From Ricordea florida (taxonomy: Eukaryota; Cnidaria; Anthozoa; Corallimorpharia; Ricordeidae), in the NCBI GenBank assembly GCA_949710005.1, contig OX453276.1, forward strand, positions 5,809,877-5,873,876: a DNA stretch of 64,000 bases, read 5' to 3'. The position numbers and the translations under genes are program-made. Positions within the stretch are counted from its first letter, which is position 1. The number at the start of each line of letters is the position of its first letter. This document shows, piece after piece, positions 1 through 64,000 of this stretch. The notes below the pieces were generated by a model. That model made no database searches and was not told where the DNA came from. It was given only the letters and a program-made list of their open reading frames with translations.

Positions 1-233
1 CCCAGAAGCGTTAACGGAGTAGTTACGGCATTCGTCCAGCAACGTAAATTCCGTACGAAAAGTGGAGCTGGACACTGTGATATTCTGTGTCATAGCTCCC
101 TCCTGAAATAGATAGATTAGATATCCTCGCATGATTCCGTTCGCGAAGTCGTCTGGAATGGGTTGCCACTGAACCACGAGTTTTTCGGACGACACGAAGG
201 AAGCCATTAGATTGGATGGTGGTCTCCAGGGTA
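1..233 (-). CDS. Gene A exon 4, FN3 domain (partial at window edge)
   Basis: The acceptor is ttgtag at 234-235 and the reading frame is open to position 1. The product shows LVVQWQPIPDDF and GYLIYLFQ, typical of FN3 strands B and C. It enters in phase 1, and the exon continues outside the window. Confidence 0.75.
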
Positions 234-3200
234 CTACAAAAGAGCATTTAATTTTCAAGTAATAAGAGCAATTCACCGGAAACAAAACAAACAAATTTGG
301 GAACACTGGCTCTGAAAAACGTTCACCTTACCGTCTTCAAACGTTGTCACCCACTTAATATGAACAGGGGTTCCAGAAGAAAAGTTCACACCCTTGCTGT
401 TGAAACCCATGGCACCTATACCATACTCTGTGTTCGGCCGCAGTCCTGTTAAAACGGCGCTTGTGACATTGGGTCCCACAGATATTTTTCTGTATTTGCT
501 CTCCCATTCATTGATGTCCCGTTTACGCAGGTAATACACACGATAGCCAAGGAGTATGCCATTAGACTCCTCTTCTGAAAGAGGCTCCCATTTTAAGGTT
601 ACGCTGGTGGAGCTGACTGCCGCGTAATGAATCACATTAGGAATATTTGTTGGGGCTGCAAAAGATAAAAAAAAAACAATGAAAAATACAAGAACAAAAG
701 ATCACCAATATGCGTCTCCACATGAGATGGGTTTTATTTCTATTTTAAAATAATAATTCAAATTATTTGGCCGGTCACTTTAAAGGTGACGTGAAAACCA
801 TGTTGATACTGGCAAATGTAACACAACTACCAACCATTGACATCACGTGCACTATCTCCATTTCATGTTTACATAGACTTACCAGCTTCGTCGGTCCTTA
901 CGAATATGGCCACGCTCTTGCTGCCATTTCGGGATGCATTGAAGGCTGCAACTTGTACTTGGTATAGGCCGTAGGGCTTCAACTGAGAGATCTTTACTTG
1001 ATGATCAGCGGCTCCAACCTTGACAGACTGCGTCGGAGTCGTTGCGTTCACTTTTGAGTAGAACACTTTGTAACCGGACACGGTTTGAGGGAGTGGATCC
1101 CATTTAACTAAGAGACTCGTTGCGCTAGTATTGTGACCGAGAACGTTGGTTGGAGCTGGTAGAAGGGCAGCTGATAAAAGTTTAGGGACGGACCATTAGA
1201 AAAGTGATGGGGGGCTGGGGAATTTTCAGCTTGCACGAATTTTTTTTTTTCGCTCACTGCTTGTGCAGGAATTTTTTTTTCAGGTGAACCCCTCTGCACG
1301 AATTTTTTTTACTACGTGTAAAAAAGTCACAATTGGACCTTCCTTCTGCACGAATTTTTTTTTCCCTTCTTCTTTGCATGAATTTTTTTTCTTGGCATTT
1401 TTCCTTGCATGAATTTCTTTTTGGTTTTTTCCCTTAGGATCAATGTAAGTATCTGGGCAACTGTGTACCTACCCCTCCCCTAACCCAACAAGTTATTTAA
1501 CAATTATTCGCCTCAGGCTCAGTGATTCTTGGTGAATGTTCACCGAGACTACGTCGAGGTGAATATTCACCGAGAATCACTGAGCCTGAGGCGAATAATT
1601 GGTTTAGTATAAATACACAGGTGATTATTTCAAAAAAAGAAAAAAAAAGCATTTTACAACACGAAAAAGTTTTATTTCATCAAAAGCGCGCGAACGAATG
1701 GCAGCCATTTTGTTCGTCGAGGTGATTATCGGCTGATAATCAGAGATAGCGAACCAGTTAGCTATGGAGCTCGCTATTTTGTATAATCACCTGAGTATTT
1801 ATACTAAAACATGTTATGCGACGTTTTCATCATTTATACGAAACAACATCCGGGGAATGAGTGACGCATTTTCCATATCCTGACACGTGAAGATGTCGAA
1901 GACGTCATGGCCTACGCTTCCTCGCTCAACTTCGCAGTGGCTAGCGACAAGTTTTTCAAAGTCAGCGATGACATATTTGTCTTCTTGCAAATACAATACT
2001 TTTCTTATAAGGAGGGCAACGTTTTGGTCGTTAGAACGTTGTCAAAACAAATGAATGCAACTTAACTTGAACATAACCCTGCGTAAAATATCACATTTTA
2101 TACCATGCCATAGAAAATACAGCCAATCGGAATACAGGAAAGCTGTTGTCTATTCTTCAGTATTCCACCGAACCTTTCCCTCGATCAGTGCAATTCAACG
2201 GTATCACACCCAACCTTCCCATCGTGCGTTGCGATTCTAGGCAGTTTCTTTCAACTGTTGTTTGTATTTCCTATGGCATGGTATAAAACAGTTATGCAAC
2301 ACTTTCTCGTGGTATACCGTGGAATATCCCACTCATCACTACAGGCTCGTGTGGATACCAAGAAAATACAAATGACACGTGGGATATTCCATAGTATACC
2401 ACTCGAAAGCGTTGCATAACCAGTATGTAATTGGGGCTGACCAGTTAGCATTCAGAATCAATAAGGGACTGTTCGTTAATTATGGATAAGGAGGTGGTCG
2501 GTGTTAACAGTGGGGGCAAAAACATTTTAAAAACAAGAAGACGCCTGAAGGCGTTTACACGGGAGGTGTTGGTTTAAAATTGCTGACGCAGTATGTTTAT
2601 TTTGCTGATTGTGCGATCATGGATATCCATGGTGCAATCCAACCTGACTTGCACGTGATTCGAATTTACAGCCAATAATAGATAGATTTAGCCAAGCCTA
2701 AAAGCGGGGCTCCCGTTTAGTACTTTCATTTCACTTTAAACTGTAAAAGCATTCTAAAATATTGCGAAGGAATTCACAAACGTTTTTAACTATAGTTTAG
2801 TGTCGAGGTCGGTTAACTCGCTATGATTTTTGTCTAAACTTTCGTCTGCCATTAGTACGGTATTTCTATATTATTATATATATTATATATTATATATTAT
2901 TATATTATATTATATATTAGTATGGAGTATATTCTACAAAAAACACAAATTATCAATGTACTGTATTCTATTCCTGATGACATTAACCATTAACCATATT
3001 TGCGCCGCTTCTCGGCGGTCTTCGTTAACATTTTGTCTGTTTTCACAAGCCCGGACTCTTTCTGCTTTTCGGCGTTCTTCGCTATAATTTCGTCTCCTTT
3101 CTCTTTCCCGAGCGCGTCTTCTTTGGCGATCTTCTGCGCCCATTCCTCCCCAGTTAATTCTTGCTCTCTTCCGCTCTCTTTCCCGTTGCTCTTCACCTTA

Positions 3201-4734
3201 ACCCTGTGTTCTGCAAATTATATTTTCTCTGCTATTGTTTGTTGACAATAGCAATAGAAATTGTTTCGTTTATCCTTTAGTAAAACTTTAACAGTGTAGA
3301 GTAATAATATTGTGTCTCAAAAAGACAATGAACTGAAAATTTCTTTTTCAGTCGTCAACGCAATTTCCCGCCATAAATACGCGGGCTACCAGAACTCGAG
3401 ACTTGAGCCCACGATCTAGTAAACAATTACTGATCAGCCGACAGCTTCCAAATAAATCACGTCACCTCGATGAGTTGACAAATGAGCCCACAATATGGTC
3501 ATGTGATGCTGGTCAGTGGCTATCCCGTTTTGACAGCTGTCAATTGACCATATTGTCTATGTCCAATATAAGAGATGTGGATTTGCCAAGACACGCCTGG
3601 GATACCCCTCCCTTCCTTTTGATAGTCTCCCCTACCCTACCCATACAATCTGTAGACGCGTACGTACGTACGCTCGGTCAGTCACGTGACAACCAAACGA
3701 AAAGAGGTTGACCATATTCCATGAGTATGGGGCTCTGCCCCAGGCGCACGAAGCCCCGCTAAAAATCACACATTTTTTTCGGGACGGGCTCGGGATACGG
3801 GAAAGTTAAAAAAACAAGGCAATTTTTGACTCCCAAGATGACGAAAGGAATGCGCTACCGAATTTTATACGCTGGCTGACTACGTCATCCCACGTAATAA
3901 GTTAAAATGGGTACAGAATTTTGGGGCGAGGTAAACTTCTAGAACTAGACGTTTCTTAGTTAGCAAGTGAAGTGCTGCATGCAAGTACTATACGAATAAA
4001 AGGCTATTACCCTTGAGAATAGACCATCACAGTTATTGATGTTTCAACTTCTTTGTTGCTGTTTTGCACAGATACGTTAAATTGAATTATGTTTCCATCA
4101 AATAACGAAGAAGTTCGAAAGCGAAGAAAACGTGACATTTTATAATGCGTGACATTTTATAATGCGTGACATTTTATAATACGTGACTCTTCGTCATACT
4201 TGAATATGGACAGTTTTTTTTTTTTTTGTGGTGGGGGAAGGGGGTGTGGAAAATTTTTTAACATACCTGAAATTGTTAAAAAAAACTCCTCCCGCCCCCG
4301 TAGCCGTAAATAACGAACAGTCCCCAATGTTGTGTGACCTGTTCCCATCGTCTTCTCAGTTGGTTTAACCAAAATAAGAGACCGTTCATTTCTTACGAGA
4401 AAGGGGACCCTGGTGGGATTTGGGGGGGGGGGGGAGGGCATGCAAAAAAACGGCTTTCGAGGGGGTCTATCCCAAAACGTGAAATATTCTCTTCAATCTA
4501 GGTGAATGATGGCTTTAGCAATAATTACGGAATTTGTTCACGCAGCTCTGTAAACATTCTGCCAATATTCACCTAGATTTCTGAGAATAATTGTTAAGCA
4601 TCACTAAGGTAAATTTGATGCTGATAATTTTGGGTTTAAAACAAAGCAGATATCGTTAATTTACCTCCTGCATACTGGATTTGGAAGATATACAAGAAGA
4701 AAGCTGTGGCCACAGAGGCGCTGATCTGTTTCAT
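1..4734 (-). CDS. Gene A: secreted or membrane FN3-repeat protein, 5' part only
   Basis: This is the 5' portion of a multi-exon host gene read right to left and cut by the left window edge. Four coding exons are supported: 4665-4734 (signal peptide), 883-1155, 332-655 and 1-233. All junctions are phase 1, as expected for shuffled FN3 modules. Each FN3 exon shows the early Trp of strand B (for example VKWDP, LKWEP, VQWQP) and the Tyr-rich strand C (GYKVFY, GYRVYY, GYLIYL). The 5' layout (signal peptide exon, then phase-1 FN3 exons, same strand) matches gene B at 34-62 kb, so the two may be tandem paralogs. Whether gene A ends in a kinase, another enzyme or only a membrane anchor cannot be seen here. 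A Polinton-type element sits about 580 bp upstream of its ATG. Confidence 0.8.
332..655 (-). CDS. Gene A exon 3, FN3 domain
   Basis: This exon is 324 nt with acceptor tttgcag and donor gtaagg, phase 1 on both sides. It encodes a full FN3 domain with VTLKWEPL, GYRVYYLRKR and LRPNTEYGIGAMGFN. Confidence 0.85.
883..1155 (-). CDS. Gene A exon 2, FN3 domain
   Basis: This exon is 273 nt with acceptor ctaccag and donor gtaagt, phase 1 on both sides. It encodes an FN3 domain with LLVKWDPLP, GYKVFYSK and LKPYGLYQVQVAAFN. A MITE ends only about 27 bp upstream of the acceptor on the coding strand. Confidence 0.85.
1185..1436. mobile_element. PIF/Harbinger-type MITE, copy 1 (one end lost)
   Basis: The element begins after TTA with GGGACGGACCATTAGAAAAG, the same terminus as complete copies at 55244, 57341, 62316 and 62578. 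Internally it has six or seven T-runs each preceded by TGCACGAA, TGCATGAA or a close variant. The second terminus is missing and unrelated repeat DNA follows directly. Confidence 0.7.
1437..1492. mobile_element. Half copy of a hairpin MITE
   Basis: The sequence gtaagtatctgggcaactg followed by a C-rich stretch matches one arm of the complete hairpin at 20787-20926. Only one arm is present here, between two other MITEs. Confidence 0.55.
1495..1810. mobile_element. Palindromic MITE (TTAGTATAAAT family), copy 1
   Basis: A near-perfect hairpin (1500-1600, arms reading ATTCGCCTCAGGCTCAGTGA and its complement) is followed by a segment bounded by TTAGTATAAATA and TATTTATACTAA. A second copy with the same layout is at 59281-59588. 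Confidence 0.65.
2099..2430. repeat. Nested inverted repeats in gene A intron 1
   Basis: Two overlapping palindromes are visible. One pairs ATACCATGCCATAGAAAATAC near 2100 with its complement near 2270. The other pairs GTTATGCAACACTTTCTCG near 2290 with a complement near 2410. They look like nested MITE remnants with no coding capacity. Confidence 0.55.
2450..4130. other. Remaining part of gene A intron 1, no gene seen
   Basis: The stretch has an AT dinucleotide-rich run near 2865-2925, an Arg/Glu-rich low-complexity stretch at 2990-3200 whose overlapping frames look non-coding, and otherwise unremarkable sequence. No exon with splice borders was found. Confidence 0.5.
4131..4186. repeat. 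Short tandem repeat, 17-bp unit, three copies
   Basis: The unit gtgacattttataatgc (last copy ending in acg) is repeated three times. Confidence 0.7.
4665..4734 (-). CDS. Gene A exon with start codon and signal peptide
   Basis: The ATG is at 4734-4732, followed by 23 codons. They give a hydrophobic leader containing SASVATAFFLYIFQIQYAG and end in phase 1 at donor gtaaat. A strong acceptor (cttgtatttcag) at 4766-4767 implies that the exon starts at 4765, with a non-coding 5' exon further right, possibly beyond the Polinton insertion. Confidence 0.7.
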
Positions 4735-4765
4735 GTTGACAACGGCATCAGTCAGGAATGTGGCT

Positions 4766-5305
4766 CTGAAATACAAGAGGAATTTGGAACGTTGGTGTTG
4801 TAACAAAAGTTAACATGACCCAGTCTTGTTGCACTCCCTTGCTTTCATGCCTCGTGTTCTCTGTGGGAGAACGAGGAATGGCAAATGAAACAGGACCAGC
4901 CTCTGAGACCTGGGACTGAAATACAAAATCTATTTGAATATAAATTGGCCCAGTTTTAACTTTTAATAAAAATTATTCAAATCAATTGCTCCTTGTCTGC
5001 GGGAAGGAAAGCGTGGATATTTTAAATGAAGGGGTACGTCAATGACTGTTATCAAGAATTATGCAAGTGGAAAAACTGCACACTAGTGGGCTTCAAAAAT
5101 AATTTCATGCACCAAAAATTATACACCCCTCCCCCCCTCCGGTTTTTCTGATCGTCTGTCCCTTTTAAAGTGACCAAATCTTCGCGAAAAAAAAAAGCTG
5201 CGACATACTTCTGGTCGATTTCGTATCAATATTTAGCACAAGCTGTAGTTGCGGGCTTCAGAGACGACACAGACTTTCCCGAAAATAATACCAACATGGT
5301 TATAC
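4766..5305. other. Region between gene A and the Polinton
   Basis: No gene is seen. This stretch should contain the intron upstream of the gene A start exon, or its promoter, now joined to the left end of the Polinton. Confidence 0.4.
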
Positions 5306-5310
5306 GCTTC
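5306..5310. repeat. Left target-site duplication of the Polinton
   Basis: GCTTC precedes the left terminus and the same five bases follow the right terminus at 19678-19682. Retroviral-type integrases make 4-6 bp duplications. Polintons usually give 6 bp, but a sixth matching base is not present. Confidence 0.7.
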
Positions 5311-5552
5311 AGAGAATATATATTCCCCAGTCCGAGCACAAAATCCCACATACAAAATCCTAAAATCCCCACACGCAAAATCCGCAAATCCACATGCACA
5401 AAATCTGCAAGAACAAATCCCAAAACACAAATTTTCATTTAAGATTTATCAGAGATTTTTTTCAAAGATTTTATCAAGCATTATCAAAATAAAAAAATTG
5501 ATTTTTTTAAAAACTATTTAAAGGTAAAATGTAGAGTAACAAAAATATGGAG
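5311..5552. repeat. Left terminal inverted repeat of the Polinton
   Basis: About 240 bp match the complement of 19436-19677 with only single-base indels (for example CCC versus CCCC near 5347, and five versus six A before the ATG). The outer part holds about seven short tandem-like CAAAATCC units. The inner part carries a TTTAAAGGTA box and the start codon of the first gene. Confidence 0.92.
5517..5526 (+). promoter_or_regulatory. Promoter-like box TTTAAAGGTA in left TIR
   Basis: It lies 30 nt before the ATG of the first gene and is a variant of the TTTAAAGATT box found before the other genes. Because it lies in the inverted repeat, the same box also serves the right-end gene. Confidence 0.5.
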
Positions 5553-7332
5553 TATTTACAAAGACTAAGAGTTAGACCAGAATTGCGCAGATTTGCTAGT
5601 CGATATAGGGTTAGAAGATATGGCTTAATGCGAAAAGCTCAACTTATTGAAGAATTGATTAATATTCCAGAATTTATGGAAGAGTTGCACAATATTCTTC
5701 AAAACCAACCTAATCCTGAACCTGAAATTAATCTTCCTCAAAACCAACCTAATCCTGAACCTGAAATTAATCTTCCTCAAACACCACCTACTCCTGAACC
5801 TGAAATTAATCTTCCTCAAACCCCACCAGACACACCTACACCCCCTTCAACTTCAATTCAACGTACTAAACTTCCCAAACCACCACGCCCTCCACCCCCT
5901 TCAACTTCAATTCAACATACTAAACTTCCCAAACCACCACGCCCTCCACCCCCTTCAACTTCAATTCAACGTACTAAACTTCCCAAACCACCACGCCCTC
6001 CACCCCCTTCAACTTCAATTCAACGTACTAAACTTCCCAAACCACCACGCCCTCCACCCCCTTCAACTTCAATTCAACGTACTAAACTTCCCAAACCACC
6101 ACGCCCTCCACCTCCTAGAAAAAATATTATATCTAGTTTTGTTGATAGTGCTAAGAGTTTAGTGAAAAACATCACAAAAACAAAAACAAAGAACAAAACT
6201 TTTAATTGGATAAAGAATAAGACAGAGAAAGTGGTTGATCGAGTTAAGTCAGTTGGTGAATCGCTTACGAATCTCATGAATAAAAATACGTCTAAACAGT
6301 TACAAAGACCCACCTATAAACCTAGAAAAAATATATCAAATCAATCAAAACCTACACCTACTACAACACTTAGAAGAGAGGAAACTTCATTTGATGGAAG
6401 GGATTATGAGAAGGAGGGTGCTAGACCTAAATCAAAAAAAACATCTACGACAGAGGGTGTTAGAAATTATGAGAAGGAGGGTGCTAGACCTAAATCAAAA
6501 AAAAGTGAAAGTGTGAGAGATAAAGAAGAAGATTTCAATTTAAGAGAACATGAAACAGCGATGAATGGTTTTATGAAAACTTACAGGATGGATGGGCAGA
6601 AAGGATATGATCCAAAAACGTTTATTAATAAAATAAAACAGAAAGTTATAGATCTTATTATTAATCAGAAAAATAAACCAATAAAGGTGAGATTTATCTT
6701 AACATGTAAGTTTATTAAAAAGTCTCTACTTATGAACCGTATTTTTGAAGAAGAAAAATTCTTTCACTCAGAAACAGAAATAATTACTGAATCAGATGAT
6801 TTATCTAACTTATTCGATACTATGATAAATCACATACTCAAGGAGTTTGAACAATTTTTGGATAATAGTTATAAATTGGAATTCAACTATGTGAAATGCA
6901 TTGATATACACATTGACCCTTTTAATCCTCTTTCTGGATCTTCATATATTCCACTACCAGAAGAATTAGCAAATATGCAGGGAATTATTAACCCTAAGAA
7001 TGAAAATGATCATGAGTGTTTTAAGTATGCAGTAACTTTAGCTGTGTTTCAAAGGGAGAAAAACCCACAGAGAATAAATGAAGAAATGAGAGAGAACTCT
7101 AAGAAATTTAACTGGTCAGGAATAGAGTTTCCAGTTTCACTTAAACAGATTGATAAGTTTGAAAGTCAAAACAATTATGGAATTTATGTCTTTGGTTATA
7201 ATAAAGAAAAAGGGTTATATATAATTAGACGAAGTAAAAAGTTGGGGGTTGAAAAGATAAGACTACTCTTGATAACAAATGGTGAGACAAGTCACTACTG
7301 TTGGATTAACCCTTTCACTCCCAAGAGTGACT

Positions 7333-7377
<45 letters not shown>

Positions 7378-7446
7378 ATGGAGACCCCTTGGGAGTGAAA
7401 GGGTTAAAAACTATCTCCCTTAACCCTTTCACTCCCAAGAGTGACT

Positions 7447-7491
<45 letters not shown>

Positions 7492-7538
7492 ATGGAGACC
7501 CCTTGGGAGTGAAAGGGTTAAGAACATATCGAGGATAA
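5547..7538 (+). CDS. Upstream part of the polymerase gene: SAP-like head and proline-rich linker
   Basis: The open frame is 663 residues. Residues 1-50 form a SAP-like helix pair ending RKAQLIEELINIPEFMEEL, which is shared with the gene at the other end of the element. Residues about 53-90 hold three NQPNPEPEINLPQ repeats, and residues about 99-190 hold five 18-residue Pro-rich repeats (STSIQRTKLPKPPR core). Then come basic segments and a duplicated YEKEGARPKSKK. From about residue 330 a globular region follows, with a DHECFKYAV motif and a GIEFPV stretch, as found N-terminal to polymerase domains in related elements. The last roughly 77 residues are translated MITE sequence and are not native. 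The ATG was chosen for its 30-nt spacing from the TIR box. A SAP head suggests DNA binding, but this is inference. Confidence 0.75.
5703..5819 (+). repeat. 39-bp coding tandem repeat, three copies
   Basis: The unit encodes NQPNPEPEINLPQ; the third copy reads TPPTPEPEINLPQ. It lies in the linker of the polymerase gene. Confidence 0.85.
5841..6112 (+). repeat. 54-bp coding tandem repeat, five copies
   Basis: Each unit encodes 18 residues, PPPPSTSIQRTKLPKPPR, with one R/H change. The copies are almost identical at the DNA level, which suggests recent expansion. Confidence 0.88.
7306..7407. mobile_element. TTAA-flanked MITE, copy 1, inside polymerase gene
   Basis: This is a 102-bp unit including a TTAA at each end. 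Its terminal inverted repeats read CCCTTTCACTCCCAAG and CTTGGGAGTGAAAGGG (imperfect). TTAA target sites are the mark of piggyBac-type transposition. Confidence 0.88.
7420..7521. mobile_element. TTAA-flanked MITE, copy 2, tandem to copy 1
   Basis: This copy appears identical to 7306-7407 and is separated from it by 12 bp (aaactatctccc). The outer TTAA of each copy form the ends of the whole 212-bp insertion, so the pair probably moved as one unit. Confidence 0.88.
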
Positions 7539-7669
7539 ATAATAAAAATTATAACAAAGATGGTCATGCTCGTTTCTATTGTGATAATTGTCAACGCTCG
7601 TATTATTCAGAAGGGTCGTATAAAGAACATATAGAATATTGTGAAAATAATGAAGAAGTTAAGACTGTT

Positions 7670-10375
7670 ATGCCAAAATGTAAAGATGGAAGTCCTAAGT
7701 ATATTTGTTTTAATAATTTCAATAATAAAATACAAGTGCCATTTGTTGTATATGCAGACTTTGAGTGTTCTACATTGAAAATACATGGATGTTCTCCAGA
7801 TAAAAGTAAAAGCTTTACTAATAAATATCAACTGCATAAACCATCTGGATTCTGTTATTATATCAAGTGCTTTGATGAAAGCATATTACCATCTGATTTT
7901 GAAAAAATTAAACGATACACCGCAAAATCTCCAGATGAAGATGTGGCACAGATATTTGTAAATTATTTGGAGGAAGATGTTAGAAAAATTTATAATGAAA
8001 TAATAAAACCAAGAAATTATAAATTCTATTACTTTAATAAGAAGAATATGTCAGAAATGGATAAAAAAGATTATGAAAATGCTACACATTGTCACATATG
8101 TGATGGTGAATTAGGAGAATATAAGGTAATAGATCACTGTCATCTAACAGGAAAATATAGAGGTGCAGCTCATGATGAATGTAATTTAAAATATCAGATT
8201 CCAGATTTTATTCCAGTCAAAATTCACAATCTATCAGGATATGATTCTCATCTATTTATTAAGAATCTTGCTAAAACAGGAGATAAAATAAAAGATGAAC
8301 TAAGCTGTATACCTAATAATGAGGAAAAGTATATTTCTTTTACAAAAAAGATTGTAGTTGATGAGTTTATAAATAAAAAAGGTAAGTTGGTTAAAACGGA
8401 ACGATATATCAGATTTATAGATTCATTCAAATTTATGCCAGCCAGTCTTGATAGTTTAGTTGATAACCTTACAAAATGTGGAAAGTGCGATGCATGTAAG
8501 CCATTGGATTGTATAAAGAGATATATAAAAGATAAAAAGGTTATTCAGTATAAAGGTATTGGCAGATGTGAACAATGTAATAATTGCTTATTAGCAAAAA
8601 GTAAGTGTATTTCTCCAAAAGATGATAAACTAACTGAAACAAAAAAGGAATTTAGAGATAAAACTAATATGATTTTAAGAAAGGGCGTATTTCCTTATGA
8701 TTGGTTTGATAGCTTTGATAAACTTAATGAAACCCAACTTCCACCAAAGGAGGCATTTTACTCAAAACTTAACGGTAAAGATATTTCAGAAGATGATTAC
8801 AAGCATGCTAAAAAGGTATGGGAAACATTCAATATGAAAACAATGAGGGAGTATCATGATTTATATCTCATGTCGGATGTACTACTTTTAGCTGATGTAT
8901 TCGAGAACTTTAGAGATGTTTGTATTAAAAACTATGGATTAGACCCCGCTTGGTATTATACAGCACCTGGACTAGCTTGGGATGCTATGTTAAAGTTAAC
9001 TAAAGTGAATTTAGAGTTGTTAACTAACTACGATATGCTTCTTATGGTTGAGGGAGGTGTTCGAGGGGGTGTAGCTCAGATATCTAAAAAATATTCTAAA
9101 GCTAACAACCCATACATGAATGAATATGATCCTAACCAACGCATAATATATGATGAATATCTAGATGCAAACAATTTATATGGTGGAGGAATGAGTGAAC
9201 CACTGCCTACTCACGGTTTTAGATGTATGAAAGAAAAAGAGCTTGCAAACTGGAGAAATATGCCTTGCATATTAAGGGTTGATTTAGAATATCCTCACCA
9301 CCTTCATGATTTACATAATGATTATCCTCTAGCACCAGAGAGAATTAAGGTTAATGGGGTTGAGAAATTGATACCAAACCTAAACAATAAGGAAAAGTAT
9401 GTAGTTCATCATGAGACACTTAAAGTTTATGAAAGTCTTGGACTAAAAGTAACTAAGATTCATAATGGTATTACATTTGAAGAGTCAGCTTGGTTAAAAC
9501 CATACATTGATTTGAATACCAAACTAAGATCAAAAGCAAATAATGATTTTGAAAAAGATTTCTTCAAGTTAATGAATAACTCTGTATTTGGTAAAACCAT
9601 GGAAAATATTAGAAAAAGAGTAGATATACATTTGGTTACTAATGAAATAGAAGCTAAAAAATTAATATCAGAACCTAACTTTCAACATCGTACTATCTTT
9701 TGTGAAGATCTGGTTGCTATCCATATGAAGAAAACAGAGATATACTTCAATAAACCTGTTTACTTAGGTATGTCTATTTTAGATTTAAGTAGAACAATAA
9801 TGTATAAGTTTCACTATAATTATATCAAACATAAATATGGTGAAAAAGCTAAATTACTTATGACAGATACAGATAGTCTTTTATATGAGATTGAAACAGA
9901 TGATTTTTACAAAGATATCAGTCCAGATGTGAGAGAAATGTTTGATACTAGTAATTATCCTAAAGTTCATCCATCTGGTATTGAGACTGGCGTAAACAAA
10001 AAATTAATAGGTAAGTTCAAAGATGAAGTTGGTGGTAAGCAGATAAAAGAATTTGTTGGTCTAGGGGCCAAGCAATATGCAATAGGGATGGATGATGGTA
10101 AAGAAATAAAAAAGGACAAAGGGGTAAAGAAATCAGTCGTTGAGAAAACCATATCCCTCGATGAATATAAGAGATGTCTCTTCAAGGGTGAAAAACAATA
10201 CAGACAGATGAATGTAATAAGAAGTCATAAGCATGAGGTTTATACTGAAACTGTTAATAAAGTTGCACTATCTGCTGATGATGATAAGAGAATAATTTGT
10301 GAAGATGGTATACATACTTTAGCCATTGGACATTATCTTACCAAAACAGAATCAGGTGGGAGTTCAGTATCATAA
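7670..10375 (+). CDS. Polinton DNA polymerase B, exonuclease and polymerase domains
   Basis: The open frame is 901 residues and encodes a family B DNA polymerase of the protein-primed type, used to replicate the element. Exo I is YADFEC (D30, E32). A Cys/His insert with CHICDGELG and DHCHLTGKYRGAAH resembles an endonuclease VII-type zinc finger. Exo II is NLSGYDSH, and a Cys-rich cluster with CGKCDAC and CEQCNNC follows. Exo III is YLMSDVLLLAD. Polymerase motif A is DANNLYGGG (about 499), motif B is KLMNNSVFGK (about 634) and motif C is DTDS (733-736). All catalytic acids are present. The frame is open upstream of 7670 but lacks an ATG, because this is the 3' part of the gene broken by the MITE dimer. 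Its last 43 bp overlap the 3' end of the integrase gene on the opposite strand. Confidence 0.93.
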   Translation: MPKCKDGSPKYICFNNFNNKIQVPFVVYADFECSTLKIHGCSPDKSKSFTNKYQLHKPSGFCYYIKCFDESILPSDFEKIKRYTAKSPDEDVAQIFVNYLEEDVRKIYNEIIKPRNYKFYYFNKKNMSEMDKKDYENATHCHICDGELGEYKVIDHCHLTGKYRGAAHDECNLKYQIPDFIPVKIHNLSGYDSHLFIKNLAKTGDKIKDELSCIPNNEEKYISFTKKIVVDEFINKKGKLVKTERYIRFIDSFKFMPASLDSLVDNLTKCGKCDACKPLDCIKRYIKDKKVIQYKGIGRCEQCNNCLLAKSKCISPKDDKLTETKKEFRDKTNMILRKGVFPYDWFDSFDKLNETQLPPKEAFYSKLNGKDISEDDYKHAKKVWETFNMKTMREYHDLYLMSDVLLLADVFENFRDVCIKNYGLDPAWYYTAPGLAWDAMLKLTKVNLELLTNYDMLLMVEGGVRGGVAQISKKYSKANNPYMNEYDPNQRIIYDEYLDANNLYGGGMSEPLPTHGFRCMKEKELANWRNMPCILRVDLEYPHHLHDLHNDYPLAPERIKVNGVEKLIPNLNNKEKYVVHHETLKVYESLGLKVTKIHNGITFEESAWLKPYIDLNTKLRSKANNDFEKDFFKLMNNSVFGKTMENIRKRVDIHLVTNEIEAKKLISEPNFQHRTIFCEDLVAIHMKKTEIYFNKPVYLGMSILDLSRTIMYKFHYNYIKHKYGEKAKLLMTDTDSLLYEIETDDFYKDISPDVREMFDTSNYPKVHPSGIETGVNKKLIGKFKDEVGGKQIKEFVGLGAKQYAIGMDDGKEIKKDKGVKKSVVEKTISLDEYKRCLFKGEKQYRQMNVIRSHKHEVYTETVNKVALSADDDKRIICEDGIHTLAIGHYLTKTESGGSSVS

Positions 10376-11313
10376 GGTACAACCTGAAGTTCTTCCCTTA
10401 CAAAACCACGTCTTGGCCCATCTAATAAATAATACAAAACTGGTTGATTAGATGAAAACACACTCCTAGAAAGATAATAAATCTTAATACTCCAAATGGG
10501 ATCAGTAGCTCTTCTTCGCTCACCACCCTCAAGTTCACCGGGAAAGAGCAAGTATCTAACTTTAACACCAGGTGGTAGTCTAACCTCATCATATCCAACA
10601 ACTCGCTTATACTTTTTTGATTCGATATCAACCTCTTTCATTTTTATAGCTTTATCTGGCTCTTTACCAGTTATTCTCGTTGGTGTACTATTCAGAGTTT
10701 TTAAAATATCTGGTAATCGTTTCACCCATACTCTAGACCTTTCATCACTAATCATTTCTTGTGCATATTGATGGCTAAATAATCGTTCACTTAATGTTCT
10801 ATTTGCTCTTTCAACAAATGCTTGAGCTCTATGGTTTCCAGCTTCACTTCTCTGAATTTTTACATTATGTATATTCATAAGTTTTGTAACATCGCCCATA
10901 AATTCTCTTCCAGGATCAACAATTAATGTTTTAGGGTATTTTAACTTTCTGGAATATATTTTTTCAAAAGCTTTGGATATCTCATGAGTTTCTTTTGAGG
11001 TTAATGGTTCAGCATCTTTATATCTCGAGGCTACATCAATAACAACCAATGCATATCGATATGTTTTTCTTCCAACTCTATCATGTGGTAAAAATAATAA
11101 ATCTGCTTGGTGAATCTGATTCGGTTTATCCACAGTCCAGTGTGGTCTAGGAATATACTTTGGAGTTGGTAGATATATTTGCCATATCGCCTGTTTCTCA
11201 AGCCATTGTTTAGCCTCATCTTCACTAACTTTTGCTTTCTCAGCTAATTTAGGAATTGCAGAATATCCTTTCCAATATCCATCAGTTGAATAATATATTT
11301 TTGTATAACTCAT
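10333..11313 (-). CDS. Retroviral-type (RVE) integrase
   Basis: The product is 326 residues and should insert the element and create the short target duplication. An N-terminal helical segment (KLAEKAKVSEDEAKQWLEKQ) replaces the classical HHCC finger. The catalytic core has D71 (HQADLLFLP), D133 (IVDPGREF) and E168 (AQAFVERANRTL), spaced as in DDE integrases. The C-terminus (YYLLDGPRRGFVREELQVVP) resembles the SH3/chromo-like tail of Polinton integrases. It is convergent with the polymerase gene (43-bp overlap) and divergent from the capsid gene, whose ATG lies only 33 bp away. The frame is intact, so integrase function could persist in this copy. Confidence 0.93.
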   Translation of the reverse strand: MSYTKIYYSTDGYWKGYSAIPKLAEKAKVSEDEAKQWLEKQAIWQIYLPTPKYIPRPHWTVDKPNQIHQADLLFLPHDRVGRKTYRYALVVIDVASRYKDAEPLTSKETHEISKAFEKIYSRKLKYPKTLIVDPGREFMGDVTKLMNIHNVKIQRSEAGNHRAQAFVERANRTLSERLFSHQYAQEMISDERSRVWVKRLPDILKTLNSTPTRITGKEPDKAIKMKEVDIESKKYKRVVGYDEVRLPPGVKVRYLLFPGELEGGERRRATDPIWSIKIYYLSRSVFSSNQPVLYYLLDGPRRGFVREELQVVPYDTELPPDSVLVR

Positions 11314-11322
11314 TTAAAGATT
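11313..11322 (+). promoter_or_regulatory. Promoter-like box TTTAAAGATT before the capsid gene
   Basis: It lies 34 nt before the ATG at 11347 and overlaps the integrase start codon on the other strand. A TTTATAAG sequence about 28 nt upstream of the integrase ATG on the minus strand may serve that gene. Confidence 0.55.
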
Positions 11323-11346
11323 AATCCAAGTATCTTATAAATCAAT

Positions 11347-12573
11347 ATGACGTCTGAAAAAATTAATCCAAACAGAATTCCAAGAGAGCCATTTGGTTTG
11401 AAAGCAGAATCAACACTTAATCGAATTACTCTCAATCCATCTTCCGCTAATCCGAGAGAAACCTTATATATAAATATTCCAAAACTTTCTGAGAATTTAG
11501 TGATTGTACCCGGAAGTGTATCTCTACTATTTGACTTGGATGTTGATGGGCATGCTAATAACACACTCGTGAATAATGTGGGTAGTAATCTTGTATCTAG
11601 ACTTAGGGTTCTTTTTGGTGGTGAAACATTACAGGATACTCAAAGATACGATCTATTTCAAACCTATCATGATTTATTTTTACCAGAAGAAGATCGCGCG
11701 GATAGATTAAAACAAGGTATTTCTTCTGAAAACATGAGGAAGCTCAGGACAAATGCGGGTGATAAGAAAACACAAGATGTTAAGGAAGTGGCTCTTGCAT
11801 CAGTACATAACACCAAGTATCATATTCCACTAAACCATCCTATTCTAAACGATCACGGAGTTTTCTATCCAAGGGGGTTAGATCATCAACTAATCTTTGA
11901 GATTACACTGGCTCCAGTTAATGATATTGTTATTTATTCTGACACGACTAAGACTCCGACATATTCAATCAAAAACCTTGAGTTGGAATATTCTTGTATT
12001 TCAAGCGAATACTTGGCTCGTGAGGCTCAGGCGGCTTATCAGGTTGGTAAAGGATTCTTTTATGAAAATGTCACTCTACACAAAACTTTTACCATATCCT
12101 TGGGCGGTGATAGTGTTATAAATCAGCATATTAATCTACCTAGAAGATCAATGACGGGGATATTATGTTTGTTTACATTACCTATCGCTGCAGGAGCACG
12201 TAACTCTGAGAATTTTTACAATCCAGGTATCACCTCGATCAATATAGATGTTGATGGTGTACCAAATCGTTTATACTCTAAAGGAATGATACCATCAGAC
12301 TTCTGGGAGTCGGTAAAGAAACGTTTCGGAAGAGAGGGTGTAAAGGAAAAGGATTTTTATGCTGATAAGTTTGCTCTGTGGGTTGATATGAGAACTCACC
12401 CTGATAATGGTATTCATGGAGGGGGTCTGGCCTTAAATAATGCGCAAGATGGTGTAAAAATAGAAATTAAAAGAAAACAAAGTGGATCTGGTACTATAAC
12501 CTGTTATATGTTTGTTGTAGCTGATGCGATGATGGAGATTATGAATTCAAACTTACATTCGATAAAGTACTAG
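11347..12573 (+). CDS. Putative major capsid protein (double jelly roll)
   Basis: The product is 408 residues, soluble and strand-rich, with no membrane segment. Conserved-looking blocks are RLRVLFGGETLQDTQRYDLF, LFLPEEDRADRL and YHIPLNHPILNDHGVFYPRG. I recall such blocks from cnidarian element proteins, but no search was run. Size, position directly before the packaging ATPase, and absence of any other large structural candidate fit a double-jelly-roll capsid protein of the Polinton class. Assignment is by context and general similarity. A structure prediction showing two eight-stranded jelly rolls would settle it. Confidence 0.7.
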   Translation: MTSEKINPNRIPREPFGLKAESTLNRITLNPSSANPRETLYINIPKLSENLVIVPGSVSLLFDLDVDGHANNTLVNNVGSNLVSRLRVLFGGETLQDTQRYDLFQTYHDLFLPEEDRADRLKQGISSENMRKLRTNAGDKKTQDVKEVALASVHNTKYHIPLNHPILNDHGVFYPRGLDHQLIFEITLAPVNDIVIYSDTTKTPTYSIKNLELEYSCISSEYLAREAQAAYQVGKGFFYENVTLHKTFTISLGGDSVINQHINLPRRSMTGILCLFTLPIAAGARNSENFYNPGITSINIDVDGVPNRLYSKGMIPSDFWESVKKRFGREGVKEKDFYADKFALWVDMRTHPDNGIHGGGLALNNAQDGVKIEIKRKQSGSGTITCYMFVVADAMMEIMNSNLHSIKY

Positions 12574-12589
12574 TTTACATGAAATTTAA

Positions 12590-12599
12590 CTTAAAAAAC
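12590..12599 (+). promoter_or_regulatory. Weak promoter-like box CTTAAAAAAC
   Basis: This degenerate version of the TTTAAAGATT box lies 32 nt before the ATPase ATG. Confidence 0.35.
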
Positions 12600-12621
12600 G
12601 TAATGTTATAATACAAAAATT

Positions 12622-13248
12622 ATGGAAGAATTAAGAGATAAAGTTCCTTTTCATTGTATTATAACCGGTCCAACAAATTGCGGAAAGACAAAGTACCTCA
12701 TAGATCAGCTCCGAGGACCATTCCGGAAAGTTTTTGAATACATTGTTCTAATATGCCCAACTTTTTCTAAAAATAAAACCTATCATAATTTTGCTAATAA
12801 AGATAAACATTTATATGTATTATCACCCGATGCTAGTAACATTGATGAGATTAACGAGTTATTAACTGATTGTCAAACTTTGTTCTCCGGTACTAATACA
12901 CTAATAATTTTAGACGATTGTGCTGTTTCGAATGATCTAAAGAAACCTTCAAACAAGTTTATAGATCTAGCATTTTCTGGAAGACATCATGGTTTATCAG
13001 TTTGGGTTCTCACTCAGCAATTAACATCCATAGCAAAACCATTCCGTGAAAATGTAGCTTGTGTGGTCTCATTCCATAATCCATCACAGAAAGGTATGAA
13101 GATGCTTTTCGAAGATTATGGAGGTGATTTAGACTCTGAAACTAGTAAAAAGTTTGTACAACTCCTTAAAACTGAAAAATATTCTAGACTTTGTTTATGT
13201 TTACGTTATCCATTTCAATGTTATTTAGAGATTCCTGAAGTGATTTAA
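12622..13248 (+). CDS. DNA packaging ATPase (A32/FtsK-HerA-like)
   Basis: The product is 208 residues. Walker A is GPTNCGKT (16-23) and Walker B is TLIILDDCAV with D98-D99. A sensor-like WVLTQQLTSIAKPFREN follows, with the Gln expected after Walker B in FtsK-HerA ATPases. These enzymes pump DNA into preformed capsids in Polintons, virophages and large DNA viruses. The length and compact domain fit the family. It follows the capsid gene by 48 bp, a usual pairing in this group. Confidence 0.88.
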   Translation: MEELRDKVPFHCIITGPTNCGKTKYLIDQLRGPFRKVFEYIVLICPTFSKNKTYHNFANKDKHLYVLSPDASNIDEINELLTDCQTLFSGTNTLIILDDCAVSNDLKKPSNKFIDLAFSGRHHGLSVWVLTQQLTSIAKPFRENVACVVSFHNPSQKGMKMLFEDYGGDLDSETSKKFVQLLKTEKYSRLCLCLRYPFQCYLEIPEVI

Positions 13249-13253
13249 AAATA
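13244..13253 (+). promoter_or_regulatory. Promoter-like box TTTAAAAATA
   Basis: It lies 31 nt before the ATG at 13275 and overlaps the ATPase stop codon. Confidence 0.4.
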
Positions 13254-13274
13254 ATCCATCTATTATCACAAAAG

Positions 13275-13808
13275 ATGACAAGCGTTGAAGATTATATTGA
13301 AGAAGAAAAAACCGGAGGAAAGACTGAGGTAAAAGATGTGGTAAAATATAATGATGATATTGAAATAAAACAAGAATCACTAGCTATTCTTGCATCTCTT
13401 GAGACTACAAAGGAATATTTAGGTGTTGATATGAGTCTAGGTGATATTAAGAAACTCACAGAAAAAGACATTGAAAAATATTATAATAGATATCAGGCAG
13501 TATTAGGTAAGAAAATTAGTGGTGGATTAGTAGATTCATCTCTTCAATTAGTTTCTCATGTTATTTCTTACATGGTTCCTGTAGATGATATAGAAGCTCT
13601 TTGTAAAGACTTGAAGAATGATGAGTTGGTTAATCGTGAACTGACAAACTTTGTAGGTCTCTTAGCATTAAAGGGTGGAAGATTGGTAGCACTTGCCAGC
13701 GGACTATTCCAGGTTGCTAAACACATTAAAATCAACAAAATACAAGAAGTTTCAAACACAATTACAGATGATTCTAACAAAACTGAACATACTACTAAAC
13801 ACAACTGA
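13275..13808 (+). CDS. Polinton protein of unknown function, 177 residues
   Basis: I do not recognise this gene. The N-terminus is acidic (VEDYIEEEKTGG), the middle is helical with a conserved-looking MSLGDIKKLTEKDIEKYYNR, and hydrophobic helices follow (LVDSSLQLVSHVISYMVPVD, GLLALKGGRLVALASGLFQV). It lies in the virion gene block with its own promoter-like box. Its 3' end runs into a 22-bp tandem repeat, so the last few residues and the stop position are repeat-derived. Confidence 0.7.
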   Translation: MTSVEDYIEEEKTGGKTEVKDVVKYNDDIEIKQESLAILASLETTKEYLGVDMSLGDIKKLTEKDIEKYYNRYQAVLGKKISGGLVDSSLQLVSHVISYMVPVDDIEALCKDLKNDELVNRELTNFVGLLALKGGRLVALASGLFQVAKHIKINKIQEVSNTITDDSNKTEHTTKHN

Positions 13809-13862
13809 TCATACTACTAAACACAACTGAGCATACTACTGAGCATACTACTAAGCACAACT
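13786..13862 (+). repeat. 22-bp tandem repeat at a gene end
   Basis: About three and a half copies of catactactaaacacaactg overlap the stop codon at 13806-13808. Confidence 0.75.
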
Positions 13863-13864
13863 GA

Positions 13865-13874
13865 TTTAAAGATT
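13865..13874 (+). promoter_or_regulatory. Promoter-like box TTTAAAGATT
   Basis: It lies 34 nt before an in-frame ATA at 13899 but 64 nt before the first ATG (13929). In other genes the distance to ATG is 28-41 nt. Confidence 0.55.
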
Positions 13875-13928
13875 CTTTACTTTGGGAAATAAATAATAAT
13901 ATCTGAAGAAGTTGTTGAACAAATTACA

Positions 13929-14327
13929 ATGGATCCACCTACTACTAAAAATAAGAAAGCTGTTAAAGAGAAAGATCCTAAAAAGGTTGCAGCTGGTAAG
14001 GCAATGGCAGAAAAAAACAGATTAGCTAGAGAAGCGTTAGCCAGGGAAATGAAACGTGAAAAGGAACAAGCGGAGAGCAAAAATAAAGAAAATTCAAATG
14101 AAGAAGAAGAAAATACAAAAGCATGGATTCCAGAGCTATCTTTTACTACTGTATTATCAATAGTTGGAATAGGGTTCACTGCATTTGACATGTTTATGAG
14201 ATATTATAAAAACAGAATACCTGATTTATCACAAGTTCCAACTAATGTTTCACAAATGTCACAACCTACAAAGATTCCTGTACCACAACCACCACCCACA
14301 CAGATTCCAAAAATAGGAATGTTATAA
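13929..14327 (+). CDS. Small basic membrane protein; probable lost upstream start
   Basis: The product is 132 residues from the first ATG. The N-terminal half is a charged helix (KDPKKVAAGKAMAEKNRLAR, then ALAREMKREKEQ). One membrane segment (about 73-91, FTTVLSIVGIGFTAFDMFM) follows, then a Pro/Gln-rich tail. In-frame sequence upstream is open to an ATA at 13899-13901 at the expected distance from the promoter-like box, so the original start may have been there. I do not recognise a function. A virion membrane or DNA-binding protein is possible given the basic arm, but this is inference. Confidence 0.7.
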   Translation: MDPPTTKNKKAVKEKDPKKVAAGKAMAEKNRLAREALAREMKREKEQAESKNKENSNEEEENTKAWIPELSFTTVLSIVGIGFTAFDMFMRYYKNRIPDLSQVPTNVSQMSQPTKIPVPQPPPTQIPKIGML

Positions 14328-14336
14328 GGAAAGTAG

Positions 14337-14346
14337 TTTAAAGATT
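14337..14346 (+). promoter_or_regulatory. Promoter-like box TTTAAAGATT
   Basis: It lies 32 nt before the ATG at 14369. The leader continues tcttactg...agtaaaaaat, almost the same as the leader at 15020. Confidence 0.65.
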
Positions 14347-14368
14347 TCTTACTGTTTAGTAAAAAATT

Positions 14369-14587
14369 ATGTCAACTGAAAACAAACTTGTGAAAACTGT
14401 TACTGATTCAACCGTCATTATCGGATTAGCTGCTGGAGTTGGTTATGTAGCTAAAAAAGCTCTGAAAGAATCATTTATGAACGATCCATCCTCAAGTATT
14501 ACAAACTATGCTAAATGGGTAGCTGTATTGTCAGGTAGTATGTACCTAAAAACATATTTAGAGGATCAAAAGATTTTGCCAACTTAA
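14369..14587 (+). CDS. Small two-helix membrane protein, 72 residues
   Basis: It has two hydrophobic segments, TVIIGLAAGVGYVAKKAL (about 13-30) and YAKWVAVLSGSMYLKTYL (about 48-65). There is no recognised family. It has its own box and leader, and it probably belongs with the other small membrane proteins of the virion block. Confidence 0.65.
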   Translation: MSTENKLVKTVTDSTVIIGLAAGVGYVAKKALKESFMNDPSSSITNYAKWVAVLSGSMYLKTYLEDQKILPT

Positions 14588-14592
14588 AGATT
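14583..14592 (+). promoter_or_regulatory. Promoter-like box CTTAAAGATT
   Basis: It lies 28 nt before the ATG at 14611 and overlaps the previous stop codon. Confidence 0.55.
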
Positions 14593-14610
14593 TTACATAT
14601 TGACTAACAA

Positions 14611-15003
14611 ATGGCAACAATAGCAATGATGGTTGGTGGAGCTATTTTGAATGCGACTACATTCGTTGGCGGATCATATCTTGCAAAATATCTATCAGGT
14701 GATAAAACATACGATGAACGAATACGACACGATAAGGCAATAGAAAAATATCAAAAAGATTATGCTACATATCAGGAAAAAAGACAGAATCTCATTGATT
14801 GGCACTCTAAACAGAAGGATGAAAAATATCAAGCATCAAAAAATATTTCTAATACAGATGAAGCTTTGAAATTGTATAGTGAGGCATATGAACCAAAATT
14901 CTCTGATTATTATAGACCTAGTGACAATCAAAAGATGGGTGAAATGGCTTATGTAGGTGGTGGTATGTTGGCATTGGGTTATATGATTAGTAAATTCTTT
15001 TAG
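14611..15003 (+). CDS. Small membrane protein with charged middle, 130 residues
   Basis: It has an N-terminal hydrophobic segment (IAMMVGGAILNATTFVGGSY), a charged Tyr/Lys/Gln-rich middle (KYQKDYATYQEKRQ) and a C-terminal hydrophobic segment (AYVGGGMLALGYMISKFF). I do not recognise the family. The two membrane ends around a coiled middle suggest a structural role in the virion block. Confidence 0.65.
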   Translation: MATIAMMVGGAILNATTFVGGSYLAKYLSGDKTYDERIRHDKAIEKYQKDYATYQEKRQNLIDWHSKQKDEKYQASKNISNTDEALKLYSEAYEPKFSDYYRPSDNQKMGEMAYVGGGMLALGYMISKFF

Positions 15004-15019
15004 TCAATTGTGTGATCAG

Positions 15020-15029
15020 TTTAAAGATT
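15020..15029 (+). promoter_or_regulatory. Promoter-like box TTTAAAGATT
   Basis: It lies 32 nt before the ATG at 15052, with a leader nearly identical to the one at 14337. Confidence 0.65.
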
Positions 15030-15051
15030 TCTTACTGATGAGTAAAAAATC

Positions 15052-15996
15052 ATGGCAGAAGGAGGATATTTACCAGAAGATATTGATCCAACTAAACTAA
15101 ATGATCCCAATAATGTTGGTACTTATGAGGGTAATGAATCATTATCATTATATACAACTCCAAAGACATCCGTCACTCGTCCAACTTACCCCGATAATTA
15201 TAAACAAACAACTTCATTTGGTGGTAGTGAAAAACATCCTTTGTTAGATGAAGCGGAGCGCGATCAAGATTATGCTTGGGGTGAGGTTAAACGTAATTTC
15301 CCTAAAGTTAAAACTGATAAAGTAATAGCTGGACTGGATAAATTAAAACGAGTATTTGTAAAATTGAAAAGGGGAGGAGCTCACAAATATACTTTATTAT
15401 CCAATGGTGAATTCGAAGAAAAACCTCCCCCGACTTTAATAAATTATTTAGGTAAAAGAGCTGGAGAGGTTTTGAAAGATGTTGATAGTGAGAACGCTAA
15501 GGATGAAAAAGAGATCGCTGAAAAAGATAAAAAACTAAAATTCCTCAAGGAAAAACCGCTTAATACCCCAGAAGAACGCAGCCAAATAGATACTCTGCAG
15601 AGTGAAATTGGTGACCACAAACAAAATATAGCAAACAGGAACAGAGAGGCTGAATCAGTCTGGGAAAAAATGTCATTACGAAATAAGATAAAGTACATAT
15701 TCAAAAAGTATGGTTTTACAGTCTTTGGTGTTGTTAGTGCTGTAGGTGTGGTTATTGGTGTTATAGTTTCTAATCTTTCAAAAGGTCTAACTAAATTGGG
15801 TAAAGGTGTGGGAAATGGTTTGAAAACTATTGGTAAGAAACTCGGTGAAATATTGCCTGGAATGGTTGGAGCTATCGTGAGCTTTCTTTTCAAAACAGCA
15901 GGTGAGGTTATTGGGTTTTTAGGTAAGAACGCTTGGTTGTTGATAATGGCTGTGGTTCTATATTTTGTGGAACAGTTTAAAAAGAAGAGGGGGTAA
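15052..15996 (+). CDS. Membrane-associated virion-block protein with Gly-rich amphipathic region, 314 residues
   Basis: The N-terminal region is soluble (residues 1-110) and a charged coiled coil follows (about 140-205, KDEKEIAEKDKKLKFLKEK). Next are a hydrophobic segment (TVFGVVSAVGVVIGVIVSNL, about 223-242), a Gly/Lys amphipathic stretch (LTKLGKGVGNGLKTIGKKLG) and a second hydrophobic stretch ending AWLLIMAVVLYFVEQFKKKR. I recall similar C-termini in cnidarian element proteins but know no function. The amphipathic Gly/Lys stretch between membrane segments resembles membrane-active peptides, so membrane penetration during entry or assembly is a possible role; this is inference. Confidence 0.7.
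   Translation: MAEGGYLPEDIDPTKLNDPNNVGTYEGNESLSLYTTPKTSVTRPTYPDNYKQTTSFGGSEKHPLLDEAERDQDYAWGEVKRNFPKVKTDKVIAGLDKLKRVFVKLKRGGAHKYTLLSNGEFEEKPPPTLINYLGKRAGEVLKDVDSENAKDEKEIAEKDKKLKFLKEKPLNTPEERSQIDTLQSEIGDHKQNIANRNREAESVWEKMSLRNKIKYIFKKYGFTVFGVVSAVGVVIGVIVSNLSKGLTKLGKGVGNGLKTIGKKLGEILPGMVGAIVSFLFKTAGEVIGFLGKNAWLLIMAVVLYFVEQFKKKRG
15976..15985 (+). promoter_or_regulatory. Weak promoter-like box TTTAAAAAGA
   Basis: It lies 36 nt before the ATG at 16012, inside the end of the previous gene. It is a weak match. Confidence 0.3.
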
Positions 15997-16011
15997 GTTA
16001 AAAACAAAATA

Positions 16012-16395
16012 ATGAATGATACAACGTTTCTATCTATCACAATGTTAACCACTGAAACAAGAATATATTTAGATCCACCCTTGACCAACGTAAAAGAGAT
16101 ACAAATGATAGATAGTTCCATGACTAATGCAACGTCTGACAATCCTTTGTACTTAATGTGTGATCTTATAGAGCCAAAGTCTTCATATTACAATAGGATC
16201 CCACGTGGTGAAAATGTAGAACTTAACCCATCACAACTATTAGCTGTTGTTCCTTCCAAAAAGTATCCATGTTTAAGAATCCCAGAAACTAAAAACCCTT
16301 TGAACTACTTTACTTTATGGATTTTAGATAAAAACGGAACAAAATTAATCTCTAATACAGTGCGTATTCGTATCGATTTAAAGATTTCATGTTGA
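16012..16395 (+). CDS. Strand-rich small protein, possible minor capsid component, 127 residues
   Basis: There is no membrane segment. The sequence alternates hydrophobic and polar residues, as in a beta sandwich (FLSITMLTTETRIYL, VELNPSQLLAVVPS, YFTLWILDKNG). It sits in the virion gene block and its stop is 10 bp before the next ATG. A small jelly-roll minor capsid or spike protein is the best guess from context; a structure prediction would decide. No homolog is recognised by eye. Confidence 0.6.
   Translation: MNDTTFLSITMLTTETRIYLDPPLTNVKEIQMIDSSMTNATSDNPLYLMCDLIEPKSSYYNRIPRGENVELNPSQLLAVVPSKKYPCLRIPETKNPLNYFTLWILDKNGTKLISNTVRIRIDLKISC
16377..16386 (+). promoter_or_regulatory. Promoter-like box TTTAAAGATT
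   Basis: It lies 29 nt before the ATG at 16406, inside the previous gene. The leader continues to agtaaaaaatg, as before other genes. Confidence 0.6.
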
Positions 16396-16405
16396 GTAGT
16401 AAAAA

Positions 16406-17002
16406 ATGGATGAATACAATAGAATTTATCCGAATGTTCCTGTGAATGGAGACCCACTTAATTTCAGACTACAAAAGTCATGTGAAGTACTACAAAATCT
16501 TGAGAAGGAAATTAAACATTACGAGGATGTTAGGAAAAAATACAATAGAGCAAGGGGAATATTTACAAAAATCAGTGTTAGTAGTGGGGTGTTTTCAGTT
16601 ATCCTATCTGCAAGTGGACTTGGAACCTCTCTTACTGGTTTTGGTGCTGTTGTTGGTATCCCATTAGGCGTTGTCGGTGGTATTTGTGGGGGAATATCGG
16701 TTGGATTTGGTGCGGCTTCTAAAAGACTTTCACATAAAGTTAGTAAACATGAACAGACTGTTTCTCTAGCAAAAGCAAAAGTAAACACCATTAACAACTT
16801 GGTTTCAAAGGCGCTGAAAGATAATGTTATCTCCGAACAAGAATTTTCCATAATTTTAGCAGAGTTAGAAAAGTTTGAAAAACTAAAACTCGAAATCCGT
16901 CAAAAATTTAGGAGAGATACTGAAAAAAACTTAAATATGTCACAGATAAGGAGAGAGGTTCGTGCAGACATATTAAAGGAGCTAACCGCTCCCGCACATT
17001 AA
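16406..17002 (+). CDS. Gly-rich membrane protein flanked by coiled coils, 198 residues
   Basis: The N-terminal coiled coil (about 25-50) has EVLQNLEKEIKHYEDVRKK. A long Gly/Ser hydrophobic region follows (about 55-103, with GVFSVILSASGLGTSLTGFG and VVGIPLGVVGGICGGIS), then C-terminal coiled coils (about 112-195). The layout resembles hemolysin- or apolipoprotein-L-like helical membrane inserters in a general way, but no family is recognised. It is part of the virion block with its own box. Confidence 0.65.
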   Translation: MDEYNRIYPNVPVNGDPLNFRLQKSCEVLQNLEKEIKHYEDVRKKYNRARGIFTKISVSSGVFSVILSASGLGTSLTGFGAVVGIPLGVVGGICGGISVGFGAASKRLSHKVSKHEQTVSLAKAKVNTINNLVSKALKDNVISEQEFSIILAELEKFEKLKLEIRQKFRRDTEKNLNMSQIRREVRADILKELTAPAH

Positions 17003-17043
17003 AATTTTCATTTGAGGTTAATATTAGAAAAGAACGGTGTTGA

Positions 17044-17053
17044 TTTAAAAACA
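17044..17053 (+). promoter_or_regulatory. Promoter-like box TTTAAAAACA
   Basis: It lies 41 nt before the ATG at 17085 and is a weaker match than most. Confidence 0.35.
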
Positions 17054-17084
17054 TATTCATCTTATTCTAAACATAAAGAATAAA

Positions 17085-17903
17085 ATGGGATTACTAAATG
17101 ATTTCAGAAATAAATATCCAAATGCTGATACAGGTAAATTCATAGTTGTAGCTGATCCGTATGGTGGTTACATTAAGTGGAGATTCAATGGTATAACAAT
17201 CATGTCTTATGACGATCCCACCGGAAAAACATGGACTGAAGACCTATCACCCCGCTTGAAAAGACTTTTATGGAAAGATTTAGGCTTGGATGATGATGAA
17301 TTGAGTTCATTCCCAAAAAGTTTAAATATGACAAATCAAAGCTATCCTATACCAGCTATTAACTTTGATGACTTTACAAGCGACATAACAAAAATGCTAA
17401 CCTCGCTGGATACATATGTGTCAAATACTAAGAAATTCACAGCAAAGATGCGTGATGTTTTTACCAATCAAGTTGTTACTTTCAAGTTTGGTAAGCAAAG
17501 TAGAAAATGGTTGAACGGACCAGATATGAATTATTGGCCTCAGCAACTTAACTTTGCAGTATGGTGTGCGACATCTGGTTGTGGGATAAGTCCTTTTGAA
17601 AGTCTAAATTATCCTAAAGTAGTGAGTAGTTTCATTAAGTTTCATGTGTATTTCACAATAAGGCGGATATTATATGAATTAAGTCTTCCTTTACCTGATG
17701 AGCAACCTTTTGTAATAAATAATAATCCATATAATAAAGTTGCATATCAACGATTGTGTGCAGAATTTGGGGTTAGTAATAATTCTGATTTTAGATGGAA
17801 AGGTGGTAGAAACAGAGGATTGGGAGATATATTCCTTGATTATGGTTCTGGGTACAATGGAAGAGGTGGAGGAAATCAAAATGTACATATTGTAAGGAAT
17901 TAG
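17085..17903 (+). CDS. N-terminal part before the TAG, 272 residues
   Basis: It is open from ATG 17085 to TAG 17903. It is soluble, with no signal peptide and a Gly/Arg/Asn-rich end (GYNGRGGGNQNV) just before the stop. If the TAG is fixed, this is the only product likely to be made from the box at 17044. Confidence 0.65.
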   Translation: MGLLNDFRNKYPNADTGKFIVVADPYGGYIKWRFNGITIMSYDDPTGKTWTEDLSPRLKRLLWKDLGLDDDELSSFPKSLNMTNQSYPIPAINFDDFTSDITKMLTSLDTYVSNTKKFTAKMRDVFTNQVVTFKFGKQSRKWLNGPDMNYWPQQLNFAVWCATSGCGISPFESLNYPKVVSSFIKFHVYFTIRRILYELSLPLPDEQPFVINNNPYNKVAYQRLCAEFGVSNNSDFRWKGGRNRGLGDIFLDYGSGYNGRGGGNQNVHIVRN

Positions 17904-18077
17904 GATGATGAAGCAGATCAATGGCCTGGTGAAGGTGGTAAATTTGCTGATGAGGGTGGTAAGAAAGAAAAGGGTAATCTCATCTCATTTATCCGTAATG
18001 ATGACTTTGCTGATTTCAAATATTCTTGGTTTATCCCAACAAGTGGTCATGGGCTCACTAAAGCTGGACTTGGTAGA

Positions 18078-18638
18078 TTGAATCGATCCGCTGAAGCTTT
18101 TGTTTACTGTATATTGGGAGCGCAAGTCAACACTAGAAACTCGATTTACGGTAATGGTGGTGGAGCGATAGAGACGCAACAAGAATTTTTATCCCTATTT
18201 GAAAGTAGTGTGATCGAGAATGACATTTCTAGTTCCATCCAAAGATGTCAATTAGCTGTACAGGAAGCGAAATTACGGCTTGATTTAGCTATTGCTCCTG
18301 GTGTATGGTTAATGCCAAGTAATATGATAATCAACACTGAAAGCGTGACTGGTTTCAATAACAAACTTATGAAAGCGAGCAATGATATGAATTTTGGAGT
18401 GAATAATTCCCTAAACACTGAATCAAAACAGGTTGGAATAAGTCATAACATGGGATCTTCAAAGGTAAAGTTACCTCATATAGCTGAGATAAATTCAAAA
18501 CCTTTAAAAAATGAAACGAAACCAAAACCAAAACCCTCAACTCTGAATGAAAAGTCGGACGTGACCGCACAACATGAAACAAATATATTAACATTTATAA
18601 TTATCACTGGTGGATTAGCGTGGTATCTATTTCGATAG
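18078..18638 (+). CDS. C-terminal part after the TAG, 186 residues from first Met
   Basis: It is in the same frame as 17085-17903. There is no promoter-like box before its first Met, which argues that it is the tail of the same gene. It has a helical middle (RCQLAVQEAKLRLDLAI), a Lys/Pro stretch (KPKPKPS) and a terminal membrane helix. Confidence 0.6.
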   Translation: MNRSAEAFVYCILGAQVNTRNSIYGNGGGAIETQQEFLSLFESSVIENDISSSIQRCQLAVQEAKLRLDLAIAPGVWLMPSNMIINTESVTGFNNKLMKASNDMNFGVNNSLNTESKQVGISHNMGSSKVKLPHIAEINSKPLKNETKPKPKPSTLNEKSDVTAQHETNILTFIIITGGLAWYLFR

Positions 18639-18857
18639 TTCATGAGTATTTCACGTGATTATGATTGTTTGTAAATTAGTGTCCACGTGTAGAACAATAG
18701 ATAGCATACTTTTACGACATAGCAACAAGCAAGTTGAAAAGTGGTTTTGAAATTGAAAAGTAGATTTTATGTTTACTTTAAAAAGGCTGGTTTCTAACGT
18801 CGCTAAGGAATGTGATTACGTCAATGTAAATTTTTTGTTATGTAACACTGACTTGCG
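18639..18857. other. Short gap between convergent Polinton genes
   Basis: No gene is seen. The stretch is AT-rich and separates the convergent 3' ends of the virion block and the Cys/His-repeat gene. Confidence 0.5.
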
Positions 18858-19439
18858 TTATATAACTTTATGATTTTGTTGTGTATCTTGTGTTGTGCGA
18901 CATTCTTTACAACTCGCCTTCTGTTTATCGTGTTCACATATTTGAGACCCTCCACACTCTTTACAAAAACATTTTTGTTTTCCATGAATACATATTCCTT
19001 TCCCTCTACAGTCTTTACATTGATATTTTTTTCGATTATGAATACATATTTGCGATCCTCCACACCCTTTTTTACAATAAGACTTTATTCTTCCGTGAAT
19101 ACATATTTGCGTTCCCCCACACTCTTTACAGTAAGCCCTTATTCTTCCATGAATACATATTTGAGATCCTTCACACTCTTTACAATATGACTTATTTTTG
19201 TTGTGTTTGCATATTTGAGACCCTTCACACTCTTTACAAAACCATTTTTTTTTCCCATGAATACACTTATACTCATTATTTTTTGTCTCATCATCATCAA
19301 TAATATTATACAACTCTTCCATAAATTCAGGAATATTAACCAACTCTTCAATAAGCTGAGCTTTACGTTTTTCAGAATATCTTTTAACACCCAGCTCTTT
19401 AGCGATATCTTTCAATTTTTTCAATGTAAAACTTTCCAT
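18858..19439 (-). CDS. SAP-headed Cys/His-repeat protein at the right end of the Polinton
   Basis: The product is 193 residues. The first about 45 residues form a SAP-like module (LKDIAKELGVKRYSEKRKAQ, then LIEELVNIPEFMEEL) shared with the polymerase gene at the other end. The rest is about seven 18-residue units of pattern C-x2-C-x5-C-x-H (for example CKECGGSQICEHDKQKAS), likely a string of small zinc-binding knuckles. Similar CKECGG/ICxH repeats occur in giant-virus proteins as I know them. The ATG was chosen because it lies 31 nt from the TTTAAAGGTA box in the right TIR. Function is unknown; nucleic acid binding is a fair guess from the SAP head and zinc repeats. Confidence 0.82.
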   Translation of the reverse strand: MESFTLKKLKDIAKELGVKRYSEKRKAQLIEELVNIPEFMEELYNIIDDDETKNNEYKCIHGKKKWFCKECEGSQICKHNKNKSYCKECEGSQICIHGRIRAYCKECGGTQICIHGRIKSYCKKGCGGSQICIHNRKKYQCKDCRGKGICIHGKQKCFCKECGGSQICEHDKQKASCKECRTTQDTQQNHKVI

Positions 19440-19677
19440 ATTTTTTGTTACTCTACATTTTACCTTTAAATAGTTTTTAAAAAAATCAATTTTTTTATTT
19501 TGATAATGCTTGATAAAATCTTTGAAAAAAATCTCTGATAAATCTTAAATGAAAATTTGTGTTTTGGGATTTGTTCTTGCAGATTTTGTGCATGTGGATT
19601 TGCGGATTTTGCGTGTGGGGATTTTAGGATTTTGTATGTGGGGATTTTGTGCTCGGACTGGGGAATATATATTCTCT
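19436..19677. repeat. Right terminal inverted repeat of the Polinton
   Basis: It is the complement of 5311-5552 with single-base indels only. Weaker similarity continues inward through the SAP-coding DNA on both sides. Confidence 0.92.
19461..19470 (-). promoter_or_regulatory. Promoter-like box TTTAAAGGTA in right TIR
   Basis: It lies 31 nt before the ATG of the Cys/His-repeat gene and is the inverted-repeat partner of 5517-5526. Confidence 0.5.
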
Positions 19678-19682
19678 GCTTC
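19678..19682. repeat. Right target-site duplication (GCTTC)
   Basis: It is identical to 5306-5310. Confidence 0.7.
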
Positions 19683-20413
19683 CGCGTAAAATGAAATCTT
19701 GCGCTCGCAAGGCTTGAGATTTGCAGGGATTTTTTCGTGTACTGTACCATACCAGTCAGTTTTGCTGCTAAATGTGTTGATAAGGTGATTCTTAACTTAC
19801 GGATTTCGCAAGTCTCCAAGTAGCATACGTCCGGGTCGAATAAGCGATAAGTAAGAACAGTGCCATATCATCTAAAATTTTAACAAGGAGACGACTGAGG
19901 ACAAGGAACTAAGAGAGAGAGTCAACTGAATACAGCTTGCCTTGATTATACTGTCAGTGATAAATGCTTGTACTAACGACGGTTAAGTGGTGAATAAAAT
20001 CGATTTCCCCTAGCCTTTCTAATGAATACTATCGGCAATTCGAAGAAACGGATGTTGAGCTAGCGATTACAATATGCTACGTAAATTTGACACACCGAAT
20101 TATAGACATTCCACAGGCCAGGACAAATATATACATACCTTTTCGTAATCATCAAGCAGCTACAAACAACGTAGGCATTTCAATAACAGACAAGCTACAT
20201 CATATTTTCCTTTTAAAACAATAGAAAGCCAAGCCTTTGAGTAGTTGAACTCAAAATCTACGATAACAAACTAAACAAGCGTGACCCACGACTAAAGAGC
20301 ATCATATTACATTCCTTTGTTACGATAATTTATTCGGCTGCAAGATCGTGCAAATTTGCAGTGTTCGCAATCGGAAAAACAAAATAGTTTACATTGTCTG
20401 GCCGGAGCAACTT
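19683..20413. other. Intergenic flank, no feature recognised
   Basis: No exon, RNA gene or clear repeat is visible here. Confidence 0.4.
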
Positions 20414-20527
20414 TAGAATGCCCCGCCACTTCATTTACATGTGTCAGTTTCTTTTGAAGAACGAGACTTACTACAATGATCTATATTGCTATTTATCAGT
20501 ATGTTAATGAAGTGGCGGGGTATTCTG
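20414..20527. repeat. Inverted repeat (MITE-like)
   Basis: The arms GAATGCCCCGCCACTTCATT and AATGAAGTGGCGGGGTATTC flank about 60 bp. Confidence 0.6.
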
Positions 20528-20786
20528 AAATTTAGCCGTCTGGCCCTCACTGAAGGCAGCATAATTGCTTTAAACAAAGCAACTTGATCGCACTGTTTCT
20601 AAGCATGCGTGCAAACGTCTCCTATTTCCCCAGTTGTAAACGGAAAAGGGAAGTCTGCGTAACGGCGTCGCTAATCGTGTTCCAGAGTCCTGATGTGTGA
20701 TTTAAATTTCGCATGAATTATGAAAATATTATCCGCTGACAAGAGAAATTGCGACCGCAAACAGTCTGTTGGCCTCCTACGCAAAC

Positions 20787-20926
20787 GGGATCAACGTAAG
20801 TATCTGGGCAACTGCGCACCTACCCCTCCCCTAACCCAACATTAACACTAACTTTTTCACTAATCATAACTTGTTGGGTTAGGGGAGGGGTAGGTGCGCA
20901 GTTGCCCAGGTACTTACGTTGATCCC
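20787..20926. mobile_element. Hairpin MITE, complete
   Basis: The arms are about 55 bp, starting GGGATCAACGTAAGTA and ending TACTTACGTTGATCCC. The flanking duplication is GCAAAC. A half copy is at 1437-1492. Confidence 0.75.
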
Positions 20927-20930
20927 GCAA

Positions 20931-21150
20931 ACGTTCTTAGGGGTTCGTCACTCATTCCTGCCCCACGAAGCCGCATATAATTCATGGCAGGCCACCAATA
21001 TACAATGTTTACAGGGGTACACAGTGGTTTACAAAGGTATATCCTTGTAAACCCTTGTATACCCCTGTAAACACTGTTTATGCTGACTCTATGGTGGCCT
21101 ACCATGATTATATGCCCACGAAACTGGAACGAGAGACGAACCTCTAAGAA
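20931..21150. mobile_element. Nested hairpin MITE
   Basis: Outer arms (CGTTCTTAG-GGTTCGTC and complement) enclose inner arms at 20974 and 21112 (TATAATTCATGGCAGGCCAC and complement) and a central palindrome with TTTACAGGGGTAC. Confidence 0.6.
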
Positions 21151-21207
21151 CGTCTGCGTTGGAGACTAACAGTTCATGGGAATGGCGCACTTTCCCGCTG
21201 CTGTCAA

Positions 21208-21726
21208 GTTAACAAATTGACGTCCGTTTTTTATGCGTCTGTCCTCTTATTGATGATAAATTGCGTCATAACATTGTCAAAGTGTTGTAGATCCACGAGC
21301 CGATAGGCGAGTGGATCTACAACAAACTTTGACAATGTTATGACGCAATTTATCATCAATAAGAGGACAGACGCATAAAAAACTGACGTCAATTTGTTTT
21401 TTACAATAACAAAACGCGAAAAAGGTCAAATGAAGACTTAAATGAAAAGAAAACGCAAGTAAACAGCAAGTAAACTCGAAAAATGCTGAATTTTATTTAA
21501 ATTGACGCAATCAGGGCGCAACTATTCTCAATAACTTTTCTCGCCTTCTCATTGGCTTGTGACAGCACGTAATACAATTTGTTTGGGTAAAAATCTGACT
21601 GTTTGACAGCTAACTTATCACGCGAAAAAACCTTGCATAAATTAACATTTTATGTGTTTGTACTCTTATTGATGATAAAAATTAGCCAATCAGCGCGCGA
21701 GAATTCGCTCAGTTATTGTAAAACAT
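21208..21726 (+). mobile_element. About 520-bp MITE, copy 1
   Basis: The left part is a long hairpin (arms near 21215-21300 and 21310-21400, with ATTGCGTCATAACATTGTCA). The right part ends with TTGATGATAAAAATTAGCCA and a GAATTCGCTCAGTTATTGTA terminus. The complement is at 30488-31003. Confidence 0.7.
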
Positions 21727-22364
21727 GTTTGTGAAGTATTTAAGATTTCTTCGCTTTTTCTGGACTGAGTAGGAAGAATACTTGAAGGCTGTATGTAATG
21801 GAAAAAATGTATATGCAAGCCTTTTGACCGGGTATGGAAAATCGTTCATTCATTACGAGATTCCAGTCGTCTGTAGTGAGCCATGATCGATAGCTGAAGA
21901 TGAGACTGAGTCGTCAAGTAGTACGAGCTTCTCAGGAGAAGGCGCTACAGCTGCAGTGTCAATTCCAAGTGTATGTAACTTCTTCTCTAACTGTCTCCTC
22001 TACTAACTATGGCTGACGTCCAATCTCACCCAATAGAAGTGTAAAGCGCCTTTGAACATATTCATATGAAAAAGTGTGCTATGTAAATTCATTATCATTA
22101 TTATCATTATCATTAAAGCTCTTCTATCATAATCTTTGAAAATTTCCTCGTCGAGTTTACGCAAGTTGGTGCGAAGTCCACGTCGCTTTTGAAGGTTTCG
22201 AAGGCACTTTTTACAGACATAAGATGATGTGGCCTACACAGAGAACTGTAAGAAAAGAATTTCCTCGTAAGCATTGAATGCTCCGCCGCCTGGCACAAGA
22301 TTTCTGTCACCCAAGTTTTCGATTGCCGCAAAACACAACAAACAATCGCACACGTTTGGTTTTT

Positions 22365-22436
22365 GTAATGACATTAATTGATAATCGCAGTTTTTTACAC
22401 TGCGATGATCAATTAATGTCATTACATATTTCTCCG
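22365..22436. repeat. Short hairpin
   Basis: GTAATGACATTAATTGATAA pairs with TTGATCAATTAATGTCATTAC-type sequence about 40 bp later. Confidence 0.6.
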
Positions 22437-22754
22437 CAGTTTTAATATATGGTCTTTCATATATTCGTTTGCATCATGTTTGGACAGGCTATATAATGGT
22501 GTATAAATTATAAGCACACTTTTCGATGACAACCAATCAAAATTAGTTTGAACGATACTGACTGTCAGGCAGTCAATCATAGGTCATTTTCCAAGATCCT
22601 GGGAAAATCATGACACTATCAGCAACGCCGTTACGCAGACCTCCCTCTTCCCGCGTGCAACAAAGGAAATAGCAGACGTCTGCACGTGGGCTGTTTCTTT
22701 GCCTTCAGAGACACTGAATCTCAGCATTACCATAGTTGAACTAAAGTTGGGAAT

Positions 22755-22772
22755 GGCCATTTTTACACTAGG

Positions 22773-22804
<32 letters not shown>

Positions 22805-23187
22805 AACGTTCGTAGTTCGTCTGGTTCTGTGTCTCTAGTATAAAGACAGGCACAAGACGTATAATGCATCCAGACAAACTACCCTTCGTAATACGTCTTG
22901 GACGACGCATTACTAAAGGTTGTTCGCATCATCCGTCTGGACCAAGTGGGACAAACATTCGTAGTTAGTCTGGTTATGCGCCTGTAATATAAAGACGGGC
23001 GCAAGACTTAATACGCGTCTAGACGAATTACCATTCGTATTCAATCCGTCATAAAAGACGCATTAATAACTGTTGTTCATCTGAACGCATAATGCGTGGT
23101 GTGCCCGTCTATATACTCACACACGCATAAACAGACGAACTACGAATGTTTGCCCAAGTTTGTCCAGACGGATAATGTAAAACCGGC
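22755..23187. mobile_element. Palindromic MITE (GGCCATTTTTA family), copy 1
   Basis: It is rich in repeated GTCTGGAC and TTCGTAGTTCGTCTGG-type motifs and bounded by GGCCATTTTTACACTAG and its degenerate complement. The second copy is at 41338-41633. Confidence 0.6.
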
Positions 23188-23510
23188 CAATGTTAACAAC
23201 CCAGCTACAGCCAGTAGTCTTTCAATAGAAAAGATTTGATGCGAGGGCAGAGATCTCATGTATATACCCACCACGAGTCCCATTGTGTGTAACTGTTTCC
23301 CTTTACAGGCAGAGATCTCATGTATATACCCACCACTAGTCCCCTGTATGTAATTGAATGGTACGTTGACGTAATTGAATTGAAGCATTGAATAATTTAA
23401 CGTGTCTTACGTACTTAGTTACTCGTGGTGGGTATATACATGATGTCTTTCCCGATGTGAGACTACTGTCCTGAAATCTGTTAAAGTCTAGTTTTTACCG
23501 GAGATACGCT

Positions 23511-23907
23511 CAAGCAGGAGCCCATTACCCGGAGCGTGCAACTCCCATACTAGGTCTGTGAAACGGCGTTTTCACAAGAAAGGTTATTTTTAGATCGTCT
23601 CTCCCGCAAATTGGTTTGGGAGAACCAATCACAAGCTAGTGCATGATTGATATGTAGCATGATAACCGCCTGTAGCGACAACGAACATAGCCGACATACA
23701 CGAGTCTTCATCGGAGTGTTCGGACAGCATTTCTGACGATAGTCAAGATATTTACACAGAGAATAGTAGCTACGATGAGATAACTGAGACAGCGGAAACA
23801 ACTTTTTTTCGAGGGAGAAGCCGCTCTAAAAATAACCTTCTTTGTGAAAATGCCGTTACATGAAATTGTAGCAGTTGCACGCTCCGGGTAATGGGCTCCT
23901 GGCTCAA
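23511..23907. mobile_element. MITE with long terminal inverted repeats
   Basis: The arms AGGAGCCCATTACCCGGAGC and GCTCCGGGTAATGGGCTCCT enclose a second inner pair (CGGCGTTTTCACAAGAAAGG and complement). Confidence 0.65.
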
Positions 23908-24720
23908 GTTATTATAGAAAGGGATAAGGGTTAGGACTCCGTTTAAGAGCCATGCATTGACTCGTTATTTCTACTACCAATCGTTAAATAAATTTGCAAA
24001 TGGCTCGTTTTCCTTTGTTATTCCAAGCTAATTATGACCAATTATATTGAATAAACCACGCTAATTAGCAACTGTCTTAAAAGCTGGAGACGGCTTTGAT
24101 TGAAACAGGGGAGTGCGAGACCTCATCAGCATGACACAGCTAGCAGATGAGCTCTGGGTTCCCACATCAATGCCATGCTGATGAGGCCTAACAAGGCCGA
24201 AACAGCTGTCCATGGCTGCTGGCTTTTGAGCTCAATTTTTTCATCTTTTTTTGGTAGCAACAGGGTTTTATCCCTTCTACCACTGTCACCTCAGTGCGCA
24301 AATGTGTGGCTTCGACTTCCCCTTATTACATTTTGACGTTGTCATTTCAAGCCACATCCCACAACCCTACCATTTTTCTACTCCATAGCTTAGTTAATGA
24401 ATAAGTGAATGAGGTCTTTTTAAATTTAATTAATTAAGTCGAGCCCCTTTGGCCTATTAGCCAATAAAGTGTATGCATATATTTCACGCTTCAAGTCCCA
24501 GTGGTGACCAGCATTCGATTTCTCATTAAAATATTCACTGTTCATCAACCATTTATGTTATGAGAATAATGAAAATGATCACCAAAAAAAAGTTGAATTG
24601 ATATTTAAACAAATTCTCCTCACTACAAAAAGTACCATAACAAATATATGAGAACAATTAGGAGAAAATGAATATTGGATATTGGGACTTAAATGGTTAA
24701 GATGGTTTCCAAAGTCAGTA

Positions 24721-25033
24721 CAGTCGAACCTCGATTATCCGGACTCGGTGGGACTTGGGTAAATAGTCCGGATAATCGAAAATATGAATATTTTTGAGAC
24801 AATGTAAACAAAAGAAATAAAGATAATGCGCGTGTAATGCGCTGTTTTAAACGCAATTTTCCTGACTTTTAACATAATTTCTGAATTTTTTTTTACCTCC
24901 TAAAGGTTTTAACATCTAAGGTCATTAATATTCCTGAAAAAACGGGACCAGAGAAAAAGTCCGGATAATCGAAAAGTCCGGATAATCGAAAAGTCCGGAT
25001 AATCGAAAAGTCCGGATAATCGAGGTTCGACTG
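24721..25033. mobile_element. Tigger/pogo-type MITE
   Basis: Its termini are CAGTCGAACCTCGATTATCC and GGATAATCGAGGTTCGACTG with TA on both sides, as in Tc1/mariner-pogo elements. Near the right end TCCGGATAATCGAAAAG is repeated about four times. Confidence 0.8.
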
Positions 25034-25792
25034 TAGATCCAGGAGCCAATGGTAGGTCCCAAACCTCGTAAGCATTTAAAATCGGCCGCAACATTTGTTG
25101 TCACTGACCATTGATGTAAATGTTTATAACATGAAGTAATTTGTGGCAAGGAGATTGCTTGGAGATTTTAATGAGATATGCTGCATTATAATACAGGAGG
25201 ACTTCTATTTGGCGACCATTTAAGCGGCCAACCTCCTTATGGCGGTGAATTTCAACAGTCCCGAATTGTCTCTCAGTCCACAGATAGCCCAAGCTTACTG
25301 TTGGTGTTTGATGGAGAGTATAGGGGGATTTTTGAACATTCAAAATTTTGCCTAAATTTAAATGAAATTCAAGAAAAGAATACCATTGTCTTTTTGTTGC
25401 TCTAAATATTGTCCTGAATGGGTTTCAGACGATTTCGTTGGGGTCAAGGTTCTCCCTCCCCACCCAAAATAGGAGAGGGAAGGGTTGTGGAATTGAGTCT
25501 ACAGCTCTAAAATGGCATTCGGAGGGCTCCAGCTCACGAGGAATTTTTCGTTGGGAGCACCCTTTTTAACTCATTGATGCGCAGCAGGGATGAGTTGTTG
25601 TGAGTATGGGCATCGCTGTTAGCAGAAATCTGCTGTCCCTTAGATCTATATGGAAATTTGCACTTTCGGAGTTTTGGGACTCTTGTAGTACAAACAAACT
25701 CTTCAATCTACAAAAACTGAAATCTTTAAGTACGGTAATAAGCCTGCAACATGTACAGTTTCTCTCTCTAACCTACAATCTCGGCCATTTAT

Positions 25793-26073
25793 CGTTAGGA
25801 CACGTGAAAATCCGTTAGGACACATAAAAATCTGTTGGGACACATGACAAACCGTTGGGACACATGACAATCCGTTCGGACACATGACAGTCCGTTGGGA
25901 CACTTGACAATCCGTTGGGACACATGACAATCCGTTACGACACATGACAATCCATTGGGACACATGACAATCCGTTGGGACACATGCCAATCCGTTGGGA
26001 CACATGGCAATCCGTTACGACACTTCACAATCCGTTGGGACACATGACAATCCGTTGGGACACATGACAATCT
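25793..26073. repeat. 20-bp minisatellite, about 14 units
   Basis: The unit is cgttgggacacatgacaatc with point changes. It is open on the minus strand in more than one frame, giving Cys/Pro/Val-rich repeats. I take these as a by-product of a 20-bp period without stops. Confidence 0.85.
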
Positions 26074-26134
26074 GTACTGCTTCTCACTACCACCACTCAT
26101 CTCACTTAAGCGTAACAAAACGTAAACTCCTTTT

Positions 26135-26810
26135 TAGTTAGAAGTACACGAAAATCAGACGAATAACCTGGCACCTTCAACTGCACACGCAAAAGATGAA
26201 AAACTTGCCCACTTCAATCCACAACACAGACAAAGTAACAGGACCTAAGCGATCGTTTAAAATCACCGACCGTTTCACATGCACTCCGCCAATGTTGTCT
26301 ATTGCATAAAATGCACCTTATGCAAGAAGATATATATGCATCGGCAAGATCGGAAGAAGATTAGGTGACCGTTTCTGCGAACATCTGCGTGATGTCAAAC
26401 GAAATGACAAAGATGCATCTAAACCTATAGTGCGACACTTTAATCTGCCTAACCACTCCACTCAAAACATGGCGGTATGTGGTCTTTCCGCGTGCATCAG
26501 GGCAACACGGAAAGCCGTAAAAACCTATAAAAAAAGGTTATCTTCCAACTCGGTTCTCTTAATCCTCACGGTATCAACGAACGTTTCTTATTCCTTTAAT
26601 CATTCATCTAAGTTATTCACTTCCATTCACACACTGCTATGGTTCAACCAGTAGTATAGATCCAAACTTCTCTATATAAATTGTACGTAACCCACAACCC
26701 TCTCATTCGTCCGACGAAGGGCTAACGCTCGAAACGTCAACACCTCCCTTTTACCTGACTGTAGTACAACTTACTCTATCAATTCGTTTGATTTACCCAA
26801 TCTTTTGTGC
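26135..26810 (+). mobile_element. Penelope-like element relic, GIY-YIG region, plus orientation
   Basis: Degenerate coding remains include RHFNLPNHSTQNMAVCGL and an upstream GIY-YIG-like stretch, matching the better copy on the minus strand at 31.8-32.5 kb. Frameshifts break the frame. It ends with a hammerhead-like motif at 26709-26740. Confidence 0.7.
26709..26740 (+). ncRNA. Hammerhead-like ribozyme motif in Penelope relic
   Basis: The sequence is ccgacgaagggctaacgctcgaaacgtc. The CTGANGA core has U4 changed to C; a GGGC/GCUC stem and GAAA follow. Penelope-like elements are known to carry hammerheads. The extra A before the stem and the changed U make activity doubtful. Confidence 0.35.
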
Positions 26811-26950
26811 TTCTATTAAGCACACCCTTCTAATAAACCACCCCCGAAAGGATGGCTTTTACTATACAAGCCACCTGGGTAGTTTTAATACCGAGTGTAC
26901 TTTAGGTACAGGGAGGGCCATGAGTGCATGGCAAGTAAATGGAGCCATGT

Positions 26951-28006
26951 TTACTTTTTAGAACCTTCTGGCGCTAACTCGTGACACTCTTGCCGAGACG
27001 AAATAGGGCCAACCTTAAACTGGCAGCCGTTATAACAAGTTAAGAGCCGGCGAAATTCTCCCTTGAAAGATCTGTTCATTCCGGCGTAGATAAATACATT
27101 GGTCGAGCTACTAAGAAACACCAAGCCAGTGTGGATGAGGTAAATCTCTCTCGGGAGGGATGGTATCAAACCAAAACGCATAACCACCGCTAAAATCCAT
27201 GCAGGGATCCAGCACATTCCAAATCCGAGCATGACGACAGAAAGAGACTTGGAAATTTTTATTTCCTGTTTGGTTATTCTCGCGGAATGTACACTCGACT
27301 GCAATGCCGGCACAACTTCGAGATTGTGTTGCTTGATGGATTTGAACACGTGGACGTAGCAGAAAAGCGCCACGCTAAATGGAAGCGTCAGAAAAAAGAA
27401 AATAACGATGCAGTAATGGACGATCATCCCAGCCTCGGTCAGGTGGATCACGTGACATCCAGCATACTCCGGCACAAAAGCAAATCTCTGAAGCTGCGCA
27501 AGGCGCGGTATGGCAATGTAGCAGGCAACAATGGCGCATAGATTCGCTAATATAATGCGAGACCTCTTGGGTGAGAAAACGCGGTTATAATGTTGCGTTT
27601 TGACTATCCGCACGTATCGGTTGAATGCCGTTAACCCCATTATGGATGTAGAAGCAAACAGTCCGAAGTTGGTGAAGAAAGCATGAATTTCGCAGTAAAA
27701 CGATCCATAAAGCCATCTGCGAGTCAGGAGAACTCCAGCCGTAAAAGGCATCACAAACGTTGCTGAAAGCAAATCGCTCGCCGCCAGCGCTATGATGTAC
27801 AAGTTAGTTGCAGTCCTCAAACGAGGGTTCTTATATACAGCTAAGCAAACCAGTAGATTGCCAGTCAAAGATACTGCGTTCATGAGTAGACAAGTGACTG
27901 TTTCTATCACTGTCACTGCTGTTCCATTGTCAGGCAGTTCGGTTGTTATCGTCGCATCCAAACATTGACCTCCGCAAGTATCTCCTCCTTCTAGAAAAAT
28001 TGTCAT
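26951..28006 (-). CDS. Class A GPCR, melatonin-receptor-like, intronless
   Basis: The product is 351 residues with seven membrane segments. TM1 carries SLTGNLLVCLAV (the GN pair) and TM2 LIIALAASDLLS-type LAASD. TM3 starts after the Cys of FYCEIHAFF and ends with NRY (AFNRYVRIVK) instead of DRY. TM6 has GMCWIPAWIL (CWxP) and TM7 STNVFIYAGM (NxxIY in place of NPxxY). A second Cys (YAGCHVIH) in loop 2 fits the usual disulfide. NRY and TM7 features recall melatonin and related orphan receptors, many of which are intronless in cnidarians. The ligand is unknown. The frame is intact. The gene lies between the two FN3-gene loci on the same strand, with repeats on both sides. Confidence 0.88.
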   Translation of the reverse strand: MTIFLEGGDTCGGQCLDATITTELPDNGTAVTVIETVTCLLMNAVSLTGNLLVCLAVYKNPRLRTATNLYIIALAASDLLSATFVMPFTAGVLLTRRWLYGSFYCEIHAFFTNFGLFASTSIMGLTAFNRYVRIVKTQHYNRVFSPKRSRIILANLCAIVACYIAIPRLAQLQRFAFVPEYAGCHVIHLTEAGMIVHYCIVIFFFLTLPFSVALFCYVHVFKSIKQHNLEVVPALQSSVHSARITKQEIKISKSLSVVMLGFGMCWIPAWILAVVMRFGLIPSLPREIYLIHTGLVFLSSSTNVFIYAGMNRSFKGEFRRLLTCYNGCQFKVGPISSRQECHELAPEGSKK

Positions 28007-29270
28007 TTCGCTTAAGAATAAGTCAACATGTAGTTCTTTTCGTTTTTACCGCGCCCAAATTGTGCCCATTGAAAAGGTTTTCCCATTGATTTTTTTTTTA
28101 AATAAAAGTTTCCGGATCCCAGCACGAGCGATTTTTGCCTGAGCAGAATTAAGTCCAGAAACGTCAAAATATCTTCCAGCCGAGGACTTTGTATCGTCCT
28201 GAACGAGGCTCCAATTCAATATCTTTTTCGCCACGGAGATTGCGTAAAGCATCGGCACGAGAAACCAAGTTTCAACTTTTCATTGGAAAGGTTAACCGTT
28301 AGGGTGGATCTTAAGGGATAATGTTGCACTAGTAGTCCAGCTGAGAGTAGCTTCTTCTGGGTTAACTTGAACCGTTGTCATTTACATCGCAAGTGATTTC
28401 TCACGCTTCAAAAAGCTTTTTGGCACCGTACTTACTCAGCGAACAGCATGAATATAAAGGCCCGGATGTTGCCTGGAAACACGTCAGTATTTCTGGCTGA
28501 CACTACATCATATCAGACTTCCCACCAACCAGTAATTTCTATATGAAGCTCAACATCCACAGATATGTCACATTATCTGTTATCTGTCCGACTCTTACTG
28601 AAGATGGCAGTAGATTTGAAACCAATAAGGTCCGTGTTTTTACAGCTGCGCTCGCTTACAAACTAAAACCCTTTTCTTTCTTTTTTTCTCTTCTCACATC
28701 GATCTGCATCCAAAAAATAATAATCAAAGAGCACATTCAACTGCTCAAGGAAACTACGAAAGAATAACACAAGATAACAGCAATGGATATGGTCTTTTAT
28801 TGACACCGCCAGTTTTTAATTTCCCGTATTTGTTCAATCTTTTATCGGTTCTTTACTTCCTAATTATAACCTCACACTCGCACAGCATGCGTTTCCCGGC
28901 TTATTTACCGTGTGTGCAATATCAAATAACTGAAAACAAAAGGGAAGGATTTGTTATAAAAGATTCATGTGTGAAAAGTCCATGAAAGTGAAAATAATCA
29001 TTGTAAACAGAGTTAATCTTGATGTCATCAATATGACTGACAATTGTAAGTACAAAGATGTCAGAAAAATGCACTCGTTAAAACAGAAAGGGGCAAAATT
29101 GGATTTGGCGAATACTAGGGATAGATTTTACCAAATTGAAATGGTAACCTGTCTGAATTCTTTAACGTTTGAAAATAAACATGAAATCCGTACAAAGCAT
29201 CAAAAAGAAAATTATGCTGTTCCAATCTAAATTTAAAACTAATGGACGCTTTTTCTAAACGCTTCCGGCT
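28007..29270. other. Upstream region of the GPCR, no gene seen
   Basis: No exon with convincing borders was found, only short open frames without recognisable domains. Confidence 0.4.
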
Positions 29271-29279
29271 TTTAAAATA

Positions 29280-29918
29280 CTGAACTTTGGTACTGCTTGT
29301 CTTCCTCAGTGGACGAAACCATCCAGTGTAACCATTCTTTGTAAAGCTACTGAACAGTACTGTACTATGGTGCTGTTTGTTTCACTATACAGTGTGGTTC
29401 TATCTTTTTCATCTGTGGATCAAAACATGCAGTGTGACCATTCTTTGTAAAGCTACTGAACAGTACTGTAACTGTGGTGCTGTTTGTTTTACTATACTGT
29501 GTGATTCTAAATTTTTCATCTGTGGATCAAATTATGAGGTTTGACCATTCCTTGAAAACCGCTAATGAATGCTGTACGTACTGTAGTACTGTTTTGAACT
29601 ACTGGCCGGCTTTCCATACTGTGTGGTTCATACTGTTAGGGGTTCGAACTTAGTCACTCTGAATCAAGCCACGTGGTGAGCATCTGTTCAAAAACTGCAA
29701 AAACAAACAAGATCGTACTGTGGTATTGTTTGTCTAACTTTAAAGCATGCAGTGTGACGATTCTTAGGAAAGCAACCGAACAGCACTGTACTTTGGTACT
29801 GTTACTTTGTTTTACTATATAGTGTAGTTTTAACTTTTCCATCTGTGGATCAAACCATAGAGTGTAACCATTCTTTGGAAAGCTACTGAACAGTACTGTA
29901 CTGTGTTCTTTTTTTTTT
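29280..29918 (+). repeat. 106-bp minisatellite, block 1
   Basis: About six diverged units contain GTACTGTTTGTTTTACTATA and TCAAACCATGCAGTGTGACC. The same unit recurs at 45.6, 47.2 and 55.9 kb. Confidence 0.85.
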
Positions 29919-30487
29919 TCTTTTCTTTATACCAGCTACACAGTTTCAACCAGAATGATAGCTTTTTCGTCGAATTTTTCAACAGCTAACTAGGTAGGCG
30001 TGCTCAGTTACTTGGCAAGAAATAACAAAAAGGCAAAGATATAAAAATTTTTCAGCAAAATCGCTTTTAGCGCTGTATCAAGCTGAAAGCAAATTATTTG
30101 TCAAATACGGCGGATTTCGGCTTTGTATGTGAGACAGCTAACTGTCATAGAGCAAGTATCATTTCCCTTAATTATTCCTAAAATTTATATTAGTCTAGTG
30201 GCAATATTCTGAAAGACGCTTATAAAAATTATTTTCGTAAACCTTTTAGAGTAGAGGCAGGAAACAGGGCTCAAAAAGTTTGTTTTGGGATCCTTTTTTA
30301 GAAGTTTGCTGTTTCCCTTGTTGATTTGGACTGATATGGTAATTAAAGGGATGTTTTGGAAGGTCCTCATTTCTTTAACATGGAAACAAGGCCGATCCAA
30401 CGTTGTGATAAAACAATGGCAAGCATCAGCAAAACCAAAAAGTATGAAATTGTAAGCGACTAGTATTGCAAGGAATGTAAATAGTGT

Positions 30488-31003
30488 ATTTTACAATAAC
30501 TGAGCGAATTCTCGCGTGCTGATTGGCTAATTTTTATCATCAATAAGAGTACAGACACATAAAACTTTAATTTATGCAAGGTATTTCGCGTGATAAGTGA
30601 GCTGTCAAACAGTCAAATTTTTACCCAATCAAATTGTATACGTGTTGTCACAAGCCAATGAGAAGGCAAGAAAAGTTATTGAGAATAGTTGCGCCTTGAT
30701 TGCGTCAATTTAAATAAAATTCAGCATTTTTCGAGTTTACTTGCTGTTTACTTGCGTTTTCTTTTCATTTAAGTCTTCATTTGACCTTTTTCGCATTTTG
30801 TTATTGTAAAAAACAAATTGACGTCAGTTTTTTATGCGTCTGTCCTCTCATTGATGATAAATTGCGTCATAACATTGTCAAAGTTTGTTGTAGATCCACT
30901 CGCCTATCGGCTCGTGGATCTACAACACTTTGACAATGTTATGACGCAATTTATCATCAATAAGAGGACAGACGCATAAAAAACTGAGGTCAATTTGTTA
31001 ACT
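30488..31003 (-). mobile_element. About 520-bp MITE, copy 2 (inverted)
   Basis: It is the complement of 21208-21726, including the long hairpin at 30840-30985. Confidence 0.72.
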
Positions 31004-31079
31004 TTAAATCGAGTATTGTAAGGTTTGTGATGTAAATAACGTAATTGTGTAAAGTAAATATATAAGTGTGTGTTGAATG

Positions 31080-31108
31080 AATAATAATAATAATAATAAT
31101 AATAAAAA
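31080..31108. repeat. (AAT)n microsatellite
   Basis: It has about eight triplets. Confidence 0.9.
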
Positions 31109-31819
31109 TCAGTAAAACCACAGGAAAAATTCCTGAAAATGTCTGATTCATAAACGGATTTCTGCTCATGTTTGAATGACTAATTTGAATGACTATGATG
31201 ATGATACTCTCTATGATGGTCATACCCTGCAGCGTAAAAATGCTCGCGATCCGACAGACCAATGGAATGCGCTTTGAATTCCCATTCTATTTAAAAATAT
31301 AATTTTTTCTATTTAGAAAATATCCACAACTACTTCAGGTCAGACATGCTAAACCTATTCAGATCAGTCTTCTAGGCCTGGCTGGTTGTCTGCACCCAAC
31401 CTCACTCATGAGCGCTTCTATCTTCTAAGCTGCTGTGAACCATTGATTGGGTCATAAAGACTCTTCTATAGTGCCCTGATGCCTATATTAGTTTTTGACC
31501 CTCGTGGTCTTCTCACATGGGCTATTGTTCAGCAATAGCTGATATAAATCCGAACCAAGTAACCAAAACGCTGGTTCACTAGGTGACCTCGCAAAAAAGC
31601 TGACTGAGGAGATTTCAAACGGACGACGTGAAGACAGAGATGATGCCTATGTATTTGTGACTGAAGCAATCCAACAGATTCTCACAATTGTTGCTGAGTT
31701 TGACGCAGCACACAAGGATAATGCAAATTTTAAGTATTGTGGGGATAGTTTCTAAAGAAACTGGTGCTGCATCGGTGGGGAATTGAAACACAACAAATTG
31801 GGATAATCAAACAAGGTGA

Positions 31820-32480
31820 TGAAGGTAAAAAAGGAGATGCTGACGTTTCGAGCGTAAGCCCTTCGTCAGAGGGAAAGAGAGGATTATGGGTTATGTGTAA
31901 CTGATTTATATAGAGAGGTTTGGAGCTATGTTATTGGTGGAGCCATAGTAGCGTGTTAACGAGGGTAAATTAATTAAATGAATGAAAAACGTTCGTTCGT
32001 TGATACCGTGGGGATTAAGAGAACCGAGTTGGAAGATAAATCTTTGTTCTAGGTTTTTACGGCTTTCCGTGTTGCCCTGATGCAGGAAAAGGCCGCAGAT
32101 CGTCATGTTTTGAGTGGAATGGTTCGGCAGATTTAAGTGTCGCGCTAAAAGTTTAGATTCATCTTTGTCATTTCTTTCGACGTCACGCAGATGTTCGTGG
32201 AAACGGTCAGCTAATCTTCTTCCGGTCTCGCCGATGTATGTCCTCTTGCATACGGTGCATTTTATGTAATAAATAACATTGGCGGAAGTGCTTGTGAAGC
32301 GGTCGGTGATTTTAGTCGCTCGCTTAGGTCCTGTTACTTTGTCTTTGTTTTGAATGAAAGGACAAGTGTTGCATCTTTTGCGTGTGCATTTAAGAGTGCC
32401 AGGTGATTCGTCCAATTTCAGTGTGCTTCTAACTAAAAAGTCACGTACGTTTTTGTTGCGTTCAAATGAGATGCGTGGTG
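31820..32480 (-). mobile_element. Penelope-like element relic with GIY-YIG domain, minus orientation
   Basis: The 169-residue open part (31906-32415) has KRCNTCPFI, VIYYIKCTVC and TYIGETGRRLADRF (the GIY-YIG core in the form YYI...YIG), then FHEHLRDV and LARHLNLPNHSTQNM. This is the C-terminal endonuclease of Penelope-type retroelements. The reverse transcriptase part is absent, so this is a truncated copy. Confidence 0.8.
31836..31872 (-). ncRNA. Hammerhead-like ribozyme motif, minus strand
   Basis: On the minus strand it reads ctgacgaagggcttacg then ctcgaaacgtcag. It has the core CTGACGA and GAAA with a four-pair GGGC/GCUC stem and an outer CTGACG/CGTCAG pairing. Penelope-like elements carry hammerheads near their ends. 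One additional A between core and stem departs from the classical fold. Confidence 0.45.
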
Positions 32481-32499
32481 GTCAGTGAGAAAATTCTAC

Positions 32500-34313
32500 C
32501 TGTCTCGCTGTCATTCTGAAGAACTTTAAGTTACTTCGTTTTTGTTACTTTATGTTTTTGACAGGTAGGTTGAGCGGGTAAAAAGTGAGTGTGAAAGATA
32601 TTCTCTGGTTCTCTTCTTTTTGTGACGTTTGTGGCGCTGTCTGCTGGTCAGTTGTTTGAGCCCGTTACCGGGTCAGTGTAGCCACGGTTCTTGAAGAAAT
32701 CTTCCGCGGCTTTAATTTCTAATGCTAAGACAATTTTTTTTCACTAAGGACATCACTTCATCATACACTGTCATTTTTCTTTCCACTTTCTTTTTCACGG
32801 CTACAATACATACAATATTATTTACACATTTTTGCAAGTGGGTTTTTAAAAGAAGTAAACTATGGCCTAAGCTCAATACATGAAAACATTTTGCAAGATA
32901 TTGTCTATGTTGCTTATTGGCAAAAATCTGCCGTAATCTGATTGGCTGAGCTACGACAGACTATCAGCCATTAGACAGCACATGGTTGAAGATCATTTTC
33001 AAAATGGCGACGTATGTTTCGCAGGAAGATTGACTATTTTGGTGTTTTTTTTCACCGACACATGATTTGATTATTATGATGTTTACTAAAACAATTAGAT
33101 TATTTGCTCTCGATTTCTATGAGGTGATAGTTGATTCGGTTCGGCCTCATCAACTATCACCTAATAGAAATCTCGAGCTCATAATCTAATTGTTAAATAT
33201 CGTACTGATCCAAGCAAGGCGTAGAGACTTGATCATCTTTGAAAAATCTACAAGTTTGATTCCCTTTGTTCAAAGGATTGTTGCAGGACTTGCCTCTTAA
33301 TCTTGTATTTCTTATTGCTCAATAAGACGGGGAACTAGCGCTGTGCTTGGACAGTTCTGGTGAAACTGCCAGGGACTGAAAGCATAGACGCTACTATATA
33401 TTAATTGCGAAAAAGCAAGAGTTATAGCTAATAGTGCTTTTCCATAAAGCGTGAGGCCTCTTGATAGCCATAATTTAATTTTATTTTCATTTTTCGGATT
33501 CTGGTGAGGAAGTTAGTTTCCAAATTGTTTCCCATGTTTTAAGACAAAAAAGTTCCTAGAACTTTAATTGGGTCTATTGACCTCTAGAATTCCAATAACT
33601 TGTTTTTTGATTATTTTTCTGGGATCACAACCACATCGCTTTGGGCTTTTTTTTCTTATTTACTCTTAGTCCCGAGAGGCTCCCAAATTTTTCAAAAACT
33701 AAGGAGACTAGACTTCAAGGATTGTGTGTTGTTACTTATGATAGTTGTGTCATCTGTGTTAGGTAAGAGTATGAATTCGCAGGTTGAAGGAAGACACTCC
33801 TCGAAGCTTAAGTGAAACGGTAATTTAATTCACTGAACGATGAAGGAGTCCTACGACGTTTATATTACAGTTAGATAATGATAAAAGGAAAATAACAACG
33901 ATGACCGGACGATAGGACTTACAGGAAGTAAGTGGAGAGCTAACGTCCCTAACAGAGTGTAGAACATGTAATATAAACAAGATGGCCGACAATATCTTGA
34001 GCCCCTCGGCCAGCGGTAATATTAGCTGAGCCTTGAGGCTTGGCCAGCAGTAAACTTTTCACAGAAGCTACACGTGACTGACGTTTGTTCCATATCCTCA
34101 TACGTGAAGAGATCGATGACGTCATGGCCTAGACTTTCCCGCTCAATTTTGCATTCTTGGTAATACTGGTAAGAAGAAGTTTACTCTGGATAGATACAAT
34201 GCAAAGTAGTTAGAGTCTGTTTCAAAACCAGCTATTGTTTCGATCTCGTAGCTAGGACCGCTAAACAACACGAGAGTTGTCAATTCCTTCGCTTAGGTCA
34301 TCAATCTGTTTAT
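32500..34313. other. Region downstream of gene B
   Basis: It contains a hairpin MITE at 33085-33195. Otherwise no gene was recognised. The gene B 3' UTR should lie at its right end. Confidence 0.4.
33085..33195. mobile_element. Hairpin MITE (AACAATTAGATTAT family)
   Basis: AACAATTAGATTATTTGCTC and GAGCTCATAATCTAATTGTT enclose a GGTGATAGTTGAT palindrome. Related copies are at 48235-48780 and 49343-49460. Confidence 0.65.
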
Positions 34314-34454
34314 TTAAAAGTGCGTCGATTCATTTTCAGGCGGTGATTGAGGCATAAACTCCGCTTGCATGTCAGCCAAGGGTATCTCGTCATACGGGAC
34401 ATCCTTCTCCTCGTCATCGTCTGCTGGACTATCGCAAAGAAATTCGTGGTAATC
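34314..34454 (-). CDS. Gene B exon 17, C-terminal tail and stop
   Basis: It has 47 codons from acceptor gccacag to TAA at 34316-34314. The tail is acidic (SPADDDEEKDVPYDEIPLAD). An AATAAA overlaps the stop codon, but a true poly(A) site may lie further left. Confidence 0.85.
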   Translation of the reverse strand, partial: DYHEFLCDSPADDDEEKDVPYDEIPLADMQAEFMPQSPPENESTHF

Positions 34455-34942
34455 CTGTGGCAATTAACAAGGTTTAGATCTGTCATGAACAAAATGTTTA
34501 TTTTGGTTTATAAAGTCAAGCCGAGTAACACATATCGGCTACGTCACGTGTGCATTATATTTCAGTCGCCTGCGCAATGATCGCGTGTAACTGAGATCTA
34601 TGAACTGTTGTAGCTCCGCTAACTTATAACTGCTTTGTAAAGTTTGTAGGAAAAAAAAGTTTTGATCTTTGTCTAGATTTAATTATTAATGATGGAGAAA
34701 TTATATAAATTATCAATGAGCTTGAGTACTTACGGCTAAAATCGACAACCTTTGTTCCGTCCAATCCACGAGTTGATCAAATGTGGGTCGTTGATAAGGA
34801 TCTTCGTGCCAACAGTCCATCATGATCTTATATCTGCGAAAATAAAACAGATGGCTTGACAGTTGGAACTAACTCGTTCGAAAAATAAATTGCCAAGTCC
34901 TTTGTCTGGTCCCTAGGTCCCTGACACAACTTACAAGTATAG

Positions 34943-34997
<55 letters not shown>

Positions 34998-35007
34998 TAA
35001 CAGTTAA

Positions 35008-35050
<43 letters not shown>

Positions 35051-38000
35051 TCAACAAGCGCGAATGGAATTTTTAATTAAATTTAATTGAATTCTAGACG
35101 TTTTGATCGTTCAGGATTGAGTTAAATTTCATTCAATTCTGTTTTAATTTTACAAAACGACCGGAAGTAAATATTAATTCAACAGTAACAAAGCCACTGA
35201 AAATCACATGACATGCGCGCCGTTTGACGACCCATTGACGACCCAGTGACTACCACAACTGGAGAGGATATGACTTTCTTTTCAATTTATTATACGTCTC
35301 GAGGGCGGTATTTGAAGAAAACTTGGAAAAAACTTAAAGGTAAACCACCGAATACTTACCGACACATTACCGACATGTTACCGACACATCACCGACTGTC
35401 GGTCAACTGTCGGCCGACAAACGGCCGACAGATGGCCTGCACATTAGCCAAAACCTGTCGGCCGACAGTCGGCCGACAGTCGGCCAACAGTCGGCCGACA
35501 GTCGGCCGACTGACGACCGACAGTCGACTGAGGGGAGCTGTTCTTCACAATTACCAAATTCGCTGAATGATTTCAAGCAAGACACAATGCAACACGGAAA
35601 TTAGAGTCATTTAGAATTAATGGACCGTTGACTCAATCTTTGAAGGAGCTAAATCCACGGTGGGGAATTTTCAAAATGTTTTTAAGGTTTAACACGTCGA
35701 GGAGTAAACTGATTGAGCACCTGTGCTTTGCCGTTGTAAAACGTCTGCTGAAAACTTTGATCACCATGTGACACAGACGGCGAGCGAAGATAATTTTCTA
35801 CAAGAACTTTTCCAATTAATGTTTTGGTCAGTAACTGCTACTGTGGCCCTTATAACATGGATGTGTGGAGCTAATTGTGTCCCATCACAGACCTGATACA
35901 GTTCTTATCAATGTAATTGAAGTACCCTTGGTGAAATACCGGTGAAACATCCGTCGCTTTTCCTTACCGCAGTGTAAAAATTCTTGCATGAGGTTTGAAT
36001 TAAGTTCTTCTTTGCTCATTTACCCACTCGCTCTCGCCGAATACTTACCCCTGCACGGAAATAAGCCGTTTTCAGAAGTTTTAGAGGTAAACGTTATTGC
36101 TGTTTTTGTTGTGTAATGTTTATCAGTGCTTCGGATCGACATTTCGGTCTACGGAAGAGTTTCTTTATATCTCAGAACATTTCAGATATTAAAGTAGCCC
36201 AAAATAACCTTCAATTGAAGTCTTATGCTTTCTTGGACGTTTCCGGTAAAGTATTTTCCATTTGCTCTTGCATTTTTTCGGTAGAAAGCTCGTAAAAGCT
36301 ACTTTTCTTCCTCCATGCCATTTTCGCCAGATTTTTCAGCTTAACATCACTTGACGTGATTGTTTGCCATATATGGTAAAAATTGATGTATATGAGCTGA
36401 TAATCGAGATTGAGCGAGCCAATCAGAAGGCTAGAAATCCAATATTCGAGGTTGAAAATTTAATAATGTGTAATGTTTAAAATTGTTAACGGCCTGGCAC
36501 CGCCAAATGTATCCTTTTAATAACACCTTAAATAATTACGGTCTGAGATCTTCCAAATTCAACCTTGAACTGCCTAAATGTAGAACTAATTGCTACAAGA
36601 ATAGCTTCGCATTTAGTGGCGCTAAGTTCTGGAATGCTCTCCTTCGCCATCTCAAAGAGGAAACATCTCAGAAAAGGTTTACTACGGGCGTCAGTTAGAC
36701 ATATATGTTATTTACCGGGCGGGAGGTCCGTATGGGAAAACATTGTGCCCGAGGTCTTGAGCATGGCCCGAGGCCGAAGGCCGAGGGCCGTACTCAAGAC
36801 CAAGGGCATGGTTTTTTACCCATACGGACCGACCTAGACCGGTAAATAACTTATTTATTTTTTCTGTTTGTTTGTTTTTTTTTCGGATAAAAATCCGGAC
36901 CGTGGTCCGTATCGTAAAAAGCTGGACCGGTTACGAGCGCGCGATTAGCCAATCAGATTCGAGGATTTGGGAATCCGGCCCGCTGAGATGCTTCAGAAAA
37001 AAGTAAAACTGAATATTTAGCCAAGTTCACCTCGTTGTAATTGCTTTAATTTACAACTTTACTTATATTTTTATCTACTTTGTTGTAATTAACTAGTTGT
37101 ACATGTTATTAGGACTTGTACGAATTTTATGGTAACCAAATTTTAACTTGTTCGTTTTAATTTGATAAAGCTCCGTGTCTTAAATAATACAATACAATAA
37201 TACAATACTTTATTTATTGACGTGACACCATGGAGCTCCTAAGTGCTCGTTAAAAACGTGCACATGTGCATGACATATGAAATCAGAGGTAGAGATAGAC
37301 CACTTCACCGGAAACTACGTCTCCTACTCTTTTCGAACCGTGTGTGGGTTCTTTCACATCCCAAAGATTATAAGGAACAAGTATGGTGAGACGGGAGCTA
37401 CATTTTATCGCCCTTATCCGAGAAGACAAGAAAGTCTAATCGTTTGCAAATGTCATTCCAAAGGCACACAGCAGTTTCTCCTCAATTATCTTTAATGACC
37501 CTGAGTGTTGCCGGGTCCGGCTGGGGTTTAAAATATTCCACTCATCCACCCATCTATATATACCTATCTATCTATCTATCATATGCACTCTCTGTAGGAA
37601 AGTAATTACGGCTTACGTTTCATCGGAGCAACAGTCAGGTTGGGATAAGCGCTGCCCATTCCTAAGGTAATCCACAATTTCAGCTCCTCCTAAAGCTGCA
37701 TAAGGGACTTTTGCTGTATATAAATATGAAGTAAGGAACGAAAGGTTACTCTGCTGTTGCGCTACAGGGACATTTAATATATTAATCATAACTATCATAA
37801 AATTGTCAGATCTGATTGGCTATCAACTGCCCTGAGTTGCATAGGTAATAGCATGATTTGTAGTGATATTTGGCATAAATACCACGAGTGATATTTCAAA
37901 ATTGTCATACGTAATTAGAAATATTTTGTAATGCCATCCGTTTATTTTGTGACGCGTATTTTGATTGATAGTATACAACATGTGATCTGAAAATCGCGTG

Positions 38001-41000
38001 ATCCAAACTCAAAACTTACAACAAGATTGATTGCAAAAACGTGTAAAGAAAGAACATCAAAGTTAATCAAAGTTTGAGATTTCAAAAGTTTGTCTCGATG
38101 AAAGTCGCTCAGAATTAGATTCTAACATCTACAGCTGCTGATGGGCGTTTCCCAACTTGCTTGCGATGTTATAATTTATAGTAACTTGACAGCCATGGAA
38201 ATGGTTAACAGTCTCCACAGCTGTGTTTACAGCATCTAATCTTTCTAGCGGTTGACGAACTCTGCTGGATTGTGTCGTTGCACACTCTGCACTGATGATG
38301 GAAGAAATGAGTCGCTGTTCTTTCTCATCGGCTTCTTCATAATCTGCAAGGGACCTTTCATTAGTATGCCCTGTCACGCCGATAATAGCTGACCGCGGAA
38401 GATTTGCAGTTTTCAGCTTCTTCACCAAGGTTTTGCGATCACTGTGGTTCGTGAGCTTTTTGCCTTGTATGCCTGCTTGACTTGCCATAATCTTCATGAA
38501 GGAATTAATGCTGTTGACGCCCATTCTTTGACGCTTATACCACACTTGAGTCTTGGGTCGTTCATTCGCGGCAAGATAGACTGGACCACTGTTTCGCATT
38601 TCCTCGGGTCTTCGTTCCAAAAAGATTTTGAACAATTTTACAGGGCATCTCTGTCCACCGGTAGCAAACATCTTGGGATCAATGACTCTTCGTTTGTTGC
38701 GAAGTCCACCTTGGCGAGTTTTCGTGGGGTTTCCGCATAAGTCACGAATTCAATACCTTTGCCGGTAGTGAAGACAAAATCTCCAACGTACATGTCTTGG
38801 TGCTCCTGACAGCCCTCAAGCCAAGGTGCTGAGTGAGCAAGAACCACATTGTTTGTATAAGTGGCTGTGGAGAATGTCTCCCAAGCACTCCTTTGGACCA
38901 CAAGAACTCCTCGTCTTGAGAGGTGAGTGCCTTTGCAGCGTTTGGCTTTTTCCGAAACCTTCTTGACGAGGAAGCCTTGCTTTTCCTTCAGGTACTTTTC
39001 TGCTGTTGGAAAACTCAATATCCTTGGCTATTGAGAAGGCAGCATACTTTTCTCTCAGGTGTCGTTCCCGTGACGCCAACATAACTCTCAAATTGCCGGG
39101 CTTGTACTCAGAACCATCTTTCTTACGGATCTCGGCGAAGAACGTTTGTAATGTTTCATCTAGTTGTTTCGCTTCACAAGAGAGCAAATTAGTTTCAAAA
39201 TTCCTGCTTTCGGCCCAGCTGGTCCAGACGTTTAGCCATGTTGATGTACTTTTCTTCGTGTTTTGGTTTACTGAATTTTCCTTCAGTTCTTGAATCTCTT
39301 CAACTTGAAAATCTGGATATCTTTCCGTCATTGCTTTTGAATTTGCTTCGAGATTTTGTTTACTATGGAAACAATAATTTTCACAGGAAGGTATTTCCAT
39401 TTAAACTGAAATATTACTGCTCTAAGCCAATCAAATTGCAGAAATTTCTCACGTAGTAGTATAACAGCATTAATTCAATTCAGATAATTTCGGTTGCACA
39501 TCAAATGGAACGAACCATTTCGGTTTGGTCCGACCGGAATATTCGGGACCAGCTTTGAGGGTGGTCCACTTTTTGTTGAATGGAAAGCGCCCCTGGTTAT
39601 TTGTGTAGAAGGAAACCTGTTTGACCGGTTTGCTACGATGACTATGAAACGTAAGTTGGTGAAGAAAAATTAAAAATATACGTTATTTTAGAAAGTAGAG
39701 GCACAGTAGTGTAGTGGTTAACGTGTCGGACTTCCGAGCAGAAGGTTTGGAGTTCGAGCCCTGGTGCTAGCACTGTGTTGTTTCCTTAGACAAGAAACTT
39801 AACTCCACACTGTCTCTCTCCACCCAGGTGTATAAATGGGTACCGGCGATATAATGCTGGGGGTAACCCTGCGATGGTCTAGCGTCCCATCCAGGAGGGA
39901 GTAATAACACTCCCAGATGCTTCATGCTAGTGAAACCGGGATAAGCTCCGGCCTTGTGGGCCTTATATCAGAAACATTTGATAACTTTAATTGATTTCAC
40001 CAACGATAATGAATTAACTTGGCTGACTATACTACATTAAAGACGAAGTCGTATCTCTGGCTCTTTAACGCTGAGATACGCGAGTTCATCGAGAAAAACA
40101 AAAACAGTAACATAGCAAACAAAACCAGGACTTACTTGAACGTCATAAGAAAATGATGTCGTTAGAAGAACAAGTTAACACTTTAGATCTTCCCCCAATT
40201 TTTGGAAGAAAAGAATATGAAATCCATCGACAGCTACTCAACAGATTCGGAGAAGCAACGAGAAAATGACATACTTCATGATTAGCCAGCGCTCGATCCC
40301 GCGGTATCAGGTGTCTTCGGTCGCAGCAGGAGTGCTTCAAATGCGAGAGGTAGCCAAGTTAATTCAACTTTTTCATCCGATCCACATTTTTATCAGTCCA
40401 CTCGCGTTGTTGTGGGTTAACACTCGCCAGTACCTATGAAAGCCTGATTGCTATGATAAAATCCGACGATGAAATTAGAGCGTGGCCGGAGTAGATATAG
40501 TTTATGGCAGCAGAGAAGTTTGTCACTTTTTCCCCAAGAAGTTTGTTTCGGGGATGTTTTTCAACTTTTAAGTTTTCATTGCAGAAATCCTTAATTTTTG
40601 TATTTGCGAAAGGTTCCGTTTCCAACTTGAAATTGCATCGGATGTTTGCGTAGTGTAGACAAGTCCGCCTATTTTCCCCCCTTTTGCTTCGAGTTCCCCT
40701 TGTAAAATGCTCCCCTTATTTGGACTTTTTCATTAACAACTTAGCATTTTCCAACTTGCAGTTTTTTAAAACGTGGTATATGTTTCTGAAACCACGTTTG
40801 CGGTAGAAGAGTGAACACACAAGGTTGCTTGATTGACAAGATATTTCTTTGCAAATGTTGATTGCCAAGATGTTTGCTTGTTTGGCGTTTGATTTTTTAT
40901 CGCGCCTCACGAAAAATATGCCACACATTCCTAGCAACAACTGATATATTTTTGTATATTTTTCTTGGGTTTTGACACAATTACTAATTCCAGAGTTTCT

Positions 41001-44000
41001 TACATATTTCGTAATCGGACCTCGTGTCGTACAATTCAGGGATAATCGTACTCGTAATTTCAAATCCCTCACCCAATGACTTCCTTAATTGTACTCCACT
41101 CAGTCCTATTACTATTACTTGCTGACGTTATTGTTATTGTCATTGTTATTATTATTGAATTCGTGAATTCGTGTTTAGATAAACACAAGTATAACTGGAC
41201 TTACCACAAGTTTCTATTTCCCATAATACCACTCCAAACGACCAACTGAAATACAATAACATTTAACATAATCAGCTAATTAACTACGTTGGGAAAATTC
41301 TACTCCAAGTAAAAACATGAAAATTTGTAAAAGACAATGGCCCTTTTTATACTCGGGGACGCATTATTCGTCTGGACGTACTTGGATAAACATTCGTAGT
41401 TCGTCTGGTAATGCGTCTCTAGTATAAAGACGGGCACACGACGCAGTTATGCGTCTAGACGAACAACCTTTAGTTATGCGTCGCTCAAGACGTATTTCTA
41501 AGAGTAGTTCGTGTAGACGCATGATAAGTCATATGCCCGTCTTTAAACTAGAGACGCATAACCAGACTAACTACGGATGTTTGTCCCAGTTGGTCCAGAC
41601 GGATAATGCGTTCCCTAGTATAAAAATGGCCAATGTTTCGAACCGCATACTTACACGTCACTTTCAGTGGTATATGTGTAACCCTGCAGTGATTCAAGGG
41701 CCATCCATCTTACTGGCAGTTTACCCTAAAGAGCGAAGAAAAAGAAGCATAAATGCAGCCTTGAATAACACAATAACGAAGACTGAAAAAGTTGAAATAT
41801 GCTGCATTATTGACCCAGCGTGAGGTCAGGATGACTGCATACTCGCCAGGTTCTGTCGCGTTTTTATTGATAGAGACGAAGGAGTTGCGAACTATGCCGG
41901 AAACTGGCTTCGAGAGTTCGAGAATTTCGTTTTGTTTTCCGGTTTTGTCGATAGAGACGAAGGAGTTGCGAACTATGCCGGAAACTGGCTTCGAGAGTTC
42001 GAGAATTTCGTTTTGTTTTCCCGTTTTGTCGATAGAGACGAAGGAGTTGCGAACTATGCCGGAAACTGGCTTCGAGCATTTCGTTTTGTTTTCCCGTTTT
42101 GTTGATAGAGACGAAGGAGTTGCGAACTGTGCCGGAAACTGGCTTCGAGCATTTCGTTTTGTATTCCTGTTTTGTTTTGCTTTTGCTTGTTTGTTTGTTT
42201 TTTTTGTTTTTTTTTTTTTTTGGTTGGGGGGGGGGGGAGGAAGGGGTGGGGCAAAGCGGGCCATTCTCGCAGAACCAGCCATATAACACAAAAAGTTAAG
42301 CTCGCTTTTATTTTTGAAACTTTCGCTTCACAGGATTAATTTTAAGTCCGTCCCTAGGACCGTATCCAAATTACTACTCAAAAGAAATCTCTCAACTGTG
42401 CTCCTCAATACTCAGGTTTCAAGGACTACGTTACTTCTTCTTTTCTTTACTGGCGGTCCTTGAAGGCCCCAATACTTCAAAGGTAGCTTACCCCGGATGT
42501 GGTTTCATATGCTCCGCTTTCATAAATGTCACGAGCCAATCCAAAGTCGGAAACCATCGGAATGTTATTCTTTCCCAGAAGGACGTTTCTGCTGGCTAAA
42601 TCACGGTGAACAAACTGAAAAAAACAGATAGACAAAGAAACAACAAACAAATGAGAAAGTAAACAGAACTTTTTAACGGTTGCCAACACCGAAATGGTAA
42701 GATTGAACGAGGCTCTGCAAATTACAGTAATGACTAAGGAAACCCGGCCAGCACTTATGGCAAAACACAGTGAGCTCACTGCAGAGACATCAAACTTCCA
42801 GAAAAAGTAGGACGAAATCACGACAAAACAAAGTAAACTCAAGCTGGAGCCCATCAAGTAAAAGTACAGAGAACTCAAGACAAAACCACACTGAACTCGA
42901 CAAAACAGAGTACTCAAGATATATAAAACACAGAGAACGCAAGACAAAACCACACTGAACTCGACAAAACAGAGAACTCAAGATATATAAAACACAGAGA
43001 ACTCAAGACAAAACCACACTGAACGCGACAAAACAGAGAACTCAAGATATATAAAACACAGAGAACGCAAGACAAAACCACACTGAACTTGACAAAACAG
43101 AGAACTCAAGATATATAAAACACAGAGAACTCAGGACAAAACCACACTGAACTCGACAAAACAGAGAACTCAAGATATATAAAACACAGAGAACTCAAGA
43201 CAAAACCACACTGAACTTGACAAAACAGAGAATTCAAGATATTTCAAAAACTCATTAATAATTCATAAAGAAAATACAAAGGAAATTAATGTTTAATGAG
43301 TGTCTTTATATCTGATATAGACACGGCTAACATTTGTCTTCAATTTTCTTCGTCAAAATACACCAAAATCGAAAGTTTAGTGTAATAATGAAAAGGTCTA
43401 CATAAAAAGGTTTTTGAAGTCGTTCAATAAACTCGCATTTCGTGCTTTATCATGTATAAAACACTCGGCTACCCCATTGTGTTTTATACATGATAAAACA
43501 CTCCTGCTCGTTTATTAAACTTCACATAAAACACAGAGAACTCAAGACAAAACGCTGTGACCACACAAAAAATATAGTAAACTCACGGAAAAAATTTGTC
43601 TACCGCGAGTTGACCGTTGAGTTTTGCGATGACGTCACCGTGTTTTGTGGTGAGTTTCCTGTGTTTTGCTGTGAACTTCCAATGTTATTGTTGTAAGCTC
43701 ATTGTGCTTTGCCGTGTATGTTGTTGTAGCCATGTCACCTATGAACCACTGTCATACCTTGACTTTCGCCAAGTGACTCATCCCCTTGGCGATACCGTGG
43801 GCAAATCGTAGTTTCTCAACGTCGGACAAACTTTGGGAAGATTTGTCGTTCTGGTAGTCAGAGGCTGCGCTCGTGTAATGAGCTATTAGAAAATCTTTCA
43901 ATGAGCCATTCTCGGCAATACTGACCACTATCCACAAAGGACCTGCGAGACGTAAGTGACACATAAAGCCGCTAATTAACCACATGTAAGTGACAACATC

Positions 44001-47000
44001 ACGGCAGAACAACATGACCAGCAACATATTACAAACGTACTGTAGGTGCGTCTAGCAGAATTCAAGAGAAGATCGTACAACACGAGACTAAAGCTCCAGT
44101 GTTTGTTCCCCAATTCTCCCAAACCAACCGAGGTTAGAATAAACCTGTACAAGTAGGAGGTAATGGAGGAATTTAAGTGTTTATCACTTGTCAATACCAC
44201 CGTACGGGTCTCTTTATTTCTCTCGAAAACGAACGTTGAAAACTTTGATAATAGACTGGACAGCACCAGCCACAAACGAACGAATGCTCAGGCAACGACT
44301 CTTAAGAACAATGTAAATTATCAAGCTAATTACTGTAAAAATTTGAATAGTTGAACGTTCGAAGGCTTGGACTTTGGTGGGCTTGAAGTTTGGTGATTTG
44401 GAGGTTTTCATGAAACTATTCGGCCCCGAGGATAAACAACAAAAAAACAAGAAAGCGCACGTCGTCCTATTGGTCACATGACCAAAGAAACTACACCTAC
44501 TTAGGGAAGTCTGGAGTGACATGACTCAAATTATAGCCCCGTCGCTATAAAGGTGACCGGTCAAAACCGCATTTGCAGGGGATGATATAAATACAGCTAT
44601 TAATCAACAATAGCTATAGCAACCGCACCACATGATCTCTTTTGTCGCTGAAAGCATCTACTGTAGGTTCTTTTTTGTCTGTGCAGGATAGCGAAATTGT
44701 CATCTGCAATAAGGAATTTATTACGTGGCTACAATAGTTTGCGCGCTCTGATTGTGTGCTGAGTGGGCAACATTTTCTTGTAATGAGCAGGCATTATGAA
44801 AATGTTTCAAAAAACTTTTTTAGTATAGACAAACGTTGTCTTATTTTCAAAGAAACTGTTTTTTCTGTCACTTCTGGTCTCGATCGCATGGTCAGGTGGT
44901 TTCGGTTCATTGACCATGACCTCAAATGGCCTCTTGCGCGCACAAGCGGATATTGAAAAACTCTTCCAGTTGTTTTTTTTTTGTTTCAGTGCTAAAGAGG
45001 CGATGTACGAATAAATGACTTATTTACCTCGTCCGTTCGGTCATTACAACGAAATCTCAGACCTCTGCCTTGACTGTATTGACCTCGCTATCACTCGCCC
45101 AATATATCAAGGCCTCTGTCCGAGATGTCCCTGTAATTACCTCACTCTCGGTTAATGAGTAGTAAACTTGAATTGAAGATTAAATTTTTACAGCATAGGT
45201 ACAGGAAACATATTACTTATTTGGTTTGAAAGTGAATATATGAAAATTTCACATATTGAAATGCGAAAAAAGGAATTTCAGTAAGTAAAGGGGCGTCACA
45301 TTTATGTGAGAAACTTGAGCAGTTGCAAAGATAAGACCTAGAAAAAATATTGTTTTGTTTGAACTTTTGGATTGGATTTATGCTCCTCTAACTTACCGTC
45401 TACGGAGCATGCGCCGATCAGGCTGACAACGTTCGGATGGTTACCAATGGAGACCATAATGTTGAGCTCATTGTATAAATCACGCAACTCCCTTTCACTG
45501 CTGTGTTCTGATTGGTAGATAAGCAAAATTATCACTGTTATAACCATTTTCAACAATAACAAAATCAGAGCCGTAAATTTTAGCTTCTGCGGATAAAACT
45601 ATGCAGATGTTTGAAAAGATACTGAACAGTAGTGTTCTGTGTTGCTATCTGTTCTACCATACAGTGTGGTTCTAACTTTTTCATATGTGGATCAAACCAT
45701 GCAGTGTGACCATTCTTTGGAAAGCTACTGAAAAGTACTGTGGTACTGTTTGTTTTACGATACAGCGTGGTTCTAACTTTTTCATCTGTGGATCAAACCA
45801 TGCAGTGTGACCATTCTTTGTAAAGCTACTGAGCAGTACTCTACTGTGCTATTATTTGTTTTACTACAACTTTTTCATCTGTCGATCAAACCATGCAATG
45901 TGGCCATTCTTAAGGAAGCTGGTTAACAGTGTTAGCGTTTTGTTTTACTAAGCTAATTTGAGTAACTACACAAAGTGTGAGGTGACAGAAAGGTTACACA
46001 CCTTTTAACATTTTAACAGCGCATTCGGTGAGGAGGTTATCCCTCATTAAGTATCCTTTCATGACCACACCAAAAGCTCCCGAGCCCAAGGCCTCACCGA
46101 TCTTTAAGGACGAACGTGGAATTTCTTCCCAATTTCTCGTTATTTCCGGCGGTAAAAGCACGGATAGCTGATTCTCTGACTGATTCTCTCTATTGCCATA
46201 AATGTTTGGGTCATGGGTTCTCCCATATTGCCCTAACTGTAAAAAAAGGTAGAGGTGTACATACCTTTTATTAATCGAGTTCGAGGTCCGTACTGTAAAA
46301 TACGGACCGAGTTTTTTCCCGTCGATTTATGGCCCAAGCGCTTCGCGCTTGGGCCATAAATCGACGGGAAAAAACGACGGGAAAAAACGTCAATACATGG
46401 TTCTCGGTCCGTACTGTAAAATACGGTACCGAGTTTTTTCCCGTCGATTTATGGCCCAAGCGCTTCGCGCTTGGGCCATAAATCGACGGGAAAAAACGAG
46501 GATCCGTATTTTACAGTACGGACCGAGAAAACGAGGTTAATAAGATATTTATTATATCTCTGGAGTCATTTTGGCGACCAAAACAAACTTTAGCGGGCCG
46601 TACAGTGAAGTACGGCCCGCTAAATTGACCAATCACAGCGCGCGTACTAACTGAGAGATATAATAAATAAGGGAAAATACATTCTCAAACACAGGAATGA
46701 TGCATGGGTGGTAGACAATCAAAATCAAGTACCATGGCCTGTTTGGATATCTGTTTTGATGAAACACTGCTCGTTTTTGCATCGTTAATATTTACTTCTA
46801 AATGATAGCAATGGAGAAGCTATACCAAAAACCTGAAACACGTGGTTCATGGCATATGAAATATCTCTAATTTCGCTGAAAATACTCCACTGCGCGCCGT
46901 TTTTTCAACTCTTTTCTCGGTGTTTTTATATCTGATGAAACACTGTATCTCGTGTTTAGTTTATTACCTACAACAGAACACAGTACAGTACAGTACAGTA

Positions 47001-50000
47001 CAATAGAATATAACACAACACAGCACGACACAAAACAATACAACACAATACAATAGTAAACAACAGAATACAAATTTATTTTGCTACACTCGCCACACTC
47101 AAGTGACAACAAAAGCTAATTCCCAAGTGAGACGTTAGTAGACACACATAAAAAATATAGAAGCAATATGGAGTTGGTTATCACTACACTGAACAGTACT
47201 GTTTGTTTCACTATACAGTGTGGTTCTAACTTTTTCATCTCTAGATCAAACCATGCAGTATGACCATTCTTTGTAAAGCTACTGAGCAGTACTGTACTGT
47301 GGTACTGTTTGTTTTACTATACAGTGTGGTTCTAACTTCATCAGTACATCAAACCATGCAGTGTGACCATTCTTTGGAAAGCTACTGAACAGTACTGTAC
47401 TGTGATACTGTTTGTTTTACTATACAGTGTGGTTCTAACTTTTCCACCTGTGGATCAAACCATGCAGTGTGACCATTCTTTGGAAATCTACTGAAGAGTA
47501 CTGTACTGTGGTACTGTTTGTTTTACTATACAGTGTGGTTCTAACTTCATCTGTGCATCAAATCATGCAGTGTGACCATTCTTTGGAAAGCTACTGAACA
47601 GTACAGTACTGTGGTACAGTTTGTTTTACTATACAGTGTGGTCCTAACGTTTTTCAAGTGTGGATCAAACCATGCAGTATGACCATTCTTTGGAAAGCTA
47701 CAGAACAGTACTGTACTGTGATACTGTTTGTTTTGCTATACAGTGTGGTCCTAACTTTTTCATCTGTGGATCAAACCATGCAGTGTAAAGTGGAAAGCTA
47801 TTGGACAGTACTGTACTGAGGAAGTATAATATATCTAGTCTTGCCTCGTCCATCGTAAGTCGCCTTTGCGGATTTTCTGTTTCCTCGGTCTCTGAACTCC
47901 TTTTTTTATACTTGTGAAACATATAGAAAGCTACGATCACAGCAAAAAATGCCGACGGTAACCCCAGGCCAAGCGCTATCGCAAGAGCGTTGGATTCTGA
48001 AAAATGAAAGAAGTTGTTGTTTTAATTAATATTTATTAAATACATCAATATTCAATTCCTATAAAAGATTAACAGTCACGATGCGTTGCGATCACTAGAA
48101 TCTCAGCTTTAAGGCACTACAAGTTGAGTAACACGAAGCTGTAAGCAAACAAAGAACCCTGCTGTCTGGCGTGAATCCCTTATAATTACGTAACGATCCT
48201 TGTATTGTAGTCGACTCTGAATGCAATTAACAAATAGAATTAGATTATGAGCTCGAGATTTCTATGTGTTGGTTACAAAACGTCACGTTTGTCGTCACGT
48301 GGCAATATACACGTTTATTACTATGGTATAGACCACGCGCTTGCAGTAGATAATCTTTTCGTAAAGATGTCTCTTTTTTCATTTCCACGCAGCAAACAAT
48401 CTGTAAGTATAACTTTTGTCTCTGTCACTAATTTTCAGTCGTTTTCTGTACATATCTATTTCTGTGCTTTTTTTTTATTTTCTTTGTAGTCGGACCCCTT
48501 GATCTCGAATCGTTTGATCTCGAATTGCTCGATCGCTTAACATCTCAACAGTTGACGATCAGATTTAGATTCAAGTTTCACTCTCGGTCCTATTTTTGTC
48601 ATCTTTATCCTTCTACAATTCTCATTGTAGATTATTTTAAAGTTGAAGCGAGTTCAAAATTAATGTTGACGCGGAGTCGATTTATACATTACGAATGATG
48701 AGGTGATAGTTGATGAGGTCGAAGGCCAGATCAAGTATCCCCTTATAGAAATCTAGAGCGAATAATCGAATTGTTTTAATAAAAATCATAATTAACGAAC
48801 CATGTGTCGGTGAAAAAAGTACCAAAATGCTACATCTTCCTGCGAAACATGTCTAAAGCGCGAATACGTCGCCATTTTAAAAACGATCTTCAACCAAGTG
48901 CTGCAGCCTAATTAAGAAATAGAGTGTTTCTGTTGAGCTGTTGAGGAACTATCGGCTGATAGTTGCCCCGCGGAAATTTGATGTTCTTAAAAGAAATATT
49001 TGCCCGAGAAACGAAGCTCCTAGGGCAAATATGCTAGTTTAAAGAACATCAAATTTCCAAGGGACAACTATCAGACTGATAGTTCCTCAACAGAAACACT
49101 CTTTTGTCTTTATTGTTCACCACTAAATTTTCTTCCGCGCGCCAGTTGAAAAACAGTCAAAACCCACTAAATACAGATCAAATTAAATATTTATTTATGC
49201 CTTCCTTAGTTTTTTGTGGTACAACCTCACAGACAAATGTAGATACATCTTCTTTGCTGACCTGAGCGAAGCGAGTAGCCAAACCTATTAAAATTTTCAC
49301 GGACGAGTACTATTCATCCGGGTATTTTCCTCGGAAGGGCACTATTAAACAATTAGATTATGAGCTCGAGATTTCTATCGCGTGATGGTTGACGAGGGCG
49401 CAGCCCGAGTCAACTATCACGCATAGAAATCGAGAGCGAATAATCTAATTGTTTTAGTATAAATCTACCAGTCGTTCAAAACTTTGCCTTTTCTGGAACA
49501 GCCTCGACCAGTAAACTGTCTAAATCTTCTTCACGGACACTTCGAAAACGTGAAGAAGCGGCCGCCATTACGCTACTCACTATCTATCACAGAATAGATA
49601 GTGAGTAGCGTAGCCAATCAGAGCGCGGCATTTGTGATAGAACGCTAGTAGATTTATACTAACAGCTGATAGTGTCTCTCCGCGGACGAACACCATCGCT
49701 TCACGTGATCAATTTAAACCAATAGGAATAGGAGAAAATTTAGTGGTGAACTATGATGGCTGATAGTCTCCAGTGGCTCAGCCAATCAGATTGCGACATT
49801 TGCATTAGACTAAGTATATCAGTGTGTTTTTACTAATATGATTGATTTTCCCCTTGGGTTCGGGGCACCTTTCTTAGATAATCTTTAATTTGCTGTAGTT
49901 TGGACGGGGAAGCTCGTAGATACCTTGCTCTTAAGTTTGTAAGTCCGTCCGTAAGTAACAATAGAACCTTAGAGTAAAATAATCACAGCCTCTTGGATGC

Positions 50001-53000
50001 TCTTCGTTTTCTCTGATTCAATTCACCAGGCTTACAAATATTGCGATTTCCTTGGTTAACCCGTGGCCTACATAGCAGGAATCTCAAACTCTTTTCCTTT
50101 TATCGATTTTCTCCTCTCTCCTTTTTTGCACAACGCAGGTTGAAATGCCTACATTGCGAGCGCGCCATCCCGATACATCCAGTGCTAGACTGCCTATTTT
50201 AATTGTTTTCTTCACAATTTCCAATGGTAGACCTAATCGGCTAACTAAATGTCAATACGTTGTACCTAATTCAAATATCCCGGGGTGAAGATTCTTTGTG
50301 TATCGTATTTGTATTATAATGTAGCATTCACACTTAAATGACATCGAAATTCCTTAAACAAAATGTTTTATTCCGAAAGGGTTTGAATTGGGCACAACAC
50401 TGAGTTAGCCGATTTGGTCTATTTAATAATTAGACCCGTGGCCCTTGAGGGCGAAGGGTCCAATTGTTTTGATATCACCCGACTAGTCGGACAGAAAAGG
50501 CAATAAGAAAGTTAGCAAATGCCAATTAAAGAAATAGTATTTTGACTAATAGTCCTCTAGTAGCTTAGCCAATCTGATTGTTGCATTTGCATTAGTCCAC
50601 TAGTTGGGTGATACTAATGTATAATTAGCTGCAGTAGATTTATCTGTAAGCCCAAAGCATCAAATTTCAACTAAAATAATCGTTTCTTACCTTTGGCTTT
50701 GGTTTTAAACTCCAATATTTTAGAGATTCCCACTTGGTTGGTCACACTGTGAGATGCTATCTGTACAAGATAACCAGTTTCAGTGTCCAAACCCCTGAGC
50801 TCAAATTCACTGGTATGGGCATCTATTGGATCTGTGTTAATAAACTCAGCATTGCTATCCTCTGCCTTTTTTCGTTGCACGATCAAATTTCTTATTTGGT
50901 ACACGTGTATGTGAATAAGGGGCTTCCATTTAATTACGACAAACGTTCCCTCAATGGTGCTTGCCTCTAAATCCGTTGGGGCGGGGGGCGGCTGATCTGA
51001 AATTGAACAAAGCCTCAGCTAAAACAAGTTGCAAAATTATGTTCTGTCTCATGCATCAAGAAAGTTTACAAACTCTCACAGTCCTAGTCGCTTACTTACT
51101 CACTTAAATACTCATTCACTCTTTCACTTTCTCACTCTTTCACTTTCTCACTCAGTTACTCACTCTCTCCCTTCCTCTCCTACTCACTCGATGACATTTA
51201 CTCACTCACTCTGTCACTCTCTGTCTCACACACTCCCCTACTCACCCATTTGCTTACTAAATCACTGTCTCACTTTCTCACTCAGTACTCACTCTCTCCC
51301 TTCCTCTCCTACTCACTCAATGACATTTACTCACTCACTCTGTCACTCGCTGTCTCACACACTCTCCTACTCACCCATTTGCTCACTCAATCACTGTCTC
51401 ACTTTCTCACTCTTTCACTTTCTCACTCAGTTACTCACTCTCTCTCTTCCTCTCCTACTCACTCAATGACATTTACTCACTCACTCTGTCACTCTCTGTC
51501 TCGCACACTCTCCTACGTACTCACTTACTCACTCAATCACTGTCTGACTTTCTCACTAAGTCCCTAACTCAAGTAGTCACTCCCTTACTCACTCACTCAC
51601 AAACTCTCTATTTCACTCCGGCACTCAGTCACTTTTTCAACTATTCACTCACTCACTCCCTCACTCACTCACTCACAAACTCTCTATTTCACTCCCTCAC
51701 TTAGTCACTTCCTCAAGTACTCACTCACAAACTCTCTATTTCACTCTCTCACTCAGTCCCTACCTCAAGTACTCACTCACTGCCTCACTCACAAACTCAC
51801 TCACTCACTCACAAACTCACTCACTCACAAACTCTCTATTTCACTCTCTCACTCAGTCCCTATCTCAAGTACTCACTCACTCACTGCCTCACTCACAAAT
51901 GCATTCACTCACTCACAAACTCTCTATTTCACTACCTCACTTAGTCACTTCCTCAAGTACTCACTCACTCACTCCCTCACTCACTCACTCACAAACTCTC
52001 TATTTCACTCTCTCACTCACTCCCTACCTCAAGTACTCACTCACTCACTCCCTCACTCCCAAACTCACTCACTCACTCACAAACTCTCTATTTCACTCTC
52101 TCACTCAGTCCCTACCTCAAGTACTCACTCACTCACTGCCTCACTCACAAACGCACTCACTTACTCACTCGCAAACTCTCTATTTCACTACCTCACTCAG
52201 TCACTTTCTCAAGTACTCACTCACTCACTCCCTCACTCACTCACAAACTCTCTTTTTCACTCTCTCACTCAGTCCCTACCTCAAGTACTCACTCACTCAC
52301 TCACTCCCTCACTCACAAACTCACTCACTCACTCACAAACTCTCTATTTCACTCTCTCACTCAGTCCCTACCGGATCCACACCGGTTTCCAACGTTTTAT
52401 GAGAATCGGTCAGATTTTCCGGAATGAATAATATATTTTCAATAAAAAGGATTTCCAAGTTGAAATCTGAGGAGAATGGAATTGGTCAATATTCTAGGCC
52501 TGGAAATCTTCCGAAGATGTTTTTTCAATAACATTATAATTCAAGTTAGTACTGATATAAATTCCAACACCTCCACAAAACAACGATGAAGGAGCATATT
52601 CATATTGATAGTTTGGTAAATCTGGACTTGAGTCTAGTGGGCTTGTATTTGTTATTTTCGTTTCAAAGACCTCAATTACACTAAAATTATGATCGAGCTC
52701 ATCAAGTAGTTGGGCTTGAACATTTTCAAGATTACACGTTAGGTTCCTCACGTTGTTGTGTAGCAAAGACAAGCTTGCATCAGTCCATATTTTTAATCAA
52801 ATCATTCTTTAACATAGAGAAACTGTAAGGTGAAACTGAGTACTGAAAACGGGTTTGTCGACCAGCAAGGTTATAATCAGGGCCCAGTTGTTCGATAGCC
52901 GATTAGCGCTAATCCAAGGTTAAATTTTAACTGGGTTTCTTTTCCTCTTGTTAAAAAGTATTTTGATAACTTTCTCTATTTTTTTCTTTTCAGAGCATAC

Positions 53001-56000
53001 AATCATAAAATTGTGTTCAAAAAGAATTATGCTAAATGTGCCTTTTAAGCTCTCGTATTTGTATTTAAAATTCGCACTAACCCTGGGTTACCTTAACCTT
53101 GTTTCGAACAACCCGGCCCAGCATTTAAGTTACAGTCAGTGTTGAGACTAAAAAGATCCGTGTCGTAAATACTAGAAAGCTTGTCCAGATACCAGATTCC
53201 AGATACCAGTTACCAGATTGGTAATTGGCTCTCAAGACTATTATTAAACCGATCATGAATCTGGACAAACTCAGCATTGAAATAAGGCAGCTCTTTAAAA
53301 TCATTAGAATAGCTAGCCTGAGTAGCGCTACAAGCGCTCTTGCTATATTTGAATTAATTTTCTGTCATACATATTTTGATCTTTATAGGTCTAGCTGTAC
53401 CATCTTCTTTTCTCAAGTACTCCACGGAATTCTTGGCCCAACAGTACTGATAATGATGCTGGTTCTTATTTTAAATCGCCTCGCTTCGTAGAGAACTGTT
53501 TGCATCTTTGGAGTTTGATAGTCAAAGATTCTGACCGCAGACATCGAAGTGTGCTCTGGGAGACCAATAGCTGAAGGGTTCACGTTGATTACATCCTTTT
53601 GACATTCTATTATCTGCTCCTTTGCAAGACGCCTTACAAATTTGCAGATAATAGGTTTGAGAGCGGAACCTCGGTCGTTTCTAGTAGGTATTCGGTGTGC
53701 CGTGTCATTGTCAAGTAATGATACATCTGCCTCCCATTTCACTAAACATTTTTACGTACACAGAGAGAGCTCGTAAAGCTTGCAGACTCGGTCGTACACA
53801 ACTCTGGGACCCCAATTAATTTGATTTTATAAATTGATAGCTGTAGTCTTCGAGTTGATCGATTGTGTTGCTTATTCTATCGAGCTTTAACTGGACGTGA
53901 GTCAGTTGGGTGCTCAGATGATGAAGTTCGTCTTTAGCCTCCGTTTGAAAGCGATGATCGTATTACTCACTCAGGAACTGAAGGCCGAGCGCAGCTTCTT
54001 CTTCCGTTGAAGTGCTGACCCTCTCGCAAGCAGCAACCAAGACTTAGCGCTGTCGAGGCTTGAGAAACTACTTTAGCTTCTCGACTTCTCCAGATACGTT
54101 GCCGAGTTGGACTTTAAGCGCGTTATTTTACCTTCTTAAGCTAGTTACGGTGTTAGGCATCTTAAACATACTAAAAAAAAATAACGTACAAGGAAGAAAA
54201 TAGAATATACAGAGGAAGAAAAGAAGGGATGAGCGGAGCTCAAGAAGACGTGACCATCTTGATCAACTCACCACTGACGCATCGTTCGAAAACTGTTGAT
54301 TAACTACACAACAACCATACCTCAATTAACGAAATTATTTACTCACTCAAAATAATTACATCCTGTACAGTGGTATTCCCGAGTAATCCCGAGTCCGAGA
54401 TTTCTAACACCAAGTCCTCCATTTCCTGCAGAGCCTCCTGGTTGTCTTTTTTCTCGGACCAGGCTGTAGTTACTTCAAAATCCACCGTTATTGATCTCTG
54501 ACCCTCACTAGAGAAAAGAAATAATAATAATAACAAAAAAACAATAGCAGCAGCATAAAAGCACACGTTTTGAAGGGTACGTAGCTTAATACTTACACGT
54601 TATTTCATTTTTGTTCCACTTCATAGTGGACTGACGAGCAGGCAGCAAAAAAGCAATTACGTCTATGTTTGCAGGACCTTGCAGGCATAAATACGTTTTG
54701 GTCCAACTCAGACTCGTGTTAAAATGAGCTCTGAGAAGTGCTTAAAACATATCTATGCCCGAGAACATAAGCTTTATTACTATCTGTTTATCACTTTAAG
54801 GGCATTGAGAAAATAAAACCTGAAAATTAAAACAAACTTGACAACAAAAAAGCGAACGTTCACAACACCACCGAGCGAAGCTGGCTAAGAATGACAAAAT
54901 CTTCCCATGTGAATTGTCAAGAATTGTAAAAGACAAAAAAGAAAAATTTCATTTTTATTGGTTGCTTAAATCGTACGATAATTCGATTCACACTTTTCAT
55001 TGGTTTATTTCAACGTGCTAAAATACAGTTTAGCTCGTAAAATTAACCACAATTGCCAGCAAAGTGATACTAATAACTAAACTAGACGAACCCGTCAGTA
55101 AAACTTTGAAGTGTATAATCTGTGTAATAAGTGTGTAATAATTTTTTCAAATAAATTCTGAATGCTTATTGGTGTAACATGGCTGTTGATATCAGTCACT
55201 GATTTGGCAACAGTTTCCTAATTTGGTGTATTGACGGTGGTTAGGGACGGACCATTAGAAAAGTGTTGGGGGGGGGGAGTGGGGAATTTTCAGCTTGCAC
55301 GAATTTTTTTTTTCTCGCTCACTGCTTGTGCAGGATTTTTTTTTTTTTCAAGCGAACCCCTCTGCACGAATTTTTTTTACTACGTGTGAAAAAATCACAA
55401 TTGGACCTTCCTTCTGCATGAAGTTTTTTTTTTACCTTCTTCTTTGCATGAATTTTTTTTCTTGGCATTTTCCCTTGCATGAATTTTTTTTTGGTTTCCC
55501 CCCCCCCCCTCATCACTTTTCTAATGCATGGTCCGTCCCTTAGGAGCTTTATTAGCGATTTGAATGGTCCATGCCCAAATATAGTCCTGTCTTCGATACA
55601 AACAAAAAGAACCACTCCACGTATTTGATAAATTAAACGAAATAAATAAAAATCATAGTGATTTCATTTTAGTGTGAACTATGCTCAGACAAACGGGGAA
55701 CACAGGAGGAAAATACGAAATGCATGCGAAGAAAACCTTTGGGACTCACCTGAACAGCGGTCTGTTGCTCCTGGTTAGAACGTCAAAAACTTGATCTAAA
55801 TTTACGAAAAGCTTGTCGACCTAGCATATATTAAAGAAGGCAAATGTGATGGTCATATTGCATGGTCAAATTCACATGATAAAGTTAAAGCCACACTGTA
55901 TAGTAAAATAAACAGTACCACAGTACAGTGCTGTTCAGTAGCTTTCCAAAAAATGGTCACACTACATGGTTTGATCCACAGATGAAAAAGGTAGAACCAC

Positions 56001-59000
56001 ACTGTATAGTAAAACAAACAGTACCACAGTACAGTACTGTTCAGTAGCTTTCCAAAGAATGGGCACTCCGTGATAAACCATGACTTTGTAAACATTCTTT
56101 GGAAATGCCGCATTAATTGCTAAACGCTATTCATATACCTCATGTAACCATCTCACTGTTAATTCTTTAGTCACGGATGTATATTCATCTTTTGTTCTGT
56201 TCCTTATTACGTTTTCGAATGTTTCACTGGTTGTCTGCAGTTCAAACTCTATTTTCAGTTTGGCTGTCGAAAAAAGAAGAGGTAAAAACTCTTAGCGAAT
56301 GTATGCCAACAATAGAGGGAACATTCCCCAACATTTCCATCTTTTATAATCCACACTTATTGCCGTTTGATTGGTCAGGCGTATTGGAGTAGGCGAGTGA
56401 TGAATGGTGCCTTCGTCCATCTTTGACGACAGACCGTGCAGAGGATTGGGGCAAGCCCAAAGGGAATCGCGTAATAGGTAGTCCCCATTCTTCTTTCTGC
56501 ACTCTCAAGATGACGGCTTAGTGCGATCGACTTTTGATCACTGAGCGTTCATACACCACAGAGCGCATGCTCTGGAGGTTATGATTGTCACTATATCGGT
56601 GCCGCCGGATGGTGCTAAATCGTTTTGGTGGCTAGATGGGAGAAAATATTAACATTATTATGTTCAGTCTCCTAATGTGCCAATTTTTAAATAAAACTGA
56701 GTATGTATTTTTAGGTTTTCAGTAATTCCATAACAATCGTGAGCTTTCCACAAAGTTGCTAAAATCCGGGACAGTACGTCAGTTGCAAAGGTTTTCACTA
56801 GCGACGGAATTGGTGTCGGAGCCGTAAGCGGAGTCGAAAAAGCGCATATGACCAATAGACCACAAGGGACAGAGAGGGAAACTCCCAGTCCAGCTCTTGG
56901 AATATGAAAACTTCAGGAAAGTTAATTCTGTACACAGAAGTCTTTTTTTCGAGAGGTCCGTGTGCCTCATTATAATGGCGTACCGAGTAGGACTCTTGTT
57001 TGTAAATTCCACCCGAACAATCCATAATTAGAGAACCTCACACATATTCAAGAGCCGCGAGTTGCCATTAGATACCAATGCGGACCTCTCGGATAACGTT
57101 CTTCCGTTCTGTAAATAACTTTATATTGATTACTGAAGTTTTCATATTCCATCCGACGCCCCGATTGTCCCTCTCTTGAAATTTCAAAAATCGGATTCGC
57201 AAGCAGGATCACACCCTCGAGGGGATTGAATTCCGAAGAATCAGAACAAATCATTTTATTACGACTCAACTTACAACTCCATCGCTAAGATTCACAAGGA
57301 AACAGGAATCTCGGAGTCGGAAGCAGAAGCCGAAGAATAAGGGACGGACCATTAGAAAAGTGATGGGGGGGGGGGTGGGGAATTTTCAGCCTGCACGAAT
57401 TTTTTTTTTTGCTCACTGCTTGTGCAGGAATTTTTTTTTCAGGTGAACCCCTCTGCACGAATTTGTTTTTACTACGTGTGAAAAAGTCACAATTGGACCT
57501 TCCTTCTGCATGAATTTTTTTTTTTACCTTCTTCTTTGCATGAAGTTTTTTTCTTGGCATTTTCACTTGTATGAATTTTTTTTGTTTTTTTTCCCCCACC
57601 CCTCCCCCCCATCACTTTTCTAATGGTCCGTCCCTAAGTCAATCATTATGTGCGAGTACAGGCCCTCCGAGTTTTTCGCTCCCGCCTCCGCTCCGAAAAA
57701 GGAAAAGGAGTTCTAAGCAGAATAGGAACACTGTTTTTATTGGATAGTAAGCGCGTATCACTCTTGAGTCCAATTCCATTTGCTAGTGAAAACCAGCCTT
57801 AAATAAGCAGTTCTCACCTCCAAATACTTTGAGCTTTACAAGACTTTTCGCTGTTCCGGCTTGATTCACAGCCCAGCAGTAAAACTCTGCGTTATTGTCT
57901 TCGTGTACTACTGAAGAAATACCAAGGGAACCATTATCAAAGACTCTGAAGACCTGAGTCACATCTCCGAGACTTGTTTGTACTGGAGAGTTTTTCGTGA
58001 AATTTAATCTTGTCTCTGGGTCGAAGACAACGGACCAGTAGACCGTTGGATCAGGAAAACCGGAAACGTTACATGGGAGGACGACAGGGGACCGTGTCTT
58101 GACCAAAAAAGACTCTGCCTCTTGGTGTATTCTGGGTGCAACTAGAGAGAGGCGAATAATAAAGTAAGGTCAATAATAGCCAATAAAAATGCAAAGCTGT
58201 GGTAACCAATAGTGACGTGCGACCGTGGTGTTAGTGGCCTGTAAGTACGTGAAAGGCATCATGGGGTAATTTATACAAGCAACCGCGAACGATGCACAAA
58301 GCAAAAGATACAGATAGAGATATGAATGCACACAGACGTATATACACACACATAAGTATCTATGTAATTTATATACACAGAATACCACAGTTTTATACAC
58401 ACTATATGTACCTATGCAATATATACTCAAAGAATACCACATATGTATACACACTATATGTATCTATGAAATATGTACACACAGAATACAACATTTGTAT
58501 ACACACTATATGTATCTGTGTAATATATACACACAGAATATCACATTTGTGAAGTGAACTTCCATTTTGAAGATATCATTAGTACTTTCATCATCATCAT
58601 CATCACCATCATTATCATTATTTTTAATAAATACAATAATAAGTACTTAAAAGATGATACCCCTGGATCTGTTTTATTATAACAAGGCGCACAATTATAG
58701 ATTTTCCTCCCGCAGTATGAACCCCCTTGAACTTTACAGTAACTGCGATTTAAAGTAAAAAAAAGGAACAGAAAATTCAGAACGGGATTCAAGCCGCGAC
58801 CTTGTGAATGGCGGTGCGACCCTCTAGCAGCTGAGCTAAACCAGCCGTTTACACTGAAATCAGACAACTTAAACTGACCTTACTAGCTTAGTTAGCATTT
58901 AGGCCTTTGCCACCCCCGTGTATGATATCAATGCCCATGATTTTTGCTCAAATTGAATCATGGCCAGGCGCGGATCCACACCAGTTTCCACCGTTTTACC

Positions 59001-61586
59001 TGAATAGGTCTGGTTTTTCCATAATGAATAATATATTTTTTAATAAAAAGAAAAACTTTACAAGTTAAAATCTGAGGAGAATGGAACTGGCCAATATCCT
59101 GTGTGAATGACTCAGAGACCCAGGAAACGGGACTTAAGGGAGTTAAATCCAAAACATTTCCCGGGTGAGCATGCCCCCGGACCCTCCTGGAAACTTGCTC
59201 CTTTGGCGCTCGTTTAGGAAATTATCACCATTGTCAGGAAATTGTCACCATTTATATTAGATCCGCGCCTGATGGTGTTATTTAACAATTATTCGCCGAA
59301 GGCGAAGTGATTATCGGTGAATATTCACCGAGACGAAGTCGAGGTGAATATTCATCGATAATCACTGAGCCTGAGGCGAATAATTGTTTTAGTATAAATA
59401 CATAGGTGATTATTTCAAAAAAAGAAAAAAAAGCATTGTACAACACGAAAAAATTATATTTCATCAAAAGCGCGCGAACGACTGGCAGCCATTTTGTTCG
59501 TCGAGGTGATTATCGGCTGATAATCCGAGATAGCGAACCAATCAGAGCGCGCGGTTTTGTATAATCACCTGAGTATTTATACTAAAAAAATATAGTCAGT
59601 ACAGTGGCTACTTTTGACCTCGTCCCTCGCTCGCCATATTTAATTTTGGCTTTTAAGCGCAGTTGTTCTTTTAAGCCGCCAGTCATGCAAAACAGACCGT
59701 GGTTTCCTGACGGGGCCAGCACTCTAGCTCACCGTTACTATCGCGCCTCCATAATCACTGTAAGAGCGTATTCTAAACAGAGCGTCCAGTGTTTCGGCTG
59801 TGTTTTAAAAGTGAGCATACAAAATTACTTTAAAAAGCAACCAAAAAAGTTTTTTTTTGCTGGTGTATACTTACTACAGGAGGCGTTGAATTCAAAGGTG
59901 CTATAGTTTCCAAGCCCTGAAGAGGTATTAGCGGCCACTTTCACTGTGTAGTTATGACATTGGTTTAAATTATAAACCTCAACTGATGAAGCATTACTAT
60001 CCACAGTCAACCGCCTCGCTTCCCCGTCGCCCTTGGACACTATTACATCATATCCGGTGACGTTTCCCAAGGGGAAGACTACGCTCCAGTTGACCAGCAG
60101 AGTAGTGGGACTTACAAAGCGTGTAGACAAGTCAGAGATCACTACACCAAAAGAAAGCAAATGCAAATTGACTCCATTTTGTTTGTTAAATAAAATTCTA
60201 CCCACAACTAGTTTTCAACTTCCAAATTAAAGAAATAGCACAAAATTTAGACTATAAACTGTTTAATCAAGAGAAAATGAGGTTAGAGAACGCATCTTCC
60301 ATATTGGGTACTCTTACTAAGGACGCTTACCATTTGCCAAAACTGGTCGATCAGAAGGGTCAATTTGTAAAGAGAATTCCACTATCAATCAGAACTGTCC
60401 AGCCAGATAAGTTTATTTCTATACATAGCATGTATAGCGGTGACAGGTTTTAAGCGAAAACTCGCAAAAGAAGCTTACTTCATTTTCAATTGGACCTGCC
60501 GGGCTGGTCAGTTCTGACTTTTGGTAAGCGCCCTAAGATAAGGGAACAGAATCTATTTTTAGATCTGGAAACTATTTTAACTGACCAATGGCTGATGTCC
60601 TTCTCATGACGTGGTTGTAATTTCAATTTCTTGTTTCGTTTGACCTCGACTTTACATTTGAGGTATTGGGAAACCGCGCAGCCATGGAACGAGACATAAT
60701 AGATTCCGCGCTAAAAATAGATTCTGTCCACTTATCATAAAAAACGGGGTTATGTTCTCTTTCCTCATTTTCTCATGCTTTAATTTAAGAACCGGCTGTC
60801 TTACTATTTGGCTGGTTCTGCGAACGGACACGATAAGGCGAATCCTGAGTTCTGATTGGCTACCCAATATGCAGCCAACCTCACGCTTGGTGAATTACGC
60901 ATATATAGACAAAACTTGTTCTCTAGGATTTTGCTTGGAGATTGGCTATGCCCGTCTCCTAGCTTGTTCCATTCATTAAACTTGAACGGCCTTGACCTCA
61001 AGGCTAGTCTTGTGTTATGGACCAACACTAGCCCTGACTTGACATAAATGATTTAGGAGGGAATCCTTTTGCTTAAGGCAGGGTGGGGTGGGAAATGTCT
61101 TTGTCTTGTAGCTAAATGCTAGCTGAAAGATCTGTAGCCTCCGCTGATTTTGCAATTAGAAGTTATTAGGGCTTGTCCAAGTGTAGCATTTCTTAGACAG
61201 ACATACCGTGGCCTAGGCTTCAAGGCAGATGAGTCTCATGCCTAAATGTGGGATTGTGTGTCCAAGTTAGGGGTGTGGGGTCGGGTTGCCTTTGCGTTTT
61301 GCTGTCTTGTATAGTGAAAGCTGCGTTGGTACGTGGCAGGTGCAGGAAGCTTCTTATCTATCCAGTAAGATAGGTGATCATTGCTTTGCAAAATGCATCG
61401 TTATTTTTTTCTTGTGTTTCTTAGTTGCGACGAACTTCAACAATCAACCTTTTAAGGGGATGTTAAATTACTCACAATATACACAAAATGGTTTTTACCT
61501 TGTGAATCCGTGCTCCACGAACCTAAAGCCACGAGTAAAAGGTAAACCGCTACACTGTAATCCCGTGAAGAAAACGACGGCCTCAT
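34314..61586 (-). CDS. Gene B: receptor tyrosine kinase, FN3-Ig-SEA-like-FN3-TM-kinase, complete
   Basis: Seventeen exons with consistent phases give 2598 coding nt (865 residues): signal peptide, FN3, Ig, a three-exon SEA-like module, FN3, one membrane helix, a juxtamembrane segment, the kinase and an acidic tail. The kinase shows GSGAFG (P-loop), AVKML (ATP-binding Lys), the alpha-C Glu in YNELNIMV, HRDLASRN, DFGLARDIYE, WMALESL and CWHEDPYQRPTF. The catalytic residues are therefore all present and the enzyme should be active. The split kinase and its motifs resemble the FGFR/RET group, but the ectodomain is different and no ortholog is claimed. The activation loop carries Tyr in IYESGAYET, and the tail has YHEF and YDEIP as possible docking sites. 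All introns are GT-AG except one probable GC-AG after the membrane exon. Confidence 0.9.
34734..34833 (-). CDS. Gene B exon 16, end of kinase C-lobe
   Basis: This exon is 100 nt, entry phase 2 and exit phase 0, donor gtaagt. It encodes YKIMMDCWHEDPYQRPTFDQ, the conserved CW...RP motif. Confidence 0.92.
34949..34996. repeat. (AAT)n microsatellite in gene B intron
   Basis: It has about sixteen triplets, 115 bp upstream of exon 16 on the coding strand. Confidence 0.9.
35340..35530. repeat. GTCGGCCGAC palindromic repeat array
   Basis: Many overlapping copies of the self-complementary CTGTCGGCCGACAG are preceded by ACCGACACATTACCGACATG-type units. The whole stretch can fold on itself. Confidence 0.85.
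36708..36850. mobile_element. Hairpin MITE
   Basis: The arms GTTATTTACCGG and CCGGTAAATAAC sit at the ends, with inner arms GGTCCGTATGGGAAAA and GTCTTGAG-type palindromes around GGCCGAAGGCC. Confidence 0.75.
37617..37713 (-). CDS. Gene B exon 15, kinase C-lobe
   Basis: This exon is 97 nt, entry phase 1 and exit phase 2, acceptor tatatacag, donor gtaagc. It encodes KVPYAALGGAEIVDYLRNGQ and LSQPDCCSDE, matching the PYPG...L..G.R...P..C block of receptor kinases. Confidence 0.9.
38129..39400 (-). mobile_element. Crypton-type tyrosine recombinase relic (frameshifted)
   Basis: Three overlapping frames together resemble one recombinase of the Crypton-derived DUF3504/QRICH1-ZMYM class. The N-terminal part has TWLNVWTSWAESRNF and LRVMLASRERHLREKY, the middle part has HQDMYVGDFVF and GIEFVTYAETPRK, and the C-terminal part has LTNHSDRKTLVKKL (HxxR), GVTGHTNERS and LADYEEA with the presumed nucleophile Tyr. 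At least two frameshifts separate the parts, so it is not functional. It lies within the gene B intron between exons 14 and 15, in the same orientation as the gene. Confidence 0.78.
39698..39972 (+). mobile_element. tRNA-derived SINE
   Basis: A tRNA-like head has an A-box (TAGTGTAGTGG) and a B-box (GAGTTCGAGCCC). A conserved body follows with TAAATGGGTACCGGCGATAT, GGGTAACCCTGCGATGG and GTGAAACCGGGATAAGCTCC. It lies in the gene B intron. Confidence 0.8.
41205..41245 (-). CDS. Gene B exon 14, kinase helix F region
   Basis: This 41-nt exon encodes WSFGVVLWEIETC, with entry phase 2 and exit phase 1, acceptor atttcag and donor gtaagt. Confidence 0.92.
41338..41633. mobile_element. Palindromic MITE (GGCCATTTTTA family), copy 2
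   Basis: It is bounded by GGCCCTTTTTATACTCG and CTAGTATAAAAATGGCC and lies in the intron directly after exon 13. The first copy is at 22755-23187. Confidence 0.75.
41655..41725 (-). CDS. Gene B exon 13, kinase activation-segment end
   Basis: This exon is 71 nt, entry phase 0 and exit phase 2. It encodes GKLPVRWMALESLQGYTYTT and ESDV. ALE replaces the usual APE; RET has a similar AIE. Confidence 0.93.
41865..42165 (+). repeat. About 81-bp tandem repeat, four units
   Basis: The unit contains GACGAAGGAGTTGCGAACTA and GCCGGAAACTGGCTTCGAG. The last units lack about 18 bp. It lies in a gene B intron. Confidence 0.85.
42492..42614 (-). CDS. Gene B exon 12, catalytic loop and DFG
   Basis: This exon is 123 nt, phase 0 on both sides. 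It encodes FVHRDLASRNVLLG and SDFGLARDIYESGAYETTSG. The catalytic Asp, Asn and DFG Asp are all present. Confidence 0.95.
42812..43240 (+). repeat. 64-bp tandem repeat, about six to seven units
   Basis: The unit contains AACTCAAGATATATAAAACA and ACAAAACCACACTGAACTCG. It lies in the gene B intron between exons 11 and 12. Confidence 0.88.
43441..43502. repeat. Short hairpin
   Basis: GTGCTTTATCATGTATAAAA pairs with TTTTATACATGATAAAACAC. Confidence 0.7.
43758..43942 (-). CDS. Gene B exon 11, kinase hinge and helix D-E
   Basis: This exon is 185 nt, entry phase 1 and exit phase 0. It encodes GPLWIVVSIAENGSLKDFL, a variable Ser-rich segment, then EKLRFAHGIAKGMSHLAKVK. Confidence 0.93.
45397..45507 (-). 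CDS. Gene B exon 10, kinase alpha-C and beta-4
   Basis: This exon is 111 nt, phase 1 in and out. It encodes RELRDLYNELNIMVSIGNHP and NVVSLIGACSVDG, close to the same block in FGF receptors. Confidence 0.93.
45610..45935 (+). repeat. 106-bp minisatellite, block 2
   Basis: It has about three units of the same repeat as 29280-29918, in a gene B intron. Confidence 0.82.
46002..46236 (-). CDS. Gene B exon 9, juxtamembrane and kinase P-loop
   Basis: This exon is 235 nt, phase 0 in and phase 1 out, acceptor tttacag, donor gtgtgt. It encodes a Tyr/Asn-rich juxtamembrane part (PNIYGNREN), then LKIGEALGSGAFGVVMKGYL and CAVKMLK. Confidence 0.93.
46268..46672. mobile_element. Compound hairpin MITE
   Basis: Two copies of a perfect-looking hairpin (arms TTTTTTCCCGTCGATTTATG and complement around AAGCGCTTCGCGCTT) are flanked by GGTCCGTACTGTAAAATACG palindromes. 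A further outer pair (ATATTTATTATATCTC and GAGATATAATAAATA) lies to the right. Confidence 0.75.
47180..47822 (+). repeat. 106-bp minisatellite, block 3
   Basis: It has about six units and ends about 20-25 bp from the splice donor of exon 8. This is the best-preserved block. Confidence 0.88.
47845..47996 (-). CDS. Gene B exon 8, membrane helix
   Basis: This exon is 152 nt, entry phase 1 and exit phase 0. It encodes NALAIALGLGLPSAFFAVIV, then AFYMFHKYKKRSS, a single membrane span with a basic stop-transfer end. The only junction that keeps phase with exon 9 uses a GC donor (GAG|gcaaga). Confidence 0.8.
48235..48780. mobile_element. Longer copy of AACAATTAGATTAT-type MITE
   Basis: The left end is ATTAGATTATGAGCTCGAGA and the right end is AGCGAATAATCGAATTGTTT, with the GGTGATAGTTGATGAGG palindrome near the right end. 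It is about 545 bp. Confidence 0.55.
48913..49107. mobile_element. Palindromic MITE
   Basis: GAGTGTTTCTGTTGAG, TGAGGAACTATC and AAATTTGATGTTCTT are mirrored at 49025-49105 around GCCCGAGAAACGAAGCTCC. Confidence 0.7.
49343..49665. mobile_element. Two adjoining hairpin MITEs
   Basis: The first (49343-49460) is of the AACAATTAGATTATGAGC family. The second runs from TTAGTATAAATCTACCAG to GTAGATTTATACTAA, with a central hairpin CGCTACTCACTATCTAT. Confidence 0.65.
50470..50625. repeat. Inverted-repeat element
   Basis: ATATCACCCGACTAGTCGG and CCACTAGTTGGGTGATACT bound a short segment. Confidence 0.5.
50691..50996 (-). CDS. Gene B exon 7, membrane-proximal FN3
   Basis: This exon is 306 nt, phase 1 in and out. 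It encodes QPPPAPTDLEAS, FVVIKWKPL and TETGYLVQIASHSV, a full FN3 domain just outside the membrane. Confidence 0.9.
51085..52372. repeat. CACT/CTCA-rich satellite with higher-order units
   Basis: About 1.3 kb of CTCACTCACTC-type sequence contains higher-order repeats such as CAAACTCTCTATTTCACTC every roughly 80-150 bp. Open frames inside it are low complexity and not genes. Confidence 0.9.
52374..52497. mobile_element. Fragment of the GGATCCACACC family element
   Basis: About 120 bp match 58972-59100 (GATCCACACC, GAATGAATAATATATTTT, AAATCTGAGGAGAATGGAA). Confidence 0.6.
52490..54180 (-). mobile_element. LINE retrotransposon relic (ORF1 and start of ORF2)
   Basis: At 53413-53742 the frame gives ALKPIICKFVRRLAKEQIIE and IGLPEHTSMSAVRIFDYQTP, typical of LINE ORF1 C-terminal (RRM-like/CTD) regions. 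At 52494-52772 the frame gives MSLLHNNVRNLTCNLENVQ and GGVGIYISTNLNYNVIE, the start of the ORF2 endonuclease. A broken coiled-coil region at 53800-54170 should be the ORF1 N-terminus. Reverse transcriptase is missing. It lies in a gene B intron, sense to the gene. Confidence 0.72.
54347..54507 (-). CDS. Gene B exon 6, SEA-like module part 3
   Basis: This exon is 161 nt, entry phase 2 and exit phase 1, acceptor tctctag, donor gtgagt. It encodes EGQRSITVDFEVTTAW, then an acidic helix (EALQEMEDLVLEISDSG). Confidence 0.85.
55244..55539. mobile_element. PIF/Harbinger-type MITE, copy 2, complete
   Basis: The termini GGGACGGACCATTAGAAAAG and complement are flanked by TTA on both sides. It has seven T-tracts headed by TGCAYGAA-like octamers and lies in a gene B intron. 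Confidence 0.85.
55750..55820 (-). CDS. Gene B exon 5, SEA-like module part 2
   Basis: This exon is 71 nt, entry phase 0 and exit phase 2, donor gtgagt. It encodes VDKLFVNLDQVFDVLTRSNR, consistent with the second helix of a SEA fold. Confidence 0.82.
55865..56070 (-). repeat. 106-bp minisatellite, block 4 (inverted)
   Basis: It has about two units on the minus strand relative to blocks 1-3, between gene B exons 4 and 5. Confidence 0.82.
56139..56263 (-). CDS. Gene B exon 4, SEA-like module part 1
   Basis: This exon is 125 nt, entry phase 1 and exit phase 0, acceptor tttcgacag. It encodes AKLKIEFELQTTSETFENVI and YTSVTKELTVRWLHE. It supplies exactly the phase step needed between exons 3 and 5. 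Confidence 0.8.
57341..57634. mobile_element. PIF/Harbinger-type MITE, copy 3, complete
   Basis: It has the same termini and internal T-tract pattern as the 55.2-kb copy, with a TAA duplication on both sides. Confidence 0.85.
57818..58141 (-). CDS. Gene B exon 3, Ig domain
   Basis: This exon is 324 nt, phase 1 in and out. It is an I-set-like Ig domain with VVLPCNVSGFPDPTVYW (first Cys and Trp) and NAEFYCWAVNQAGTA (second Cys after Tyr). Confidence 0.92.
58295..58550. repeat. Tandem repeat, about 45-bp unit
   Basis: There are four or five units of ATACACACTATATGTATCTA and AATATATACACACAGAATA. Confidence 0.75.
58780..58848 (-). mobile_element. tRNA-derived SINE head or tRNA pseudogene
   Basis: On the minus strand GGTTTAGCTCAGCTGCTAGA (A-box) is followed at the right spacing by GGCTTGAATCCCG (B-box). 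The acceptor arms do not pair well. Confidence 0.5.
58966..59271. mobile_element. Short DNA transposon with AGGCGCGGATC termini
   Basis: AGGCGCGGATC at the left and GATCCGCGCCT at the right are perfect 11-bp inverted repeats around 306 bp. The related fragment is at 52374-52497. Confidence 0.7.
59281..59588. mobile_element. Palindromic MITE (TTAGTATAAAT family), copy 2
   Basis: It is nearly collinear with 1495-1810, including the AAAGCGCGCGAACGA stretch. It lies in a gene B intron. Confidence 0.72.
59875..60141 (-). CDS. Gene B exon 2, N-terminal FN3
   Basis: This exon is 267 nt, phase 1 in and out, acceptor ggtgtag, donor gtaagt. It encodes TTLLVNWSVVFPLG, GYDVIVSKGDG and CHNYTVKVAANTSSGLGNYS. 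Confidence 0.9.
61499..61586 (-). CDS. Gene B exon 1, start codon and signal peptide
   Basis: The ATG is at 61586-61584, followed by 29 codons and one base (phase 1, donor gtaaaa). The hydrophobic core is SVAVYLLLVALGSWS. Its phase fits exon 2 exactly. Confidence 0.82.
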
Positions 61587-61889
61587 ACCTATATCTTTGT
61601 TTCAATGAACCCTAGCAATGATATTCATCATCTGAAATAAAGGATGAAACACGTTTATTTTCTCCGAAAAATGTATCCCAATCACCTGAAATAATAATGA
61701 AAGCAGTAACAACAACAACCAACAACAACGATAACGATAACAATAATAGTAACACATGCAGCAATAGAAATAATAATAATGATGGTTATAATAATTTTAA
61801 TATCAATAATAGTGATCAGAGGGTGAAGCACAAACCAGAGTTCAGGATAGGGTTGGGTGGCGAAATATCATTGCAGCCTTAGTAATGGT

Positions 61890-62005
61890 AATAGGACTGA
61901 GTGGAGTCCAATTCGGTCTGTAATCATACGAGTGATAAACAAAATCGGACGACCGCGTAGCGGGAGTCCGATTTGTTTAATCACGAGTATGATTGCAGAC
62001 CGAAT
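61890..62005. mobile_element. Hairpin MITE
   Basis: CCAATTCGGTCTGTAATCAT and ATGATTGCAGACCGAATTAG flank inner arms AAATCGGACGACCGCG and complement. Confidence 0.7.
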
Positions 62006-62153
62006 TAGACGACACAAAGTCTTATTACCAATTAATCATAACTTTAACAAAATTTGTGATGTATAAACTTCTTTTTTTTTTAATCAAAACATGAAATTCC
62101 AAGATTTTTTATGCCAGATGTGAAAAAAAGCCATTTAAGCGCGCGCGTGATGG

Positions 62154-62188
<35 letters not shown>

Positions 62189-62315
62189 TGTCCAATTTAA
62201 CTGTCCTATTAAGGCTGAAATCAGGGCAGTTAATATCCAATCAGATTTGAGAATTTTGTTATAGTTATGATTATGTCCCCAATGGGATGAAGAGTTTAAG
62301 AAATTATGTAAGTAA

Positions 62316-62541
62316 GGGACGGACCATTAGAAAAGTGATGGGGGGGGGGGGGGAGTGTGGGAAAAAAAAAATATTCATGCAAGGAAAAATGCCAAGAAAA
62401 AAAATTCATGCAAAGAAGAAGGTAAAAAAAAAATCATGCAGAAGGAAGGTCCAATTGTGACATTTTCACACGTAGTAAAAAAAATTCGTGCAAGCTGAAA
62501 ATTCCCCACCCCCCCCCATTACTTTTCTAATGGTCCGACCC
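62316..62541. mobile_element. PIF/Harbinger-type MITE, copy 4, internally deleted
   Basis: It is in reverse orientation to copies 1-3 and lacks the two units with GCTCACTGCT and GGTGAACCCC. It is flanked by TAA. Confidence 0.82.
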
Positions 62542-62577
62542 TAATGGGATGAAGAGATTAAGAAATTATGTAAGTAA

Positions 62578-62872
62578 GGGACGGACCATTAGAAAAGTGA
62601 TAGGGGGGGGGGATGTAGGGAAAAAAACAAAAAAAAATTCATGCAAGGGAAAATAAAAAGAAAAAAATTCATGCAAAGAAGAAGGTAAAAAAAAATCATG
62701 CAGAAGGAAGGTCCAATTGTGACTTTTTCACACGTAGTATAAAAAATTCGTGTAGAGGGGTTCACCTGAAAAAAAAATTCCTGCACAAGCAGTGAGCGAA
62801 AAAAAAAATTCGTGCAAGCTGAAAATTCCCCATTCCGCCCCCCACCCCATCACTTTTCTAATGGTCCGTCCC
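62578..62872. mobile_element. PIF/Harbinger-type MITE, copy 5
   Basis: It is a full-length copy in the same orientation as copy 4 and only 36 bp from it. The spacer repeats the flanking host sequence, so the two arose with a tandem duplication. Confidence 0.85.
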
Positions 62873-63199
62873 TAATGGGATGAAGAGGTTAAGAAATTAT
62901 GTAATCATGATCAGGAGCCCAGGAGCAGGCTCCTGATTGGTTGAATACTATGACCGTTGTTCCTGAACATACTGAAAAATGGAAAAGCCCAGTTTGCAAT
63001 AAAGCTTAAGTTTCCAAACTACATTAGCCAAGCTAGCTCCAGACGGATTTTTTTTTTTTCATGAACGTTTTTATTGCAACACGGAAACACCACTTACGAT
63101 ATTATTACTTAAACTACGTTTTTCAATAAGTGAAAGACCACCAGAGTTAAATGAGCAACTTATCAAAGCAGTTGCAAAGATAAGACGTGAAAAAAATTC

Positions 63200-63268
63200 A
63201 GCCATAAGCGGGATTCGAACCAATGACCTTGCGAAACCGGCGCATTGACGCTCAAGCCAAGGTCATGC
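63200..63268 (-). mobile_element. tRNA-like SINE head
   Basis: On the minus strand the B-box GGTTCGAATCCC is preceded by an A-box-like TGGCTTGAGCG. No convincing complete cloverleaf is formed. Confidence 0.4.
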
Positions 63269-63764
63269 GTTCCAGTCCTGTTCAAATCTGAATTTTTCAA
63301 GGCGATATGCAAACTTGACTTTATTTGTAAAGTTCGGAAGAAGTAACGCATGCTCGACGTATAATTTGATGGTATATTTACACACTCGAAGGGCTTGTAA
63401 AACAAGCTCTTCTCGTGTTCTTCCAACATTCCTCGTCGTTTCACTCACAAATACTCTGCTGTTTATTTCTTTTATAAACTAACTTTTTTTTTTAGAAAAT
63501 CTTAAATTTCTATGGATTTACCAGCACAATGACCCATAAGTTTATCAGCCCGCGCGTAGGACTTATTTTATGATATTTATGATTTATTTATGATTTATGA
63601 TGACTTATTTTATGATATCTGTAGCGATGTATGAATAAAAGAATATAGTAGAATAACTTGTTTAAGGCAGAGTATTTGTTTCGAGTTCCAATTAAAAGTT
63701 CCTCATCTTCTGGTGAAAGTGTGTGCTGTTCGAACAGTCTGTGGGGTAAATAGATGAAAAGAGT

Positions 63765-64000
63765 TCATTTTAAATTCCTACACAGAATTATAGTTACAAA
63801 GAACTGAAGAAAGAATGGCTTAGATTTGGATTCAAAACTGGCACGGACTTTGTTTATTGAAGGGAACAGTATTCTATAGAGCATACGCTTCTTCAATGTT
63901 CGTTCTTCGGAAATTTCATCAAAATCTATTTGATTCGGTTCTAAGACATCAACAGTAGATTCCAGAGCGCTGTTTACCTTTTAAAGCGGTGTTGGAAAGC
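63765..64000 (-). CDS. Possible coding exon entering from the right edge
   Basis: An open minus-strand frame from the window edge to TGA at 63767-63765 gives about 77 residues with balanced composition (LEPNQIDFDEISEERTLKKR, MLYRILFPSINKVRASFES). No domain is recognised and no clear splice site bounds it. It could be the last exon of a gene beyond the window, or a transposon relic. Confidence 0.3.

Follow-up and report, generated by a model that had tools for sequence, protein, structure and literature searches.

The element at positions 5311-19677 (14,367 bp) of a 64,000-nucleotide stretch of the Ricordea florida genome (the window) is very probably a genuine, recently inserted and now disabled member of a multicopy family of the Polinton/Maverick type. 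In this genome a near-constant capsid gene occurs joined to at least two classes of PolB, and a 5-bp target-site duplication (TSD) is systematic across the family. Polintoviruses of cnidarians, corals included, were known before; new here are the PolB switch at the PolB/integrase junction and the hypervariable N-terminal half of a 314-aa membrane protein.

Element ends and target-site duplications

The terminal inverted repeats (TIRs) align over about 240 bp with 0 substitutions and two one-base indels. The termini read AGAGAATA...TATTCTCT and are of the AG...CT type. Near-identical repeats with such ends had been noted in a preliminary description of the stretch, and the recent insertion proposed there is supported. 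GCTTC lies outside both ends and adjoins them directly, with no extension to six bases possible. A single-exon GPCR gene is also located within the window.

In total, 21 end pairs were inspected: that of the window, 10 found through their TIRs and 10 through the capsid gene. Of these, 14, equal to 13 independent sites, were resolved. An exact 5-bp duplication was present at 11 of the 13 sites, which makes the 5 bp first noted in the window a family trait; six bp with symmetric ends was found at none. The duplication was absent at the two other sites, one of which occurs in two copies with identical flanks. The length was 5 bp at sites with AGAG ends and at sites with AGT/ACT-repeat ends alike, the latter reading AGTAGT...ACTACT in one copy and ACTACT...AGTAGT in two. 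The constancy of 5 bp while ends and PolB class change suggests that the integrase rather than the ends sets the duplication length.

Duplications of 5-6 bp are said to have been given in the first Maverick paper. In the available text of the sources, the length is 6 bp for Polintons (PMC10045372) and for vertebrate Mavericks (PMC8097293), while a range of 5-6 bp is stated for Polinton-like viruses (PMC12220804); because of the latter range the element was assigned to Polintons on its genes and is treated as a variant. A standard Polinton with duplications of 6 bp, obscured here by a mutated base or a misread end, would agree with the length stated for Polintons and Mavericks and with four of the 11 five-bp sites, where six bp can be read if the right end is taken one base shorter; it is highly improbable, as 11 of the 13 resolved sites match at exactly five with a symmetric end and seven of the 11 permit no 6-bp reading even with the ends shifted by one base.

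Gene content

The features of the element are listed in Table 1. PolB motifs, an rve integrase, a capsid protein and an A32-type ATPase are all present, in agreement with the Polinton-type identity given earlier.

Table 1. Features of the Polinton-type element and its flanks in the window
Feature	Position	Strand	Remarks
Left TSD, GCTTC	5306..5310	.	
Left TIR, AGAGAATA end	5311..5553	+	Inner limit approximate
PolB, N-terminal part	5547..7538	+	Frame stops shortly after two nested elements
Two tandem 102-bp TTAA-flanked inverted-repeat elements	7306..7521	.	Interrupt PolB
PolB, C-terminal part	7670..10375	+	Exonuclease and polymerase motifs, endonuclease-VII-like insert
Integrase, rve core D71-D133-E168	10333..11313	-	PF00665 E 6e-9, above cut-off
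Major capsid protein, double jelly roll	11347..12573	+	
A32-type packaging ATPase	12622..13248	+	PF04665 E 3.2e-11
177-aa conserved protein	13275..13808	+	dN/dS 0.24, 8 loci
132-aa membrane protein	13929..14327	+	Hydrophobic segment; dN/dS 0.34, 19 loci
72-aa protein	14369..14587	+	dN/dS 0.11, 19 loci
130-aa membrane protein	14611..15003	+	Hydrophobic segment; dN/dS 0.20, 18 loci
314-aa membrane protein	15052..15996	+	Hypervariable N half; C-terminal membrane half better conserved
127-aa protein	16012..16395	+	21 homologues, no PDB profile match
198-aa membrane protein	16406..17002	+	Hydrophobic segment; dN/dS 0.16, 16 loci
518-codon gene	17085..18638	+	Broken by in-frame TAG at 17901-17903
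193-aa Rho_N/SAP-like and Cys-rich repeat protein	18858..19439	-	PF07498 E 1e-8, above cut-off
Right TIR	19435..19677	-	Inner limit approximate
Right TSD, GCTTC	19678..19682	.	

The N-terminal part of PolB opens with a Rho_N/SAP-like segment (Pfam Rho_N, E 0.0017, below the cut-off) and includes a Pro-rich stretch with 54-nt and 39-nt tandem units. A region with Cys491 and His583, both set in the expected sequence context and conserved in the window and all eight siblings compared, is a candidate OTU-like (vOTU-like) domain by analogy with the available part of PMC11071308. Over 771 aa, the C-terminal part of the window PolB shares 61% identity with another PolB of this genome (L001), which is PF03175-positive; for the window frame itself, a Pfam scan at E 1 gave no PF03175 match. 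The catalytic triad of the integrase has D-D-35-E spacing and is kept in all 11 siblings, one of them with a stop in the frame; a C-terminal chromodomain, as in adintovirus integrases, was not matched in Pfam at E 1. The nearest folds to the compact 408-aa capsid protein among the PDB matches listed are capsid proteins of giant viruses, and its BFVD fold matches include one labelled Adintovirus.

In the right-hand block, at least four small membrane proteins had been reported, and a hydrophobic 19-mer of at least 1.6 is indeed present in the 132-, 130-, 314- and 198-aa proteins. The 127-aa protein, judged by eye, may be strand-rich and a small capsid or vertex protein. A clear single-jelly-roll penton was not found; the 127-aa candidate has no PDB profile match. 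The 193-aa protein reads inward from the right end, and its beginning is a mirror image of the beginning of the left gene (inverted repeat I2). The product of the 518-codon gene had been described as an anchored protein: the gene is probably real by dN/dS across siblings, but it is not one open frame in the window, and the hydrophobicity near its C-terminus is weak, with 1.30 for the best 19-mer.

The gene set had also been called non-standard. This applies in that a Pfam scan of 16 ORFs (the 72-aa ORF left out) gave no match at E 1 to a Ulp1/adenain-type cysteine protease, although a divergent one is possible, and in that the scanned pieces of the 518-codon protein belong to no Pfam family and its family profile matches no PDB sequence. 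It does not apply to the extent that public data hold 549 homologues of the capsid protein and, for the first piece of the 518-codon protein, 240, the latter including Oculina patagonica and Actinia tenebrosa and being mostly without a name. Together with the single-exon GPCR gene, these matches are consistent with a cnidarian host. A distinct cnidarian lineage of virus-like elements is plausible.

Condition of the window copy

The element had been called complete, but PolB is split and the 518-codon gene carries an in-frame TAG; elements judged complete by eye may hold broken genes. Judged by their edges, the nested 102-bp elements are MITEs of the piggyBac type. They were absent from all 20 sibling pieces compared, eight of which span the insertion site, and in all eight the PolB frame is open there. 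All eight siblings compared at the position of the TAG have a sense codon there. The two breaks appear to be confined to the window copy, and they look recent because the TIRs are unmutated. The copy was most likely disabled after insertion, by the nested transposons in PolB and by the nonsense codon; alternatively, an already defective genome may have been mobilised in trans.

Family in the host genome and constraint

Capsid genes 93-100% identical over nearly the whole protein number at least 102 in the host genome, the window's included, and eight of these matches have an internal stop. The search covered 537.8 Mb in 48 contigs and scored 102 of 6189 candidates, which makes the count a lower bound. 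Values of dN/dS were obtained pairwise to the window copy from 6-19 sibling loci per gene, not all of them independent and some with stops in the frame. The medians were 0.05 for the ATPase, 0.09 for the capsid protein, 0.15 for the integrase, 0.13 and 0.19 for the first and second parts of the 518-codon gene, 0.25 for the 127-aa protein, 0.36 for the PolB part, 0.38 for the Cys-rich protein and 0.56 for the 314-aa protein. On these values, the unnamed small genes and the 518-codon gene are likely to be genuine and to have been functional during the spread of the family.

The presence of so many capsid genes in one genome would also be expected if a few master copies had amplified a passive transposon family, with the capsid and membrane genes as hitch-hikers, and a sibling pair (C6) with shared flanks indicates that segmental duplication adds copies. 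Such a family is unlikely to be the explanation, as the differences between copies of the capsid, ATPase and small genes fall mostly at synonymous sites (median dN/dS 0.05-0.56), unlike those of hitch-hikers; the available text of PMC8097293 makes the same argument from constraint for vertebrate Mavericks.

Probable exchange of the PolB block

Eleven sibling loci were picked by best capsid match (97.5-98.3% identical), and their high capsid identity is for this reason partly a product of selection. The integrase is 90-94% identical to that of the window in all 11, whereas the PolB C-terminus is 78-85% identical in four and 25-29% in seven. These seven loci lie on five contigs, and their DNA begins to resemble that of the window at 10278-10342, the meeting point of the convergent genes for PolB and integrase; the remaining four loci stay similar through the PolB part compared. 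PolB pieces from five copies have open frames, and at least four of these copies belong to the seven. Pieces of the second PolB class are only 28-35% identical to the window PolB over 80-85 residues.

In the copies compared for both ends and PolB, which do not include the resolved copies C10:9115556 and C7:28952778, AGAG ends pair with PolB class 1 (the window and eight copies, of which two are duplicates), whereas class 2 occurs with AGT/ACT-repeat ends (three copies: L012, L016 and L019). The copy C13:4311532 combines a class-1 PolB with a left-end Rho_N/SAP segment (43%) and a Cys-rich gene (50%) like those of the other class, so that the linkage between PolB class and ends is imperfect.

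The PolB block appears to have been exchanged by recombination at the convergent 3' junction of PolB and integrase. High-copy repeats are known to be mis-joined in assemblies, and the copies that combine a near-identical capsid with a very different PolB could be such joins; this is very doubtful given a change at nearly one point in seven copies on five contigs, open PolB pieces in five copies and, in three of the seven mixed copies, matching TIR pairs with 5-bp duplications. Mixed pairings of capsid and PolB are reported for adintoviruses in the available part of PMC11071296, and exchange of TIR-linked replication genes for virophages in that of PMC10945749.

Comparison with known systems

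Polintoviruses of stony corals were reportedly described by Stephens in 2024. With Polintons/Mavericks, especially those of cnidarians, the element shares PolB with a candidate vOTU-like domain, an rve integrase, a double jelly roll capsid protein, an A32-type ATPase and long TIRs with AG- or AGT-type ends. As far as the available text of PMC4028283 goes, Polintons with PolB, integrase, capsid and ATPase genes are known from Hydra and Nematostella, and the Hydra Polinton capsid protein PY also matches PBCV-1 VP54. Unlike Polintons, the window family has duplications of 5 bp, not 6 bp, and no protease was found here, while one is identifiable in 74% of Polintons (PMC4028283, same extract). The gene order differs from that of vertebrate Mavericks as described in the part of PMC8097293 at hand. 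In the part of the literature covered here, neither systematic 5-bp duplications nor a hypervariable membrane protein was found for animal Polintons.

An rve integrase and PolB, the latter with a candidate N-terminal OTU-like domain, are shared with adintoviruses (PMC11071296, in part); compared with these, the window capsid protein is compact and nearest by fold to giant-virus capsids among the PDB matches listed. In mavirus-type endogenous virophages (EMALEs), according to the text available of PMC10945749, the versions of the replication genes change along with the TIR, and hypervariable regions occur.

Proposed propagation of the family

PolB, primed by its own N-terminal part, would copy the linear genome from the inverted repeats, and the vOTU-like domain would release that part. 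The capsid protein and the A32-type ATPase would build and fill particles, and the small membrane proteins and the 518-codon protein may serve the particle or its entry. The rve integrase would then cut the two target strands 5 bp apart and insert the daughter genomes. The PolB block would be swapped around the nearly constant integrase-capsid block. With moderate confidence, the family is viewed as a modular virus population, in which a replication block (TIR, PolB and end genes) is swapped around a constant integrase-capsid-membrane block, the 5-bp duplication follows the integrase and a hypervariable head faces the host or a rival.

About a hundred or more close capsid genes together with at least two PolB classes make questions on Polintons testable without a virion, namely whether the integrase or the terminus sets the duplication length, whether PolB is specific for its own TIR, and which genes the elements require in order to spread.

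Hypervariable membrane protein

Identities were determined in 13 copies with a full-length frame of the 314-aa protein (that of the window and those at 12 right-block loci, with eight of the 20 such loci left out). The N-terminal half has a mean pairwise identity of 41% (25-80) and the C-terminal membrane half one of 72%. We infer that the N-terminal half is an exposed, membrane-anchored surface under diversification; it marks where such elements may meet a host or rival. The vertebrate Maverick gene pw has been tentatively linked to host switching (PMC8097293, available part). Among the neighbours of the 314-aa protein, mean identity is 96% for the 72-aa protein (13 copies), 88% for the 130-aa protein (12 copies), 93% for the 198-aa protein (12 copies) and 78% for the 127-aa protein (10 copies, pairwise).

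Sibling copies and related genes

Flanks are identical between two insertions of the element's multicopy family on contig C6 of the same genome (L031-L034, at 28.42 and 28.53 Mb), and the target duplication is absent; the pair is probably a single insertion that was duplicated afterwards. Four PolB genes (L002-L005) are clustered in about 30 kb on contig C8 (21.37-21.40 Mb), with an identity to the window's PolB of only about 26% over 78 aa. A stretch related to the short TTAA-flanked element nested in the window's PolB is present at L063, a locus close to the end of another copy.

Other features of the window

The tandem repeats of the two end genes are Pro-rich in the N-terminus of PolB and Cys-rich in the right-end gene. 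The GPCR is apparently a host gene. The DUF3504 and QRICH1 frames adjoin each other, the arrangement of Crypton-derived genes.

Minor features located in the window
Feature	Position	Strand
54-nt tandem repeats, PolB	5835-6116	
Two near-identical 102-bp inverted-repeat elements in tandem, TTAA-flanked (piggyBac-type MITE)	7306-7521	
54-nt tandem repeats, right-end gene	18936-19265	
Rhodopsin-type GPCR, 351 aa, single-exon	26951-28006	-
GIY-YIG endonuclease-like frame	31906-32415	-
DUF3504/phage-integrase-like and QRICH1 frames	38129-39400	-
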